Assembly (NCBI GenBank): GCA_035048495.1
Contig: CM068549.1
Coordinates: forward strand, 6,369,822-6,433,821
Reading direction: 5' to 3'
From: Euptelea pleiosperma
Taxonomy: Eukaryota > Streptophyta > Magnoliopsida > Ranunculales > Eupteleaceae
DNA length: 64,000 bases
Shown here: in pieces, positions 1-64,000 of the stretch
Layout: every line of letters begins with the position of its first letter
Position numbering within the stretch: the first letter of the stretch is position 1
Program-made: the position numbers and the translations under genes
Notes under the pieces: generated by a model
What the model was told of the DNA's origin: nothing
The model's input: the letters and a program-made list of their open reading frames with translations, nothing else
Databases searched by the model: none

Positions 1-112
1 TGGTGCACAAGGAGGTGCTGGCGGTGCAGGGTGGAGGAGAAGGAAACCACCGTTTCTTCTCTCTTTTTTTTTTCTTTTTATTTTTCCTTGCTGTCTTGCA
101 ATTGAGGACTGC

Positions 113-322
113 TTGAGGCGTTGCTGGACATGGTTGCAGGCGGACCTGCAATTGATGGTGGATCTTTGGAGGCGGTAGATAGGAGGGCGGCAGCACGGAG
201 AGAGGGTTGAGGCGTTGCTGGACGTGGTTGCAGGCGGACCTGCAACTGATGGTGGATCTTTGGAGGCGGTAGATCGGAGGGCGACAGCAAGGAGAGAAGG
301 TTGAGGACGTTGCTGGACGTTG
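113..322. repeat. 94-bp tandem repeat inside the NA0 LTR
   Basis: Units begin at 113, 207 and 301, each opening with TTGAGG; the period is exactly 94 bp. The first two units are nearly identical and the third is partial, fading after about 322. It lies in the transcribed leader part of the LTR and appears to be a local duplication. Confidence 0.85.
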
Positions 323-419
323 GGAGGGAGACGAGGCACAGGGGCGGAATCCCACAGGCTGAGACACAGGCAAAGGCTGTGCTGCTACAGACGTTAGAGG
401 AGGTAGGAATGGTTCGCCG

Positions 420-447
420 GCCGGAGTTGCAGGTTTGCAACTCCGGC
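420..447 (-). repeat. LTR leader hairpin (12-bp perfect stem)
   Basis: GCCGGAGTTGCA and TGCAACTCCGGC flank a 4-nt loop. It belongs to a motif found in every long LTR type in this window. Confidence 0.9.
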
Positions 448-600
448 AAAAGCAAAAGAAGAAGAAGAAGAAGAAAGGGGAGAAGAAGAAGAAAGAAGAA
501 GGAAGAAGAGAAGGAGGGTTCGTGGCATGGTGAGCAGGGGGTTGGGCAGCGGCTGGAGGAGGAGAAGAAGAACAAGAAGAGAAGAAGGAGGAGACAAACG

Positions 601-628
601 GCCGGAGTTGCAAACCTGCAACTCCGGC
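601..628 (-). repeat. LTR leader hairpin (12-bp perfect stem)
   Basis: This is a second copy of the GCCGGAGTTGCA/TGCAACTCCGGC stem in the same LTR, with loop AACC. It lies about 150 bp from a TATA-like element (765-772, minus strand). Confidence 0.9.
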
Positions 629-1300
629 GAAGAATGGTGAAGGAGACGAAGAAGAAATGCGGAAGAAGAGGAGAAGAAAGGGGGGGGAAGAAGGGAAAGG
701 ATAAGGGGAAGGAGAGGAGAAGAAAAGAGGGGGATTAGGGTTCCAAAGAACCCTTCTCCTTCCCTTTTTAAAGCTCCCTAGTTTCCATATTGGAAATTAG
801 GGAATTTTTGAAATAAAAAAATAAATTTTTTTTTTTTTTTTAAGTAAAAGTCTACTTTTCTTTGGGGAATGTCCCCATTTAGTGGACCCCCCATTTTTTA
901 AAATTTAATTAAAATTATTTTGAAATTCACGGTGTCCACTAACTGGTTGGACAGCGGGTCGATGATGATGGGCCCGGCTACTGGCCCACATGGATTGATG
1001 ATGTCCATCATCTCACAAGATGATGTGACAGACAGTCTGATGGCGATCGGATGGATGGTGACTTGATTGGGACCCAGATTGGTAGATCGACGGATCTAGA
1101 GAGATCCAACGGTCCGATTGAAGATCCAACGGTCCGATGGAAGATCCAACGGTCAGAAAGCTAACGGAGATGAGATAGAGCCGATGGACAGGAGTTCTGG
1201 GGTTAGGTCAGTAGATTCGAGGACCGAGAGATGAAGAGAGAGAGAGAATAAGGAGAGATGAGAGAGAAAGTATTAGAAAATGGAAATAAAAATATTGGCA

Positions 1301-1358
1301 GAGGGTCTGGAACCCTGGTCTTCACTGTGACCATCCTCACGCTTCTCCAGTAGAGTAG
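1301..1358 (-). promoter_or_regulatory. tRNA-like module in U3 (A-box/B-box geometry)
   Basis: On the minus strand, CTGGAGAAGC (D-arm-like) is followed after the tRNA-typical 23 nt by a T-arm CAGGG-TTCCAGA-CCCTC. A T5 run follows about 10 nt downstream (1286-1295 region). Confidence 0.6.
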
Positions 1359-1772
1359 ACTATCATTCCTTGCTGACTCATGTGGCTTTAAATGCTTTGG
1401 TCCGTCTCTTGGTCATTGGCTCTCCTATTCTCTTCGTTCTTTGGGCCGACTTTTTGGTCATCTTATTCAGCCCATAGTTGGCCCATATCTTCTAGTCATA
1501 GCATGTGGGCTCGCAAGTCTCGAGAATTGTCTCATCGGGGTTTCCTGCGATAGAAGAAGCACGTAATGAGACTTTATCAGAACGACTCAATGTCTAGACT
1601 TCCAAAAATGTGTTTAATGCATGCAAATATACCATTTCGTCCAGAAAAGTGTGTTCTACGCAACAAAAGAGACTTACGTAGAAAAGTAGATAAATAGATC
1701 ATTTTAACGTAGGAGAGTGTGAAAACGCTTAGAAGATAACAGTGGAAAATACACACTTTTAAGCGAATATCA

Positions 1773-1784
1773 CAACCCCCAACC
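1773..1784 (-). other. Polypurine tract of NA0
   Basis: Minus strand GGTTGGGGGTTG directly abuts the LTR terminus TGATATTCGC. This is the expected plus-strand priming site. Confidence 0.85.
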
Positions 1785-1789
1785 AGCAT

Positions 1790-1808
1790 ATTGCCAATCC
1801 TTGGCAAT
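1790..1808 (-). repeat. Hairpin adjoining the polypurine tract (8-bp stem, 3-nt loop)
   Basis: ATTGCCAA and TTGGCAAT around a 3-nt loop. The same hairpin sits beside the polypurine tract of NA1, NA2 and ATH1. Confidence 0.9.
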
Positions 1809-2956
1809 TAGTGCGAAATAAATGAGCTTAAAAGGGCTCTGCACATGCTGCACACTTTTTCATATTAGCTAAGGGAAAACACTGTTCGTCAAATCATTGA
1901 ATGGATGCAAAAATAGTTACATGCTAGCGAAGAGTTGAAAAGTTTTGGCAAGACTACAGACTGATAATCATGACCCAGAATAGTCAGACTCTGCGTGTGT
2001 GTGTGATCAACATTCTCATCATCCGACAGTAAAGATTTCTAGATCACCTCTAAGTTTTTATGCCTCGACCTCAAATCTTACATGTTTAGCACTCAGAATA
2101 GAATCACACAAGAAGGGTTTTCTTCTTTTCTCTCAATTTATATGTGAGGAGATGTGTTGATGAAAGCAAAGATCTCACATATGTATTATTTAAAGGAAGG
2201 ACATCTCTAACAGAAGAAGATCTCATGATTGGAATACCACTTCACTCGGGAACGTCAGATCAAACTCTATAGCTTCTCCTTCTCCAATCTCCACATTTTA
2301 TGATCGTGCTATCCTAGAATCTAATAGGACTTTCCTGGGTTATAATGAGGCTTAGGTCCGGTGTAGAAAAATAAAGGGATACAGGATTTCAAAGATCTTG
2401 AGAGGATATTGCCATTTTCTTGCATTTTTCCTGCGGCGTAACACCATTATCTGGTTCTTTTTCCTTTGTTTCGTATTTTTCTCTTTTTTTTTGATATTTC
2501 TGAGACTGCTCAATTTCTTTTCAGCTCTTCTTCATATTTTCTTTCCGTATTTTGTTTTCAGCTTGAACCACTTTCTTTTCCTTTTGATTTTTCTTCTTTA
2601 CTTTTCTTTTCACGGTACACCCACATCAGTTATTCTTTTGTCCATCTCAAAATAAGGGTAGCCAGTCATGCTTCGTAGCTGGACTGGGTTTTTGAGTGAT
2701 GGGTTTACAAAGAAAAGGCTTTTATAGAATGGCTCAAGGGGTTTCTAGTGAAGTATAATTCAGGTGAGTAAAAATGCTGAATGGTTCAGAAAAATGGCCT
2801 AAATCATTTTCTAGGGTTTGCACTATCATGTATACTATCTTGACTGGATACAGAGAAGGTTCTGTCGTAGTAATCCAATGTTGATGTCGTTCCGAGTTTT
2901 ATGATCGAAGCAAATGATAATGAGATCTCTCAATGAATATTGCGGGCATGAAGAAC

Positions 2957-5900
2957 TGTCACGCCCCGGATTCCAACTACACGAATCCCGAGGTGTGCGC
3001 CACGTGTCCTGAATCCAACGCTTGAATCCAAGCCACGCAAGGCTTTCTCACTCTCTCAACTTACCCAAGTTATGAATTTATGAGAGATTTTTTTTTTTTT
3101 TGAATGCGGAAGCGCGAATCTACCTAGGTATACGTCAATACCCATAACATTTCATTTAACAAGAAGCACTGAGTAAGTTATAAAGAAGGTTAACTATTGC
3201 CAATATATTTCTCAGGTGTTATCGTGATACAATACTGTAGAAAGGTTGTAATTTATCAAATGATATATATTTATAAGCAAACCAGGAAATTGAATAATCT
3301 AAGGATAACTACCTAATCGATCATAATATCGAAATCAGCATGCTCCATCGCGTCTGGACATCATTCCAAAATCGGTCTGGATAACTCTTGAGATTTTCTC
3401 TGCAAGGAACTGTAAGTGGATGAGCTTTTATGAAAAAGCTCGTAAGTGTGCCCAACTTCTACAACATGTCAGGGGATAAAATATTTTATAAATCAAAACT
3501 CGGGCAAATCATTTTGGCCACGATATAAAGGCATGCATAATTATAAAAGAACTAAAGTTAGAAATATACTGAACATCATGTATTTGAAACAAAACAAGAA
3601 TAATAATGTCATAGATGCATGAGTTTGCAGTTCATAAATCAATAATAGTGGCAGGCCCAAGTCGTAACCTCCCGGCCCATACCGGGTATTACTCATGAGT
3701 CTACCTATAGCATGCAATATATAGTCCATTTTCCTTCATTAACTATCATCTTTCCACTTTATGAATCGAGACCCAGTCCCACAATTTTATTTGGACCACT
3801 AGAAATACCGACTGATTTTCTCAGCACCTCAGCCAAGGTATCTGCTGGTTTTCTCACCACCCCAGCGTAGTATCTGACTGGTTTTCTCATCACCCCAGCC
3901 TGGGTATCTTTCCAAATCAATCCATCATCTCATATCCAACTCATCAGTACCTATATACATAGCTCCCAAGTTCACCGGCTGGAGTCTGTCCCGTAACCAA
4001 TTTCACCGCTGGTCAAACGTTCGACGACTACAGATTTACTAAGGATCCAAAGCTCATCCGGTGCGGCTGCCCACCTACACCCGCGTCTAATGCCCATCGG
4101 GCGATCATATATCTCTAGTGTCCGGTGATCACACAAGGAAAATCATGATTATCTTATTACATGCTCAGTGTCGTTTAAATCCCAAAGATTCCTCGAGTCA
4201 TGCAACAATCCTAACATTTCAAAATATGCAAATATAGAGATATATAATCATAATGCATAAAACAAATCGGATGTGCAATTTAAAGCATTTCATTTGAAGA
4301 ACATTTTCAATAAAGCAGTTTTGGTTCTAAGAAATGCCTAATACAAGGCACGAAGGAGAAGGGAGGCCACTTACCGTTGAATGCTCTGATTCCTCTTTGA
4401 TGGTTGAGTCGCTAGTCCGCTTTTTCAAGGCTTTGACGCTTTTGATCGCTGCCTCCAAATTCTCTTTCTTCTTTTGCTGCTATCTTCTTCGAGATGGAAT
4501 GCCAACGCCATGAAAGAGTTTAAGGGAAGTTAGGTTAACTTTGGAATTAAGAAGGATTTAAACTCTAAGAAATCCTAACTAAATTTGGTCGATCCTGATT
4601 CTGCTAATCCGACTTGATTAATCAGGGTTTGATAAAACCCTAATCTAAATGGCAATCTAAAATTGACTCTTGTAGAAAGTCAATTATTCTATTATCATCA
4701 TTTATTTTATCCGACTTTTATCTAATTTTCCCCTATAATTCATATCAATTATAAACACTTAATTAAATATTATTATATGTTTATATAATTTCTTTATCGT
4801 ATTATTAGTTATTGTTAAGCTCCCCATAATTTATTATTTATTTTAATTATTTAAATATATTATTTTATTACATTAATGGCTTAATTGTTAAACAAATATA
4901 TTTCTCGCGTCGGGTTAGGACCGAGTATGGTTGGTCTATCTGGGCATGTGCCTAGGCATGGCCTAGCATGCACGTGCAGTGCTAGGCATTGTCTATGCAT
5001 TTTGCCAAGCATTAGGGGACCCGAGTCAACTCGCCGAGTTAACTAGGCAGACAATAATCCTTATCGTAAACAGTGCCTACTCTCATGATAGGCGACCCAG
5101 GTGGGTCCCATCAACCCAAGCGAGGGTTTTGACCTTCATGTGGGCTCATGGGCCACCAAAACGTGGATATCATAGGTGGTGGGACCCACACACCCAAAAT
5201 GTACATATTGCGAGAGCCATTGGATTGCGTGGTCTATGTAGGCCACAATTTCCACAGTTAAGTTCGCCAAACAGGGTAGGCCCATAGACCACACATCAAT
5301 CACGATGGTGATCTAAAAGTGCTCCACTACTTGATGGATGGTCCATTACTTGATGGACCGCATATCAAAATCGGCCAAGATGATGATTTCTGGCCGTTGA
5401 GTTGGTGGTTGGTTGTTGATACACAAAAATCAACTTTATTTGGGGTCAATTCTAACCATTGGATCGAGGTCATTTGCATGGACTGATTTTAACCATGGGA
5501 TTTAATGAACACCATGATCAAAATCAAGAAGACCACTAATCGTTATTTAAGTCCAAGAAAACAATAACCATTATTAATATCTAATATTTTCATAACTAAC
5601 AACTAACATTAATTTATTATTATAAAACATTGATTGACATTATTTTATTCTTTAAAGCAACTAATCCTTTGTTTTATTATATATATATTTGTAACTTCAT
5701 TACATATTTTCCATATGGGGCCGCCCTTGTTTTGGCCCCACGCATGACATGTTAAAAGGGTGGGTCCCACAACTACCAAATGGACCCACAAACACCGTAC
5801 CCCATACACACCTCTATTAGGTGGGATCTACCAAAACAGCAAGTCCCGTGGCACGTTCGTGGAGGATACTTATCACATGGATGTTGGACCAATTCCTAGG

Positions 5901-8764
5901 TGAACTTAGGAACCACAATCAGCTTGGTTGATGCCCTTCATCAACCGCTGGATCGAAGATCACCCTAGAGGGTTAATCTTAATGGTGAGGATTGGACAGC
6001 AATGGGAGTGCATGTGTGACGGCTTGATGGGATTGGTAGGGAATCAAATGAGGTTGTGAGATGGTAAGGCATGATGGAGTGGGCTGGCAGTGAAGCTGCA
6101 TGGGTTAGTAATAGGGCTGCATGGACATTAGGCCATAACCTAGATGAACCTACGAACCTATAATCGCCATGGTTGGGGACATCCAACCGTTGTATTGAAG
6201 ACACTTCGTGTGTTGAATCTGAATGGTGGGAAATTGTGCAGCAACGGGAGCATGGTCATGTTAGATGGAGTGTTAAAGAAGATGGTCGGTAAGCAAAGGA
6301 CGGAGTGAACTTGCATTGTTGGTTAGCGTGGGTTGCATGGCAGCTGGCTGTTCAAGGGGATGGTTGGATGCATGGAGGAGGTGAGAAGGTTGTGGGAAGC
6401 CTAGGACAAGTATGAGGCTTCAACAGTGCCATGTGGTGGAAGGTGGGTCGAACTCGTGTGAATGCATGGGTGTAAATCACCTCAACCCAACTATAACATG
6501 CATGGGACGTGAGTTTCTGCTAGTGTCTCCACCACTCCAAAGTAGCCACATGCATGAAGGAAAGATGGAGATGGCAGCAAGCCCACAACACTTGGTGTAA
6601 TATCATGCACTAGGTTGGATTGCATGCGAGATCACGGTTTCAATCGTCGACGCAAGATGATCAAGGATGACAGCTGGACTTAATAGTGTCCATGACGTGA
6701 TACACACGATACGAGTTAAGGAGTCGACTTGTCATGGGTGTTGACATGTCGTAGCTGGAATGAATTCCATCTCATGGATTGGTTTAAACCGTGGATTTCG
6801 AGCATTACATGGAAGAAGTAGCACACTAGACACATGATTGTTTGCCCCATTTTCCTTATAAAAAAACTTATCATTATTATATTTTTATCATGAAAATACA
6901 TATATAAATACATATTAGTATATATATATATATATTTTTTTCCTTCTTCAAATTTCAACGGAGCCTGCAACTAAGCTGTATACCAGCAAACAAGGCGTCC
7001 TTTCCCCACGCTTAACTCGGCCAAACAAGGTTCGGAAAGCCTCCTAAAGGATCCAATCAACTCTCTACACTCTCCTCTTTCTAGTCTACCCATTTTGTTT
7101 GGATTTAATGGGCGTTAAGGCCCTAATTTTTCACCACAATAACACCTAGTTGTGTGGACTGTTACAGCACCTTCTTGATGGCCATTAATGGCCCTCAAAG
7201 CCACCCAAAACCCTCAATGAAATCTCATTTTATCCTTATCAATTGGATCCCAAAAATGACCCTGTTACATGCCTCTAAATTAGTCGGAACGCGGACTGAT
7301 TTAAGTAAAAAAGAAAAAAAACGTCCTTTAATGGACTGAGTTTGCAGCAGAAAAACACCCCCAAAATTATCCAAAAATCCACTCTTATTTTCATAATAAT
7401 TTTGCTTATAGCAGTCTTTGTTTTATACAAAACCCCTCAAACAATCTCTACTTCCTCAATCTAAATCCTAGATTTTTAAACTAAACTTAATAGCTATAAT
7501 AAAAACAGAATTAACACAAGAATAAAGAGATGAAGAAAGAATGATGGATCACCTACCTCTCGCCAAAATCCCGCAACAATTTGAAGCCGATGGAATCCAC
7601 TAATAGATATCTAAACTTGGGCCTTCAAATATCAAGAACCCCCTTCAAATCTCCTCCCACGGTTGTTGTTTTGTTAACAATTGAAAGTGGGTTGGTTTAA
7701 TGAACAAAAGGGCACCATTGGAATTTCCCATGCCAAGAGACATGTGTCACATGACTGTAACACCCTAAAGTTATGTGGTGAATATACCTCCATGTGTCAC
7801 CACCTGGTAGATTTCTTGATGGGCAAGTTTATATGGTGACAATAAGGTGGAGCCGGTTGCATAGCATTATTTTGCATCCAACGACACCAGTTCATTGTGG
7901 GCCCAAATTGCCCAATTGAGCTAGAGAACTCCGATTCTTATGATCTCACAGTGTAAATTGAGTATTTCGACGAGCTCTATCTAATGGTACAGTCCGATTT
8001 GTCTAAAAACGCATGATTTCCATCTTGATTTAGAGATCTCTTTACGTATGTCTCGAGAAAGTTTGAAAGCTCCATTGATATAACGAAAGTGACTCACCGA
8101 GAATGGCCATGGGTACCAGGGTTATTATAACTCCCCCATTTTATCTTCATTCCCTAATGGCATGATGGTAAATATTGAAAAGAGCAAGTCTTGTCTTTTC
8201 ACCAAATTTGGGACACATTTGTCATTTGTCTAAAAGAATTGCTCGACACGTGACGGCATCTTATGGTGCGACTCGGCACATGTCAAAATATAGGGTGTGG
8301 TAGGCGGGGATGGGTGAGACGCCATCATTGCATCGTTGTGCTATATGGAGGGAACATAAACTTATGACGCACCCGATATCATATCGTTCATGAAATGTGG
8401 GAGCGACTCTCAAAATTCGAGTGTATGGATACGAAGAGTGTTCTTCCCTCTACTTATAGATGGGCTCCGATGTAGTACAGGCACCAAAATCAAGTGAGAT
8501 TATGATGTTGGGGTGGATTTGGCACTTGATATAAGGTTACGGAAGCTCGAAGAGAATACGTAAAGAAACATAACTCTCCAAAAACTAGGAAAGTGCCATC
8601 ACGAGTCTTTAGATGGACTTTTACCATCAATGACCTCTCTGGGTTATGAAATGTAACTGAAACCCGATGGAAAAGTGACTGGTAACGGGTCTGGAATCCT
8701 AATAAAGAACCCGAACACCTATTAAAGGACCCAAAAGGTCGACCCGGAAATCAGGGTCGCTACA
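2957..8764 (-). mobile_element. TG...CA unit with imperfect target duplication, probably a composite solo LTR
   Basis: NA0's internal region is interrupted exactly here: the uninterrupted ATH1 copy reads across the junction. The unit starts TGTCACGCCCC and ends GGTCGCTACA, with flanking AGAAC (2952-2956) and AGAAT (8765-8769). The ends resemble CHR's LTR read in the same orientation (TGTCACACCCC...TTTTACA), so a chromovirus-type LTR on the minus strand is likely. At 5.8 kb it is long for one LTR, and a second TGTAACACCC-like start at 7757 suggests another LTR piece inside. No polymerase motif or credible gene is visible; the interior is AT-rich with a diverged tandem duplication near 5890-6360. 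Confidence 0.6.
5890..6360. repeat. Diverged tandem duplication, about 235 bp period
   Basis: The block opening CCTAGGTGAACTTAGGAACC near 5898 recurs near 6129 as CCTAGATGAACCTACGAACC. It is followed in both by a GATCGAAGA/ATTGAAGA segment and a similar AATGGTG...GCAGCAA.GGGAG stretch. By eye the copies differ at perhaps a quarter of positions. Confidence 0.6.
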
Positions 8765-9490
8765 AGAATAGTGAGTCATCTTGTGACTCAGAATTGTTTT
8801 ATAACCCTCTGAATTGATTAAAGGCTCGGAAGCTCACTGGGTTAGGTCTCCATAATTATTCTCACAGGATCTCCAGAATTTCTAAACTTAGGATGACTCT
8901 GATATTGATAGTGTACAATTGTGCCGAATATGAGTTTTTCTGAGTTTTCAAACCTGCTGTAGTCACGCTTGACTTGACTCAAAGCTAACCTTAAACAAAA
9001 ATTGACATCCTCAATACTGACTTAACGGAGGTTTTCAGCTAATCAAAGTCAGGGTATTTGACACATTTTTGAAATTCTAGAAAACTTTTGGTGAACATCG
9101 GAAATCACCCAAAAAACAAGAACTTTTTTTTTTTAATCAAAATGAAGACATGAGTTTTGGTAAATACCCACCCCCAACCAAAATATAGCACCGTCCTCGG
9201 TGCTCATGACCGGGACATAAAATGATAACAAATCAGTGATGATGATGCAAAGATTCAGGAAGGATGTTACCAAGTAGGTAGAAATTCGACAGTATGTGGT
9301 ACCTGATGATCGGAAGAATGAATGTACCTGCATTCCAGAGATATAACAGTAATAACAAAATGCATGAGACTCATGTACTCTAGGAATATCGGAATTGCCT
9401 TTCCGAAAGCGCTAAGTTTTACGTCTTCAGCTAGACATGATGGGGGTATATCAAGTACCCCCAACCAGGTTAAAACTCATGGAGACTGAG
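8765..9490 (-). mobile_element. NA0 3' untranslated region, proximal part
   Basis: Continuation of the reverse NA0 after the 5.8-kb insert. 8765-9130 is near-identical to ATH1 47700-48060 in reverse. 9155-9480 is the block conserved in all members, with an internal polypurine run, a perfect hairpin at 9187-9204 and the AAACTTAGCGCTTTCGG stretch. No reading frame is credible here. Confidence 0.85.
9187..9204 (-). repeat. 3' region hairpin (7-bp stem, AGGA loop)
   Basis: Minus strand AGCACCG-AGGA-CGGTGCT, immediately upstream of ATATTTTGGTTGGGGGTGGG. The hairpin is identical in NA1, NA2 and ATH1. Confidence 0.9.
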
Positions 9491-9817
9491 TGAATCTGCA
9501 GTCTTCCTGACACCTAAGGTGGAAGGGAAACAACTATCCTATCCCTTGTCTAGGTATACCTGTGTAGAACAGGTCTTTCTCAGTGTAGACTGAGAGAAGG
9601 GCATGGAGCAGACCGGCAAAAGTACGGAGTTGATCTGGGAGGGATCGAAGCTTCTCAGTAAAGATTGAGAGGAGAGTAGGAGTGGTGTCTCTGAGCAGAC
9701 CCTCAAAAACATTTAGTTCAGCGGGGAGGGATAGAAGCTTCTCAGTAAAGACTGAGAGGGGAGTAGTAGTGGGTTCTCTGACCGTGGTTAGCAGAGCCGC
9801 AAACTCATTGAGTTTTG
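9490..9817 (-). pseudogene. NA0 ORF, C-terminal fragment (non-autonomous type)
   Basis: Read in reverse, this matches the last part of the NA1 ORF (from about 26253 to its stop at 26442), including the AACTCAATGAGTTTGCGG segment and the coding for the terminal GIPRQGIG-like tail. ATH1 has no such C-terminus, so NA0 carried the non-autonomous coding region even though its LTR and 3' region are ATH1-like. It is truncated where forward element NA3 begins. No function is known; the fragment is not expressible alone. Confidence 0.75.
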
Positions 9818-10273
9818 TGATATTCGCTCAAAAGTGCTTATTTTAAGCTATTATCCTTATAGCGATGTCGCATTCTCCTCCGTAAAACTTGTCTTTTTGT
9901 CGACTTTTCCATATAAGAGTTTCTTCCATTGCGTAGAACGCATTCTTTAGACGAAAATCGACTATTTGCATGAAATATACGCATTTCGGATAGTCTAGTA
10001 TCAAGGTGTTTTAGTTGAATCTCATTACGCGCTTTTTCACTTGTAGGAGACCCTATCGGGCGATTCTCGAGGACTGGCGGGCCCACGATCAACCACAGAA
10101 GACTTCTATCAAAGCTTAAAGAGCCAACAGGCTAGGATAAAAAGATAGAAGACATATACGGGCAAAGCTAGAGGATCGTAGAGTCGGAACAAGGACTAAG
10201 AGAGAGAATAGCTGGAGACCAAGAGAATGACTTAGGTGTTAAAGGCCACACCAATTGACATCAAAGGATAAGT

Positions 10274-10331
10274 TTGACTTATTGGTGGAGTAGACGAGAG
10301 AGAATAAAGAAGACCAGGGTTCAAGACCCTC
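10274..10331 (+). promoter_or_regulatory. tRNA-like module in U3
   Basis: TTGACTTATTGG at the A-box position, D-arm-like GGTGGAGT, 23 nt, then T-arm CAGGG-TTCAAGA-CCCTC. T4 and T5 runs follow from 10338. Confidence 0.6.
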
Positions 10332-10385
10332 CAATGCTTTTATTTTTATATTTTTCTCTCACCTCTCTCCTATTTCTCTCTTTAT

Positions 10386-10540
10386 CTATCTATCTTGGCC
10401 CATGACATAGGCCCATGACCTAAGCCCATGACCTAAGCCCATGACCCATGCCCATACCCATGACCCATGCCCATGCCCATGACCCATACCCATGACCCAT
10501 GCCCATGCCCATGCCCATGACCATGACCCATGCCCATGCT
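10386..10540 (+). repeat. CCATG(A)CC minisatellite in LTR
   Basis: Irregular 6-7 bp units of the CCCATG / CCATGAC kind between the tRNA-like module and the TATA box. Copy number differs in every type-A LTR in the window. Confidence 0.9.
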
Positions 10541-10692
10541 CATTTGCAACAAGAAGAGAGTGATTCTTCTCTCCCCATATCTCTCTATCCTAGTCACTCT
10601 CTCTCTCATCTAACTAACCCATTCCCAACCGTTGGATCTCTCTAAATCCAACGGTCATCATTTTTACAACAAGCAAAAAAGAAAAAAAAAAG

Positions 10693-10702
10693 TCTATAAG
10701 AG
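10693..10702 (+). promoter_or_regulatory. TATA box of NA3 5' LTR
   Basis: TCTATAAGAG after an A-rich run. The same element occurs in every type-A LTR, at 22382, 29296, 35532, 56518, 57588 and 62681. Confidence 0.7.
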
Positions 10703-11831
10703 ATTTATTCTCTCTCTTTCTTGGGTTGGTTCCCTCCCCCTTCACTTCTCTAACCTCCTCTTATCTTACCTCTTCTCAAACTCCTCTCACGGTTCTCCAT
10801 TGCACGCGCAGCTTACAGGATCTGCAACATTCTCTAGCAAACGGTCCACCATTCTTCTTCTCTTACCATAACAGCAACATCTACCTTGATCCATAGGTTT
10901 TTCCACCTCACCCATCATCACACAACATCCACACCCTTCATGCCTAATGTTTCAACACCCACAAGTCCATGAACCAGATCTGGTTCGATAGAGATACCAC
11001 CCACGGCTGCCATTAAACCTGCAACTTTTTAGTTGCTGGTTTGCCGCCTTGCTCATCCACTAACTAAGGTAAGCTGTCCACCTTTCCCTCCTTTTTCTTC
11101 CCCATCTACTCTAGCCAGTCCATCTTCTCTCCCCACCTGTTGCACCCCTCAAACAGCACCGTGTTTGCCATAAGCCGGTGCATTCCTCAAGCAAGTGCAG
11201 CAACGTCCTCTCCCTTGAGGACCAGCAACTACACCTTTCTCTCAAAAGAGATCCCACGATCTCTTCTCTCACGGTTCTCTGCTGGTTCTCCTTCTCTTGG
11301 GAGCACCCTTCTTGACCACCTTCTTCTCCTTCTCCTTCTTCTTCTTCTTCATCTTCTCCGGCAGTCTTGCTCTTCTTCTCCTCACGTCTCACCCCATCTC
11401 TCTTTCTTTTCTTCTCTATTTCCACTCCTTTCTCTGCTGGCAACTATCCTCCATGGCAGACCACCACCAAGTGTCCACGATACAGCATCTTCCCCTTCTT
11501 CTTTGGTGTTGATTGACGCTTGCAGATCTGCCCTCCACTTTTCGTCGGACTGGAGTGCACCGCCTCTCTCCCTGGCTGTGCTCACGATCCTCTTCAACCA
11601 GCAACTCTCCGGTCTGCTACCTTCTAAAGCCGCGACGTGCAACATCCTCAGCACAGGCGATAACCAGTGCACTCACTGCCTCCTTCCTCCGGCGGACTGG
11701 TTCACCTTCACCAGTCCACCTCCTTCTCCGCCTTCATCTTCTTCTTCTCCGCCATCGCCTGTACACCTCACCACACCATAATCATCTTCTCCGTCATCTT
11801 CTCTTTCTTTCTCCTTTCTTGTTGTGATCAC

Positions 11832-11855
11832 CGGAGTTGCAGACTTGCAACTCCG
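11832..11855 (+). repeat. LTR leader hairpin (10-bp stem)
   Basis: CGGAGTTGCA-GACT-TGCAACTCCG, downstream of the TATA box. Confidence 0.9.
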
Positions 11856-12690
11856 AGAAACTCCATTACAACCACCCCCAAATCCGGCCAGAACCTACAA
11901 CAGACCACCGTTGGAGGCACCACAACGTGTTCCTCCACACTCCTGCCATTCCAAACGGCATTGCAACAACAACTTCATCGCAACCCTGCTACATCGTTCA
12001 TGGCAGACCGGCAATCCCTTACAGCTCCAAGCCGTTAGAAGCCACGCACCAGTCTCCATTGTTGCTAGTTTTCCACCACCAACAACAGCCACCAGCACAG
12101 TCACGGTCCTGCAGCCAAGCAACTCCACTCTCTCTCAACTTTCACTCACAACCACTCACTAGTTCGGGCTCCATTAAAATCGGTGAATGCTGTTGCTACT
12201 CCTCCATTCAACAACAGCATCAACGCCTCCATCCTTGCTGACCACATGGTGCTCTCCACGGTTTGCTTCACCATGAACAACTGCTGCTCTAGCTAGAATC
12301 ACCTCCTTGCCGACTCGCAACACATGCTACACCATCACAACAGTGACCATTCTCCTCTCCTAGCCAAACACGGTCTGCAAGAATCTACTGGGCTCCCCTT
12401 AATCTCCTCCTGCCACCACCTGCTGGTACAATTCCAGCAGCGTGCATCTGCAGGTCTGCAAGATTCAACGTCCAGATCTCCACTTAGGATCTCTCCTACA
12501 GTCCGGATCTAAAAGACGCTGGACCCCACATTTTCTCCTTCTGGTAGCAGATCTGCAACCAGCATCCTGCAACTCCTCTCTCTACAATAACGTCAACAGC
12601 CAACACCACATTCATAGGGAGCAACCCATTGCTCCTTCGTACCAATGGTCGAAGCATCTCACGGCCAATCCCTTGGCCATGACCTCCTCT

Positions 12691-12700
12691 ATTAGGTAAG
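12691..12700 (+). promoter_or_regulatory. Splice-donor motif in LTR leader
   Basis: AG/GTAAGT-type donor (GT at 12696) at the boundary of the C-rich leader and the CT-rich tail. Equivalent motifs occur in LTR types A, B and C. Confidence 0.45.
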
Positions 12701-13169
12701 TCCAAAGGTAAAAATTTCTTTCCTCTTCTCTTTCTCTCTCTTCCCTCTCTAATTCTCACTTTCTCTCTCTAAGTATCATTTTCTCTCTCTAAAATGCTTT
12801 CTAGAATAGTTTCCTTTTAATTGAGTCAATTTTGTAAGCACTTTAATTATTTAATTAAATTAAATTGATATTTCTCTTTTCCGTATTGTTTGAATTCTCC
12901 TTTATTTATGTTAATTAGTTTTTAATATTCTCTCCAAAAAGATTGTTTTAAAATCACTTCCATCATTCTCACCCTTTCATCATTTTTAGCAAAATTTCCG
13001 TTAATTTGTTCTTTATTTGCCCTAACCCCGAGTGAGGACGATATCCGACACGTACCACTGTGCAAATCTGCATTTTTGCAGATTAAGTGAACCAAATCGG
13101 AGAAATTACAAATATTGTTGAACTTTAGGGTTTCCGTAACCAACGACGCGGAAAAACCTTAATTTCAAA

Positions 13170-13183
13170 TGGCGCCGTTGCCG
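13170..13183 (+). other. Primer binding site of NA3 (tRNA-Asp)
   Basis: TGGCGCCGTTGCCG, two bases after the LTR, is complementary to the 3' end of plant tRNA-Asp(GUC) over 14 nt. Confidence 0.9.
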
Positions 13184-14722
13184 CTCGGTTGATGGGATTG
13201 CAAAAAGACGAACAGAAATTCAAAAAGCTGCTTAATCTTCAAGATCCGATCCATATCGGAAACTTTTAATTTTATTTTTCACATTTTTCACTTATTATTT
13301 TAATGCCTCGGATGGCTGAGTGCAAAGTTGTAATAACTTAGGACCTTATTTTCTCTCCTTTTAGAATAACTGCTAGATAATTAACTAATTAAAAAAAATA
13401 CCAAAAATATTAGGGTCAGATTTCAATTCTGCCATTTCTAGTTAGATCACCATTGGTTATTTGATTCAAATTGGAAGATTTCCAACTCTGGGTAATTCAA
13501 AAGTAGATATTTTCGAACCCTAATTCGGGAATAGCTAAAGTTGAATTTTAAACCATAATTGGAACTAATTCACAATATTGGCCCTAAATCATTGAGTGTT
13601 TCTTGAAACCCCAAAGGCGGTATATCTTCCAATTACATACCATAGACCATTGTGGACTAACGTGATTGCGGATTGCGTTTACCAAGTGAGTAGGGAGCAA
13701 AAGCTCAAAGAGGTGGAGTCGGGCCCAAGCCCATTTGGATACCCCTCCCTATCTAATGGAGGAGACCCTGTGCGTAGCCAACGGGCAGGTAAGTTTCTAC
13801 ACCTCGCCTTGAGTGTGATCTTGATCATTGTGCAAAATACTGTGCCGATTGTCTATTTGCTTTTGCAAAAATTATCGAAATTGCTTGGTTTGGCCGTAAT
13901 AAAATACATTAAAGAGCAAACCCAGCTCTAACTTGAAACTGGTGGGATTTCATCACTCACCTCGTCATTCCAGCTTTTGTGCAACCACATCCAAGAATTA
14001 AAATCAATCAAGAATAGAGCCCACTTAGATCGGTGTTCGAGGAAAACTCCACATAAAGCGACCCCTTCAAAGATCAAGTCGATTAAGTCCATGAGTGCGG
14101 GTCCCTGTTATCTAACACACCCATAGGTCCCTACTACTCAAGTATACCGAGCTCGTAAGTGGCTTCCTTGATTGTCTGTTGGATTAGCTTAGTGTCGGAT
14201 TAGGAACATGAACCAACCCTAGCTCCTCTTCTGGGAAAACTCATCTTCACGCTTGATAAATCCGGTTAGTCTGGGGCGTACTTAAGTCAGCCGATGTGCC
14301 GCACGTCTATCTAGGCTTCGGATTATCTTGCAGTCAACTTGAGTTAGTACTAGCGGATTTGCTTTGAAGAGTGTATCCTAGTGAGAACCTAAAGAGTGAA
14401 AAGTTAGTCCGGCGGGTAATAGAAGATAAACCAGTGGTCTGCACACTGTCATAATCTACACTATCCCTATACTAAACAAGATAATCATAATACTATCCTG
14501 ATTATTTAGAAATAGGATTATCTGTTGCTCTGTGTGCATCATCTAAGCTCATTCGGTTTCGTAGTCCTCATATTTTTTATCGACTCTAGGGCTTGTTTTT
14601 ACAAGCATATGCTCGTTTGGATTTGATCCAACCCGAGACTGATTCGATCTGAGAGTCAGTCTACCGCACCGCTCTCTTCCACCTAATCTATCTCCCTACT
14701 CTGAGAGACTCACATCACTCTG
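13184..14722 (+). mobile_element. NA3 leader, 1.5 kb, conserved non-coding
   Basis: From the primer site to the first ATG of the ORF. It matches the NA1 and NA2 leaders closely, and blocks from about 13980 onward also match the ATH1 leader. An open frame at 13596-13931 starts with GTG and has no internal methionine, so I treat it as leader. A GGTAAGT donor-like motif lies near 13790 and a TTATCTTGCAG acceptor-like motif near 14325. Confidence 0.8.
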
Positions 14723-15496
14723 ATGGATGTTGAACGGCCTCTATTCGAGACCTACCACAATTTCTTTGAAGATCTAGGAGATAACTCTGAGCACTGGTAT
14801 ACCAATCCTGAGTGTCGTCATGACACTCCAGTCTCACAGAGTTCGATGGGACATGAAGCACAGGGAGATCCAGTGCTAAAATCCCTACTTAAGGATTTGA
14901 GAAACTCAGTTTCCGCCCTTGATGTTGCGGTCCAGAAGCCTGTTTATCACTCTAAATCTGTGGGATATTTCCCTCATGTCCAGGAAGAGGTCTGTAATTT
15001 TAGTACATTTGAACCTTTGCTACAGACCTCCTACAATAACATGTATTATCTGGACAATGGAAGTCAAAATACCTTTGAATGGGAACAACAGTCTTTTCCC
15101 CAGCAAAATCTACAACAGGATATGTATCATTCTGAGTTTCACCAACCTTCTGGACAATATGATGGGTAGTACTCTCAGTTGCAGTACCAGCCAGATCCAC
15201 AGACTGAATATTTTGGTCAACAGTGGACCCCGCAAGATTTTCAAAGTTCGCAGATAGTCCCAGAGTCACTTCCATCATATAACTTTCATACTCAGTCGGA
15301 CTACATTCCAGAGTTGGCACCTCAGCTTCCCTTAGCTGAACCGCCACAATCTGCTACTAAACCTACTCTAGAAGAACTCCTCTCACAATACATCATCCAA
15401 CAACAGCACTCCATGGAGAGCTTGGAACACCGTCTAGGTGAGTTAGAATCTGAGAGAGAGGAAGTCAACTTCACTAGCCAACCTATGGCTTATTAG
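14723..15496 (+). pseudogene. NA3 Gag/Pol-remnant ORF, N-terminal part, with in-frame TAG
   Basis: Begins MDVERPLFETY, paralogous to the ATH1 Gag start MAVERPLIETF. It reads as the NA1 ORF up to a TAG at 15167-15169; NA1 and NA2 have CAG (Gln) there. The frame then stays open to 15496, where the element is truncated at a junction with a reverse LTR fragment. Retained segments are the LGDNSEHW region, QEEVCNFSTFEP, a Gln-rich stretch and ELAPQLPLAEP. There is no capsid, zinc knuckle or enzyme domain. It is a broken, truncated member of the non-autonomous family. Confidence 0.75.
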
Positions 15497-15997
15497 TATG
15501 AGAAAATGGAGATAAAAGTATTGGTAGAGGGTCTGGAACCCTGGTCTTCACTGTGACCATCCTCACGCTTCTCCAGTAGAGTAGACTATCATTCCTTGCT
15601 GACTCATGTGGCTTTAAATGCTTTGGTCCATCTCTTGGTCATTGGCTCTCCTATTCTCTTCGTTCTTTGGGCCGGCTTTTTGGTCATCTTATTCAGCCCA
15701 TAGTTGGCCCATATCTTCTAGTCATAGCATGTGGGCTCGCAAGTCTCGAGAATTATCCCATCGGGGTTTCCTGCGACAGAAGAAGCGCGTAATGAGACTT
15801 TATCAGAACGACTCAATGTCTAGACTTCCAAAAATGTGTTTAATGCATGCAAATATACCATTTCGTCCAGAAAAGTGTGTTCTACGCAACAAAAGAGACT
15901 CTTACGTAGAAAAGTAGATAAATAGATCATTTTAACGTAGGAGAGTATGAAAATGCTTAGAAGATAACTGTGGAAAATACACACTTTTAAGCGAATA
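15496..15997 (-). mobile_element. NA0 5' LTR remnant (first ~500 bp of LTR, reversed)
   Basis: Near-identical to 1262-1772 and ends with the LTR terminus (minus strand TGATATTCGC) at 15997. No polypurine tract follows, so this is an outer element end and hence the 5' LTR of NA0. The rest of that LTR is missing, deleted together with the 3' half of NA3. It contains a tRNA-like module. Confidence 0.82.
15527..15584 (-). promoter_or_regulatory. tRNA-like module in U3 remnant
   Basis: Same 58-nt arrangement as at 1301-1358: CTGGAGAAGC, 23 nt, CAGGG-TTCCAGA-CCCTC, then a T4 run. Confidence 0.6.
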
Positions 15998-16053
15998 TCA
16001 GTCTTCTCCTTGCAGGTTCTCTCTCCTTCAGCAGGCCGCACCACCAATCCTAG

Positions 16054-16079
16054 CCGGAGTTGCAGACCTGCAACTCCGG
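16054..16079 (+). repeat. LTR leader hairpin (11-bp stem)
   Basis: CCGGAGTTGCA-GACC-TGCAACTCCGG. Confidence 0.9.
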
Positions 16080-17016
16080 ACAAAAACTAGCTTAAACGGT
16101 GGCTGCAAGCCACTGCCTCTTCAAAACTCTTTTCACCTCTCTCTGCCTTTCTCTCTCTCAGAAAAGAAAAGAAAAAAAAAAAGAAAAGAAGGAGAACGAG
16201 AGAGGAAGCTGTGAGCTTCCTGGACTGGTGCACCTTCACCGCCCCCACCTGCAACTTCCGGCCACCTCGTCTTCTTCATCTCCGGCGAAGCTTGCAACCC
16301 ACCATCCACCCCTTAGCTCTACCTTTGTCCTTGCTACCTTCAAACGTTGCTGTTAGTGCAACATTGTAGGCGGCACCACCTGTGCGCCTCTCTCCTTTCT
16401 CCCATTCACGTCCTCCTTTCATTGCTCCATTTTCAACGCCTGCAACATCCTTGCTGCAACACCTTAGGTGTTTGCAACCAGAACTCCACAGACCTCCATC
16501 TCCAGTACCGCCCTTCACGTCATTGATCTCCACAAATGCTGCACGTCCTCCCCACAACCAGCCGTTCTCTCTCCCTCCATCTCCATTGACGCCTCACCTT
16601 GAGCTCTCGGATGGCCAGACTGTAAGTATTCCATGGTGTGCAAAGAAGAGACTTGCAAGTCCAGCAACCTGCAACCCCATGACGCTACACACCAGCAACA
16701 ACCACCAGCACCTTCAACGAAGTTCATCTTTTCCACACTGCGACCCCATGATCTGCTCCTTGTCCAGACTTTAGGGTGAGGATCTCACCTTTCGTGTGTG
16801 GATGCCTTCTCTTTCACTAAGCCCGCAAGCCTCATCCTTCTTGCGTCGATCTACATGCCGTACAAGCACCTGCAAGTGCAATGTCCAGCAAGCCACTCCT
16901 TGGCCATGGGCTACCTCTCATCATGGACCATTAACATGGCCAAACCCCACTAGTATCACATAACCCACCATCACATGCTCTCTTATTGGCCGAACCTCCA
17001 ACTCTTCGAGCCGATC

Positions 17017-17025
17017 CAGGTAAGT
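17017..17025 (+). promoter_or_regulatory. Splice-donor motif in type-C LTR
   Basis: CCAG/GTAAGT, a full match to the plant donor consensus, at the same place in the LTR as the donors of types A and B. Confidence 0.5.
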
Positions 17026-17482
17026 CCAAGGCGAATCCTCTATTCTCTCTCTAGATAGGTTTCTCTATCCTTCTCTAGTTCTCTCTAAATCTCTTTCTCT
17101 TTCTATTTCTTCATCTCTCTCTATTTCATCACTTTCTCTCTCTAGAACATCTATCTCTCTCTAGATTTCTCTACTTTCTCTCTCTTCTTCTTCTCTCTCT
17201 CTCCAATTTAGTTTTACTGCTTTCTAGATTAATTGTTTCATGTTTGAGTTGTAAGTTACATTTGAATTCATGAAATAAAGTTTATTTTGATTCAAGATCG
17301 ATAAATTCCTATTATTTTATGTTCCTTATTGCGCTAATCCAACTAATCCCGAGTGCAGATACGACTCCGACACTTCCCACTGTGCAAAGAATTGTTTAAA
17401 TCTTGCAGGATAATCGGATAATTTACAAATGTGTTGAGATTAGGGTTTCCGTAACCCACGACGCAGAAAAACCCTACTTTCA

Positions 17483-18628
17483 ATGAGGCACCAGTTAGAG
17501 GGTATGCGGGTTATTTTCTTGATCGCGAATCTTGAAGTTGATGAGTATTGAGATGGGCAACCAGCAAGGTCTAACTGATCATGTGTTGCAAGGTGCTGAA
17601 AGAGAGTTGCCCGTATCGATCGGAGTGGTGAGGTTCTACAAATCCGTAGTGAAATTTCTCAAAATCTCAGCGACTGTTACTTCTCTTATCTGCAATACTT
17701 ACCTTCCAGTGAAGAGAATGGAAGCAAGGAGAGGTCGTCTAGACGCTTGATGGGAGGCACTAGGCGATTGAAGGTGGAGATCCTCAAGGGAGAGATGGCT
17801 ACAACGATAGCTCTCAAAAAGGGACGAACAGTGTATTGAGAAATGCAACTCTAAGGTGTTTACATACGTTGAGTTCCCTACGGTGTTTAGGGTTGCAATG
17901 GGTTGTGGAAACCTAATTCCACGTGTTTGAAACAGGAGGGAAAGGGAAAATAAACTAATAAGGGGTTTCTAATCTTATTTGAAGAGTTGGGTTACACGGT
18001 GATGTGAAGGTGAAAGTCGATTGAATTAAAAGAAAAAGTTAGCTTATGGTTTTGATTGGGTGTTTGTCAAAACAAAAAAAAAAGGTTTAGGCTTGGACGG
18101 TTGACGTGGTTGGTGTGTTTCATCCAACACAAAAGAGTAATATAAAATATATAGAGGTACATAATAATTAATATGTTCAACCTATAGTGTCATTAATTGA
18201 TATGTGTCATAGTATAATAATTAATAGCACTAATACATATAATGATGTTTATAGGGCTATACGATAAATTACGTATACACACGCATACGCATTAAGCACG
18301 ATACACACACACTTAATATCCAAAGTATAGTAAGAATTCATGTAAGCTATTAAAATTTATGCTAATCATATTTAAATATTAATTATTACATAATGGACCC
18401 AAGACGATTCGAGAAATATCATGTGCCGCACTATGCGCGCTCATGTGCGCCCGTACGGATAGGCCCTAAAAGTTCAAATTCCACAGAATTGAACGAGATT
18501 AAAGATAGTTGTTCTAACAATTAGCATAAGACATTAAAAGCAGAAAAATGCATGAAAAAAATATAGGAAAAAAAACAAATTTGACTAACCTACCCTTCTA
18601 AAGTTTTTTTTTTTTTCAGGGTTTTACA
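17483..18628 (-). mobile_element. CHR chromovirus 3' LTR (left, partial)
   Basis: Homologous to 33841-33996 joined to 58368-59371, differing by a few percent. The minus strand begins TGTAAAACCCTG (ends at 18628), right after the polypurine tract. Its other portion lies left of the window because a type-C LTR inserted after ATGAG. It is AT-rich with ACAC runs, and no gene is seen. Confidence 0.85.
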
Positions 18629-18643
18629 ACCTAACCCCCTTAA
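18629..18643 (-). other. CHR polypurine tract
   Basis: Minus strand TTAAGGGGGTTAGGT between the pol stop codon and the LTR start TGTAAAACC. Confidence 0.8.
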
Positions 18644-21532
18644 AGAGAATTTCGTCCTCGAAATTGGATGCATACCTCAGTGAAAAGATCCGGATATTTT
18701 GCACGCATCTCAGACTCTAGTTCCCAGGTCGCCTCCTCAAGACTGTGATGTTGCCATAACACCTTGACCAAGCGGATAGTCTTTGTGCGTAGCACCTGTT
18801 CCTTTGTGTCCAAGATTTGCGATGGCCGCTCCTCGTACGCTGCATCGTCTCTGAGCTGTAAGTCCTGCCAGTTGATGACGTGTGTCGAGTCTGGCTCGTA
18901 TTTTCGAAGCATAGATACGTGAAAGACGTTGTGTACTCTGGATAGCTCTGGCGGTAGTGCTAGCTGGTATGCAACCTCTCCAACTTTGCCAAGGATCGCG
19001 AATGGTCCGATGTAACGCGGTGCCAATTTGCCCTTCTTGTCGAACCGAATCACTCCCTTCCGTGGCGTCACTCGTAGGAACACGTGGTCCGTGTCTTGAA
19101 ACTCCAATGGTCGTCTACAATGGTCAGCGTAGCTCTTCTGTCGGCTCTGAGCTGTAAGAAGCCGGTCGCGAATGATCTTCACCCTCTCGGTGGTCTCTTG
19201 AACTAACTTTGGTCCCGATATCGTACGCTCTTCGGCCTCTGCCCAACAGATAGGTGATCTACAGGGTCTACCATAGAGTGCCTCGTATGGTACCATCTAG
19301 ATACTAGCTTGATAACTGTTGTTGTATGCGAATTCTGATAATGGTAAATGTTCGCTCCAACTCCCCTGGAAATCCAATGCGCAAGCTCTCAACATGTCTT
19401 CTAAGATTTGGATAGTGCGTTCTGATTGTCCATCCGTCTGTGGATGAAAGGCTGTACTGAACTTTAGTTGCATTCCCAAGGCTTCTTGTAAGCTGCTCCA
19501 GAAACGTGAAGTGAATTTTGAGTCACGATCAGATACGATCGAGAGTGGGATGCCGTGTAGTCGTATGATCTCTCTGATGTAAAGTTTTGTAAGTGTCGGC
19601 ATAGAGTCTGTAGTCTTCACTACGATGAAGTGTGCAGATTTTGTCAATCTATCCACGATTACCCAAACTGCATCTTGTCCTCGTTGGGTCTTCGGTAGTC
19701 CTGTCACGAAGTCCATCGTGATGTGGTCCCACTTCCATTCTGATACTGGTAAGGGTTGTAACAACCCTGCTGGCCGCTTGTGTTCTGCCTTCACCTGCTG
19801 ACAAGTGAGACATCTCGAAACAAAACTAGCAATGTCCCGCTTCATCCCTCTCCACCAAAACTAGCGTCGTAAGTCGTGGTACATCTTCGTGCCTCCTGGA
19901 TGGATAGTGAGTCTCGAACGGTGTGCCTCTAAAAGTATGTCCTCCCGTAGCGTCACATCAACTGGTACGCAAAGTCTCCCTAGATATCGTAAGCTACCGT
20001 CTGTCTGTGTGGTCCAGCCTTCTGGTCCCTCACCGTTAGTGATCTCTGCTCGCAAGGTCTCAAGTTCCTGGTCTTCCTTCTGTGCCTCAATAATTCTCTG
20101 GGTGAAAGTCGATTGGGCTACTAAATTGCATAAGACTGCTCGAGTCTCGTGTCTCTGAACTCCAAGGTCGTACTCCTCGACCATGTCTAGCAACTGCCAT
20201 CTACGCAAGGCCAAAGCCGCTACCATTCCCCGAGATTTTCTGCTCAAGGCGTCTACCACGACATTCGCCTTCCCAGGGTGGTAATGTAGAGTGAACTCAT
20301 AATCCTTGAGAAACTCCATCCATCTCCTCTGCCTAAGGTTCAACTCTTTCTGAGTGAAAATGTACTTCAAACTCTTATGGTCAGAGTATATCTCAAACTT
20401 CTCCCCGTATAGGTAGTGCCGCCAAATCTTCAATGCAAAAACAATCGCTGCAAGCTCTAGGTCATGAGTCGGGTAATTCTACTCATGAATCTTCAACTGC
20501 CTAGAAGCATAAGCCACAACCTTGCCCTGTTGCATAAGTACACATCCAAGACCTCTCAACGAAGCATCACTGTAGATGGTGTATCCCACATCGTTCGTCG
20601 GAATGATCAATATCGGTGTCGTAGTCAATCTCTTCTTGAGTTCCTGGAATGATGCTTCACATGCGTCGGTCCAAATAAACTTCTCACCCTTGCGTGTAAG
20701 CTTTGTCATCGGTGCCGCTAGTCGTGAGAAATCCTCGACGAAGCGTTTGTAGTAACCTGCTAGTCCTAGGAAGCTGCGTATCTCTGTAACGCTCTTCGAT
20801 CTCCCCCAGTTCCTAACTGTCTCGATCTTCACTGGGTCCACAGAAATTCCATCTCTCGAGATGACATGGCCCAGAAACTGTACTTCTGCCAGCCAAAATG
20901 CACATTTATCCCTTTTGGCGTACAATTGATTCTCCCTCAAAGTCTATAGCACTATCTTCAAATGCTGTTCGTGCTCTTCTCGGGTCTTGGAGTAGATCAA
21001 GATGTCATCAACAAACACTACGACAAACTGATCTAGATACGGTCGAAATACTTGATGCATCAAATCCATGAATGCTGCCGGTGCGTTTGTCAGTCCGAAA
21101 GGCATTACTAGAAATTCATAGTGTCCATATCGAGTCCGAAATGTTGTCTTCGCGATGTCCTCGTCCTTTACTCTCAGCTGGTGATATCCTGACCTCAAGT
21201 CAATCTTCGAGAAAAACTACGATCCTCGTGGCTGGTCAAATAAGTCGTCGATACACGGCAATGGGTACCGGTTCTTCACTGTTACTCTGTTCAACTGCCT
21301 GTAGTCTATGCATAGTCACAAAGTTCCATCCTTCTTCACAAATAACACAGGTGCACCCCATGGTGAAGTGCTAGGGCGTACAAACCCTCTATCCTGGAGC
21401 TCTTGTAGTTGAACCTTCAATTCTTTGAGCTCAAGCGGTGCCATCCGATATGGTGATATAAAGATCGGTGATGTGCCGGGGTGTATCTCAATAGCGAAGT
21501 CAATCTCTCTCTTCAGTGGTAGTCTCGGTAAC
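18640..21532 (-). pseudogene. CHR pol, 3' part: RT, RNase H, integrase, chromodomain (multiple stops)
   Basis: One frame throughout, running from RT to the stop at 18640. RT shows [32 protein letters not shown] and FVDD (near 21010). RNase H shows [13 protein letters not shown] and ALKIWRHYL. Integrase shows the HHCC finger (CLTCQQVK), [16 protein letters not shown] and [11 protein letters not shown]-terminal chromodomain-like segment (KTIRLVKVLWQHHSLEEATWE) marks a chromovirus, best fit Tekay/Del. Stops interrupt it at 19297, 19861, 20479, 20944, 21217 (TAG) and 21316 (TGA), with no frameshift seen. Pol would copy the RNA and integrate the cDNA, but this copy is inactive. It is split at 21532 by NA1. 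Confidence 0.92.
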
Positions 21533-21988
21533 TGATATTCGCTCAAAAGTGCTTATTTTAAGCCATTATCCTTATAGCGATGTCGCATTCTCCTCCGTAA
21601 AACTTGTCTTTTTGTTGACTTTTCCATATAAGAGTTTCTTCCATTGCGTAGAACGCATTCTTTAGACGAAAATCGACTATTTGCATGAAATATACGCATT
21701 TCGGATAGTCTAGTATCAAGGTATTTTAGTTGAATCTCATTATGCGCTTTTTCACTTATAGAAGACCCTATCAGGCGATTCTCGAGGACTCGCAGGCCCA
21801 CGATCAACCACAGAAGACTTCTATCAAAGCTTAAAGAGCCAACAGGCTAGGATAAAAAGATAGAAGACATATACGGGCAAAGCTAGAGGATTGTAGAGCC
21901 GGAACAAGGACTAAGAGAGAGAATAGCTGGAGACCAAGAGAAGGACTTAGGTGTTAAAGGCCACACCAATTGACATCAAAGGATAAGT

Positions 21989-22046
21989 TTGACTTATTGG
22001 TGGAGCAGACGAGAGAGAATAAAGAAGACCAGGGTTCAAGACCCTC
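21989..22046 (+). promoter_or_regulatory. tRNA-like module in U3
   Basis: TTGACTTATTGG-TGGAGC, 23 nt, CAGGG-TTCAAGA-CCCTC. T4 at 22053 and T5 at 22058 follow, as at a Pol III terminator. Confidence 0.62.
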
Positions 22047-22112
22047 CAATGCTTTTATTTTTATATTTTTCTCTCACCTCTCTCCTATTTCTCTCTTTAT
22101 CTATCTATCTTG

Positions 22113-22217
22113 GCCCATGACATAGGCCCATGACCTAAGTCCATGACCCATGACCCATGACCCATGCCCATACCCATGACCCATGCCCATAACCCATGCC
22201 CATGACCATGCCCATTT
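22113..22217 (+). repeat. CCATG(A)CC minisatellite
   Basis: Shorter array than in NA1's own 3' LTR (28989-29130). Confidence 0.9.
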
Positions 22218-22381
22218 GCAACAAGAAGAGAGAATTGGTCTCACTTGACCGATTCTTCTCTCCCCATATCTCTCTATCCTAGTCACTCTCTCTCTCATCT
22301 AACTAACCCATTCCCAACCGTTGGATCTCTCTAGATCCAACGGTCATCATTTTTACAACAAGCAAAAAAGAAAAAAAAAAG

Positions 22382-22391
22382 TCTATAAGAG
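22382..22391 (+). promoter_or_regulatory. TATA box of NA1
   Basis: TCTATAAGAG after an A-run, followed by a CT-rich leader. It is the likely Pol II promoter core. Confidence 0.7.
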
Positions 22392-22650
22392 ATTCATTCT
22401 CTCTCCTTCTTGGGTTGGTTCCCTCCCCCTTCTCTTCCTCTCTTTCTTCTCTCTTTCTTTCTCTTCTTCTTCACCCTTCTTCTCCGGCGAGCAACTCCGG
22501 CAAGCTCACCATTAACGCCTCCACCTCGAAGTGCAAAGCGTCAAACAACAACGTCTCCTTGCTGTCCATTCCATTCACCACAATCAAAGGCTACAATCCT
22601 CAATCCTATTGATTTCTATCCAATAGAAGTTGCACCATTTACCTCTTCAA

Positions 22651-22659
22651 TGGTAAGCT
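22651..22659 (+). promoter_or_regulatory. Splice-donor motif in NA1 leader
   Basis: ATG/GTAAGC with GT at 22653. Conserved at 29567, 35803, 57860 and 62948; at 56789 the context is AAG/GTAAGC. Confidence 0.45.
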
Positions 22660-23129
22660 TCTCTCTAATTCATCTCTCTAACCTTCCTACCTTCTTTCAC
22701 TCTCTTCTTTCCCTCTCTACCTTTACATGCTTTCTAGGGTAATATTTTAATGGCTTTCTAGATTAATTTGATTTAATGTTATTTCCATTGTAAAGCATTT
22801 GAACAAGCATTGTAAGCATTTGTTTTTAGTTTAATGAACAAGTTTTAAATTCAAGTTTAAGTTGTTTTCATTTATTTTGTTTTTCATTCTCGTTTCTCTT
22901 ATATTTTTTTTCATTCTAATAGTTTTAACAATAATCTCAAACATATTTTAAATCAACCTCCACCATTCTCACCCTTTCATTTATTCCAAGCATTTTCTGA
23001 TTATTCTTATTTCTTATTGTGCTAACTAATCCCGAGTGCGGACGATATCCGACACGAGCCACTGTGCAAGTCTGCTTATTTGCAGATTAAGTGAACCAAT
23101 TCGGAGAAATTACAAATATTGTTGAAATC

Positions 23130-23165
23130 AAGGGTTTCCGTAACCGACGACGCGGAAAAACCCTT
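23130..23165 (+). repeat. U5 stem-loop just before the primer site
   Basis: AAGGGTTTCCG pairs with CGGAAAAACCCTT (two bulged A) around a 12-nt loop. AGGGTTT/AAACCCT is the telobox-like part shared by most LTRs here. Confidence 0.65.
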
Positions 23166-23173
23166 ATTTCAAA

Positions 23174-23187
23174 TGGCGCCGTTGCCG
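23174..23187 (+). other. Primer binding site of NA1 (tRNA-Asp)
   Basis: TGGCGCCGTTGCCG, two bases after the LTR. Confidence 0.9.
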
Positions 23188-24726
23188 CTCGGTTGACGGG
23201 ATTGCAAAAAGACGAACAGGAATTCGGAAAGCTGCTTAATCTTCAAGATCCGATCCATATCGAAAACTTTCAATTTTATTTTTCAAATTTTTTACTTATT
23301 ATTTTAATGCCTCGGACGGCCGAGTGCAAAGTTGTAATAATTTAGGGATTCATTTTCTCTCCTTTTAGAATAACTGCTAGATAATTAAATAATTAAAAAA
23401 AATAGCAAAAATATTAGGATCAGATTTCAATTCTGCCATTTCTAGTTAGATCACCATTGGTTATTTGATTCAAATTGGAAGATTTCCAACTCCGGGTAAT
23501 TCAAAAGTAGATATTTTCGAATCCTAATTCGGGAATAACTAAAGTTGAATTTTAAACCCTAATTGGAACTAATTCACAATACTTGCCCTAAATCATTGCG
23601 TGTTTCTTGAAACTCCAAAGGCGGTATATCTTCCAATTACATACCATAGACCATTGTGGACTAATGTGATTGCGGATTGCGTTTACCAAGTGAGTAGGGA
23701 GCGAAAGCTCAAAGAGGTGGAGTCGGGCCCAAGCCCATTTGGATACCCCTCCCTATCTCACGGAGGAGACCCCGTGCGCAGCCAACGGGTAGGTAAGTTT
23801 CGACACCTCGCCTTCAGTGCGATCTTGCTCATTGTGCAAAATACTGTGCCGATTGTCTATTTGCTTTTGCAAAAATTATCGGAACTGCTTGGTTTGGTCG
23901 TAATAAAATACATTAAAGAGCAAACCCAGCTCTAACTTGAAACTGGTGGGATTTCATCACTCACCTCGTCATTCCAGCTTTTGTGCAACCACAGCCAAGA
24001 ATTAAAATCAATCAAGAATAGAGCCCACTTAGATCGGTGTTCGAGGAAAACTCCACATAAAGCGACCCCTTCAAAGATCAAGTCGATTAAGTCTATGAGT
24101 GCGGGTCCGTGTTATCTAACACACCCATAGGTCCCTACTACTCAAGTATACCGAGCTCTTAAGTGGCCTCCTTGATTGTCTGTCGGATTAGCTAGTGTCG
24201 GATTAGGAACACGAACCAACCCTAGCTCCTCTTCTGAGAAAACTCATCTTCACGCTTGATAAATCCGGTTAGTCTGGGGCGTACTTAAGTCAGCCGATGT
24301 GCTGCACGTCTGTCTAGGCTTCGGATTATCTTGCAGTCAACTTGAGTTAGTACTAGCGGATTTGCTTTGAAGAGTGTATCCTGGTGAGAACCTAAAGAGT
24401 GAAAAGTTAGTCCGGCGGGTAATAGAAGATAAACCAGTGGTCCGCACACTGTCATAATCTACACTATCCCTATACTAAACAAGATAATTCATAATACTAT
24501 CCTGATTGTTTAGAAATAGGATTATCTGTTGCTCTGTGTGCATCACCTAGGCTCATTCAGTTTCGTAGTCCTCATATTTTTTACCGACTCTAGGGCTTGC
24601 TTTTACAAGCATATGCTCGTTTGGATTTGATCCAACCCGAGACTAATTCGATCTGAGAGTCAGTCTACCGCACCGCTCTCTTCCACCTAATCTATCTCCC
24701 TACTCTGAGAGACTCACATCTCTCTG
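23188..24726 (+). mobile_element. NA1 leader, conserved non-coding
   Basis: Includes a GTG-initiated open frame (23600-23935) with no ATG, a GGTAAGT donor-like site near 23794 and TTATCTTGCAG near 24325. The stretch 24000-24726 keeps long blocks shared with ATH1 40960-41693, such as CGTACTTAAGTCAGCC. It is a probable packaging/dimerisation region. Confidence 0.75.
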
Positions 24727-26442
24727 ATGGATGTTGAACGGCCTCTATTCGAGACCTACCACAATTTCTTTGAAGATCTAGGAGATAACTCTGAGAACTG
24801 GTATACCAATCCTGAGTGTCGTCATGACACTCCAGTCTCACAGAGTTTGATGGGACATGAAGCACAGGGCGATCCAGTGCTAAAATCCCTACTTAAGGAT
24901 TTGAGAAACTCAGTTTCCGCCCTTGATGTTGCGGTCCAGAAGCCTGTTTATCACTCCAAATCTATGGGATATTTCCCTCATGTCCAGGAAGAGGTCTGTA
25001 ATTTTAGTACATTTGAACCTCCCTTACAGACCTCTTACAATAACACATATTATCCAGACAATGGAAGGGAACAACAGTCTTTTCTCCAACAGCAACTACA
25101 ACAGGATATGTATCATTCCGGGTTTCACCAACCTTCTGGACAATATGATGGGCAGTACTCTCAGTTGCAGTACCAGCCAGAGCCACAAACTGAATATTTT
25201 GGTCAACAGTGGACCCCGCAGGATTTTCAAAGTCAACAGACAATCCCCGAGTCACTTCAATTCTATAACTTTCATACTCAGTCAGACTGCCTTCAAGAGT
25301 TGGCACCTCAGCTTCCTTTAGTTGAACAGCCACAGTCTGCTACTAAACTCAGTCTAGAAGAACTCCGCTCGCAATATATCATCCAACAACAGCACTCCAT
25401 GGAGAGCTTGGAACACCGTCTAGGTGAGTTAGAATCTGAGAGAGAGGAAGTCAACTTCACTAGCCAACCTATGGCTTATTTAGAGGGGAATACCCTGGCC
25501 ACAGTCAATAATGAGGAGTCGCACAGCTGGACCCAGTACCAGACTTTACAAGAGGAACTTGAGGTTGCTATGAACAAAGGATCGGACTACAATATTGATA
25601 AGCCAGAGTCTTCATCTTCGGTATCCTTCAAAGCACCGACTTCTGAACTTAGCTTAGAGGAATCATCTACCTCTGTTATTTCTATCTGGGACTCTGAAGA
25701 AGTTATTCATAACATTGAGCTGTGTCTTGACTATAGGATCCCAATTGGCCTAGACTTACCCATCCCCACCACCCTTGGATTGTGCAACAATCGTGATGAA
25801 CCCATGTTTCCATCTATGGTGCCCTTACAGGCAGCTACTTCTGCACCGAGCACAGAGATACCCATATCCATCTCTATCTCTGATGATTCTACATCAGCAC
25901 TGGATGTAGATATTCCTACCATTGAGCAATATCTAGAAAATGGAATTCCAGCTGCCCAGGACCTACCGTTCCCCACCGAGGATAAACACATTGAGTGTAG
26001 GGATTGGAACATCCCTCTCACATTAGGAAACCTCGAGGAAAAGGTCCACAGTTTTGAACCACCACCATACGTCGATGTTGTCAATAAACAGTGTGCCGTA
26101 GAGAATCTAATTCAGGACTCTCCTGAGGAAAAACTCTCCCAGTGTAAAGAACACTTTGCTCCTGACTTCATCTCAGAGTCAGACAATTATGCTATTACTG
26201 GTCTGCAGGAGTCTGCTCCATTCAAATACATTCCCGCTAAACTCAATGAGTTTGCGGCTATGCTAACCATGGCCAGAGAACCCACTACTGCTCTCATCTC
26301 AGTCTTTACTGAGAAGCTTCGTTCCCTCCCAGCTGAACTACATGTTTTTGTGGATTTGCAAAAAGCACTTACTATCCTTCTCTCAGTTTACACTAAGAAA
26401 GACCTGTTTTATACAGGTATACCTAGACAAGGGATAGGATAA
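24727..26442 (+). CDS. NA1 ORF, 571 aa: fused Gag/Pol linker remnants, no enzyme domain
   Basis: True ATG (MDVERPLFETY), aligned to the start of ATH1 Gag. Next to residue 13 comes FEDLGDNSEHW, equivalent to ATH1 Gag residue ~202, so the capsid is excised in frame. The zinc knuckle is missing between the VYHSKS and QEEVCNF segments. Residues ~170-245 match the N-terminus of ATH1 Pol (ELAPQLPL..., LEHRLGELESE coiled-coil-like, SQPMA). Residues ~325-440 hold decayed protease C-terminal sequence, apparently twice (DYRIPIGLDLP and NGIPAAQDLPFP), without the DLGAS active site. The tail aligns with the linker before RT (LTMAREP, LRSLPAELHVFV). Role unknown: possibly an RNA- or Gag-binding accessory, or only a passenger. 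The intact length suggests recent activity or selection. Confidence 0.8.
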   Translation: MDVERPLFETYHNFFEDLGDNSENWYTNPECRHDTPVSQSLMGHEAQGDPVLKSLLKDLRNSVSALDVAVQKPVYHSKSMGYFPHVQEEVCNFSTFEPPLQTSYNNTYYPDNGREQQSFLQQQLQQDMYHSGFHQPSGQYDGQYSQLQYQPEPQTEYFGQQWTPQDFQSQQTIPESLQFYNFHTQSDCLQELAPQLPLVEQPQSATKLSLEELRSQYIIQQQHSMESLEHRLGELESEREEVNFTSQPMAYLEGNTLATVNNEESHSWTQYQTLQEELEVAMNKGSDYNIDKPESSSSVSFKAPTSELSLEESSTSVISIWDSEEVIHNIELCLDYRIPIGLDLPIPTTLGLCNNRDEPMFPSMVPLQAATSAPSTEIPISISISDDSTSALDVDIPTIEQYLENGIPAAQDLPFPTEDKHIECRDWNIPLTLGNLEEKVHSFEPPPYVDVVNKQCAVENLIQDSPEEKLSQCKEHFAPDFISESDNYAITGLQESAPFKYIPAKLNEFAAMLTMAREPTTALISVFTEKLRSLPAELHVFVDLQKALTILLSVYTKKDLFYTGIPRQGIG

Positions 26443-26762
26443 CAGTCGTTGTTCCACCTTAGAAGACTGCAGATTCACTCAGTCTCTTTGAGTTTTAACC
26501 TGGCTGGGGGTACTTGATATACCCCCATCATGTCTGGCTGAAGACATAAAACTTAGCGCTTTCGGAAAGGCAATTCCGGTATTCCTAGAGTACATGAGTC
26601 TCTATATTTGTTATTACTGTGATATTTCTGGACATACAGGTACATTTATTCTTCAGATCATTAGGTACCACACACTGTCGAGTTTATGCCGACTTGGTAA
26701 TATCCTCCTTGAACCTTTGCATCATCATTACCAATTTTTCATCATCTTTTGTCCTGGTCATG

Positions 26763-26780
26763 AGCACCGAGGACGGTGCT
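26763..26780 (+). repeat. 3' region hairpin (7-bp stem, AGGA loop)
   Basis: AGCACCG-AGGA-CGGTGCT directly before ATATTTTGGTTGGGGGTGGG. Confidence 0.92.
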
Positions 26781-27066
26781 ATATTTTGGTTGGGGGTGGG
26801 TTTTTACCAAAACTCATGTTTTCATTTTGATAAAAAAAAATAATAAAAAAAAAAGAAAAAAGAAAAAAGAGAGAGAAACCTTGTATTTTTGGGTGTGATT
26901 TCATGTGATTTTCGAAAATACCCTGACTTGATGAGTAAAAAGTTTCCATAAAGTCTATTTATTGAAAATGATGTCTATTTTGAAGAAAAAACACTTATTA
27001 GCTCTTCATTCAGTTTGAAAGCAAACATTACTACAGTGGATTGAAAAATCTTTGAAAACTCAGATT

Positions 27067-27097
<31 letters not shown>

Positions 27098-28371
27098 TAT
27101 TCACATATCAACGTCAGAATTATCCAAAGTTTAGATTTTTCAGAGATCCAAGAAGAACAAGTGTGGAGACCTAACCCAGTGAGCTTTTGAGCTTTTCATT
27201 ATTTCTGAGGGTTTTAAATTATTCTGAGTCACAAGATGACTCACAATTCTTCAAGTCCCCTAATATTTCCATTGAGCGGTCTCATTAACCTTTGCTTTGG
27301 TCATGGAACTCAGAACGACATCAAATTTGGATTATTACATAAAGAACCTTCTCTATATCCATTCGAGACATCGAAGATGAAAGTATAAACCCTAGAAAAT
27401 GATATAGGCCATCTTTTTAGCCAATCAGACTTTTTAGCTACCTTAACATCTATACCGTTAGAAACTATTTTTGAGCCTGTTGATGAAAACCTTTTCTTGT
27501 TAACACATCAACCAAAAACCCAATCCCAAAAAAGAGTTCAATACGATGACCTACTTCTGAGAGGGATCAAAGAGTATTTGGTATGATCATGAAAAGATAG
27601 AAACCAAGAAAGAAAAAGAAAACAAATGGTTTGAGCTGAAAAGAAACATGATCAGAAAGAAAGAAGGAAAGGTTGAAAAATAGCCAAAAAGACAAAAATT
27701 GGAAGAAAAAAAAAAGTAAAGGAAATATTATCCCTGGGAAAAGTTGCAAAGAATAGTAAGATACCCTCTCAGAATTTTTGAATACCAGAATATCCTTCTT
27801 TTCTGAACCTATCCTAAGCCTCAATACAACCTATGTAAGTCCCATTTGATTCTAGATTTGTACCATCCTCAAGTGTGGAGAATGGAGAAAAGAGAAATTA
27901 TAGAGTTTGATCCGATGTTCTTAAGTGATATGACATTCCAATCATGAGATCTAATTAAATCTTCCTATACCCTCCATTCAAAAACTATATATGTGAGACG
28001 TTTGCCAGTTTCTATATTCATCTCCTCACATATAATTTGAGAGAAAAGTATAAAATCATTTCTGAGTGATTTACTTCTGAGTGGTATACAAGTGAGGATT
28101 GAGGTCGAGGCATAGAGTCTCTAAAGAGATCCAGATATATCTACTGCCAGATAAGGATGATGTTGAACACACACACACACACTGAGTCTGAGTAATCTTT
28201 TGTTTGAAGGTCCATTTGTAGAAGTGTTGTATTTTGCTAATTAGTTCTAATTTGTGAATGATTTCTTGCATCCTTAAAATAATCTGACAAAACGGAGTTT
28301 TTTCTGAGTAATGCAAATAAGTTTTCTAGCATGTTATGCCTAGCCTTCTTTCGCTCACTTATTTCGCAATA

Positions 28372-28390
28372 ATTGCCAAGGATTGGCAAT
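28372..28390 (+). repeat. Hairpin adjoining the polypurine tract
   Basis: ATTGCCAA-GGA-TTGGCAAT, 5 bp before the tract. Confidence 0.92.
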
Positions 28391-28395
28391 ATGCT

Positions 28396-28407
28396 AGTTG
28401 GGGGTTG
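28396..28407 (+). other. Polypurine tract of NA1
   Basis: AGTTGGGGGTTG abuts the 3' LTR. Confidence 0.85.
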
Positions 28408-30084
28408 TGATATTCGCTCAAAAGTGCTTATTTTAAGCCATTATCCTTATAGCGATGTCGCATTCTCCTCCGTAAAACTTGTCTTTTTGTCGACTTTTCC
28501 ATATAAGAGTTTCTTCCATTGCATAGAACGCATTCTTTAAACGAAAATCGACTATTTGCATGAAATATACGCATTTCGGATAGTCTAGTATCAAGGTGTT
28601 TTAGTTGAATCTCATTACGCGCTTTTTCACTTGTAGGAGACCCTATCAGGCGATTCTTGAGGACTGGCGGGCCCACGATCAACCACAGAAGACTTCTATC
28701 AAAGCTTAAAGAGCCAACAGGCTAGGATAAAAAGAAAGAAGACATATACGGGCAAAGCTAGAGGATCGTAGAGCCGGAACAAGGACTAAGAGAGAGAATA
28801 GCTGGAGACCAAGAGAAGGACTTAGGTGTTAAAGGCCACACCAATTGACATCAAAGGATAAGTTTGACTTATTGGTGGAGCAGACGAGAGAGAATAAAGA
28901 AGACCAGGGTTCAAGACCCTCCAATGCTTTTATTTTTATATTTTTCTCTCACCTCTCTCCTATTTCTCTCTTTATCTATCTATCTTGGCCCATGACATAG
29001 GCCCATGACCTAAGTCCATGACCCATGACCCATGACCCATGCCCATACCCATGACCCATGACCCATGCCCATAACCCATGCCCATGACCCATACCCATGA
29101 CCCATGCCCATGCCCATGCCCATGCCCATTTGCAACAAGAAGAGAGAATTGGTCTCACTTGACCGATTCTTCTCTCCCCATATCTCTCTATCCTAGTCAC
29201 TCTCTCTCTCATCTAACTAACCCATTCCCAACCGTTGGATCTCTCTAGATCCAACGGTCATCATTTTTACAACAAGCAAAAAAGAAAAAAAAAAGTCTAT
29301 AAGAGATTCATTCTCTCTCCTTCTTGGGTTGGTTCCCTCCCCCTTCTCTTCCTCTCTTTCTTCTCTCTTTCTTTCTCTTCTTCTTCACCCTTCTTCTCCG
29401 GCGAGCAACTCCGGCAAGCTCACCATTAACGCCTCTACCTCGAAGTGCAAAGCGTCAAACAACAACGTCTCCTTGCTGTCCATTCCATTCGCCACAATCA
29501 AAGGCTACAATCCTCAATCCTATTGATTTCTATCCAATAGAAGTTGCACCATTTACCTCTTCAATGGTAAGCTTCTCTCTAATTCATCTCTCTAACCTTC
29601 CTACCTTCTTTCACTCTCTTCTTTCTCTCTCTACCTTTACATGCTTTCTAGGGTAATATTTTAATGGCTTTCTAGATTAATTTGATTTAATGTTATTTCC
29701 GTTGTAAAGCATTTGAACAAGCATTGTAAGCATTTGTTTTTAGTTTAATGAACAAGTTTTAAATTCAAGTTTAAGTTGTTTTCATTTATTTTGTTTTTCA
29801 TTCTCGTTTCTCTTATATTTTTTTTCATTCTAATAGTTTTAACAATAATCTCAAACATATTTTAAATCAACCTCCACCATTCTCACCCTTTCATTTATTC
29901 CAAGCATTTTCTGATTATTCTTATTTCTTATTGTGCTAACTAATCCCGAGTGCGGACGATATCCGACACGAGCCACTGTGCAAGTCTGCTTATTTGCAGA
30001 TTAAGTGAACCAATTCGGAGAAATTACAAATATTGTTGAAATCAAGGGTTTCGTAACCGACGACGCGGAAAAACCCTTATTTCA
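28408..30084 (+). repeat. NA1 3' LTR (type A, 1677 bp)
   Basis: Same content as the 5' LTR: TATA box at 29296, donor motif at 29567, longer CCATG array at 28989-29130. It ends TTTCA, then GTAAC. Confidence 0.93.
28864..28921 (+). promoter_or_regulatory. tRNA-like module in U3
   Basis: Identical arrangement to 21989-22046. Confidence 0.6.
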
Positions 30085-30616
30085 GTAACTCCTCTGAAAA
30101 AACATCAGAAAAGTCCCGTACAACCTCTTCTGGTTGAGACTGCAAAACGGCGGTCTCCTCGCAGAGAATATGTGCCAAGAAGCCTGTAGTATCCTCAACA
30201 CTTCTCTTGCTAAAAAAGTGGAAGACAGATCCCCCAGGAATGCTAAACGTCACCTTCTTTCGAAAACAATCCAACGTAGCATGGTAAGCTGAGAGCCAAT
30301 CCATGCCGAGGATCACATCAAAGTCTGATGTCCCCAGTATTACCAGGTCTACAATCATCTCCTGATCGGCGATTTGGATCACAAAAGATTGACAGACTCT
30401 ATCAGTCTCTACACTCTTCCCGACTTGGGTAGTTACACGCAATACAACATCTAATGGCTCAGATTCCAAGCCCAAGGAATGCAAATAGGAAGATGATACA
30501 AAAGAATGTGTAGATCCAGTATCAAACAATACACGAGCTAACGAACTAAAAAGGAGTAAGGTACCTTCGACCACTACATTGGTCGCATCTGCATCCAGTG
30601 CTATCATAGCGAACAA
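30085..30616 (-). pseudogene. CHR protease region (split from RT by NA1)
   Basis: Shows the aspartic protease motif FDTGSTHSFV (near 30510-30540, minus) and the conserved ILGMDWL flap-end segment. It is in frame with the RT part once NA1 and one GTAAC copy are discounted, so CHR had a single gag-pol frame. Upstream, 30617-30880 encodes a Gln-rich linker holding four TAG codons. The protease would mature the polyprotein; this copy is inactive. Confidence 0.88.
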
Positions 30617-31774
30617 TCGACCCTGTGCTCTAGGCAGCTGGTTCCCACTATTCTGGATCTGCTGAGGACGTTGTGGAAACTGTCGCTGGGCTGGCTGTAT
30701 CTGTGACTATGCTGGCCTCTGTTGAATAGGCTGCTGATACTGGGGTGATCGCTATTGTATCTGTTGTTGTACTAGCCTCTGTTGCAGGTACTGTGGTGGG
30801 CGTTGCTGTACCAATGGTAGTGTCGGCCTTTGTGGCTAGAATTGGAGCTTTAGAAATTGAGGTTGAAACTGCTGGTACTACGGATTCTGTCGGGGAGCTA
30901 AGTTTTGTTGTGCCCTTGGAAGTGGACGATCCTTCCTAATGTGGCCTGTCTGACCACAACCGTAGCATGTTGCTGGTCCCCGTGGTATGGCCTGCTGCTG
31001 CTGCGGAGGAAATGTTCTCTGTCTCTTGGGATCGCCACATTGGGCCTCGATCTTGCCTTTCTCTTTCTGTCCTCGAACCCTCTGAGCTTCATCTAACTCT
31101 TGCTCTACTTGTAGAGCCCAATTTACCAAGTCGGCAAAATCACGGATCCTCAAGGCGAGGAACCTCGCCCTAATAGGGAATCTCAACCCGTGCTCAAACC
31201 TCTTCGACTTCATGGCCTCAGTCGACACAAGGTGAGGTGCGAAGCGAGATAGCTCAGTGAACTTGGCCTCATAGTGGGCCACAGTCAAGCTATCCTGGTG
31301 GAGTCGTAGGAATTCCTCTATCTTCGCGTCTCTAGCGGATTCTGGGAAATGCTTCTCCAAGAAGATTTCCTCAAATTGCTTCCAAGTCATCATCTGAATG
31401 TCTCTAGTATTCTGGATCGTGTCCCACCAACGATCTGCCTCGCCTGCTAGCATGAAAGATGCCAGCATTACACGCTAATCCTCCGCTACTCTCATCACCT
31501 TAAAAATCTTGGTGATCTGCCTAAGCCATTCCTCTGCCTCGAGGGGTTCAGTGGCACCCTTAAATGTAGGAGGTCGCAGCTTCTGGAATCGTTCTACTAC
31601 CATGGACATGTCAGTCCCTCGGTCATATCGCGGTTGTTCTGGTGCTTCTCCTCTTGCCTGTTGTTGTTGTTGTTGCTGGTGAAGAACAACAGTGATGCCT
31701 TGAAGTGCCTGAAAAATGCCACTCGAGTCATCCTGTGCCTGAGGGACTTCATGATTGTTGCCACGTCTTGCCAT
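30617..31774 (-). pseudogene. CHR gag: capsid and zinc knuckle (stops, altered knuckle)
   Basis: Start MARRGNN at 31774. Capsid features are RWWDTIQ, WKQFEEIFLEKHFP and YEAKFTELSRFAPHLV, then one knuckle reading CYGCGQTGHIRKD with Arg in place of the final Cys (near 30950). Stops lie at 31472-31474, at 30878, and in the following Gln-rich linker. There are no frameshifts. Gag forms the virus-like particle; the knuckle binds RNA. Confidence 0.87.
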
Positions 31775-32020
31775 CTATTCACAAGGTGGACTAAGATTAG
31801 GGGTATACATACATACATATTTATGTCTAAGTAGTACAGATGAGAGTATATGCATTGCGTCATTTATCAACAATTGTACAGGTGATAATCATTGTATAAA
31901 TAAAATAATCGAAAGACAACTAGTTTGTCAAAATGTCTTATTAATTCCTAACTCATTTTAAGTCCTAACTCATAACCACAGATCCCTAGGTAATCTAATA
32001 ACTGTGCTCTGATACCACTC
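31775..32020 (-). mobile_element. CHR leader with primer binding site
   Basis: A 245-bp untranslated leader between LTR and gag. Its primer site, complementary to initiator tRNA-Met (minus TGGTATCAGAGC), is at 32006-32017, three bases from the LTR end. Confidence 0.88.
32006..32017 (-). other. CHR primer binding site (initiator tRNA-Met)
   Basis: Minus strand TGGTATCAGAGC, exact to the usual plant iMet site. Confidence 0.93.
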
Positions 32021-33996
32021 TGTCACACCCCAAATTCGTGATCCATGACCCGACCCTAATATCCATAGGTCAACCCATTTATTCGAATTTAAGGGTGAAC
32101 TAATCAAGAAAGAATGTCATAATTTAAAACAGGATATCAATAGGTCAAATATATTAAGATTCTCAAATAAAATCTCTAGTAGCTAATGTCATCTATAACG
32201 CATAAGGTCAAAAGAAACATAATATCAAAAGAACCGATGGTCTACAAATCACGGTTCATCAAAACGTCACATCTGTTCTACGATCCAAACAATAAAAATA
32301 ATGGATTTTATTACATGAATTCTTAGGCAATGAAATAATAAAATACTAATAATGTTCATCTGCAAGGTTCGGCTCCTGCTCCTCGGGTTCGTATGTCTCC
32401 TCTCCTAATTTGTCAACGGGTTGCATTTTCTCCTTGTATCCTTCTTCGTACGTCTCGGTCTCATCTACATCTGAAAAATTTTGGTTGTAGGAGTGAGCCA
32501 AGCGCTCACTCAAATTTTTCACCCCGAACATAATTCAAACAATACAATTTATAGCCATGTTAGCATGGGTTGAATTGTCCAATAGTAATATTATGATCAT
32601 AATGAATACATGAACAATTAATCAAAAGTAATGCACAACCCACACAGGGGGTCTCCTTCTTCACCCACACAGGGGGTCTTCCTGGGGTTTTCGGGTCTTT
32701 CACCCTGGAAAACTCACTCCCAACTTGCTTTATCGCTTCTGAATCAGAAATACAATGCATGCCTTCATTTATATAACAAATTGCTAAAAAGTAAATATCC
32801 ACGCAGGGGATCTCATTCTGAACATATTATCATACTGGTAAACAGAATTATCATGATACAAGATCTACCGTTTAATAATCAATACATGTTCGCATACTTT
32901 TAAACCGTATTGTAAAAATTATGGGGGGTACCTACCTTCGATCGCTTTTCCAGATTTCCACTTTAATGCTGTTAATCGGTCCTCTTTGTGTAATTTCAAT
33001 CCAAGATTATGAAACCTTCAATTTTAATGTCTGAGTTAGGTGTATGCTTGTCAAAATAAAATTTCACACTTAACACGAGTTCTACAGGGTCATTGGAGTC
33101 AACGTTATCCTCGCCCTTGTTAAGAAATGGTCAACTATTATCATACTTATTATTTTATTATTTTTCAAAAATGTAATTGATAATGATCATACTAAGCCTG
33201 TGATTTATGTATTTTGACACACTGAAGACTGATCCGTTGAGGTCTTGAAAATGACAAGTCTATATATAATCATCTAAAAAGCATGCCATGGATTCAAAGG
33301 TTTGGGTATTGTGGTCAACTAGTTTTATATAACTTTATTGCATAAATACAAAAATTATTTAGTAATAGTAAGATAAAAAAACAAGGCAGAGACAAGGGTG
33401 ATTGGCTTTAAGGTAATAGCTAAACAAAGGTTTTGGGCGTTTACCTACGATTCTACTGGCAAAAAATAAATACAAAGAATACAAAACTTAAAATTAGCAA
33501 GAAACACAATAGATATAGGAATAGTTAAAATAAAATAAAAACACCTTTAATGGTGGGAGGCTTTTGACGATGGTGAGTTTTGGTCTCAACCAAAAGATTC
33601 TTGTTTTAAAAAACTTTTGTTGATTAAAACTTATATCGATTTACAAAAACACAAAGGAAAAGTGGGATACGTCTAAGGTATGATTGCTGGAGTTTGGGTT
33701 AGGAAAACCCAGTTCTTGAAGGTCTGATTACTTCAGCTCTTGCAGGTCAAGATAGATGGATGGAAATAAAAGAAAAGCAAGTAGAATGAAGCCCATAAAA
33801 TTCGTTGGAGAGGATCAAATAAGGTAACCCTTACCTGGATAAGATGAGGCACCGGTTAGAGGGTATGCGGGTTATTTTCTTGATCGCGAATCTTGAAGTT
33901 GATGAGTATTGAGATGGGCAACCAGCAAGGTCTAACTGATCCTGTGTTGCAAGGTACTAAAAGAGAGTTGCCCGTATGGATCGGAGTGGTGAGGTT
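32021..33996 (-). mobile_element. CHR 5' LTR, first segment (right LTR)
   Basis: Plus strand TGTCACACCCC is the reversed LTR end. It continues to 33996, where a type-A solo LTR interrupts, and resumes at 58373. Reassembled length is about 2.98 kb, consistent with Tekay/Del. It contains two CACACAGGGGGTC repeats (32641-32680) and a minus-strand GGTAGGTA donor-like site near 32935. No gene seen. Confidence 0.87.
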
Positions 33997-34452
33997 TGAT
34001 ATTCGCTCAAAAGTGCTTATTTTAAGCCATTATCCTTATAGCGATGTCGCATTCTCCTACGTAAAACTTGTCTTTTTGTCGACTTTTCCATATAAGAGTT
34101 TCTTCCATTGCGTAGAACGCATTCTTTAGACAAAAATTGACTATTTGCATGAAATATACACATTTCGGATAGTCCAGTATCAAGCCGTTTTAGTTGAATC
34201 TCATTACGCGCTTTTTCACTTGTAGGAGACCCTATCGGGCGATTCTCAAGGACTGGCGGGCCCACGATCAACCACAGAAGACTTCTATCAAAGCTTAAAG
34301 AGCCAACAGGCTAGGATAAAAAGATAGAAGACATATACGGGCAAAGCTAAAGGATCGTAGAGCTAGAACAAGGACTAAGAGAGAGAATAGCTGGAGACCA
34401 AGATAAGGACTTAGGTGTTAAAGGCCACACCAATTGACATCAAAAGATAAGT

Positions 34453-34510
34453 TTGACTTATTGGTGGAGCGGACGAGAGAGAATAAAGAAGACCAGGGTT
34501 CAAGACCCTC
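34453..34510 (+). promoter_or_regulatory. tRNA-like module in U3 (solo LTR)
   Basis: ACTTATTGG-TGGAGC, 23 nt, CAGGG-TTCAAGA-CCCTC, then T4/T5 runs. Confidence 0.6.
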
Positions 34511-35041
34511 CAATGCTTTTATTTTTATATTTTTCTCTCACCTCTCTCCTATTTCTCTCTTTATCTATCTATCTTGGCCCATGACTGATATTCGCTCAAA
34601 AGTGCTTATTTTAAGCCATTATCCTTATAGCGATGTCGCATTCTCCTCCGTAAAACTTGTCTTTTTGTCGACTTTTCCATATAAGAGTTTCTTCCATTGC
34701 GTAGAATGCATTCTTTAGACGAAAATCGACTATTTACATGAAATATACGCATTTCGGATAGTCTAGTATCAAGGTGTTTTAGTTGAATCTCATTACGCGC
34801 TTTTTCACTTGTAGGAGACCCTATCAGGCGATTCTCGAGGACTGGCGGGCCCACGATCAACCACAGAAGACTTCTATCAAAGCTTAAAGAGCCAACAGGC
34901 TAGGATAAAAAGATAGAAGACATATACGGGCAAAGCTAGAGGATCGTAGAGCCGGAACAAGGACTAAGAGAGAGAATAGCTGGAGAACAAGAGAAGGACT
35001 TAGGTGTTAAAGGCCACACCAATTGACATCAAAGGATAAGT

Positions 35042-35099
35042 TTGACTTATTAGTGGAGTAGACGAGAGAGAATAAAGAAGACCAGGGTTCAAGACCCTC
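35042..35099 (+). promoter_or_regulatory. tRNA-like module in U3
   Basis: Same layout; D-arm-like part reads TAGTGGAGT. The T-arm is intact. Confidence 0.58.
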
Positions 35100-35167
35100 C
35101 AATGCTTTTATTTTTATATTTTTCTCTCACCTCTCTCCTATTTCTCTCTTTATCTATCTATCTTGGC

Positions 35168-35360
35168 CCATGACATAGGCCCATGACCTAAGCCCATGAC
35201 CTAAGCCCATGACCTAAGCCCATGACCCATGACCCATGACCCATGACCCATGACCCATGCCCATACCCATGACCCATGACCCATGACCCATGCCCATACC
35301 CATGACCCATGCCCATGACCCATACCCATGACCCATGCCCATGCCCATGCCCATGCCCAT
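35168..35360 (+). repeat. CCATG(A)CC minisatellite, longest array
   Basis: About 190 bp, against about 110 bp in NA2's own 3' LTR (56240-56350). Confidence 0.9.
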
Positions 35361-36324
35361 TTGCAACAAGAAGAGAGAATTGGTCTCACTTGACCGATCT
35401 TCTCTCCCCATATCTCTCTATCCTAGTCACTCTCTCTCTCATCTAACTAACCCATTCCCAATCGTTGGATCTCTCTAGATCCAACGGTCATCATTTTTAC
35501 AACAAGCAAAAAAGAAAAAAAAAAAAAAAAGTCTATAAGAGATTCATTCTCTCTCCTTCTTGGGTAGGTTCCCTCCCCCTTCTCTTCCTCTCTTTCTTCT
35601 CTCTTTCCTTCTCTTCTTCTTCACCCTTCTTCTCCGACGAGCAACTCCGGCGAGCTCACCATTAACGCCTCCACCTCGAAGTGCAAAGCGTCAAACAGCA
35701 ACGTCTCCTTGCTGTCCATTCCATTTGCCACAATCAAAGGCTACAATCCTCAATCCTATTGAGTTCTATCCAATAGAAGTTGCACCATTTACCTCTTCAA
35801 TGGTAAGCTTCTCTCTAATTCATCTCTCTAACCTTCCTACCTTCTTTCACTTTCTTCTTTCCCTCTCTACCTTTACATGCTTTCTAGGGTAATATTTTAA
35901 TGGCTTTCTAGATTAATTTGGTTTAATGTTATTTCCGTTGTAAAGCATTTGAACAAGCATTGTAAGCATTTGTTTTTAGTTTAATGAACAAGTTTTAAAT
36001 TCAAGTTTAAGTTGTTTTCATTTATTTTGTTTTTCATTCTCGTTTTTCTTATGTTTTTTTTCATTCTAATAGTTTTAACAACAATCTCAAACATATTTTA
36101 AAACAACCTCCACCATTCTCACCCTTCCATTTATTCCGAGCATTTTCTGATTATTCTTGTTTCTTATTGTGCTAACTAATCCCAAGTGCGGACGATATCC
36201 GACACGAGCCACTGTGCAAGTCTACTTATTTGCAGATTAAGTGAACCAATTCGGAGAAAATACAAATATTGTTGAAATACAAGGGTTTCCGTAATCAACG
36301 ACGCGGAAAAACCCTAATTTCAAA

Positions 36325-36338
36325 TGGCGCCGTTGCCG
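36325..36338 (+). other. Primer binding site of NA2 (tRNA-Asp)
   Basis: TGGCGCCGTTGCCG two bases after the LTR. Confidence 0.9.
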
Positions 36339-37490
36339 ATCGGTTGACGGGATTGCAAAAAGACGAACAGAAATTCGGAAAGCTGCTTAATCTTCAAGAT
36401 CCGATCCAGATCAGAAACTTTCCACTTTATTTTTCACATTTTTCACTTATTATTTTAATGCCTCGGACGGCCGAGTGCAAAGTTGTAATAACTTAGGACT
36501 TTATTTTCTCTACTTTTAGAATAACTGCTAGATAATTAACTAATTAAAAAAAATACCAAAAATATTAGGGTAAGATTTCAATTCTGCCATTTCTAGTTAG
36601 ATCACCATTGGTTATTTGATTCAAATTAGAAGATTTCCAACTCCGGGTAATTCAAAAGTAGATATTTCCGAACGCTAATTCGGGAATAGCTAAAGTTGAA
36701 TTTTAAACCCTAATTGGAACTAATTCACAATATCGGCCCTAAATCATTAAGTGTTTCTTGAAACCCCAAAGGCGGTATATCTTCCAATTACATACCATAG
36801 ACCATTGTGGACTAACGTGATTGCGGATTGCGTTTACCAAGTGAGTAGGGAGCGAAAGCTCAAAGAGGTGGAGTCGAGCCCAAGCCCATTTGGATACCCC
36901 TCCCTATCTCACGGAGGAGACCCCGTGCGTAGCCAAAGGGCAGGTAAGTTTCTACACCTCGCCTTGAGTGCGATCTTGATCATTGTGCAAAATACTGTGT
37001 CGATTGTCTATTTGCTTTTGCTAAAATTATCGGAACTGCTTGGTTTGGCCGTAATAAAATACATTAAAGAGCAAACCCAGCTCTAACTTGAAACTGGTGG
37101 GATTTCATCACTCACCTCGTCATTCCAGGTTTTATGCAACCACAGCCAAGAATTAAAATCAATCAAGAATAGAGCCCACTTAGATCGGTGTTCGAGGAAA
37201 ACTCCACATAAAGCGACCCCTTCAAAGATCAAGTCGATTAAGTCTATGAGTGCGGGTCCCTGTTATCTAACACACCCATAGGTCCCTACTACTCAAGTAT
37301 ATCGAGCTCGTAAGTGGCTTCCTTGATTGTCTGTTGGATTAGCTTAGTGTCGGATTAGGAACACGAACCAACCCTAGCTCCTCTTCTGGGAAAACTCATC
37401 TTCACACTTGATAAATCCGATTAGTCTGGGGCGTACTTAAGTCAGCCGATGTGCCGCACGTCTGTCTAGGCTTCGGATTATCTTGCAGTC
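36339..37490 (+). mobile_element. NA2 leader, first part
   Basis: Matches NA1 23188-24330. A GTG-initiated frame (36751-37086) is leader, not a gene. It ends at CAGTC (37486-37490), the ATH1 target site. Confidence 0.85.
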
Positions 37491-37946
37491 TGATATTCGC
37501 TCAAAAGTGCTTATTTTAAGCAATTATCCTTTTAGCGTTATTGCATTCTCCTACGTAAAATGCTCTATTTATCTACTTTTCTACGTAATAGTCTCTTCTG
37601 TTGCGTAGAACACACTTTTCTGGACGAAATGGTATATTTGCATGCATTAAACACATTTTCAGAAGTCTAGATATTAAGCCGTTCTGATAAAGTCTCATTA
37701 CGCGCTTCTTCTGTCGCAGGAAACCCCGATGGGACGATTCTCGAGACTTGTGGGCCCAAATCGATCATGAAAGCCCATTATCAAAGCTTAAAGAGCCCAC
37801 ATGCTATGACTAGAAGATATGGGCCAAATATGGGCTGAATAAGAGGACCAAAAAGCCGGCCCAAAGAACGAAGAGAGCAGGAGAGCCAATGACCAAGAGA
37901 TGGACCAAAGCGTTTAAAGCCACATGAGTCAGCAAAGAATGATAGT

Positions 37947-38004
37947 CGACTCTACTGGAGAAGCGTGAGGATGGTCACAGTGAAGACCAAGGTTCCAGAC
38001 CCTC
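37947..38004 (+). promoter_or_regulatory. tRNA-like module in U3
   Basis: CTACTGG-AGAAGC, 23 nt, CAAGG-TTCCAGA-CCCTC. One base of the T-stem differs from the 3' LTR copy. TTTT follows at about 38014. Confidence 0.58.
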
Positions 38005-38466
38005 CGCCAGTGCTTTTCTCTCTATTTTCTGATACTTTCTCTCTCATCTCTCCTTATTCTCTCTCTCTCTCTTCATCTCTCGGTCCTCGAATCTACTGAC
38101 CTAACCCCAGAACTCCTGCCCATCGGCTCTATCTCATCTCCCTTAGCTTTCTGACCGTTGGATCTTCCATCGGACCGTTGGATCTTCAATCGGACCGTTG
38201 GATCTCTCTAGATCCGTCGATCTATCAATCTGGGTCCCAATCAAGTCACCATCCATCCGATCGCCATCAGACTGTCTGTCACATCATCTTTTGAGACGAT
38301 GAACATCATCAATCCATGTGGGCCAGTAGCCGGGCCCATCATCATCGACCCACTGTCCGACCAGTTAGTGGACCCCGTGAATTTCCAAAAAATTTTAATT
38401 AAATTTCAAAAAATGGGGGGTCCACTAAATGGGGACATTCCCCAAGGAAAAGTAGACTTTTACTTA

Positions 38467-38500
<34 letters not shown>
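38467..38500 (+). repeat. TA microsatellite upstream of ATH1 TATA box
   Basis: About 14 TA units between an A-run and a T-run. The matching place in the 3' LTR (about 50211) has a single TA. Confidence 0.92.
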
Positions 38501-38506
<6 letters not shown>

Positions 38507-38548
38507 TATTTCAAAAATACCCTATTTCCATTAAAGGAAATAGGGAGC

Positions 38549-38559
38549 TTTATAAGAGG
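38549..38559 (+). promoter_or_regulatory. TATA box of ATH1
   Basis: TTTATAAGAGG; the 3' LTR copy is at 50265-50275. Confidence 0.75.
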
Positions 38560-38703
38560 AGGGAGAAGGGTTCGTTTGAACCCTAATCCCCCTCCAATCT
38601 CTTCCATTCTCTCCCCCTATCAATCCCGCACGGATCCCTTCACCCTTAGCCCCATTTTCCTTTTCTTCTCCACCTTCTTCTTCATCTTCTTCATCACGTC
38701 ATT

Positions 38704-38730
38704 GCCGGAGTTGCAGGCTGCAACTCCGGC
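38704..38730 (+). repeat. LTR leader hairpin 1 (12-bp stem)
   Basis: GCCGGAGTTGCA-GGC-TGCAACTCCGGC, about 150 bp after the TATA box. Confidence 0.92.
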
Positions 38731-38863
38731 CGATCAAGATCTCCTCCACCATCTCTTGCTGGCCACCCCTTACCCCTCCATTAACGACCTCGCCATCCTC
38801 TTGCAACGGAGTAGCAGCCCCCATCACCACCCAAACCAGCAGCCCCATCTTTCTTTAACGTTG

Positions 38864-38888
38864 CTGGAGTTGCAACCTGCAACTCCAG
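38864..38888 (+). repeat. LTR leader hairpin 2 (11-bp stem, covarying pair)
   Basis: CTGGAGTTGCA-ACC-TGCAACTCCAG. Compared with hairpin 1, a C-G pair has become T-A on both arms. Confidence 0.92.
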
Positions 38889-39380
38889 TCCGTTTCACCA
38901 GCAACCACCGCCTGCTACAGCCTGCTGCATCCTCCCTTCACCTTGGCTGTTGCCAAGCCATCCCTCTGCCTGCAGCCGCTCCCCATCTCCACATCTTCCA
39001 ACGGCAGTTCGCTGCCAAAAGACTCCACCACGTCTTGATCTCCATCCCACGTGCTGGTTTGCAACGTACCAAACCACCATTGCCTGCATTGCCTCTGCCT
39101 TGCTGCCTTCACCGTTAAAAGCCACCATTGGAGGACTGCGTGGCTGACTTTTATCCTCCTTTGCCGCCTCTCTCTCAGCCGCCATCATCCCTCTCTTCTT
39201 CCTCACCGCTAAACCCAAGGAAAAACCAAAAAAAAAAGAAAAAAAAAAGAAATAGAGAAAGAAGAGAGAAAAAAAAAAGACGGTTGTGTGTGCTCAGCCC
39301 ATCCCGAACTATCCCACGCATCTACAGTCAACACCACCAGCGAACCACTCACCGGGCAGATCTTATCTCTCCAAATAAGT

Positions 39381-39391
39381 TGAAGGTAAAA
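39381..39391 (+). promoter_or_regulatory. Splice-donor motif in ATH1 leader
   Basis: AAG/GTAAAA with GT at 39386; repeated at 51111 in the 3' LTR. Confidence 0.42.
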
Positions 39392-39855
39392 CATTTTTTT
39401 ACCATAGTTTCTATCTCTAGAACTTTCTCCCTTTCTCTCTCTCTCCTCCCTTTCTCTCTCTAGAATAATGCTTTCTTTCTCTCTATTAGATTAGTCTTTC
39501 ATTCAAGCAATGTAAGCAACTTTTATTTCAAATAATAAAATAGTTATTTTTTTGGGCAATTTGTTATTGTTGATCATTCTATATGCTTTTTGATAAATTC
39601 TCTCTCTAAGAAAATAGATTTTTAAATCTCGTGATCATCACTCTCACCCCTCCATCCTTTATTTTTATCATTTTCTGTGGAAAAATTCTTCATTTTATGT
39701 TCTTGTCTGCGCTACTAATCCCGAGGGTGGATCGACATCCGAAACTTCCCACTGTGCAAGAATTCTAAATTTTGCAGGATAATCGGATCAAATTACAAAT
39801 CTTGTTGATTCTAGGGTTTCCGTAACCAACGACGCGGAAAATACCTACTTTCAAA

Positions 39856-39869
39856 TGGCGCCGCTGCCG
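39856..39869 (+). other. Primer binding site of ATH1 (tRNA-Asp, one mismatch)
   Basis: TGGCGCCGCTGCCG, one base different from the non-autonomous copies at position 9. Confidence 0.85.
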
Positions 39870-41693
39870 CTCGGGTGACCGGAAGTCCGAAAAAGGACGT
39901 AAAGACGGAATTGGAAAGTTGCTGAAGCGAAAAGCTACTCAATTTGGACAGCCTGACCTTTTCGGGAAACTTTCTATTTTTGGTTTTTAGTGATTTTTAG
40001 CAATTTTTAAATTACTATTTTTAATGCCTCGGAAGGCCGAGTGCAAAGTTGTAATAATTTAGGAATTTTATTGCTTTCCAAATAACTGCTAGATCTTGTT
40101 CTAGGGTTTTTTAGAAACCCTAGATTAAGTGGAAAATACAAAAAAATTCAAAAATCAAAATTCAAAAAAATTAGGGTTTTATATTCTGCAGATTTTTAGA
40201 AATCACCAATCAAGGATTTGCGATTTTTGGAAAGCTTCTAAAATCTTGAAACTTTGCTAAATTAGGGTTTTCCCTTTTAGAAGTTTCCTCTTTAGAAGAA
40301 TTTCTATCTTTAGAAATCTTCCGAATTTGGAAAAGTCTGCAAAAGGAAATACCCCAAATCTAGCAGAATTTCAATTTTGGGAAATTTCCCAAAATAGTAA
40401 GGGATCTCGCAATCAAATCTTGGAAGATCTCCACCGTTCGGTAAACTTTCCAATCTAGGTATTTTCCAATCTGGGAATTCCTAAATTTTAACCCATTTCG
40501 AACTTGGAAATTAATTCAAAAACTTGCCTAAATCCAGTGCTTGTTCAGTGAACCCTAAAAAGGCAAGGATCTTCCAAATAGAATCCCAAATACCTAGACC
40601 GTGCGATCTAACTGTTTCTGCAGGAACACGATCCAGTGTGGGTAGGGAGCGAAAGCTCAAAGAGGTAGAGTCGGGCCCAAGCCAATTAGGATACCCCTCC
40701 CTAACCCACGGAGGCGACCCCGTGGCGTGGCCCACGGGAGGTACGTCCCTATCCTCGCCTTGAGTGCGATACAGAGTAATTTGGGTGAATCATTGCCGCA
40801 TGTCTATTTGTTTTCTAGCAACAACTTATTCGACTTGCGTGGCATGGCCGCTAATCAATCAACTCTAAGAGAGCAGACCCAGCTCCAAATTGAAACTGGT
40901 GGGATTTCATCACCCACCTCATCATTCCATCTGATTTGATCCCAAGGCTCCATTTAATTAAAAAGAATCAAGAAGTAGAGCCAATTAGCCCGGTGTTCGA
41001 GGAAAAATCCACGCAAAGCGAACCCGCTTAACATCCAATCGAAATAAGACCACGAGCGCGGGTCCCTATTGTCTAACACACCCATAAGTTCCTGCTACTC
41101 AAGTACACTGAGCTCGACGTGGCATCTTGGACTATTCGGCGGTTAGTTGCGTGTGGACTAGGAACACGCATCAACCCTAGCTTAACCCGAGGGAACACTC
41201 TTCTTATCCACTTGACCAATCCGGTTAGTCTGGGACGTACTTAAGTCAGCCATTGTGCCGCACGTCTGTCTAGGCTTCGGATTACCTTGTTGTTAACTAG
41301 AGTTAGTACTAAAGGATTCGCTCTGAAGAGTGTAGCCTGGTGAGAACCTCTGAGTACAAAACAGTTAGTCCGGCGGTTAAAAGATAAACCAGTGGTCCGC
41401 CCACTGTCATAATCTACTCTAGCCCCAAAACTAACAAAGATAATTCCTAAAATATATCTTGATTGATTAGAATAGGATTATCTGTGCTTGGTGTGCATCA
41501 TTTAGGATAGTGTTCCTCTCTGGCAACTTTTTGCCAAGTATAGAGCTTGCCTCATTTGCGTATGCCCGTTTGGAATCGTCCGAACAAGCGCTTGATTCGA
41601 TTTGAGAATCACGTCCCTACAGTGGATCCTCCACTGAATTCTTCCCCATCTCTTTCCCCACCCGCCTCCCCCAGTACTATTACCTTTGTAGTC
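39870..41693 (+). mobile_element. ATH1 leader, 1.8 kb
   Basis: No supported gene. Blocks shared with NA leaders include the AGGGAGCGAAAGCTCAAAGAGG segment near 40646, the GTCTAACACACCCATA segment near 41070 and the CGTACTTAAGTCAGCC segment near 41236. An upstream in-frame extension of gag (from 41547) lacks an ATG. Confidence 0.8.
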
Positions 41694-42845
41694 ATGGCAG
41701 TCGAAAGACCTCTTATCGAGACGTTCGCCCCTATCTCTGCTAATCCGCCAACTTGCATTATTCTCCCACCTACTACGGCGGTAAAATTTGAGATCAGGCC
41801 GCAGACGATCCAAATGCTGCCTACCTTTCGTGGTCTCCCAAGAGAAGACCCATATTCCCATATTAGGGAATTCCAACATGTCATCCTACTTTTCAAGAAT
41901 CAGAACCTCGATGATGACAATGTGCGTCTGCGAGTTTTCCCATACTCGCTCAAAGACCGAGCCTCAGATTGGCTTTATTCCTTACCCGCTGATTCAATCA
42001 GCAGTTGGAAAGAGTTGGTGGGCAAATTCATGTCTAAATTCTACCCCATGACTCGGACCAACCAAATGAAGCAACTCATCCAGGACTTCCGACAGAAGTC
42101 CGATGAGAAATTTTTTGAAGCGTGGGATAGATTCCAAGACTACCTGACTAAGTGTCCCCACCATAGCATCGACAAGGGCAATCTTATCCATGTCTTCTAC
42201 AAGGGACTTACTGATGAGTCCCGGACCATGGTAGAGTCAATGTGCCAAGGAAAATTCCTGCACCAAACTCCGACCGATGCATACAAATTCTTGGGAGAGT
42301 TAGGCGAAAACTCTCAACATTGGACGACTGACTCAGAGTTTAGTCGAACCACTTCGGTCCAAAGGACAACCAAGGGACATGATGCTACAGCTGATACTGA
42401 GCTTCGATCTGTCATTCAAGAGTTGAGCAAGTCAGTCTCGGCACTGGCTGTGTCAGTACAAAAGCCTACTCAACAATCCACCCCAGTCATGCATGTGGGA
42501 CACGAGAGCCCTATGGAATCCTGTACCCTCTGTCTGCAACCCTCCCATACTACTGAGCATTGTCCTTTGAATGAAGGATGGTCTAATCCTCTTCAGGAAG
42601 AAGTTTGTGCTTTCAGCACATACAAACCACCCACTCAAAACTCGTATAGTCAATCTTATCATCCGGACACGAGAAACCACCCTAACTTCTCTTGGAGGCC
42701 TCAGTCTACTCAACCACAAGCTCAACCTCCACGTCAGCCTCAGGGCATGTATCCTCCTGGGTTCAATCAACCCAATAGGCAATTCAATCAGGGACAATAC
42801 CAGCAGAATCAGTACCCATCTACTCAGAACCAGCAGTTCCAATAG
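41694..42845 (+). CDS. gag: ATH1 Gag (capsid and zinc knuckle)
   Basis: Start chosen at the ATG of MAVERPLIETF because the non-autonomous ORFs start at the same place; the open frame upstream to 41547 has no ATG before it. 383 codons. The capsid-like retrotransposon gag domain covers residues ~40-200 (LPTFRGLPREDPYSHIREFQ, DWLYSLPADSISSWKEL, YKGLTDESRTMVESMCQG). A CCHC zinc knuckle follows at C277, C280, H285, C290. The C-terminal part is Gln/Asn-rich. Gag assembles the particle and binds genomic RNA. It ends at TAG 42843-42845, after which the same frame runs on into Pol, so this TAG is either a suppressible stop or a mutated Gln codon. Confidence 0.93.
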   Translation: MAVERPLIETFAPISANPPTCIILPPTTAVKFEIRPQTIQMLPTFRGLPREDPYSHIREFQHVILLFKNQNLDDDNVRLRVFPYSLKDRASDWLYSLPADSISSWKELVGKFMSKFYPMTRTNQMKQLIQDFRQKSDEKFFEAWDRFQDYLTKCPHHSIDKGNLIHVFYKGLTDESRTMVESMCQGKFLHQTPTDAYKFLGELGENSQHWTTDSEFSRTTSVQRTTKGHDATADTELRSVIQELSKSVSALAVSVQKPTQQSTPVMHVGHESPMESCTLCLQPSHTTEHCPLNEGWSNPLQEEVCAFSTYKPPTQNSYSQSYHPDTRNHPNFSWRPQSTQPQAQPPRQPQGMYPPGFNQPNRQFNQGQYQQNQYPSTQNQQFQ

Positions 42846-45800
42846 GGTCAATACTCTGGACAACAGAGCACATTTCAGAATCAGCAAAGAGTTCCCCAGA
42901 ACTTTCAGAACCAACAGATTGTCCCAACTAATTCTTCCGCCTATAACTATAATGCCCCGATGAGCTCGAGTCGCGAATTGGTGCCTCAGCTCCCATTAGC
43001 TGCTCCCCAACAGTCGGTCCCCAAACCCAGTATCGAGGACCTTCTAGCTCAACTCATTACTCAATCTATGCAACGCCTAGAGCAACAGCAACAGCAATCC
43101 ATGCTTCGTCTAGAGCAACGCTTAGGTAACCTGGAAGCTGAGAAAGCTAAAGGCATCTTCCCTAGCCAACCCATCGCTAACCCAAAAGGAAATGCCAAAG
43201 GAGCAGTATATGAGATCGGTTCCCAATCTCAAAGCCAGAATGAGAATTGTCAAGGGGAGGTGCAAGCTGTAACCACCCTACGATCTGGAAAAACTGTGGA
43301 CATGGGAGTCCAACCACCACCGGTGCCATCTCCAGCACCCATCACTCGCACCGTGGAAACTAGTCCAAATCCTACCTCTGCTTCTTCTACCTCTGCACCA
43401 ACATCAGATATCCCTGTGCAGAAATCCAAGGCTAAAGACAAATCCATTTGTCGAGTAAAGCCTCCCTTCCCAGACAGACTTGTCCAAGATAAGCGGGATC
43501 AGCAATTCTCTGAGATCTTAGATGTCTTTAAAGACGTCCAGATCAATATCCCATTCCTTTCTGCTATCAAGCAAATCCCTTCCTATGCCAAATTCCTCAA
43601 GGACTTGTGCATAGTTAAGCGGCGTACGCATGTACCCAAAGCTGCCTTCTTGGCCGAAAAAGCTACCGCGTTCATTCAACGCAATAGTGTGATCAAACAC
43701 AAGGATCCAGGTAGCCCAACTGTCCAATGTGAAATTGGAGACAACTTTAGCTGCACTGCCTTGCTAGATTTAGGGGCTAGCGTTAACCTCATACCATTCT
43801 CGGTATATCAACAGTTAGGACTGAAAGATATGAAGCCTACCAATGTCACCCTGAAATTGGCTGATCAGTCCATCAAGATTCCAAGAGGAATCATTGAAGA
43901 TGTCCTAGTAAAAGTCGCTGACTTTTATTATCCTGTGGACTTTATCATTCTAGACACCGAGCCATGTCAGGATAACCGCATTCCGGTCATCTTAGGCCGT
44001 CCATTCCTTGCCACTGCGAACGCACACATCGGGTGCCGGGACGGAAACATGTCCATTGCTTTCGGTAACCTCAAAGCTGAGGTCAACATCTTTCGTTTAA
44101 TGCAACAAGATGCCGATCGCGAAGTGACCGATGGAATGTGTGCCGTTGAGAGTCTAATCCCGGACTCCACCGAAGATATTCTTAAGCAGTATCTAGAACA
44201 CTTTGGAGCTGACTTTGCAACAGAGTCAGCTATTTTTGATCTCAATGATCTTTTGGAGACTGCTCCATTGCTAGAGTTGCCCGCTCCACTCATCGAGTTC
44301 GAGCCTCTGATAACCATGGCCAGAGAACCCATCCTTCCTTTACCTACTGAAGTCAAACCTCTTCAATCCGTGTCTTCTGTGACACCTATTTCTACTCCAT
44401 CTGCTCCAATATTGGAGCTTAAGCCTCTTCCCACAGATCTTTCCTATGCCTATCTTGGTCCTAAGGAAACCTACCCTGTCATTATTGCTTCCGCTTTGTC
44501 TGAGAGTGAACGTAAGAAACTTCTCGAGCTACTCAACGAGCACAAATCTGCGATAGGTTGGACTATAGATGATATTCGAGGCATAGACCACTCGGTGTGC
44601 CAACATCACATCTATCTTGAGGATGAATCCAAAACCTCTCGAGAACACCAGAGGAGATTGAACCCCGTCTTGAAGGATGTAGTCCGGGACGAGGTCCTTA
44701 AACTGTTAGATGCAGGTATCATTTACCCCATCTCCGATAGCAAATGGGTGAGTCCTATTCATGTCGTCCCTAAAAAGGCAGGATTCACAGTTGTGGAAAA
44801 TGAGAACAAGGAAATGGTAACCCAACGCCTGAAGAAAGGGTGGAGAGTCTGCATCGATTACCGACGACTCAACACCAACACTAGGAAGGACCATTTTCCT
44901 TTACCCTTCATAGACCAAATGTTGGAGAGACTAGCAGGTCACTCCTATTACTGCTTCCTCTATGGTTACTCAGGGTATAATCAAATACCAATCGCCCCTG
45001 AGGATCACGAGAAGACAACCTTCACTTGTCCCTTTGGCACTTTTGCCTACAAGTGCATGCCCTTTGGCCTCTGCAATGCACCCGCGACCTTTCAAAGGTG
45101 TATGATGAGCATATTCTCTGACATGGTGGAAAAATTCCTCGAAGTCTTTATGGACGACTTCTCAGTTTTTGGGTCATCCTTTGATGACTGTCTGAACCAT
45201 CTAGGGCTTGTACTTCACCGCTGTCAGGACAAGCGACTTGTCCTCAATTGGGAGAAATGCCACTTCATGGTGAAGAAGGGCATTGTTCTGGGACATGTCA
45301 TTTCCCATCAGGGCATTGAGGTCGACAAAGCTAAAATCGATATCATCTCGACCTTGCCCATTCCTAAGTCCGTGCGTGACATCCGGTCCTTTTTGGGACA
45401 CGAAGGATTCTATAGGAGATTCATCAAGGACTTCTCTCAAATCGCTCGACCTCTGTCCCATCTCCTGGCTAAAGATAGTCCTTTCGACTTTAATGCTGAC
45501 TGTGTCAAGGCATTCGAGCATCTCAAATCTGAGCTCACTACTGCGCCCATTATCTGTCCCCCAGACTGGACTCTACCTTTTGAGGTAATGTGTGATGCTT
45601 CTGACTACGCGTTAGGTGCTGTTCTAGGGCAGAGAGTTGACAAAAGGTCACACGTGATCTACTACGCGAGCAAAACTCTTAACTCTGCCCAAATGAATTA
45701 CTCTACCACTGAGAAAGAACTCTTGGCGGTAGTCTTCGCCCTTGATAAATTCCGTCAGTACCTCTTAGCCACTAAGGTGGTTGTGTACACTGATCATGCA

Positions 45801-47234
45801 GCCCTTCGTTATCTCATGTCGAAAAAGGAAACCAAACCTCGATTAATTCGATGGATTCTCTTACTGCAGGAATTCGACCTCGAGATTAAGGATAAGAAAG
45901 GAACTGAGAATGTAGTGGCTGATCACTTGTCTAGACTGACTTTAGAGTCATCCTTCGACACCCAGCCCATCCCTGAAACCTTTCCAGACGAACAACTGTT
46001 CGCCATCTCTGTTAATCCTTGGTATGCTGACATTGTCAACTACCTTGTCACCGAAGAAATGCCTTCACACTGGTCAAAACAGGACAAAAGCCAATTCCTA
46101 GCAAGAGTTAAGTACTACTCTTGGGATGACCCTTATTTGTATAAATACTGTCCTGACCAGATCATTCGTCTCTGTGTCCCTGAGTCGGACCAACTCAATA
46201 TCTTGTCCTCGTGTCATGACCAACCTTGTGGTGGTCATTTCAGTACTAAGAAAACTACAGAAAAAGTTCTGCAATGCGGATTCTACTGGCCCACATTATT
46301 TAAAGATGCCCATATCTATAGCAAAACTTGTCCTAATTGCCAGCATCTAGGCCGCATCTCCCAGAGGAACATGATGCCCCTAACTCCCATCCAGGTCGAT
46401 GAAATATTTGACATTTGGGGCATCGACTTCATGGGCCCCTTTCCAGTTTCCTATGGTTTTGAGTACATTCTCCTTGCGGTAGACTATGTATCCAAATGGA
46501 TAGAAGCCATTCCCACCAAGACCAATGACCACAAAGTGGTGGTCAAATTCCTAAAGGAGTTCATCTTCGCCAGATTCGATGCCCCTAAGGCCATCATTAG
46601 TGATGGGGGCACCCATTTCTGCAATAGGATATTCGAGAAATTAATGAAAAAGTATGGGGTAACCCACAAGGTTGCCCTAGCTTATCATCCGCAGACTAGT
46701 GGTCAAGTGGAGGTTTCTAATCGTCAGATCAAGCAGATCTTGGAGAAGACAGTCAATACCACACGTAAAGACTGGTCTACTCGTCTCACTGATGCTTTAT
46801 GGGCATACAGAACCGCCTACAAGACCCCACTCAATATGTCTCCCTATCGTCTCGTCTTTGGGAAACCTTGTCATCTACCGGTAGAGATTGAACATCGTGC
46901 CCTGTGGGCCATTAAGAAACTCAACTTCGACCTCGACTCTGCAGGGGAGGAGAGAAAACTTCAAATGAATGAGTTAGAAGAACTCAGAAATGATGCCTAC
47001 AACTTGTCCAAGAATTACAAAGCAAAAATGAAGTGGATACATGACAAGAGCATCCTCAGGAAAGAGTTCCATCCAGGACAGAAGGTCCTTCTTTATAATT
47101 CCCATCTTCATCTCTTCCCTGGGAAATTGAAATCTAGGTGGACCGGTCCTTATACGGTCACAGCAGTCACACCCTTTGGGGCAATCACTATTGAGGATCC
47201 CAAGGATCACTCCTCTTTTCAGGTCAATGGGTAG
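42846..47234 (+). CDS. pol: ATH1 Pol: protease, RT, RNase H, integrase
   Basis: Same frame as gag. Residues are counted from the first ATG at 42960 (1424 aa). Gln-rich linker ~1-160; Athila pre-protease segment ~175-230; aspartic protease DLGAS at 270-274; RT with FMDD at 730-733; RNase H with D879, E918, D945 and D988. Integrase has an HHCC finger from H1086 and the catalytic triad D1156, D1215, E1251 (the last pair spaced 35). The C-terminus [18 protein letters not shown] fits Athila and lacks a chromodomain. The stop TAG (47232-47234) falls where relatives continue through a Gln-Arg-Leu motif, and the frame stays open another 17 codons after it. All catalytic residues are intact. Confidence 0.95.
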
Positions 47235-47608
47235 CGTCTAAAACAGTTCCATGAACTTGACGTATTGTTCATTCAGACTTTTTAGATCGATCTCATTGAT
47301 CCTATCTATGTCGACTGATGATCCACTCAGTCTCCTGTGCTCCAACTTGGTTGGGGGTGCCTGTCACCCCCGTCATGTCTAGCTGAAGACATAAAACTTA
47401 GCGCTTTCGGAAAGGCAATTCCGGTATTCCTAGAGTACATGAGTCTCATGCATTTGTTATTACTGTCATATCTCTGGAAATGCAGGTACATTCATTCTTC
47501 CGATCATCAGGTACCACACACTGTCGAGTTTCTGCCCACTTGGTAACATCCTCCCTGAACCTTTGCACCATCATCACTGATTTTTCATCATTTTATATCC
47601 CGGTCATG

Positions 47609-47626
47609 AGCACCGAGGACGGTGCT
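47609..47626 (+). repeat. 3' region hairpin (7-bp stem, AGGA loop)
   Basis: AGCACCG-AGGA-CGGTGCT before ATATTTTGGTTGGGGGTGGG. Confidence 0.92.
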
Positions 47627-49187
47627 ATATTTTGGTTGGGGGTGGGGTATTTACCAAAACTCATGTCTTTATTTTGATAAAAAAAAAAAAAAAAAAAACG
47701 TTGTTTTTGGGGTGATTTCCGATGTTCTCCAAAAGTTTTCTAGAATTTCAAAAATGTGTCAAATATCCTGACTTTGATTAGCTAAAAACCTTTGTTAAGA
47801 CAGTATTGAGGATGTCAATTTTTGTTTAAAGTTAGCGTTGAGTCAAGTCAAGCGTGACTACAGCAGGTTTGAAAACTCAGAAAAACTCATATTCGGCACA
47901 ATTGTACACTATCAATATCAGAGTCACCCTAAGTTTAGAAATTCTGGAGATCCTGTGAGAATAATTGTGGAGACCTAACCCAGTGAGCTTTCGAGCCTTT
48001 AATTAATTCAGAGCGTTATACAACAATTCTGAGTCACAAGATGACTCACTATTCTTCATGCCCGCAATATTCGTTGAGAGATCTCATTATCTTTTGCTTC
48101 GATCATAAAACTCGGAACGACATCAAAATTGGATTACTACAACAGAACCTTCTCTGTATCTAGTCAAGACAGTATACATGATAGTGCAAACCCTAGAAAA
48201 TGATTTAGGCCATTTTTTTCTAAACCATTCAGCCTTTTTACTCACCTGAATTATACTTCACTAGAAACCCTTTGAACCTTTCTATAAAAGCCTTTTCTTT
48301 GCAAACCCATCAACCTAAAATCCAGTCCAGCTACGAAATATGACTGGCTACCCTTATTTTGAGATGGACAAAAGAATAACTGATGTGGGTGTACCGTGAA
48401 AAAGAAAAGTAAAGAAGAAGAATCAAAAGGAAAAGAAAGTGGTTCAAGCTAAAAACAAAATATGGAAAGAAAGTATGAAGAAGAGCTGAAAAGAAATTGA
48501 GCAGTCTTAGAAATATCAAGAAAAAGAAAAAAATACGAAAAAAAAAAAAAAAAAAAAAAGAGGAAAAAGAACCAGATAATGGTGTTACGCCGCGGGAAAA
48601 ATGCAAGAAAATGACAATATCCTCTCAAGATCTTTGAAATCCTGTATCCCTTTATCTCTCTACACCTGACCTAAGCCTCATTACAACCCAGGAAAGTCCT
48701 ACTTGATTCTAGGATAGTACGATCATAAAATGTGGAGATTGGAGAAAGAGAAGCTATAGAGTTTGATCTGACGTTCCTGAGTGAAGTGGTATTCCAATCA
48801 TGAGATCTTCTTCTGTTAAAGATGTCCTTCCTTCAAATAAAACATATGTGAGATCTTTTGCCTCTTTATATTAAATATATCTCCTCACATATAAATTGAG
48901 AGAAAAGAAGAAAACCCTTCTTGTGTGATTCTATTCTGAGTGCTAAACATGTGAGATTTGAGGTCGAGGCATAAAAACTTAGAGGTGATCTGGAAATCTT
49001 TACTGTCGGATGATGAGAACGTTGAGTACACACACACGCAGAGTCTGACTATTCTGGGTCATGATTATCAGTTTGTAGTCTTGCGAAAACTTTCAAACTC
49101 TTCGCTAGCATGTAAATGTTTTCCCGGAGCTAATGTGAAAGTGTGCAGCATGTGCAGAGCCCTTTTAAGCTCATTTATTTCGCACTA

Positions 49188-49206
49188 ATTGCCAAGGATT
49201 GGCAAT
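49188..49206 (+). repeat. Hairpin adjoining the polypurine tract
   Basis: ATTGCCAA-GGA-TTGGCAAT. Confidence 0.92.
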
Positions 49207-49211
49207 ATGCT

Positions 49212-49223
49212 AGTTGGGGGTTG
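49212..49223 (+). other. Polypurine tract of ATH1
   Basis: AGTTGGGGGTTG abutting the 3' LTR. Confidence 0.87.
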
Positions 49224-49679
49224 TGATATTCGCTCAAAAGTGCTTATTTTAAGCAATTATCCTTTTAGCGTTATTGCATTCTCCTACGTAAAATGCTCTA
49301 TTTATCTACTTTTCTACGTAATAGTCCCTTCTGTTGCGTAGAACACACTTTTCTGGACGAAATGGTATATTTGCATGCATTAAACACATTTTCAGAAGTC
49401 TAGATATTAAGCCGTTCTGATAAAGTCTCATTACGCGCTTCTTCTGTCGCAGGAAACCCCGATGGGACGATTCTCGAGACTTGTGGGCCCAAATCGATCA
49501 TGAAAGCCCATTATCAAAGCTTAAAGAGCCCACATGCTATGACTAGAAGATATGGGCCAAATATGGGCTGAATAAGAGGACCAAAAAGCCGGCCCAAAGA
49601 ACGAAGAGAGCAGGAGAGCCAATGACCAAGAGATGGACCAAAGCGTTTAAAGCCACATGAGTCAGCAAAGAATGATAGT

Positions 49680-49737
49680 CGACTCTACTGGAGAAGCGTG
49701 AGGATGGTCACAGTGAAAACCAGGGTTCCAGACCCTC
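49680..49737 (+). promoter_or_regulatory. tRNA-like module in U3
   Basis: CTACTGG-AGAAGC, 23 nt, CAGGG-TTCCAGA-CCCTC, then TTTT. Confidence 0.6.
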
Positions 49738-50419
49738 CGCCAGTGCTTTTCTCTCTATTTTCTGATACTTTCTCTCTCATCTCTCCTTATTCTCTCTCTC
49801 TCTCTTCATCTCTCGGTCCTCGAATCTACTGACCTAACCCCAGAACTCCTGCCCATCGGCTCTATCTCATCTCCCTTAGCTTTCTGACCGTTGGATCTTC
49901 CATCTGACCGTTGGATCTTCAATCGGACCGTTGGATCTCTCTAGATCCGTCGATCTATCAATCTGGGTCCCATTCAAGTCACCATCCATCCGATTGCCAT
50001 CAGACTGTCTGTCACATCATCTTTTGAGACGATGGACATCATCAATCCATGTGGGCCAGTAGCCGGGCCCATCATCATCGACCCGCTGTCCGACCAGTTA
50101 GTGGACCCCGTGAATTTCCAAAAAATTTTAATTAAATTTCAAAAAATGGGGGGTCCACTAAATGGGGACATTCCCCAAGGAAAAGTAGACTTTTACTTAA
50201 AAAAAAAAAAATATTTTTTTTTTATTTCAAAAATACCCTATTTCCATTAAAGGAAATAAGGAGCTTTATAAGAGGAGGGAGAAGGGTTCGTTTGAACCCT
50301 AATCCCCCTCCAATCTCTTCCATTCTCTCCCCCTATCAATCCCGCACGGATCCCTTCACCCTTAGCCCCATTTTCCTTTTCTTCTCCACCTTCTTCTTCA
50401 TCTTCTTCATCACGTCATT

Positions 50420-50446
50420 GCCGGAGTTGCAGGCTACAACTCCGGC
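50420..50446 (+). repeat. LTR leader hairpin 1 (one mismatch)
   Basis: As 38704-38730 but with G to A in the right arm. Confidence 0.88.
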
Positions 50447-50579
50447 CGATCAAGATCTCCTCCACCATCTCTTGCTGGCCACCCCTTACCCCTCCATTAA
50501 CGACCTCGCCATCCTCTTGCAACGGAGCAGCAGCCCCCATCACCACCCAAACCAGCAGCCCCATCTTTCTTTAACGTTG

Positions 50580-50604
50580 CTGGAGTTGCAACCTGCAACT
50601 CCAG
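50580..50604 (+). repeat. LTR leader hairpin 2 (11-bp stem)
   Basis: CTGGAGTTGCA-ACC-TGCAACTCCAG. Confidence 0.92.
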
Positions 50605-50944
50605 TCCGTTTCACCAGCAACCACCGCCTGCTACAGCCTGCTGCATCCTCCCTTCACCTTGGCTGTTGCCAAGCCATCCCTCTGCCTGCAGCCGCTCCCC
50701 ATCTCCACATCTTCCAACGGCAGTTCGCTGCCAAAAGACTCCACCACGTCTTGATCTCCATCCCACGTGCTGGTTTGCAACGTACCAAACCACCATTGCC
50801 TGCATTGCCTCTGCCTTGCTGCCTTCACCGTTAAAAGCCACCATTGGAGGACTGCGTGGCTGACTTTTATCCTCCTTTGCCGCCTCTCTCTCAGCCGCCA
50901 TCATCCCTCTCTTCTTCCTCACCGCTAAACCCAAGGAAAAACCA

Positions 50945-50976
<32 letters not shown>

Positions 50977-51578
50977 AATAGAGAAAGAGGAGAGAAAAAA
51001 AAAGACGGTTGGGTGTGCTCAGCCCATCCCGAACTATCCCACGCATCTACAGTCAACACCACCAGCGAACCACTCACCGGGCACATCTTATCTCTCCAAA
51101 TAAGTTGAAGGTAAAACATTTTTTTACCATAGTTTCTCTCTCTAGAACTTTCTCCCTTTCTCTCTCTCTCCTCCCTTTCTCTCTCTAGAATAATGCTTTC
51201 TTTCTCTCTATTAGATTAGTCTTTCATTCAAGCAATGTAAGCAACTTTTATTTCAAATAATAAAATAGTTATTTTTTTGGGCAATTTGTTATTGTTGATC
51301 ATTCTATATGCTTTTTGATAAATTCTCTCTCTAAGAAAATAGATTTTTAAATCTCGTGATCATCACTCTCACCCCTCCATCCTTTATTTTTATCATTTTC
51401 TGTGGAAAAATTCGTCATTTTATGTTCTTGTCTGCGCTACTAATCCCGAGGGTGGATCGACATCCTAAACTTCCCACTGTGCAAGAATTCTAAATTTTGC
51501 AGGATAATCGGATCAAATTACAAATCTTGTTGATTCTAGGGTTTCCGTAACCAACGACGCGGAAAATACCTACTTTCA

Positions 51579-51971
51579 CAGTCAACTTGAGTTAGTACTA
51601 GCGGATTTGCTTTGAAGAGTGTATCCTGATGAGAACTTAAAGAGTGAAAAGTTAGTCCGGCGGGTAATAGAAGATAAACCAGTGGTCCGCACACTGTCAT
51701 AATCTACACTATCCCTATACTAAACAAGATAATTCATAATACTATCCTGATTGTTTAGAAATAGGATTATCTGTTGCTCTGTGTGCATCATCTAGGCTCA
51801 TTTGGTTTCGTAGTCCTCATATTTTTTACCGACTCTAGGGCTTGCTTTTACAAGAATATGCTCGTTTGGATTTGATCCAACCCGAGACTGATTCGATTTG
51901 AGAGTCAGTCTACCGCACCGCTCTCTTCCACCTAATCTATCTCCCTACTCTGAGAGACTCACATCTCTCTG
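51579..51971 (+). mobile_element. NA2 leader, second part
   Basis: Opens with the second CAGTC and continues the NA2 leader exactly where 37490 stopped (AACTTGAGTTAGTACTAGCGG in NA1 at about 24338). Confidence 0.9.
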
Positions 51972-53703
51972 ATGGATGTTGAACGGCCTCTATTCGAGAC
52001 CTATCACAATTTCTTTGAAGATCTAGGAGATAACTCTGAGCACTGGTATACCAATCCTGAGTGTCGTCATGACACTCTAGTCTCACAGAGTTCGATGGGA
52101 CATGAAGCACAGGGCGATCCAATGCTAAAATCCCTACTTAAGGATTTGAGAAACTCAGTTTCCGCCCTTGATGTTGCGGTCCAGAAGCCTATTTATCACT
52201 CTAAATCTGTGGGATATTTTCCTCATGTCCAGGAAGAGGTCTGTAATTTTAGTACATTTGAACCTCTGCTGCAGACCTCCTACAATAACATGTATTATCT
52301 AGATAATGGAAGTCAAAATACCTTTGAATGGGAACAACAGTCTTTTCCCCAGCAAAATCTACAACAGGATATGTATCATTCTGAGTTTCACCAACCTTCT
52401 AGACAATATGATGGGCAGTACTCTCAGTTGCAGTACCAGCTAGATTCACAAACTGAATATTTTGGTCAACAGTGGACCCCGCAAGATTTTCAGAGTTCGC
52501 AGATAGTCCCAGAGTCACTTCCATCCTATAACTTTCATACTCAGTCGGACTACATTCAAGAGTTGGCACCTCAGCTTCCCTTAGCTGAACCGCCACAATT
52601 TGCTACTAAACCTACTCTAGAATAACTCCTCTCACAATACATCATCCAACAACAACACTCCATGGAGAGCTTGGAACACCGTCTAGGTGAGTTAGAATCT
52701 GAGAGAGGAAGTCAACTTCACTAGCCAACCTATGGCTTATTTAGAGGGGAATACCCTGGCCACAGTCAATAATGAGGAGTCGCACAGCTGGACCCAGTAC
52801 CAGACTTTACAAGAGGAACTTGAGGTTGCTACGAACAAAGGATCGAACTACAATATTGATAAGCCAGAGTCTTCATCTTCGGTGTCCTTCAAAGCACCGA
52901 CTTCTGAACTTAGCTTAGAGGAATCATCTACCTCTGTTATTTTTATCTGGGACTCTGAAGAAGTTATTCATAACATTGAGCTATGTTTTGACTATAGGAT
53001 CCCAATTGGCCTAGACTTACCCATCCCCACCACCCTTGGATTGTGCAACAATCGTGATGAACCCATGTTTCCATCTATGGTGCCCTTACAGGCAGCTACT
53101 TCTACATCGAGCACAGAGATACCCATATCCATCTCTATCTCTGATGATTCTACATCAGCACTGGATGTAGATATTCCTACCATTGAGCAATATCTAGAAA
53201 ATGGGATTCCAGCTGCCCAAGACCTACCGTTCCCCACCGAGGATAAACACATTGAGTGTAGGGATTGGAACATCCCTCTCACATTAGGAAACCTCGAGGA
53301 CAAGGTCCATAGTTTTGACCCGCCACCATACGTCGATGTTGTCAATAAACAGTGTGCTGTAGAAAATCTAATTCAGGACTCTCCCGAGGAAAAACTCTCC
53401 CAGTGTGAAGAACACTTTGCGCCTGACTTCATCTCGGAGTCAAACAATTATACTATTACTGATCTGCAGGAGTCTGCTCCATTCAGATACATTCCCGCTA
53501 AACTCAATGAGTTTGCGGCTCTGTTAACCATGGCCAGAGAACCCACTACTGCTTTCATCTCAGTCTTTACTGAGAAGCTTCGATCCCTCCCAGCTGAACT
53601 ACATGTTTTTGTGGGTCTGCAAAGAGCACTTACTATCCTTCTCTCAGTTTACACTGAGAAAGACCTATTTTATACAGGTATACCTAGACAAGGGATAGGA
53701 TAA
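51972..53703 (+). pseudogene. NA2 Gag/Pol-remnant ORF, broken by a stop and a 2-bp deletion
   Basis: Same ORF as in NA1, with ATG at 51972. A TAA at 52623-52625 replaces a Glu codon (G to T), and near 52701-52707 two bases of a GA repeat are missing, shifting the frame. Beyond this, 52732-53703 is open for 323 codons and ends with the same GIPRQGIG tail as NA1. Relative to NA1 it keeps an extra SQNTFEWE segment, also present in NA3, so NA1 carries an in-frame deletion there. Confidence 0.85.
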
Positions 53704-54023
53704 CAGTCTCTGTTCTACCTTAGAAGACTGCAGATTCACTCAGTCTCCATGAGTTTTAACCTAGTTGGGGGTACTTGATATACCCCCATCATGTCTGGCT
53801 GAAGACATAAAACTTAGCGCTTTCGGAAAGGCAATTCCGGTATTCCTAGAGTACATGAGTCTCTATATTTGTTATTACTGTGATATCTCTGGACATGCAG
53901 GTACATTTATTCTTCAGATCATCAGGTACCACACACTGTCCAGTTTATGCCGACTTGGTAATATCCTCCTTGAACCTTTGCATCATCATTACCAATTTTT
54001 CATCATCTTTTGTCTCGGTCATG

Positions 54024-54041
54024 AGCACCGAGGACGGTGCT
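54024..54041 (+). repeat. 3' region hairpin (7-bp stem, AGGA loop)
   Basis: AGCACCG-AGGA-CGGTGCT. Confidence 0.92.
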
Positions 54042-55621
54042 ATATTTTGTTTGGGGGTGGGTTTTTACCAAAACTCATGTTTTCATTTTGATAAAAAAAT
54101 AATAATAATAATAAAAAAGGAAAAAAAAAAAGAAGAGAGAAACCTTGTGTTTTTGGGTGTGATTTCATATGATTTTCGAAAATGCCCTGACTTGATGAGT
54201 AAAAAGTTTCCGTAAAGTCTATTTATTGAAAAAGATGTCTATTTTGAAAAATCACTTATTAGCTCTTCATTCAGTTTGAAAGCAAACATTACTACAATGG
54301 ATTGAAAACTCTTTGAAAACTCAAATTTTGCAAAAATGTTCAAATATCAATGTCTGAATTATCTGAAGTTTAGATTATTGAGAAATCCAAGAAGAACAAT
54401 TGTGGAGACCTAACCCAGTGAGCTTTTGAGCTTTTCATTATTTCTGAGGGTTATAAAATTATTCTGAGGCACAAGATGACTAACAATTCTTCTAGTACCC
54501 AAATATTTCCATTGAGTGATCTCATTAACCTTTGCTTTGGTCATGGAACTCAGAACGACATCAAATTCGGATTATTACATAAAGAACCTTCTCTATATCC
54601 ATTCGAGACATCGAAGATGAAAGTACAAACCCTAGAAAATGATATAGGCCATCTTTTTAGCCAATCAGACTTTTTAGCTACCTTAACATCTATACCGTTA
54701 GAAACTATTTTTGAGCCTGTTGATGAAAACCTTTTCTTGTTAACACATCAACCAAAAACCCAATCCCAAAAAAGAGTTCAATACGATAACCTACTTCTGA
54801 GAGGGATCAAAGAGTATTTGGTATGATCATGAAAAGATAGAAACCAAGAAAGAAAAAGAAAACAAATGGTTCGAGCTAAAAAGAAACATGATTAGAAAGA
54901 AAGAAGGAAAGGTTGAAAAATAGCCAAAAAGACAAATATTGGAAGAAAAAAAAAAAAAAAAAAGTAAAGGAAATATTATCCCTGGGAAAAGTTGCAAAGA
55001 ATAGTGAGATACCCTCTCAGAATTTTTGAATACCAGAATATCCTTCTTTTCTGAACCTATCCTAAGCCTCAATACAACCTATGTAAGTCCTATTTGATTC
55101 GAGATTTGTACCATTCTCAAGTGTGGAGAATGGAGAAAAGAGAAATTATAGAGTTTGATCCAACGTTCTTAAGTGATATGACATTCCAATCATGAGATCT
55201 AATTAAATCTTCTTATACCCTCCATTCAAAAACTATATATGTGAGACGTTTGCCAGTTTCTATATTCATCTCCTCACATATAATTTGAGAGAAAAGTATA
55301 AAATCATTTCTGAGTGATTTACTTCTGAGTGGTATACAAGTGAGGATTGAGGTCGAGGCATAGAGTCTCTAAAGAGATCCAGATATATCTACTGCCAGAT
55401 AAGGATGATGTTGAACACACATACACACACACTGAGTCTGAGTAATCTTTTGTTTGAAGGTCTATTTGTAGAAGTGTTGCATTTTGCTAATTAGTTCTAA
55501 TTTGTGAATGATTTCTTGCATCCTTAAAATAATCTGACAAAACGGAGTTTTTTCTGAATAATGCAAATAAGTTTTCTAGCATGTTATGCCTAGCCCTCTT
55601 TCGCTCACTTATTTCGCAATA

Positions 55622-55640
55622 ATTGCCAAGGATTGGCAAT
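55622..55640 (+). repeat. Hairpin adjoining the polypurine tract
   Basis: ATTGCCAA-GGA-TTGGCAAT. Confidence 0.92.
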
Positions 55641-55657
55641 ATGCTAGTTGGGGGTTG

Positions 55658-57308
55658 TGATATTCGCTCAAAAGTGCTTATTTTAAGCCATTATCCTTAT
55701 AGCGATGTCGCATTCTCCTCCGTAAAACTTGTCTTTTTATCGACTTTTCCATATAAGAGTTTCTTCTATTGCGTAGAACGCATTCTTTAGATGAAAATCG
55801 ACTATTTACATGAAATATACGCATTTCGGATAGTCTAGTATCAAGGTGTTTTAGTTGAATCTCATTACGCGCTTTTTCACTTGTAGGAGACCCTATCGGG
55901 CGATTCTCGAGGACTGGCGGGCCCACGATCAACCACAGAAGACTTCTATCAAAGCTTAAAGAGCCAACAGGCTAGGATAAAAAGATAGAAGACATATACG
56001 GGCAAAGCTAGAGGATCGTAGAGCCGGAACAAGGACTAAGAGAGAGAATAGCTGGAGAACAAGAGAAGGACTTAGGTGTTAAAGGCCACACCAATTGACA
56101 TCAAAGGATAAGTTTGACTTATTGGTAGAGTAGACGAGAGAGAATAAAGAAGACCAGGGTTCAAGACCCTCCAATGCTTTTATTTTTATATTTTTCTCTC
56201 ACCTCTCTCCTATTTCTCTCTTTATCTATCTATCTTGGCCCATGACATAGGCCCATGACCTAAGCCCATGACCCATGACCCATGACCCATGACCCATGCC
56301 CATACCCATGACCCATGACCCATGCCCATGACCCATGCCCATGCCCATTTGCAACAAGAAGAGAGAATTGGTCTCACTTGACCGATTCTTTTCTCCCCAT
56401 ATCTCTCTATCCTAGTCACTCTCTCTCTCATCTAACTAACCCATTCCCAACCGTTGGATCTCTCTAGATCCAATGGTCATCATTTTTACAACAAGCAAAA
56501 AAGAAAAAAAAAAAAAGTCTATAAGAGATTCATTCTCTCTCCTTCTTGGGTAGGTTCCCTCCCCCTTCTCTTCCTCTCTTTCTTCTCTCTTTCCTTCTCT
56601 TCTTCTTCACCCTTCTTCTCCGACGAGCAACTCCGGCGAGCTCACCATTAACGCCTCCACCTCGAAGTGCAAAGCGTCAAACAGCAACGTCTCCTTGCTG
56701 TCCATTCCATTCGCCACAATCAAAGGCTACAATCCTCAATCCTATTGAGTTCTATCCAATAGAAGTTGCATCATTTACCTCTTCAAAGGTAAGCTTCTCT
56801 CTAATTCATCTCTCTAACCTTCCTACCTTCTTTCACTCTCTTCTTTCCCTCTCTACCTTTACATGCTTTCTAGGGTAATATTTTAATGGCTTTCTAGATT
56901 AATTTGGTTTAATGTTATTTCCATTGTAAAGCATTTGAACAAGCATTGTAAGCATTTGTTTTTAGTTTAATGAACAAGTTTTAAATTCAAGTTTAAGTTG
57001 TTTTCATTTATTTTGTTTTTCATTCTCATTTTTTTTATGTTTTTTTTCATTCTAATAGTTTTAACAACAATCTCAAACATATTTTAAAACAACCTCCACC
57101 ATTCTCACCCTTCCATTTATTCCGAGCATTTTCTGATTATTCTTGTTTCTTATTGTGCTAACTAATCCCGAGTGCGGACGATATCCGACACGAGCCACTG
57201 TGCAAGTCTACTTATTTGCAGATTAAGTGAACCAATTCGGAGAAAATACAAATATTGTTGAAATACAAGGGTTTCCGTAATCAACGACGCGGAAAAACCT
57301 TACTTTCA
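55658..57308 (+). repeat. NA2 3' LTR (type A, 1651 bp)
   Basis: Short CCATG array (56240-56350), TATA box at 56518, donor motif at 56789, ends TACTTTCA, then ATGAC. Confidence 0.93.
56114..56171 (+). promoter_or_regulatory. tRNA-like module in U3
   Basis: TTGACTTATTGG-TAGAGT, 23 nt, CAGGG-TTCAAGA-CCCTC, T4/T5 runs. Confidence 0.6.
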
Positions 57309-57313
57309 ATGAC

Positions 57314-58367
57314 ATAGGCCCATGACCCATGACCCATGATCCATGACCCATGCCCATACCCATGCCCATGCCCATGACCCATGACCCATGCCCATTACCC
57401 ATGCTCATGCCCATTTGCAACAACAAGAGAGAATTGGTCTCACTTGACTGATTCTTCTCTCCCCCATATCTCTTTATCCTAGTCACTCTCTCACTCTCTC
57501 TCTCATCTAACTAACCCATTCCCAACCGTTGGATCTCTCTAGATCTAACGGTCATCATTTTTACAACAAGCAAAAAGAAAAAAAAAAGTCTATAAGAGAT
57601 CTACGATCTCACCTTCTTGGGTTGGTTCCCTCACCCTTCTCTTCCTCTCTTTCTTCTTTCTTTCTTTCTCTTCTTCTTCACCCTTCTTCTCCGGCGAGCA
57701 ACTCCGGCGAGCTCACCATTAACGCCTCCACCTCAAGGTATAAAGCGTCAAACAGCAACGTCTCCTTGCTGCCCATTCCATTCGTCACAATCAAAGGCTA
57801 CAATCCTCAATCCAATTGAGGTCTACCCAATCAAAGTTGCACCATTTTCCTCTTCAATGGTAAGCTTCTCTCTAATTCATCTCTCTAACCTTCCTACTTT
57901 CTTTCTCTCTTTTCTTTTCCTCTCTACCTTTACATGCTTTCTAGGGTAATATTTTAATGGCTTTCTAGATTAATTTGGTTTAATGTTATTTCCGTTGTAA
58001 AGCATTGTAAGCATTTATTTTTTAGTTTAATGAATAAGTTTTAAATTCAAGTTTAAGTTGTTTTCATTTATTGTGTTTTTCATTCTCGTTTCTCTTATGT
58101 TTTTTTTATTCTAATAGTTTTAACAACAATCTCAAGCATATTTTAAATCAACCTCCACCATTCTCACCCTTCCATTTATTCCGAGCATTTTCTGATTATT
58201 CTTGTTTCTTATTGTGCTAACTAATCCCGAGTGCGGACGATATCCGACACGAGCCACTGTGCAAGTCTGCTTATTTGCAGATCAAGTGAACCAATTCGGA
58301 GAAATTATAAATATTATTGAAATCAAGGGTTTCCGTAACCAATGATGCGAAAAAAATCCTAATTTCA
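57314..58367 (+). repeat. Solo LTR, second part
   Basis: Continues the LTR that began at 33997: CCATG array 57314-57415, TATA box at 57588, donor motif at 57860, U5 end AATTTCA at 58367, then AGGTT. Confidence 0.88.
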
Positions 58368-58372
58368 AGGTT

Positions 58373-59371
58373 CTACAAATCCGTAGTGAAATTTCTCAAA
58401 ATCTCAGCGACTGTTACTTCTCTTGTCTGCAATACTTACCTTCCAGTGAAGAGAATGGAAGCAAGGAGAGGTCCTCTAGACGCTTGATGGGAGGCGTTGG
58501 GCGATTGAAGGTGGAGATCCTCAAGGGAGAGATGGCTACAACGATAGCTCTCAAAAAGGGATGAACAGTGTATTGAGAAAGGCATCTCTAAGGTGTTTAT
58601 ATACGTTGAGTTCCCTACGGTGTTTAGGTTTGCAATGGGTTGTGGAAACCTAATTCCACGTGTTTGAAACAAGAGGGAAAGGGAAAATAAACTAATAAGG
58701 GGTTTCTAATCTTATTTGAAGAGTTGGGTTACACGGTGATGTAAAGGTGAAAGTTGATTGAATTAAAAGAAAAAGTTAGCTTATGGTTTTGATTGGGTGT
58801 TTGTCAAAACAAAAAAAAGGTTTGGGCTTGGACGGTTGATGTGGTTGGTGTGTTTCATCCAACACAAAAGAGTAATACAAAATATATAGAGGTACATAAT
58901 AATTAATATGTTCAACCTATAGTGTCATTAATTGATATGTGTCATAGTATAATAATTAATAGCACTAATACATATAATGATGTTTATAGGGCTATACGAT
59001 GAATTACGTATACACACGCATACGCATTAAGCACATTACACACACACTTAATATCCAAAGTATAGTAAGAATTCATGTAAGCTATTAAAATTTATGATAA
59101 TCATATTTAAATATTAATTATTACATAATGGACCCAAGACGATTCGAGAAATATCATGTGCCGCACTATGCGCGCTCATGTGCGCCCGTAGGCCCTAAAA
59201 GTTCAAATTCCACAGAATTGAACGAGATTAAATGTAGTTGTTCTAACAATTAGCATAAGACATTAAATGCAGAAAAATGCATGAAAAAAATATAGGAAAA
59301 AAAACAAAATTGACTAACCTACCCTTATAAAGTTTTTTTTTTTTTTGTTTTTTTTTTTTCAGGGTTTTACA
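58373..59371 (-). mobile_element. CHR 5' LTR, second segment
   Basis: Near-identical to 17633-18628 and ends CAGGGTTTTACA. It follows on from 33996 once the solo LTR and one AGGTT are removed. No gene; minor frames such as 58436-58672 (minus) are LTR sequence. Confidence 0.88.
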
Positions 59372-61217
59372 AGTTATCGGCTTGAGGAGTGCATTGGGTA
59401 TAGCAGCAATGTGGTGTGCACCGTGGATGAGTACCACGGTCTATGTTGCAACGAGGATGCAACTATGGAGTTGCAGGTCCAGATTTCGGTGGCCCACAAA
59501 GACCATGGATGCTTGCTGGTGGAATCGCCTCCACTTAAGGTGAGAGACGGCTGGGAATAAAGCAGCAGGCGGTGATGGAGAGATGGGCAAGTAGTGGCGA
59601 TCTTCCCTTCACTTCTTCTTCTTCTCTTCTTTTTCTTCTTTCTTTCTCTTTTGTATTTTCTGGTTTTATATTTTTTTTTTCTTGAGAAGATGAAGATCAA
59701 GGAGGGAGATCGTTGCACTTGCAGGGCGGTGATGTTGATCGAGGTTTACCCAAAAGAAAACCGTGAGATGAACTCAACGACTAGGCTGAGGGTGGCCTGG
59801 TTGCGGACAGCCAAGAGAATGGTGTTGTATGTCGGAGCTTGGCCCACATCGTAGAAGGAGGCCTGAAGGTTTGCTGGTACGTCCAACAAGTAGTGCTGCA
59901 GTCAGGCAGCAATGGAGATTTGCTGGTTCAGTTCTTGAGAGGGGGGTAGACGTGAAGGAGAGAGGGGTGCATGCCGTTGCAGACCAGAAAAGTAGAAGGG
60001 AGAAGAGTGGAAAAGAGAGAGGCGTGGGGCTGCTGCTGCAACAAGGCAACAAGCGTCAATGGAGATTGGGGCAAAAGGGAGGTACGACCTCCTCTCCTCT
60101 TCCCTTCTTCTTCTTCTTCTCCTTGTTTTTTTTTTTTTTTAATTTTGAAAACATCTTTCCTTTATTTGGAAAATAGACTTTTCAAAAAATATTTTTGTTT
60201 CCAAAAGTTTTCCTCTCACTATTCATTCTTAGCTAGAATTCAGCCCATTTAAAATATTTACCAATAAAATCTAATATTTCTTTCCAAAAACTCAACTTTC
60301 TAAAAATCTCCCTCCCAATGTTCTTTCTCAAAATTCTCCTTATTTTCCAAAACTTTCTTCTGTAAAAATTTTTAGAATGTAATGTGGGCCGTCCATCTTC
60401 TCAGTAATCGTGATCACATTGGCAACCACTATGGACCATGGCCGTAGGATATAAATTTATGAGAAGGATGGCCGTCAGATTCTAAGATTGCGAGATGGAT
60501 GATCGGATGATATGGAGGATGATCTGATGATGATCAGACGATCGAGATGGATGATGATGATTAGACGGTGGAGATCGACCATGGTAGGCCGTATGATTGA
60601 GTGATTACGAAGGTAGAGAGGATCGGATGATTCAGATTTGAGAGAGGAGAGATGATGAGGTTTAGAGAGAGGAGAAAGAAAATATTACAAAATAAAGAGA
60701 GAAATGCTAGCAGAGGGTCTTGAACCCTGGTCTTTGACTTGGTCTTCTGCATGCTTTACCAACTGAGCAATTCTTTGACTTGTGCTAGTTGGTCAAGCTT
60801 TAATCTCCTTGGTCTCTTCTTTGAGGGCTTGTCTCTCCTTCTCTCTTGATTTTCTCTCAGGTTTTTCTGACTCTTTGGCTCTTCCTGTCTTTCACCTATA
60901 TCCTCTCATCCTCAGCCTATTGGCTCTTGAACTTTGAACCCAGGTTCTAAAAGTTGATTGTGGGCCCGCATTCCATCAAAATTGCCCAATTAGTGCTCCT
61001 GCGATAAAAAATTTGCGTAATGAGAATGGCTTCGCGTGTGGGTCAAATAAATGCGTATGAATGCATGTGAATATACCATTTTAACTATAAAAGTGTGTTC
61101 TACGTAATGAGAGAAACTCTTACGTAAAAATGTTGATAAAAAGGCAATTTTACGTAAGAGAGTGTGATAACGCTAGAAGGATAATTGCTTAAAATAAGCA
61201 CTTTTGAGCGAATATCA
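59372..61217 (-). mobile_element. Type-D LTR (5' portion), host of CHR
   Basis: Its minus strand starts TGATATTCGCTCAAAAGTGCTT at 61217 and runs to 59372, where CHR begins; the U5 end would lie left of CHR, outside the window. The flank after 61217 is not a polypurine tract, so this is an outer LTR end or solo LTR. It carries the clearest tRNA-like module. Frames in 59345-60252 are low complexity or LTR leader. Confidence 0.78.
60713..60770 (-). promoter_or_regulatory. tRNA-like module in U3 (best match to a tRNA)
   Basis: Minus strand TTGCTCAGTTGG is 11 of 12 to the A-box consensus, with D-arm GCTC...AAGC. After 23 nt comes CAGGG-TTCAAGA-CCCTC, whose GTTCAAGACC fits the B-box. There is no matching acceptor stem, so it is tRNA-like, not a tRNA gene. 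Confidence 0.68.
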
Positions 61218-61851
61218 GAATCTAATTTCTAAATTCATTGAGTTTGTATTTTTCTAATTTTTATTTATTTAGTTATGCTTTTTCTAATGTGCCAAAGTTT
61301 TTTGTAAAACCCAAAATTTTAGATTCTGTACGGTCCACTTGATTAAGGAATTACACATAATTTGAAAGTAAATATTTTTCCAGTTATTTTTCCTATAAAC
61401 CTATGTGAATCTATTTTCCAGATCCGTTGATTTTGTATTTTGAGGATATGTATTTATTTAGTTGTAATTTTTCTAAAGTGCTAATCTTTTCTATAAAACC
61501 CAGAGTTTTAGATTCTGTGCAGTCCTCTTCTTTAAGAATTTTGACTTCGATTTTAGAAATAAATATTTTTGAATTTATTTTTCATATAAACCTCAGTGAA
61601 AATAGTCTTCAAATCCATTGATTTTGTATGTTTCTAATTTATATTTATTTAGTTATGATTTTTGCAACGGAACATGTTTTCTGCAAAAAAACTAATTTCT
61701 TGAATTTTAGACGATTAATGACATTGGGAACCCTTAGTGGTTCGATCATGACTTATTGACTATTAAGGGGTTTAGCCCTTGTTGTTCGACCAAGTGTGTT
61801 GGATTCTCTTACGATTTCCACTTATATTGTTCATCTCTGTTGATCGTGACC
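61218..61851. repeat. AT-rich stretch with ~195-bp diverged tandem repeats
   Basis: The segment TTGATTTTGTAT...TATTTATTTAGTT...TAAAACCCA.A.TTTTAGATTCTGT recurs starting near 61238, 61427 and 61620 (partial). No gene. It could be part of a chromovirus-type LTR, but I cannot assign it. Confidence 0.55.
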
Positions 61852-63467
61852 TGATATTCGCTCAAAAGTGCTTATTTTAAGCCATTATCCTTATAGCGAT
61901 GTCGCATTCTCCTCCGTAAAACTTGTCTTTTTGTCGACTTTTCCATATAAGAGTTTCTTCCATTGCGTAGAACGCATTCTTTAGACGAAAATTGACTATT
62001 TGCATGAAATATACGCATTTCGGATAGTCCAGTATCAAGGTGTTTTAGTTGAATCTCATTACGCGCTTTTTCACTTGTAGGAGACCCTATCGGGCGATTC
62101 TCGAGGACTGGCGGGCCCACGATCAACCACAGAAGACTTCTATCAAAGCTTAAAGAGCCAACAGGCTAGGATAAAAAGATAGAAGACATATACGGGCAAA
62201 GCTAGAGGATCGTAGAGCCGGAACAAGGACTAAGAGAGAGAATAGCTAGAGACCAAGAGAAGGACTTAGGTGTTAAAGGCCACACCAATTGACATCAAAG
62301 GATAAGTTTGACTTATTGGTGGAGCAGACGAGAGAGAATAAAGAAGACCAGGGTTCAAGACCCTCCAATGCTTTTATTTTTATATTTTTCTCTCACCTCT
62401 CTCCTATTTCTCTCTTTATCTATCTATCTTGGCCCATGACCTAAGCCCATGACCCATGACCCATGCCCATGACCCATATCCATGACCCATGCCCATGCCC
62501 ATGACCCATGCCATTTGCAACAAGAAGAGAGAATTGGTCTCACTTGACCGATTCTTCTCTCCCCATATCTCTCTATCCTAGTCACTCTCTCTCTCATCTA
62601 ACTAACTCATTCCCAACTGTTGGATCTCTCTAGATCCAACGGTCATCATTTTTACAACACGCAAAAAAAGAAAAAAAAAATCTATAAGAGATTCATTCTC
62701 TCTCCTTCTTGGGTTGGTTCCCTCCCCCTTCTCTTCCTCTCTTTCTTCCTTCTTTCTCTTCTTCTTCACCCTTCTTCTCCGGCGAGCAACTCCGGCGAGC
62801 TCACCATTAACGCCTCCACCTCGAAGTGCAAAGCGTCAAACAGCAACGTCTCCTTGCTGCCCATTCCATTCGCCACAATCAAAGGCTATAATCCTCAATC
62901 CCATTGAGTTTTATCCAATAGAAGTTGCACCATCTACCTCTTCAATGGTAAGCTTCTCTCTAATTCATCTCTCTAACCTTCCTACCTTCTTTCACTCTCT
63001 TCTTTCCCTCTCTACCTTTACATGCTTTCTAGGATAATATTTTAATGATTTTCTAGATTAATTTGGTTTAATATTATTTCCGTTGTAAAGCATTTGAACA
63101 AGCATTGTAAGCATTTGTTTTTAGTTTAATGAACAAGTTTTAAATTCAAGTTTAAGTTGTTTTCATTTATTTTATTTTTCATTCTCATTTCTCTTATGTT
63201 TTTTTTCATTCTAATAGTTTTAACAATAATCTCAAACATATTTTAAATGAACCTCCACCATTCTCACCCTTCCATTTATTCCAAGCATTTTCTGATTATT
63301 CTTGTTTCTTATTGTGCTAACTAATCCCGAGTGCGGACGATATCCGACACGAGCCACTGTGCAAGTCTGCTTATTTGCAGATTAAGTGAACCAATTCGGA
63401 GAAATTATAAATATTGTTGAAATACAAGGGTTTCCATAACCAACGACGCGAAAAAACCCTAATTTCA
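61852..63467 (+). mobile_element. Type-A LTR (1616 bp) without target duplication
   Basis: Complete LTR TGATATTCGC...AATTTCA with CCATG array 62435-62515, TATA box at 62681 and donor motif at 62948. The left flank is TGACC and the right is AATGG, so there is no duplication. The right side begins AATGGC, the first six bases normally following a 5' LTR, then departs from the primer site. Confidence 0.85.
62308..62365 (+). promoter_or_regulatory. tRNA-like module in U3
   Basis: TTGACTTATTGG-TGGAGC, 23 nt, CAGGG-TTCAAGA-CCCTC, T4/T5 runs. Confidence 0.6.
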
Positions 63468-64000
63468 AATGGCTTCGGTGATTGTTACATATTATTCATG
63501 TTTAACCCTAATTCGTTCCCATATTATCACTTTTGATGATCATGTGTTGTTTTTATATTCTTATTTAAATGTTAAATACATGTGTGCTTATGCCATGAAA
63601 TCCTAGTACTATCTTGTTGTCATACCATGATCATCACATCATTTCATATAAGGGGTGCATAAGGGAATGAGGTTGAAGTATATTATATATATTTATATTG
63701 ATTTTATCAATTAATCAGGGTTTGGTATCCTAGGGTAAAAGGCCTAGACATTATTATATCCATCAGATGGGTCGATGAGACCGCTCCTAGTGCGAGAAAG
63801 AGATGGAGACACTATGTAGTTATGGGTACTAGTTGCATTTGCATCCCATACTTACTTGCATTCACCCTATTCATGTCATCCTTATTATATGATTGAGATG
63901 CATACCTTGGTTAAAAACTTGTATAGTATGACATCATACCATGCATATTGTTGTATTATTGGGCATCGGCTCACGGTGCTACAACGATACCATTTTCAGA
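63468..64000. other. Unclassified sequence to window end
   Basis: No reading frame, LTR terminus or known motif. Phrases such as GGGCATCGGCTCACGGTGC resemble chromovirus LTR sequence elsewhere in the window, but not enough to assign it. Confidence 0.4.

Follow-up and report, generated by a model that had tools for sequence, protein, structure and literature searches.

A tRNA-like block with A-box and B-box halves in the probable U3 of Athila-like LTR retrotransposons of Euptelea pleiosperma

The 64,000-nucleotide stretch of Euptelea pleiosperma DNA analyzed here (the window; C10:6369822-6433821 of a 613-Mb genome) harbours LTRs of several types, all of which begin with TGATATTCGC. Type A LTRs are 1.6-1.7 kb long and type B LTRs 2.36 kb. 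Two type B LTRs, 98% identical to each other, bound an element of 14.1 kb (Table 1) with a gag ORF matching Retrotrans_gag and a frame of 1424 codons, pieces of which matched protease, reverse transcriptase (RT), one RNase H region and integrase in a Pfam run on pieces of 41691-42842 and 43500-47231. The sequence TGGCGCCG stands after the LTR of this element and is taken by us to be a tRNA-Asp primer site. The RT piece matches plant proteins with up to 79% identity (among the best 120 of 7989 matches). Gag, protease, RT, RNase H and integrase were thus all found and a second (aRH) RNase H was not, which is the composition given for Athila, a non-chromovirus Ty3/gypsy lineage, in excerpts of PMC6317226. 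The element flanked by type B LTRs, with its 14.1 kb, its gag and pol regions and a target site duplication (TSD), is therefore not a miniature one.

Antisense to the gag ORF (41547-42845) an Rfam match to snoR71 was found at 42064-42169 (minus strand; 45.1 bits at a cut-off of 40); the snoR71 family, or its match here, may rest on retrotransposon gag sequence. Frames at 18640-20940 and 30077-31468 (both on the minus strand), which adjoin type A LTRs, have Pfam matches to RNase H, SH3_Tf2-1 and gag and, judged by these matches, look like a different Ty3/gypsy element. LTR pieces are joined head to tail at 34585/34586 and 57309/57319; the junctions coincide with the GCCCATGAC minisatellite of type A LTRs or lie close to it, as if recombination had occurred there.

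In an initial annotation of the window, a tRNA-like Pol III promoter module was proposed for the U3 of every LTR copy, based on a block of 58 nt. This block is indeed present at all twelve positions where it had been reported, and a search of the window for LTR starts (20-mer, at most 5 mismatches) gave 12, each with a block. The layout of 18 + 23 + 17 nt is exact in the 58-nt blocks of the window, which span tRNA positions 8-65, and all 12 occurrences of GGTTCNANNCC in the window are such blocks. The first half ends in (T/C)TGGnnnAGC as described, except that the copy at 35042 has TTAG instead of TGG. The T-runs said to follow the block were also found: in 11 of the 12 window copies TTTT or a longer run begins between +6 and +9, and in the D copy at 60713 TTT lies at +8 and TTTT at +20. 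The location in the U3 is probable. Boxes of TATAAGAG are present at 831-851 of type A LTRs and at 1043-1060 of type B LTRs, about 320-550 nt downstream of the block, and it is likely that the boxes of both types correspond to each other and represent the Pol II TATA, which would place the block in the U3.

Table 1 Features of the window; possible functions are predictions
Feature	Positions	Strand	Remarks
Type B element	37491..51578	+	LTRs 37491-39853 and 49224-51578; CAGTC at either end; ORFs for gag and pol inside
Block, type A	21989..22046	+	Inside type A LTR 21533..23171 (+)
A-box/D-arm-like half, type A	21989..22006	+	12/18 versus D-arm motif
T-arm-like half, type A	22030..22046	+	B box GGTTCAAGACC at 22033-22043
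CAA, possible Pol III start	21977..21979	+	12 nt upstream of block; meaning according to excerpts of PMC11700998
TTTT, possible Pol III terminator	22053..22056	+	
TATAAGAG box, possible Pol II TATA of type A LTR	22384..22391	+	
Block, type A	10274..10331	+	
Block, type A	28864..28921	+	
Block, type A, 3'-truncated LTR	34453..34510	+	
Block, type A	35042..35099	+	
Block, type A	56114..56171	+	
Block, type A	62308..62365	+	
Block, type B, 5' LTR of coding element	37947..38004	+	
Block, type B, 3' LTR of coding element	49680..49737	+	
Block, type B'	1301..1358	-	
Block, type B', in LTR fragment	15527..15584	-	
Block, type D, most tRNA-like 58-mer of window	60713..60770	-	
Near-perfect tRNA D-arm/A box, type D	60753..60770	-	17/18
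T-arm/B box, type D	60713..60729	-	

The same block was found in the neighbourhood of the window. When 200 kb of surrounding sequence was added (264 contiguous kb), 31 of the 33 LTR starts detected with the same 20-mer (at most 5 mismatches) carried the block, with its T-arm 20-mer at an offset of 452-495. One of the two starts lacking it is truncated and joined to coding sequence, and the other is deleted inside the block. Three further blocks in the 264 kb, without a detected LTR start, each have LTR-like flank on at least one side. Another 40 kb yielded 7 more LTR starts, all with the block. The 58-nt layout is also kept in further LTR types, E to H, and in variants. Across nine types the block columns are gap-free, apart from an additional T that type G has at the 3' edge; the flanking LTR sequence gains and loses pieces of 10 nt while the spacing within the block remains nearly gap-free.

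Genome-wide, the T-arm half (23 letters, at most 3 mismatches) has 13,517 sites and the first half of type D (30 letters, at most 3 mismatches) 1,792; neither reversed pattern gave a single site. At all 7 places common to both searches, among the matches listed, the halves start exactly 35 nt apart. In 20 short stretches around exact T-arm matches on C1 to C4 the first half always precedes the T-arm, and the register is kept in 19 of them, one (L056) having an indel; as these stretches were picked by their exact T-arm, they are uninformative on T-arm conservation. No block copy was present in one 10-kb sample each from C1, C2, C3 and C5. A 10-kb sample (L048) contains, at 3738-9243, a word near AAGATTCATGACAGTC six times at distances of 0.5-2.3 kb, unrelated to the LTR block. 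Among the matches listed, exact T-arm matches recur every 12.2-12.5 kb in three arrays on C3 and C4, and exact D-half matches recur every 12.5 kb in one array on C4. Block matches spaced in this way lie at C3:9138557-9162960, C4:28325340-28349770 and C4:34796566-34905189. The regular spacing suggests head-to-tail arrays of full-size elements and hints at full-size D units.

Among viral contigs no relatives were found. Relatives did appear in two contigs of bacterial genomes, NZ_QPKJ02000021.1 and NZ_JABGCL010000066.1, with an RT identity of 71%; they look like plant contaminants and were rejected, contamination being the probable source of a plant-type Ty3/gypsy RT in both assemblies. The two contigs, whose assemblies bear CPCC strain names, are 99.7% identical over 9013 nt and hence nearly the same contig. 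NZ_QPKJ02000021.1 ends, by position, an estimated 600 nt before the expected start of the 3' LTR and therefore offers no outside LTR for comparison.

The likeness to tRNA is strongest in type D. All 58-mers of the window were scored at tRNA positions 8-65 for general tRNA invariants and for D- and T-stem pairs (maximum 28). The D copy at 60713 (minus strand) is the best 58-mer on either strand with 25, while the maximum in a Markov sequence of 600,000 bases was 22; type A copies score 20-22 and type B copies 18-19, the latter unremarkable by itself. The first half of type D had been called nearly perfect, and this holds: it matches the general tRNA D-arm motif at 17 of 18 positions and its A box agrees with TRGYNNARNNGG at 11 of 12. 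Of all 527,964 18-mers in the 264 kb, 22 reach 14/18 and only two reach 16/18 or more, both of them D blocks. The chance of such a D half is at most 4e-6 per position, with the spacing fixed. A D3 copy from the adjoining 40 kb likewise scores 17/18, and the other types score 14 (H, F and A3), 13 (E), 12 (G, A and B) and 11 (B'). Even with the D group omitted, a sequence made of the commonest letters in the five remaining groups agrees with the motif at 15 of 18 positions, so that the tRNA-like form is probably ancestral and did not arise late in D by accident. The A-box-like stretch of types A and B, at tRNA spacing, agrees with TRGYNNARNNGG at 8-9 of 12 positions. Type 2 (tRNA-type) Pol III promoters have the B-box consensus GGTTCRANNCC. 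This consensus is perfect in types A, A3, D, D2, G and H; D3 (L045) has T62, R57 is lost in B and B', and A58 is lost in E and F.

Conservation within the block is uneven. When nine types were aligned, each represented by a single copy, mean pairwise identity was 0.904 for the T-arm, a value that 0.39% of 518 windows (the T-arm's own included) attain outside the LTR tip, compared with 0.667 for the A half, 0.512 for the middle, 0.539 for the 40 nt upstream and 0.568 for the 40 nt downstream. From LTR sequence outside the block a tree of 38 copies was built, on which parsimony steps per column were compared with control windows. The B box has 0.64 steps per column (as low in 14 of 450 control windows; locally in 1 of 189) and the T-arm 0.88 (20 of 438; locally 1 of 183). 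The A box (positions 8-19) has 1.92 steps per column, with 277 of 448 control windows as low or lower, and is not constrained on the tree; positions 15-25 have 1.45 (131 of 450 as low). The LTR between tip and block has 1.76 steps per column, and the middle of the block changes fastest, with 2.94. The T-arm/B-box half is thus constrained; the A-box half is not detectably so and changes at the LTR average. A lack of conservation of the A-box half and the 23-nt spacing beyond neutral expectation was named in the initial annotation as an argument against the promoter; this argument is half borne out, since the A-box half is no better conserved than the LTR average, while the B box is. Within each arm, positions generally invariant in tRNAs are no more conserved than others. 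A B box is expected to keep positions 57-58. Between types the T-loop differs precisely there, at 57 (A, C or G) and 58 (A or T), with C57 in B and T58 in E and F, and not at 59-60. On the 38-copy tree there are two steps each at 57, 58 and 59 and none at 60.

A tRNA call at the LTR blocks, for which tRNA searches had been proposed, was not obtained: neither Infernal nor ARAGORN found a tRNA in the window. The Rfam tRNA model had no match there, one scan gave only a weak T-arm match, to the tRNA-like mascRNA (E 7.8), and none of the 63 scored genome tRNA matches (of 39,339 candidates) falls in the window. In 38 block sequences the tRNA arms pair in 61.3% of cells, compared with a shuffle mean of 62.9%, and their covariation score is below the shuffle mean; the unslid tRNA register does pair better than slid registers (25.6-57.9%). 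A functional tRNA or a tRNA pseudogene was rejected on the basis of these searches and of the pairing and covariation test. Five predicted RNAs of 80-85 nt fold like shuffles (z -0.57 to +1.13), and a structured small RNA or microRNA-like hairpin was unsupported in these five predicted transcripts.

Possible companions of a Pol III promoter were scanned at 62 sites, one of which (L047) was a false positive and was left out. CAA occurs within 20 nt upstream in 55 of the remaining 61 blocks, mostly at -11 to -14. TTTT occurs within 25 nt downstream in all 61, at +6 to +11 in 57, and is absent from the inside of 60. Counted by type, CAA at -16 to -11 is present in 8 of 10 types, more than in any of the other 15 bins (0 to 7 types each), and TTTT in 9 of 10 types at +20 to +24 versus 7 of 10 at +5 to +9. 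As TTTT is equally common further downstream, in a T-rich stretch, the terminator is unspecific and provides weak evidence. In plant tRNA genes, according to excerpts of PMC11700998, CAA is found within 10 nt upstream in 36-45% and a T-run of at least four within 50 nt downstream in 67-72%.

The proposed tRNA-like Pol III promoter is upheld by the layout of A box and B box at canonical spacing in all LTR types seen, most strongly in D, and the CAA and TTTT around the block agree with plant Pol III genes, unspecific as the TTTT is. It is weakened by the unconstrained A half, the variation at T-loop positions 57-58 and the empty result of the tRNA callers in the window. A tRNA-type origin of the block is considered likely. 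Whether this origin took the form of a tRNA-type Pol III promoter ancestral to the Athila-like U3, nearly intact in D but elsewhere cut down to a B-box-like site, is judged to be evenly balanced, and this is nevertheless the reading preferred here. A piece of a tRNA gene, or the head of a tRNA-derived SINE, with its type 2 Pol III promoter, would have entered the U3 of an ancestor of the Athila-like clade. In type D, where both boxes are nearly intact and canonically spaced, TFIIIC would bind and TFIIIB would be loaded upstream; Pol III would initiate close to the CAA and terminate at the TTTT, and the resulting RNA of about 80-85 nt would not extend beyond the U3. The genome RNA would begin further downstream, at the Pol II TATA (some 320-550 nt away), and the predicted Pol III product, too short to serve as genome RNA, would be a side transcript. 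Transcription of D-type copies by Pol III is possible but somewhat doubtful. In A, B, E, F, G and H the block would more likely be a binding site for TFIIIC or another factor than an active Pol III gene, since the A box has drifted and the T-arm/B-box half alone is constrained; binding of TFIIIC in these types is a slightly more doubtful possibility than transcription in D.

The uneven constraint is also what would be expected if the T-arm half were the site of another factor, either for TFIIIC docking or boundary formation or for a Pol II regulator, with the A-box half as an ancestral remnant without a role. Constraint indeed spans positions 44-64 (as low in 22 of 430 windows and in none of 179 local ones), A44, A45, A47 and A60 are stepless on the tree although none of them is an A-invariant of tRNA, the A half is free of constraint, and the probable TATA box follows the block after a few hundred nt, which places the block where Pol II regulatory sites are usually found. 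This explanation, which we hold to be rather unlikely, leaves two things unaccounted for: the D-arm at 17/18 in D and D3, and a spacing that is nearly gap-free although 10-nt pieces come and go in the flanks. A single insertion of a SINE or tRNA fragment into the ancestral LTR, decaying ever since and present family-wide only by descent, would fit the drift of the A-box half at the LTR average and the fast middle (2.94 steps per column). Such a passive relic is nonetheless improbable, because the T-arm half changes more slowly than its local surroundings (where 1 of 183 windows is as low) and D-type copies on four other contigs have kept the first half. Least probable is chance or convergence, in which the T-arm would be an unrelated conserved inverted repeat (GGGT-N5-ACCC) and the likeness to a D-arm accidental. 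The first halves outside D are by themselves only mildly tRNA-like (11-14/18), and A60 is stepless, with a T54-A60 pair possible; yet at a chance of at most 4e-6 per position with fixed spacing the D half is hard to obtain accidentally, and the tRNA-like letters are also the commonest among the non-D groups (15/18).

If the promoter reading is carried further, the layout may allow a second RNA polymerase to act on these LTRs. A tentative and rather doubtful extension would be a full-size, coding Ty3/gypsy lineage whose U3 holds an entire Pol III gene of tRNA derivation, in many hundreds to thousands of genomic copies, making a short RNA or recruiting TFIIIC independently of the Pol II promoter, whole in D and reduced to a B-box dock in A and B. 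Such a dual-polymerase LTR could keep the U3 accessible, seed or dodge silencing, or bound heterochromatin. If active, it would equip the LTRs of a coding lineage of plant retrotransposons with Pol III promoters and spread TFIIIC sites through a single genome in very large numbers. Type D makes the Pol III proposal directly testable, and tRNA-like matches in plant genomes may stem from full-size LTRs.

A and B boxes at tRNA spacing are also a feature of tRNA-derived SINEs. A SINE of this kind is a plausible donor, from which the block here differs by its near-fixed offset in the LTR; a free-standing SINE-like copy with its own TSD and tail was not seen in the stretches read. Full-length elements with Pol III units besides a Pol II promoter are known from foamy virus and bovine leukaemia virus, and in one simian foamy virus the units are encoded in the LTR (excerpts of PMC7693620, PMC7104284 and PMC4992882). 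These are, according to the same excerpts, animal retroviruses that make microRNA precursors, whereas the five RNAs predicted here fold no better than shuffles.

Among plant elements, the block had been compared with Cassandra. The comparison is sound insofar as these TRIMs also carry the promoter of a small RNA gene within the LTR of a plant element. However, the Cassandra promoter is derived from 5S rRNA and gives an element-long Pol III transcript in a short non-coding element (excerpts of PMC10886601), while the likeness here is to tRNA, with the predicted transcript confined to the U3; no 5S rRNA match was found in the window, at the gathering cut-off or at E up to 10. The Helenus TRIMs are nearer relatives, to judge from the same excerpts. 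They have a tRNA-derived sequence with A and B boxes inside the LTR, a derivation that is probable for the block described here; the surroundings of the boxes are conserved, a functional tRNA is mostly absent and the TSD in plants is 5 bp, features counted as shared with the present elements, and use of Pol III is in both cases predicted. Helenus elements are non-coding, 311-1263 bp long and, in plants, known from one species (Selaginella), compared with type A and B LTRs of 1.6-2.4 kb and a type B element of 14.1 kb with gag and pol. Their autonomous counterparts were argued to need Pol II and to be unlikely to share a long LTR stretch with Helenus, and not a few Repbase LTRs were reported to resemble part of a tRNA, TRIMs alone having been analyzed (excerpts of PMC10886601). 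For Athila or other long plant LTRs no description of such a module was found in titles and abstract openings of mainly open-access literature. If active, the module would contradict the expectation, published in PMC10886601 as excerpted, that elements of this size rely on Pol II and that Pol III promoters serve miniature LTR elements only. The Helenus precedent (PMC10886601, excerpts) is one of miniature elements, whereas the module described here belongs to large ones, type B at least being a coding element.
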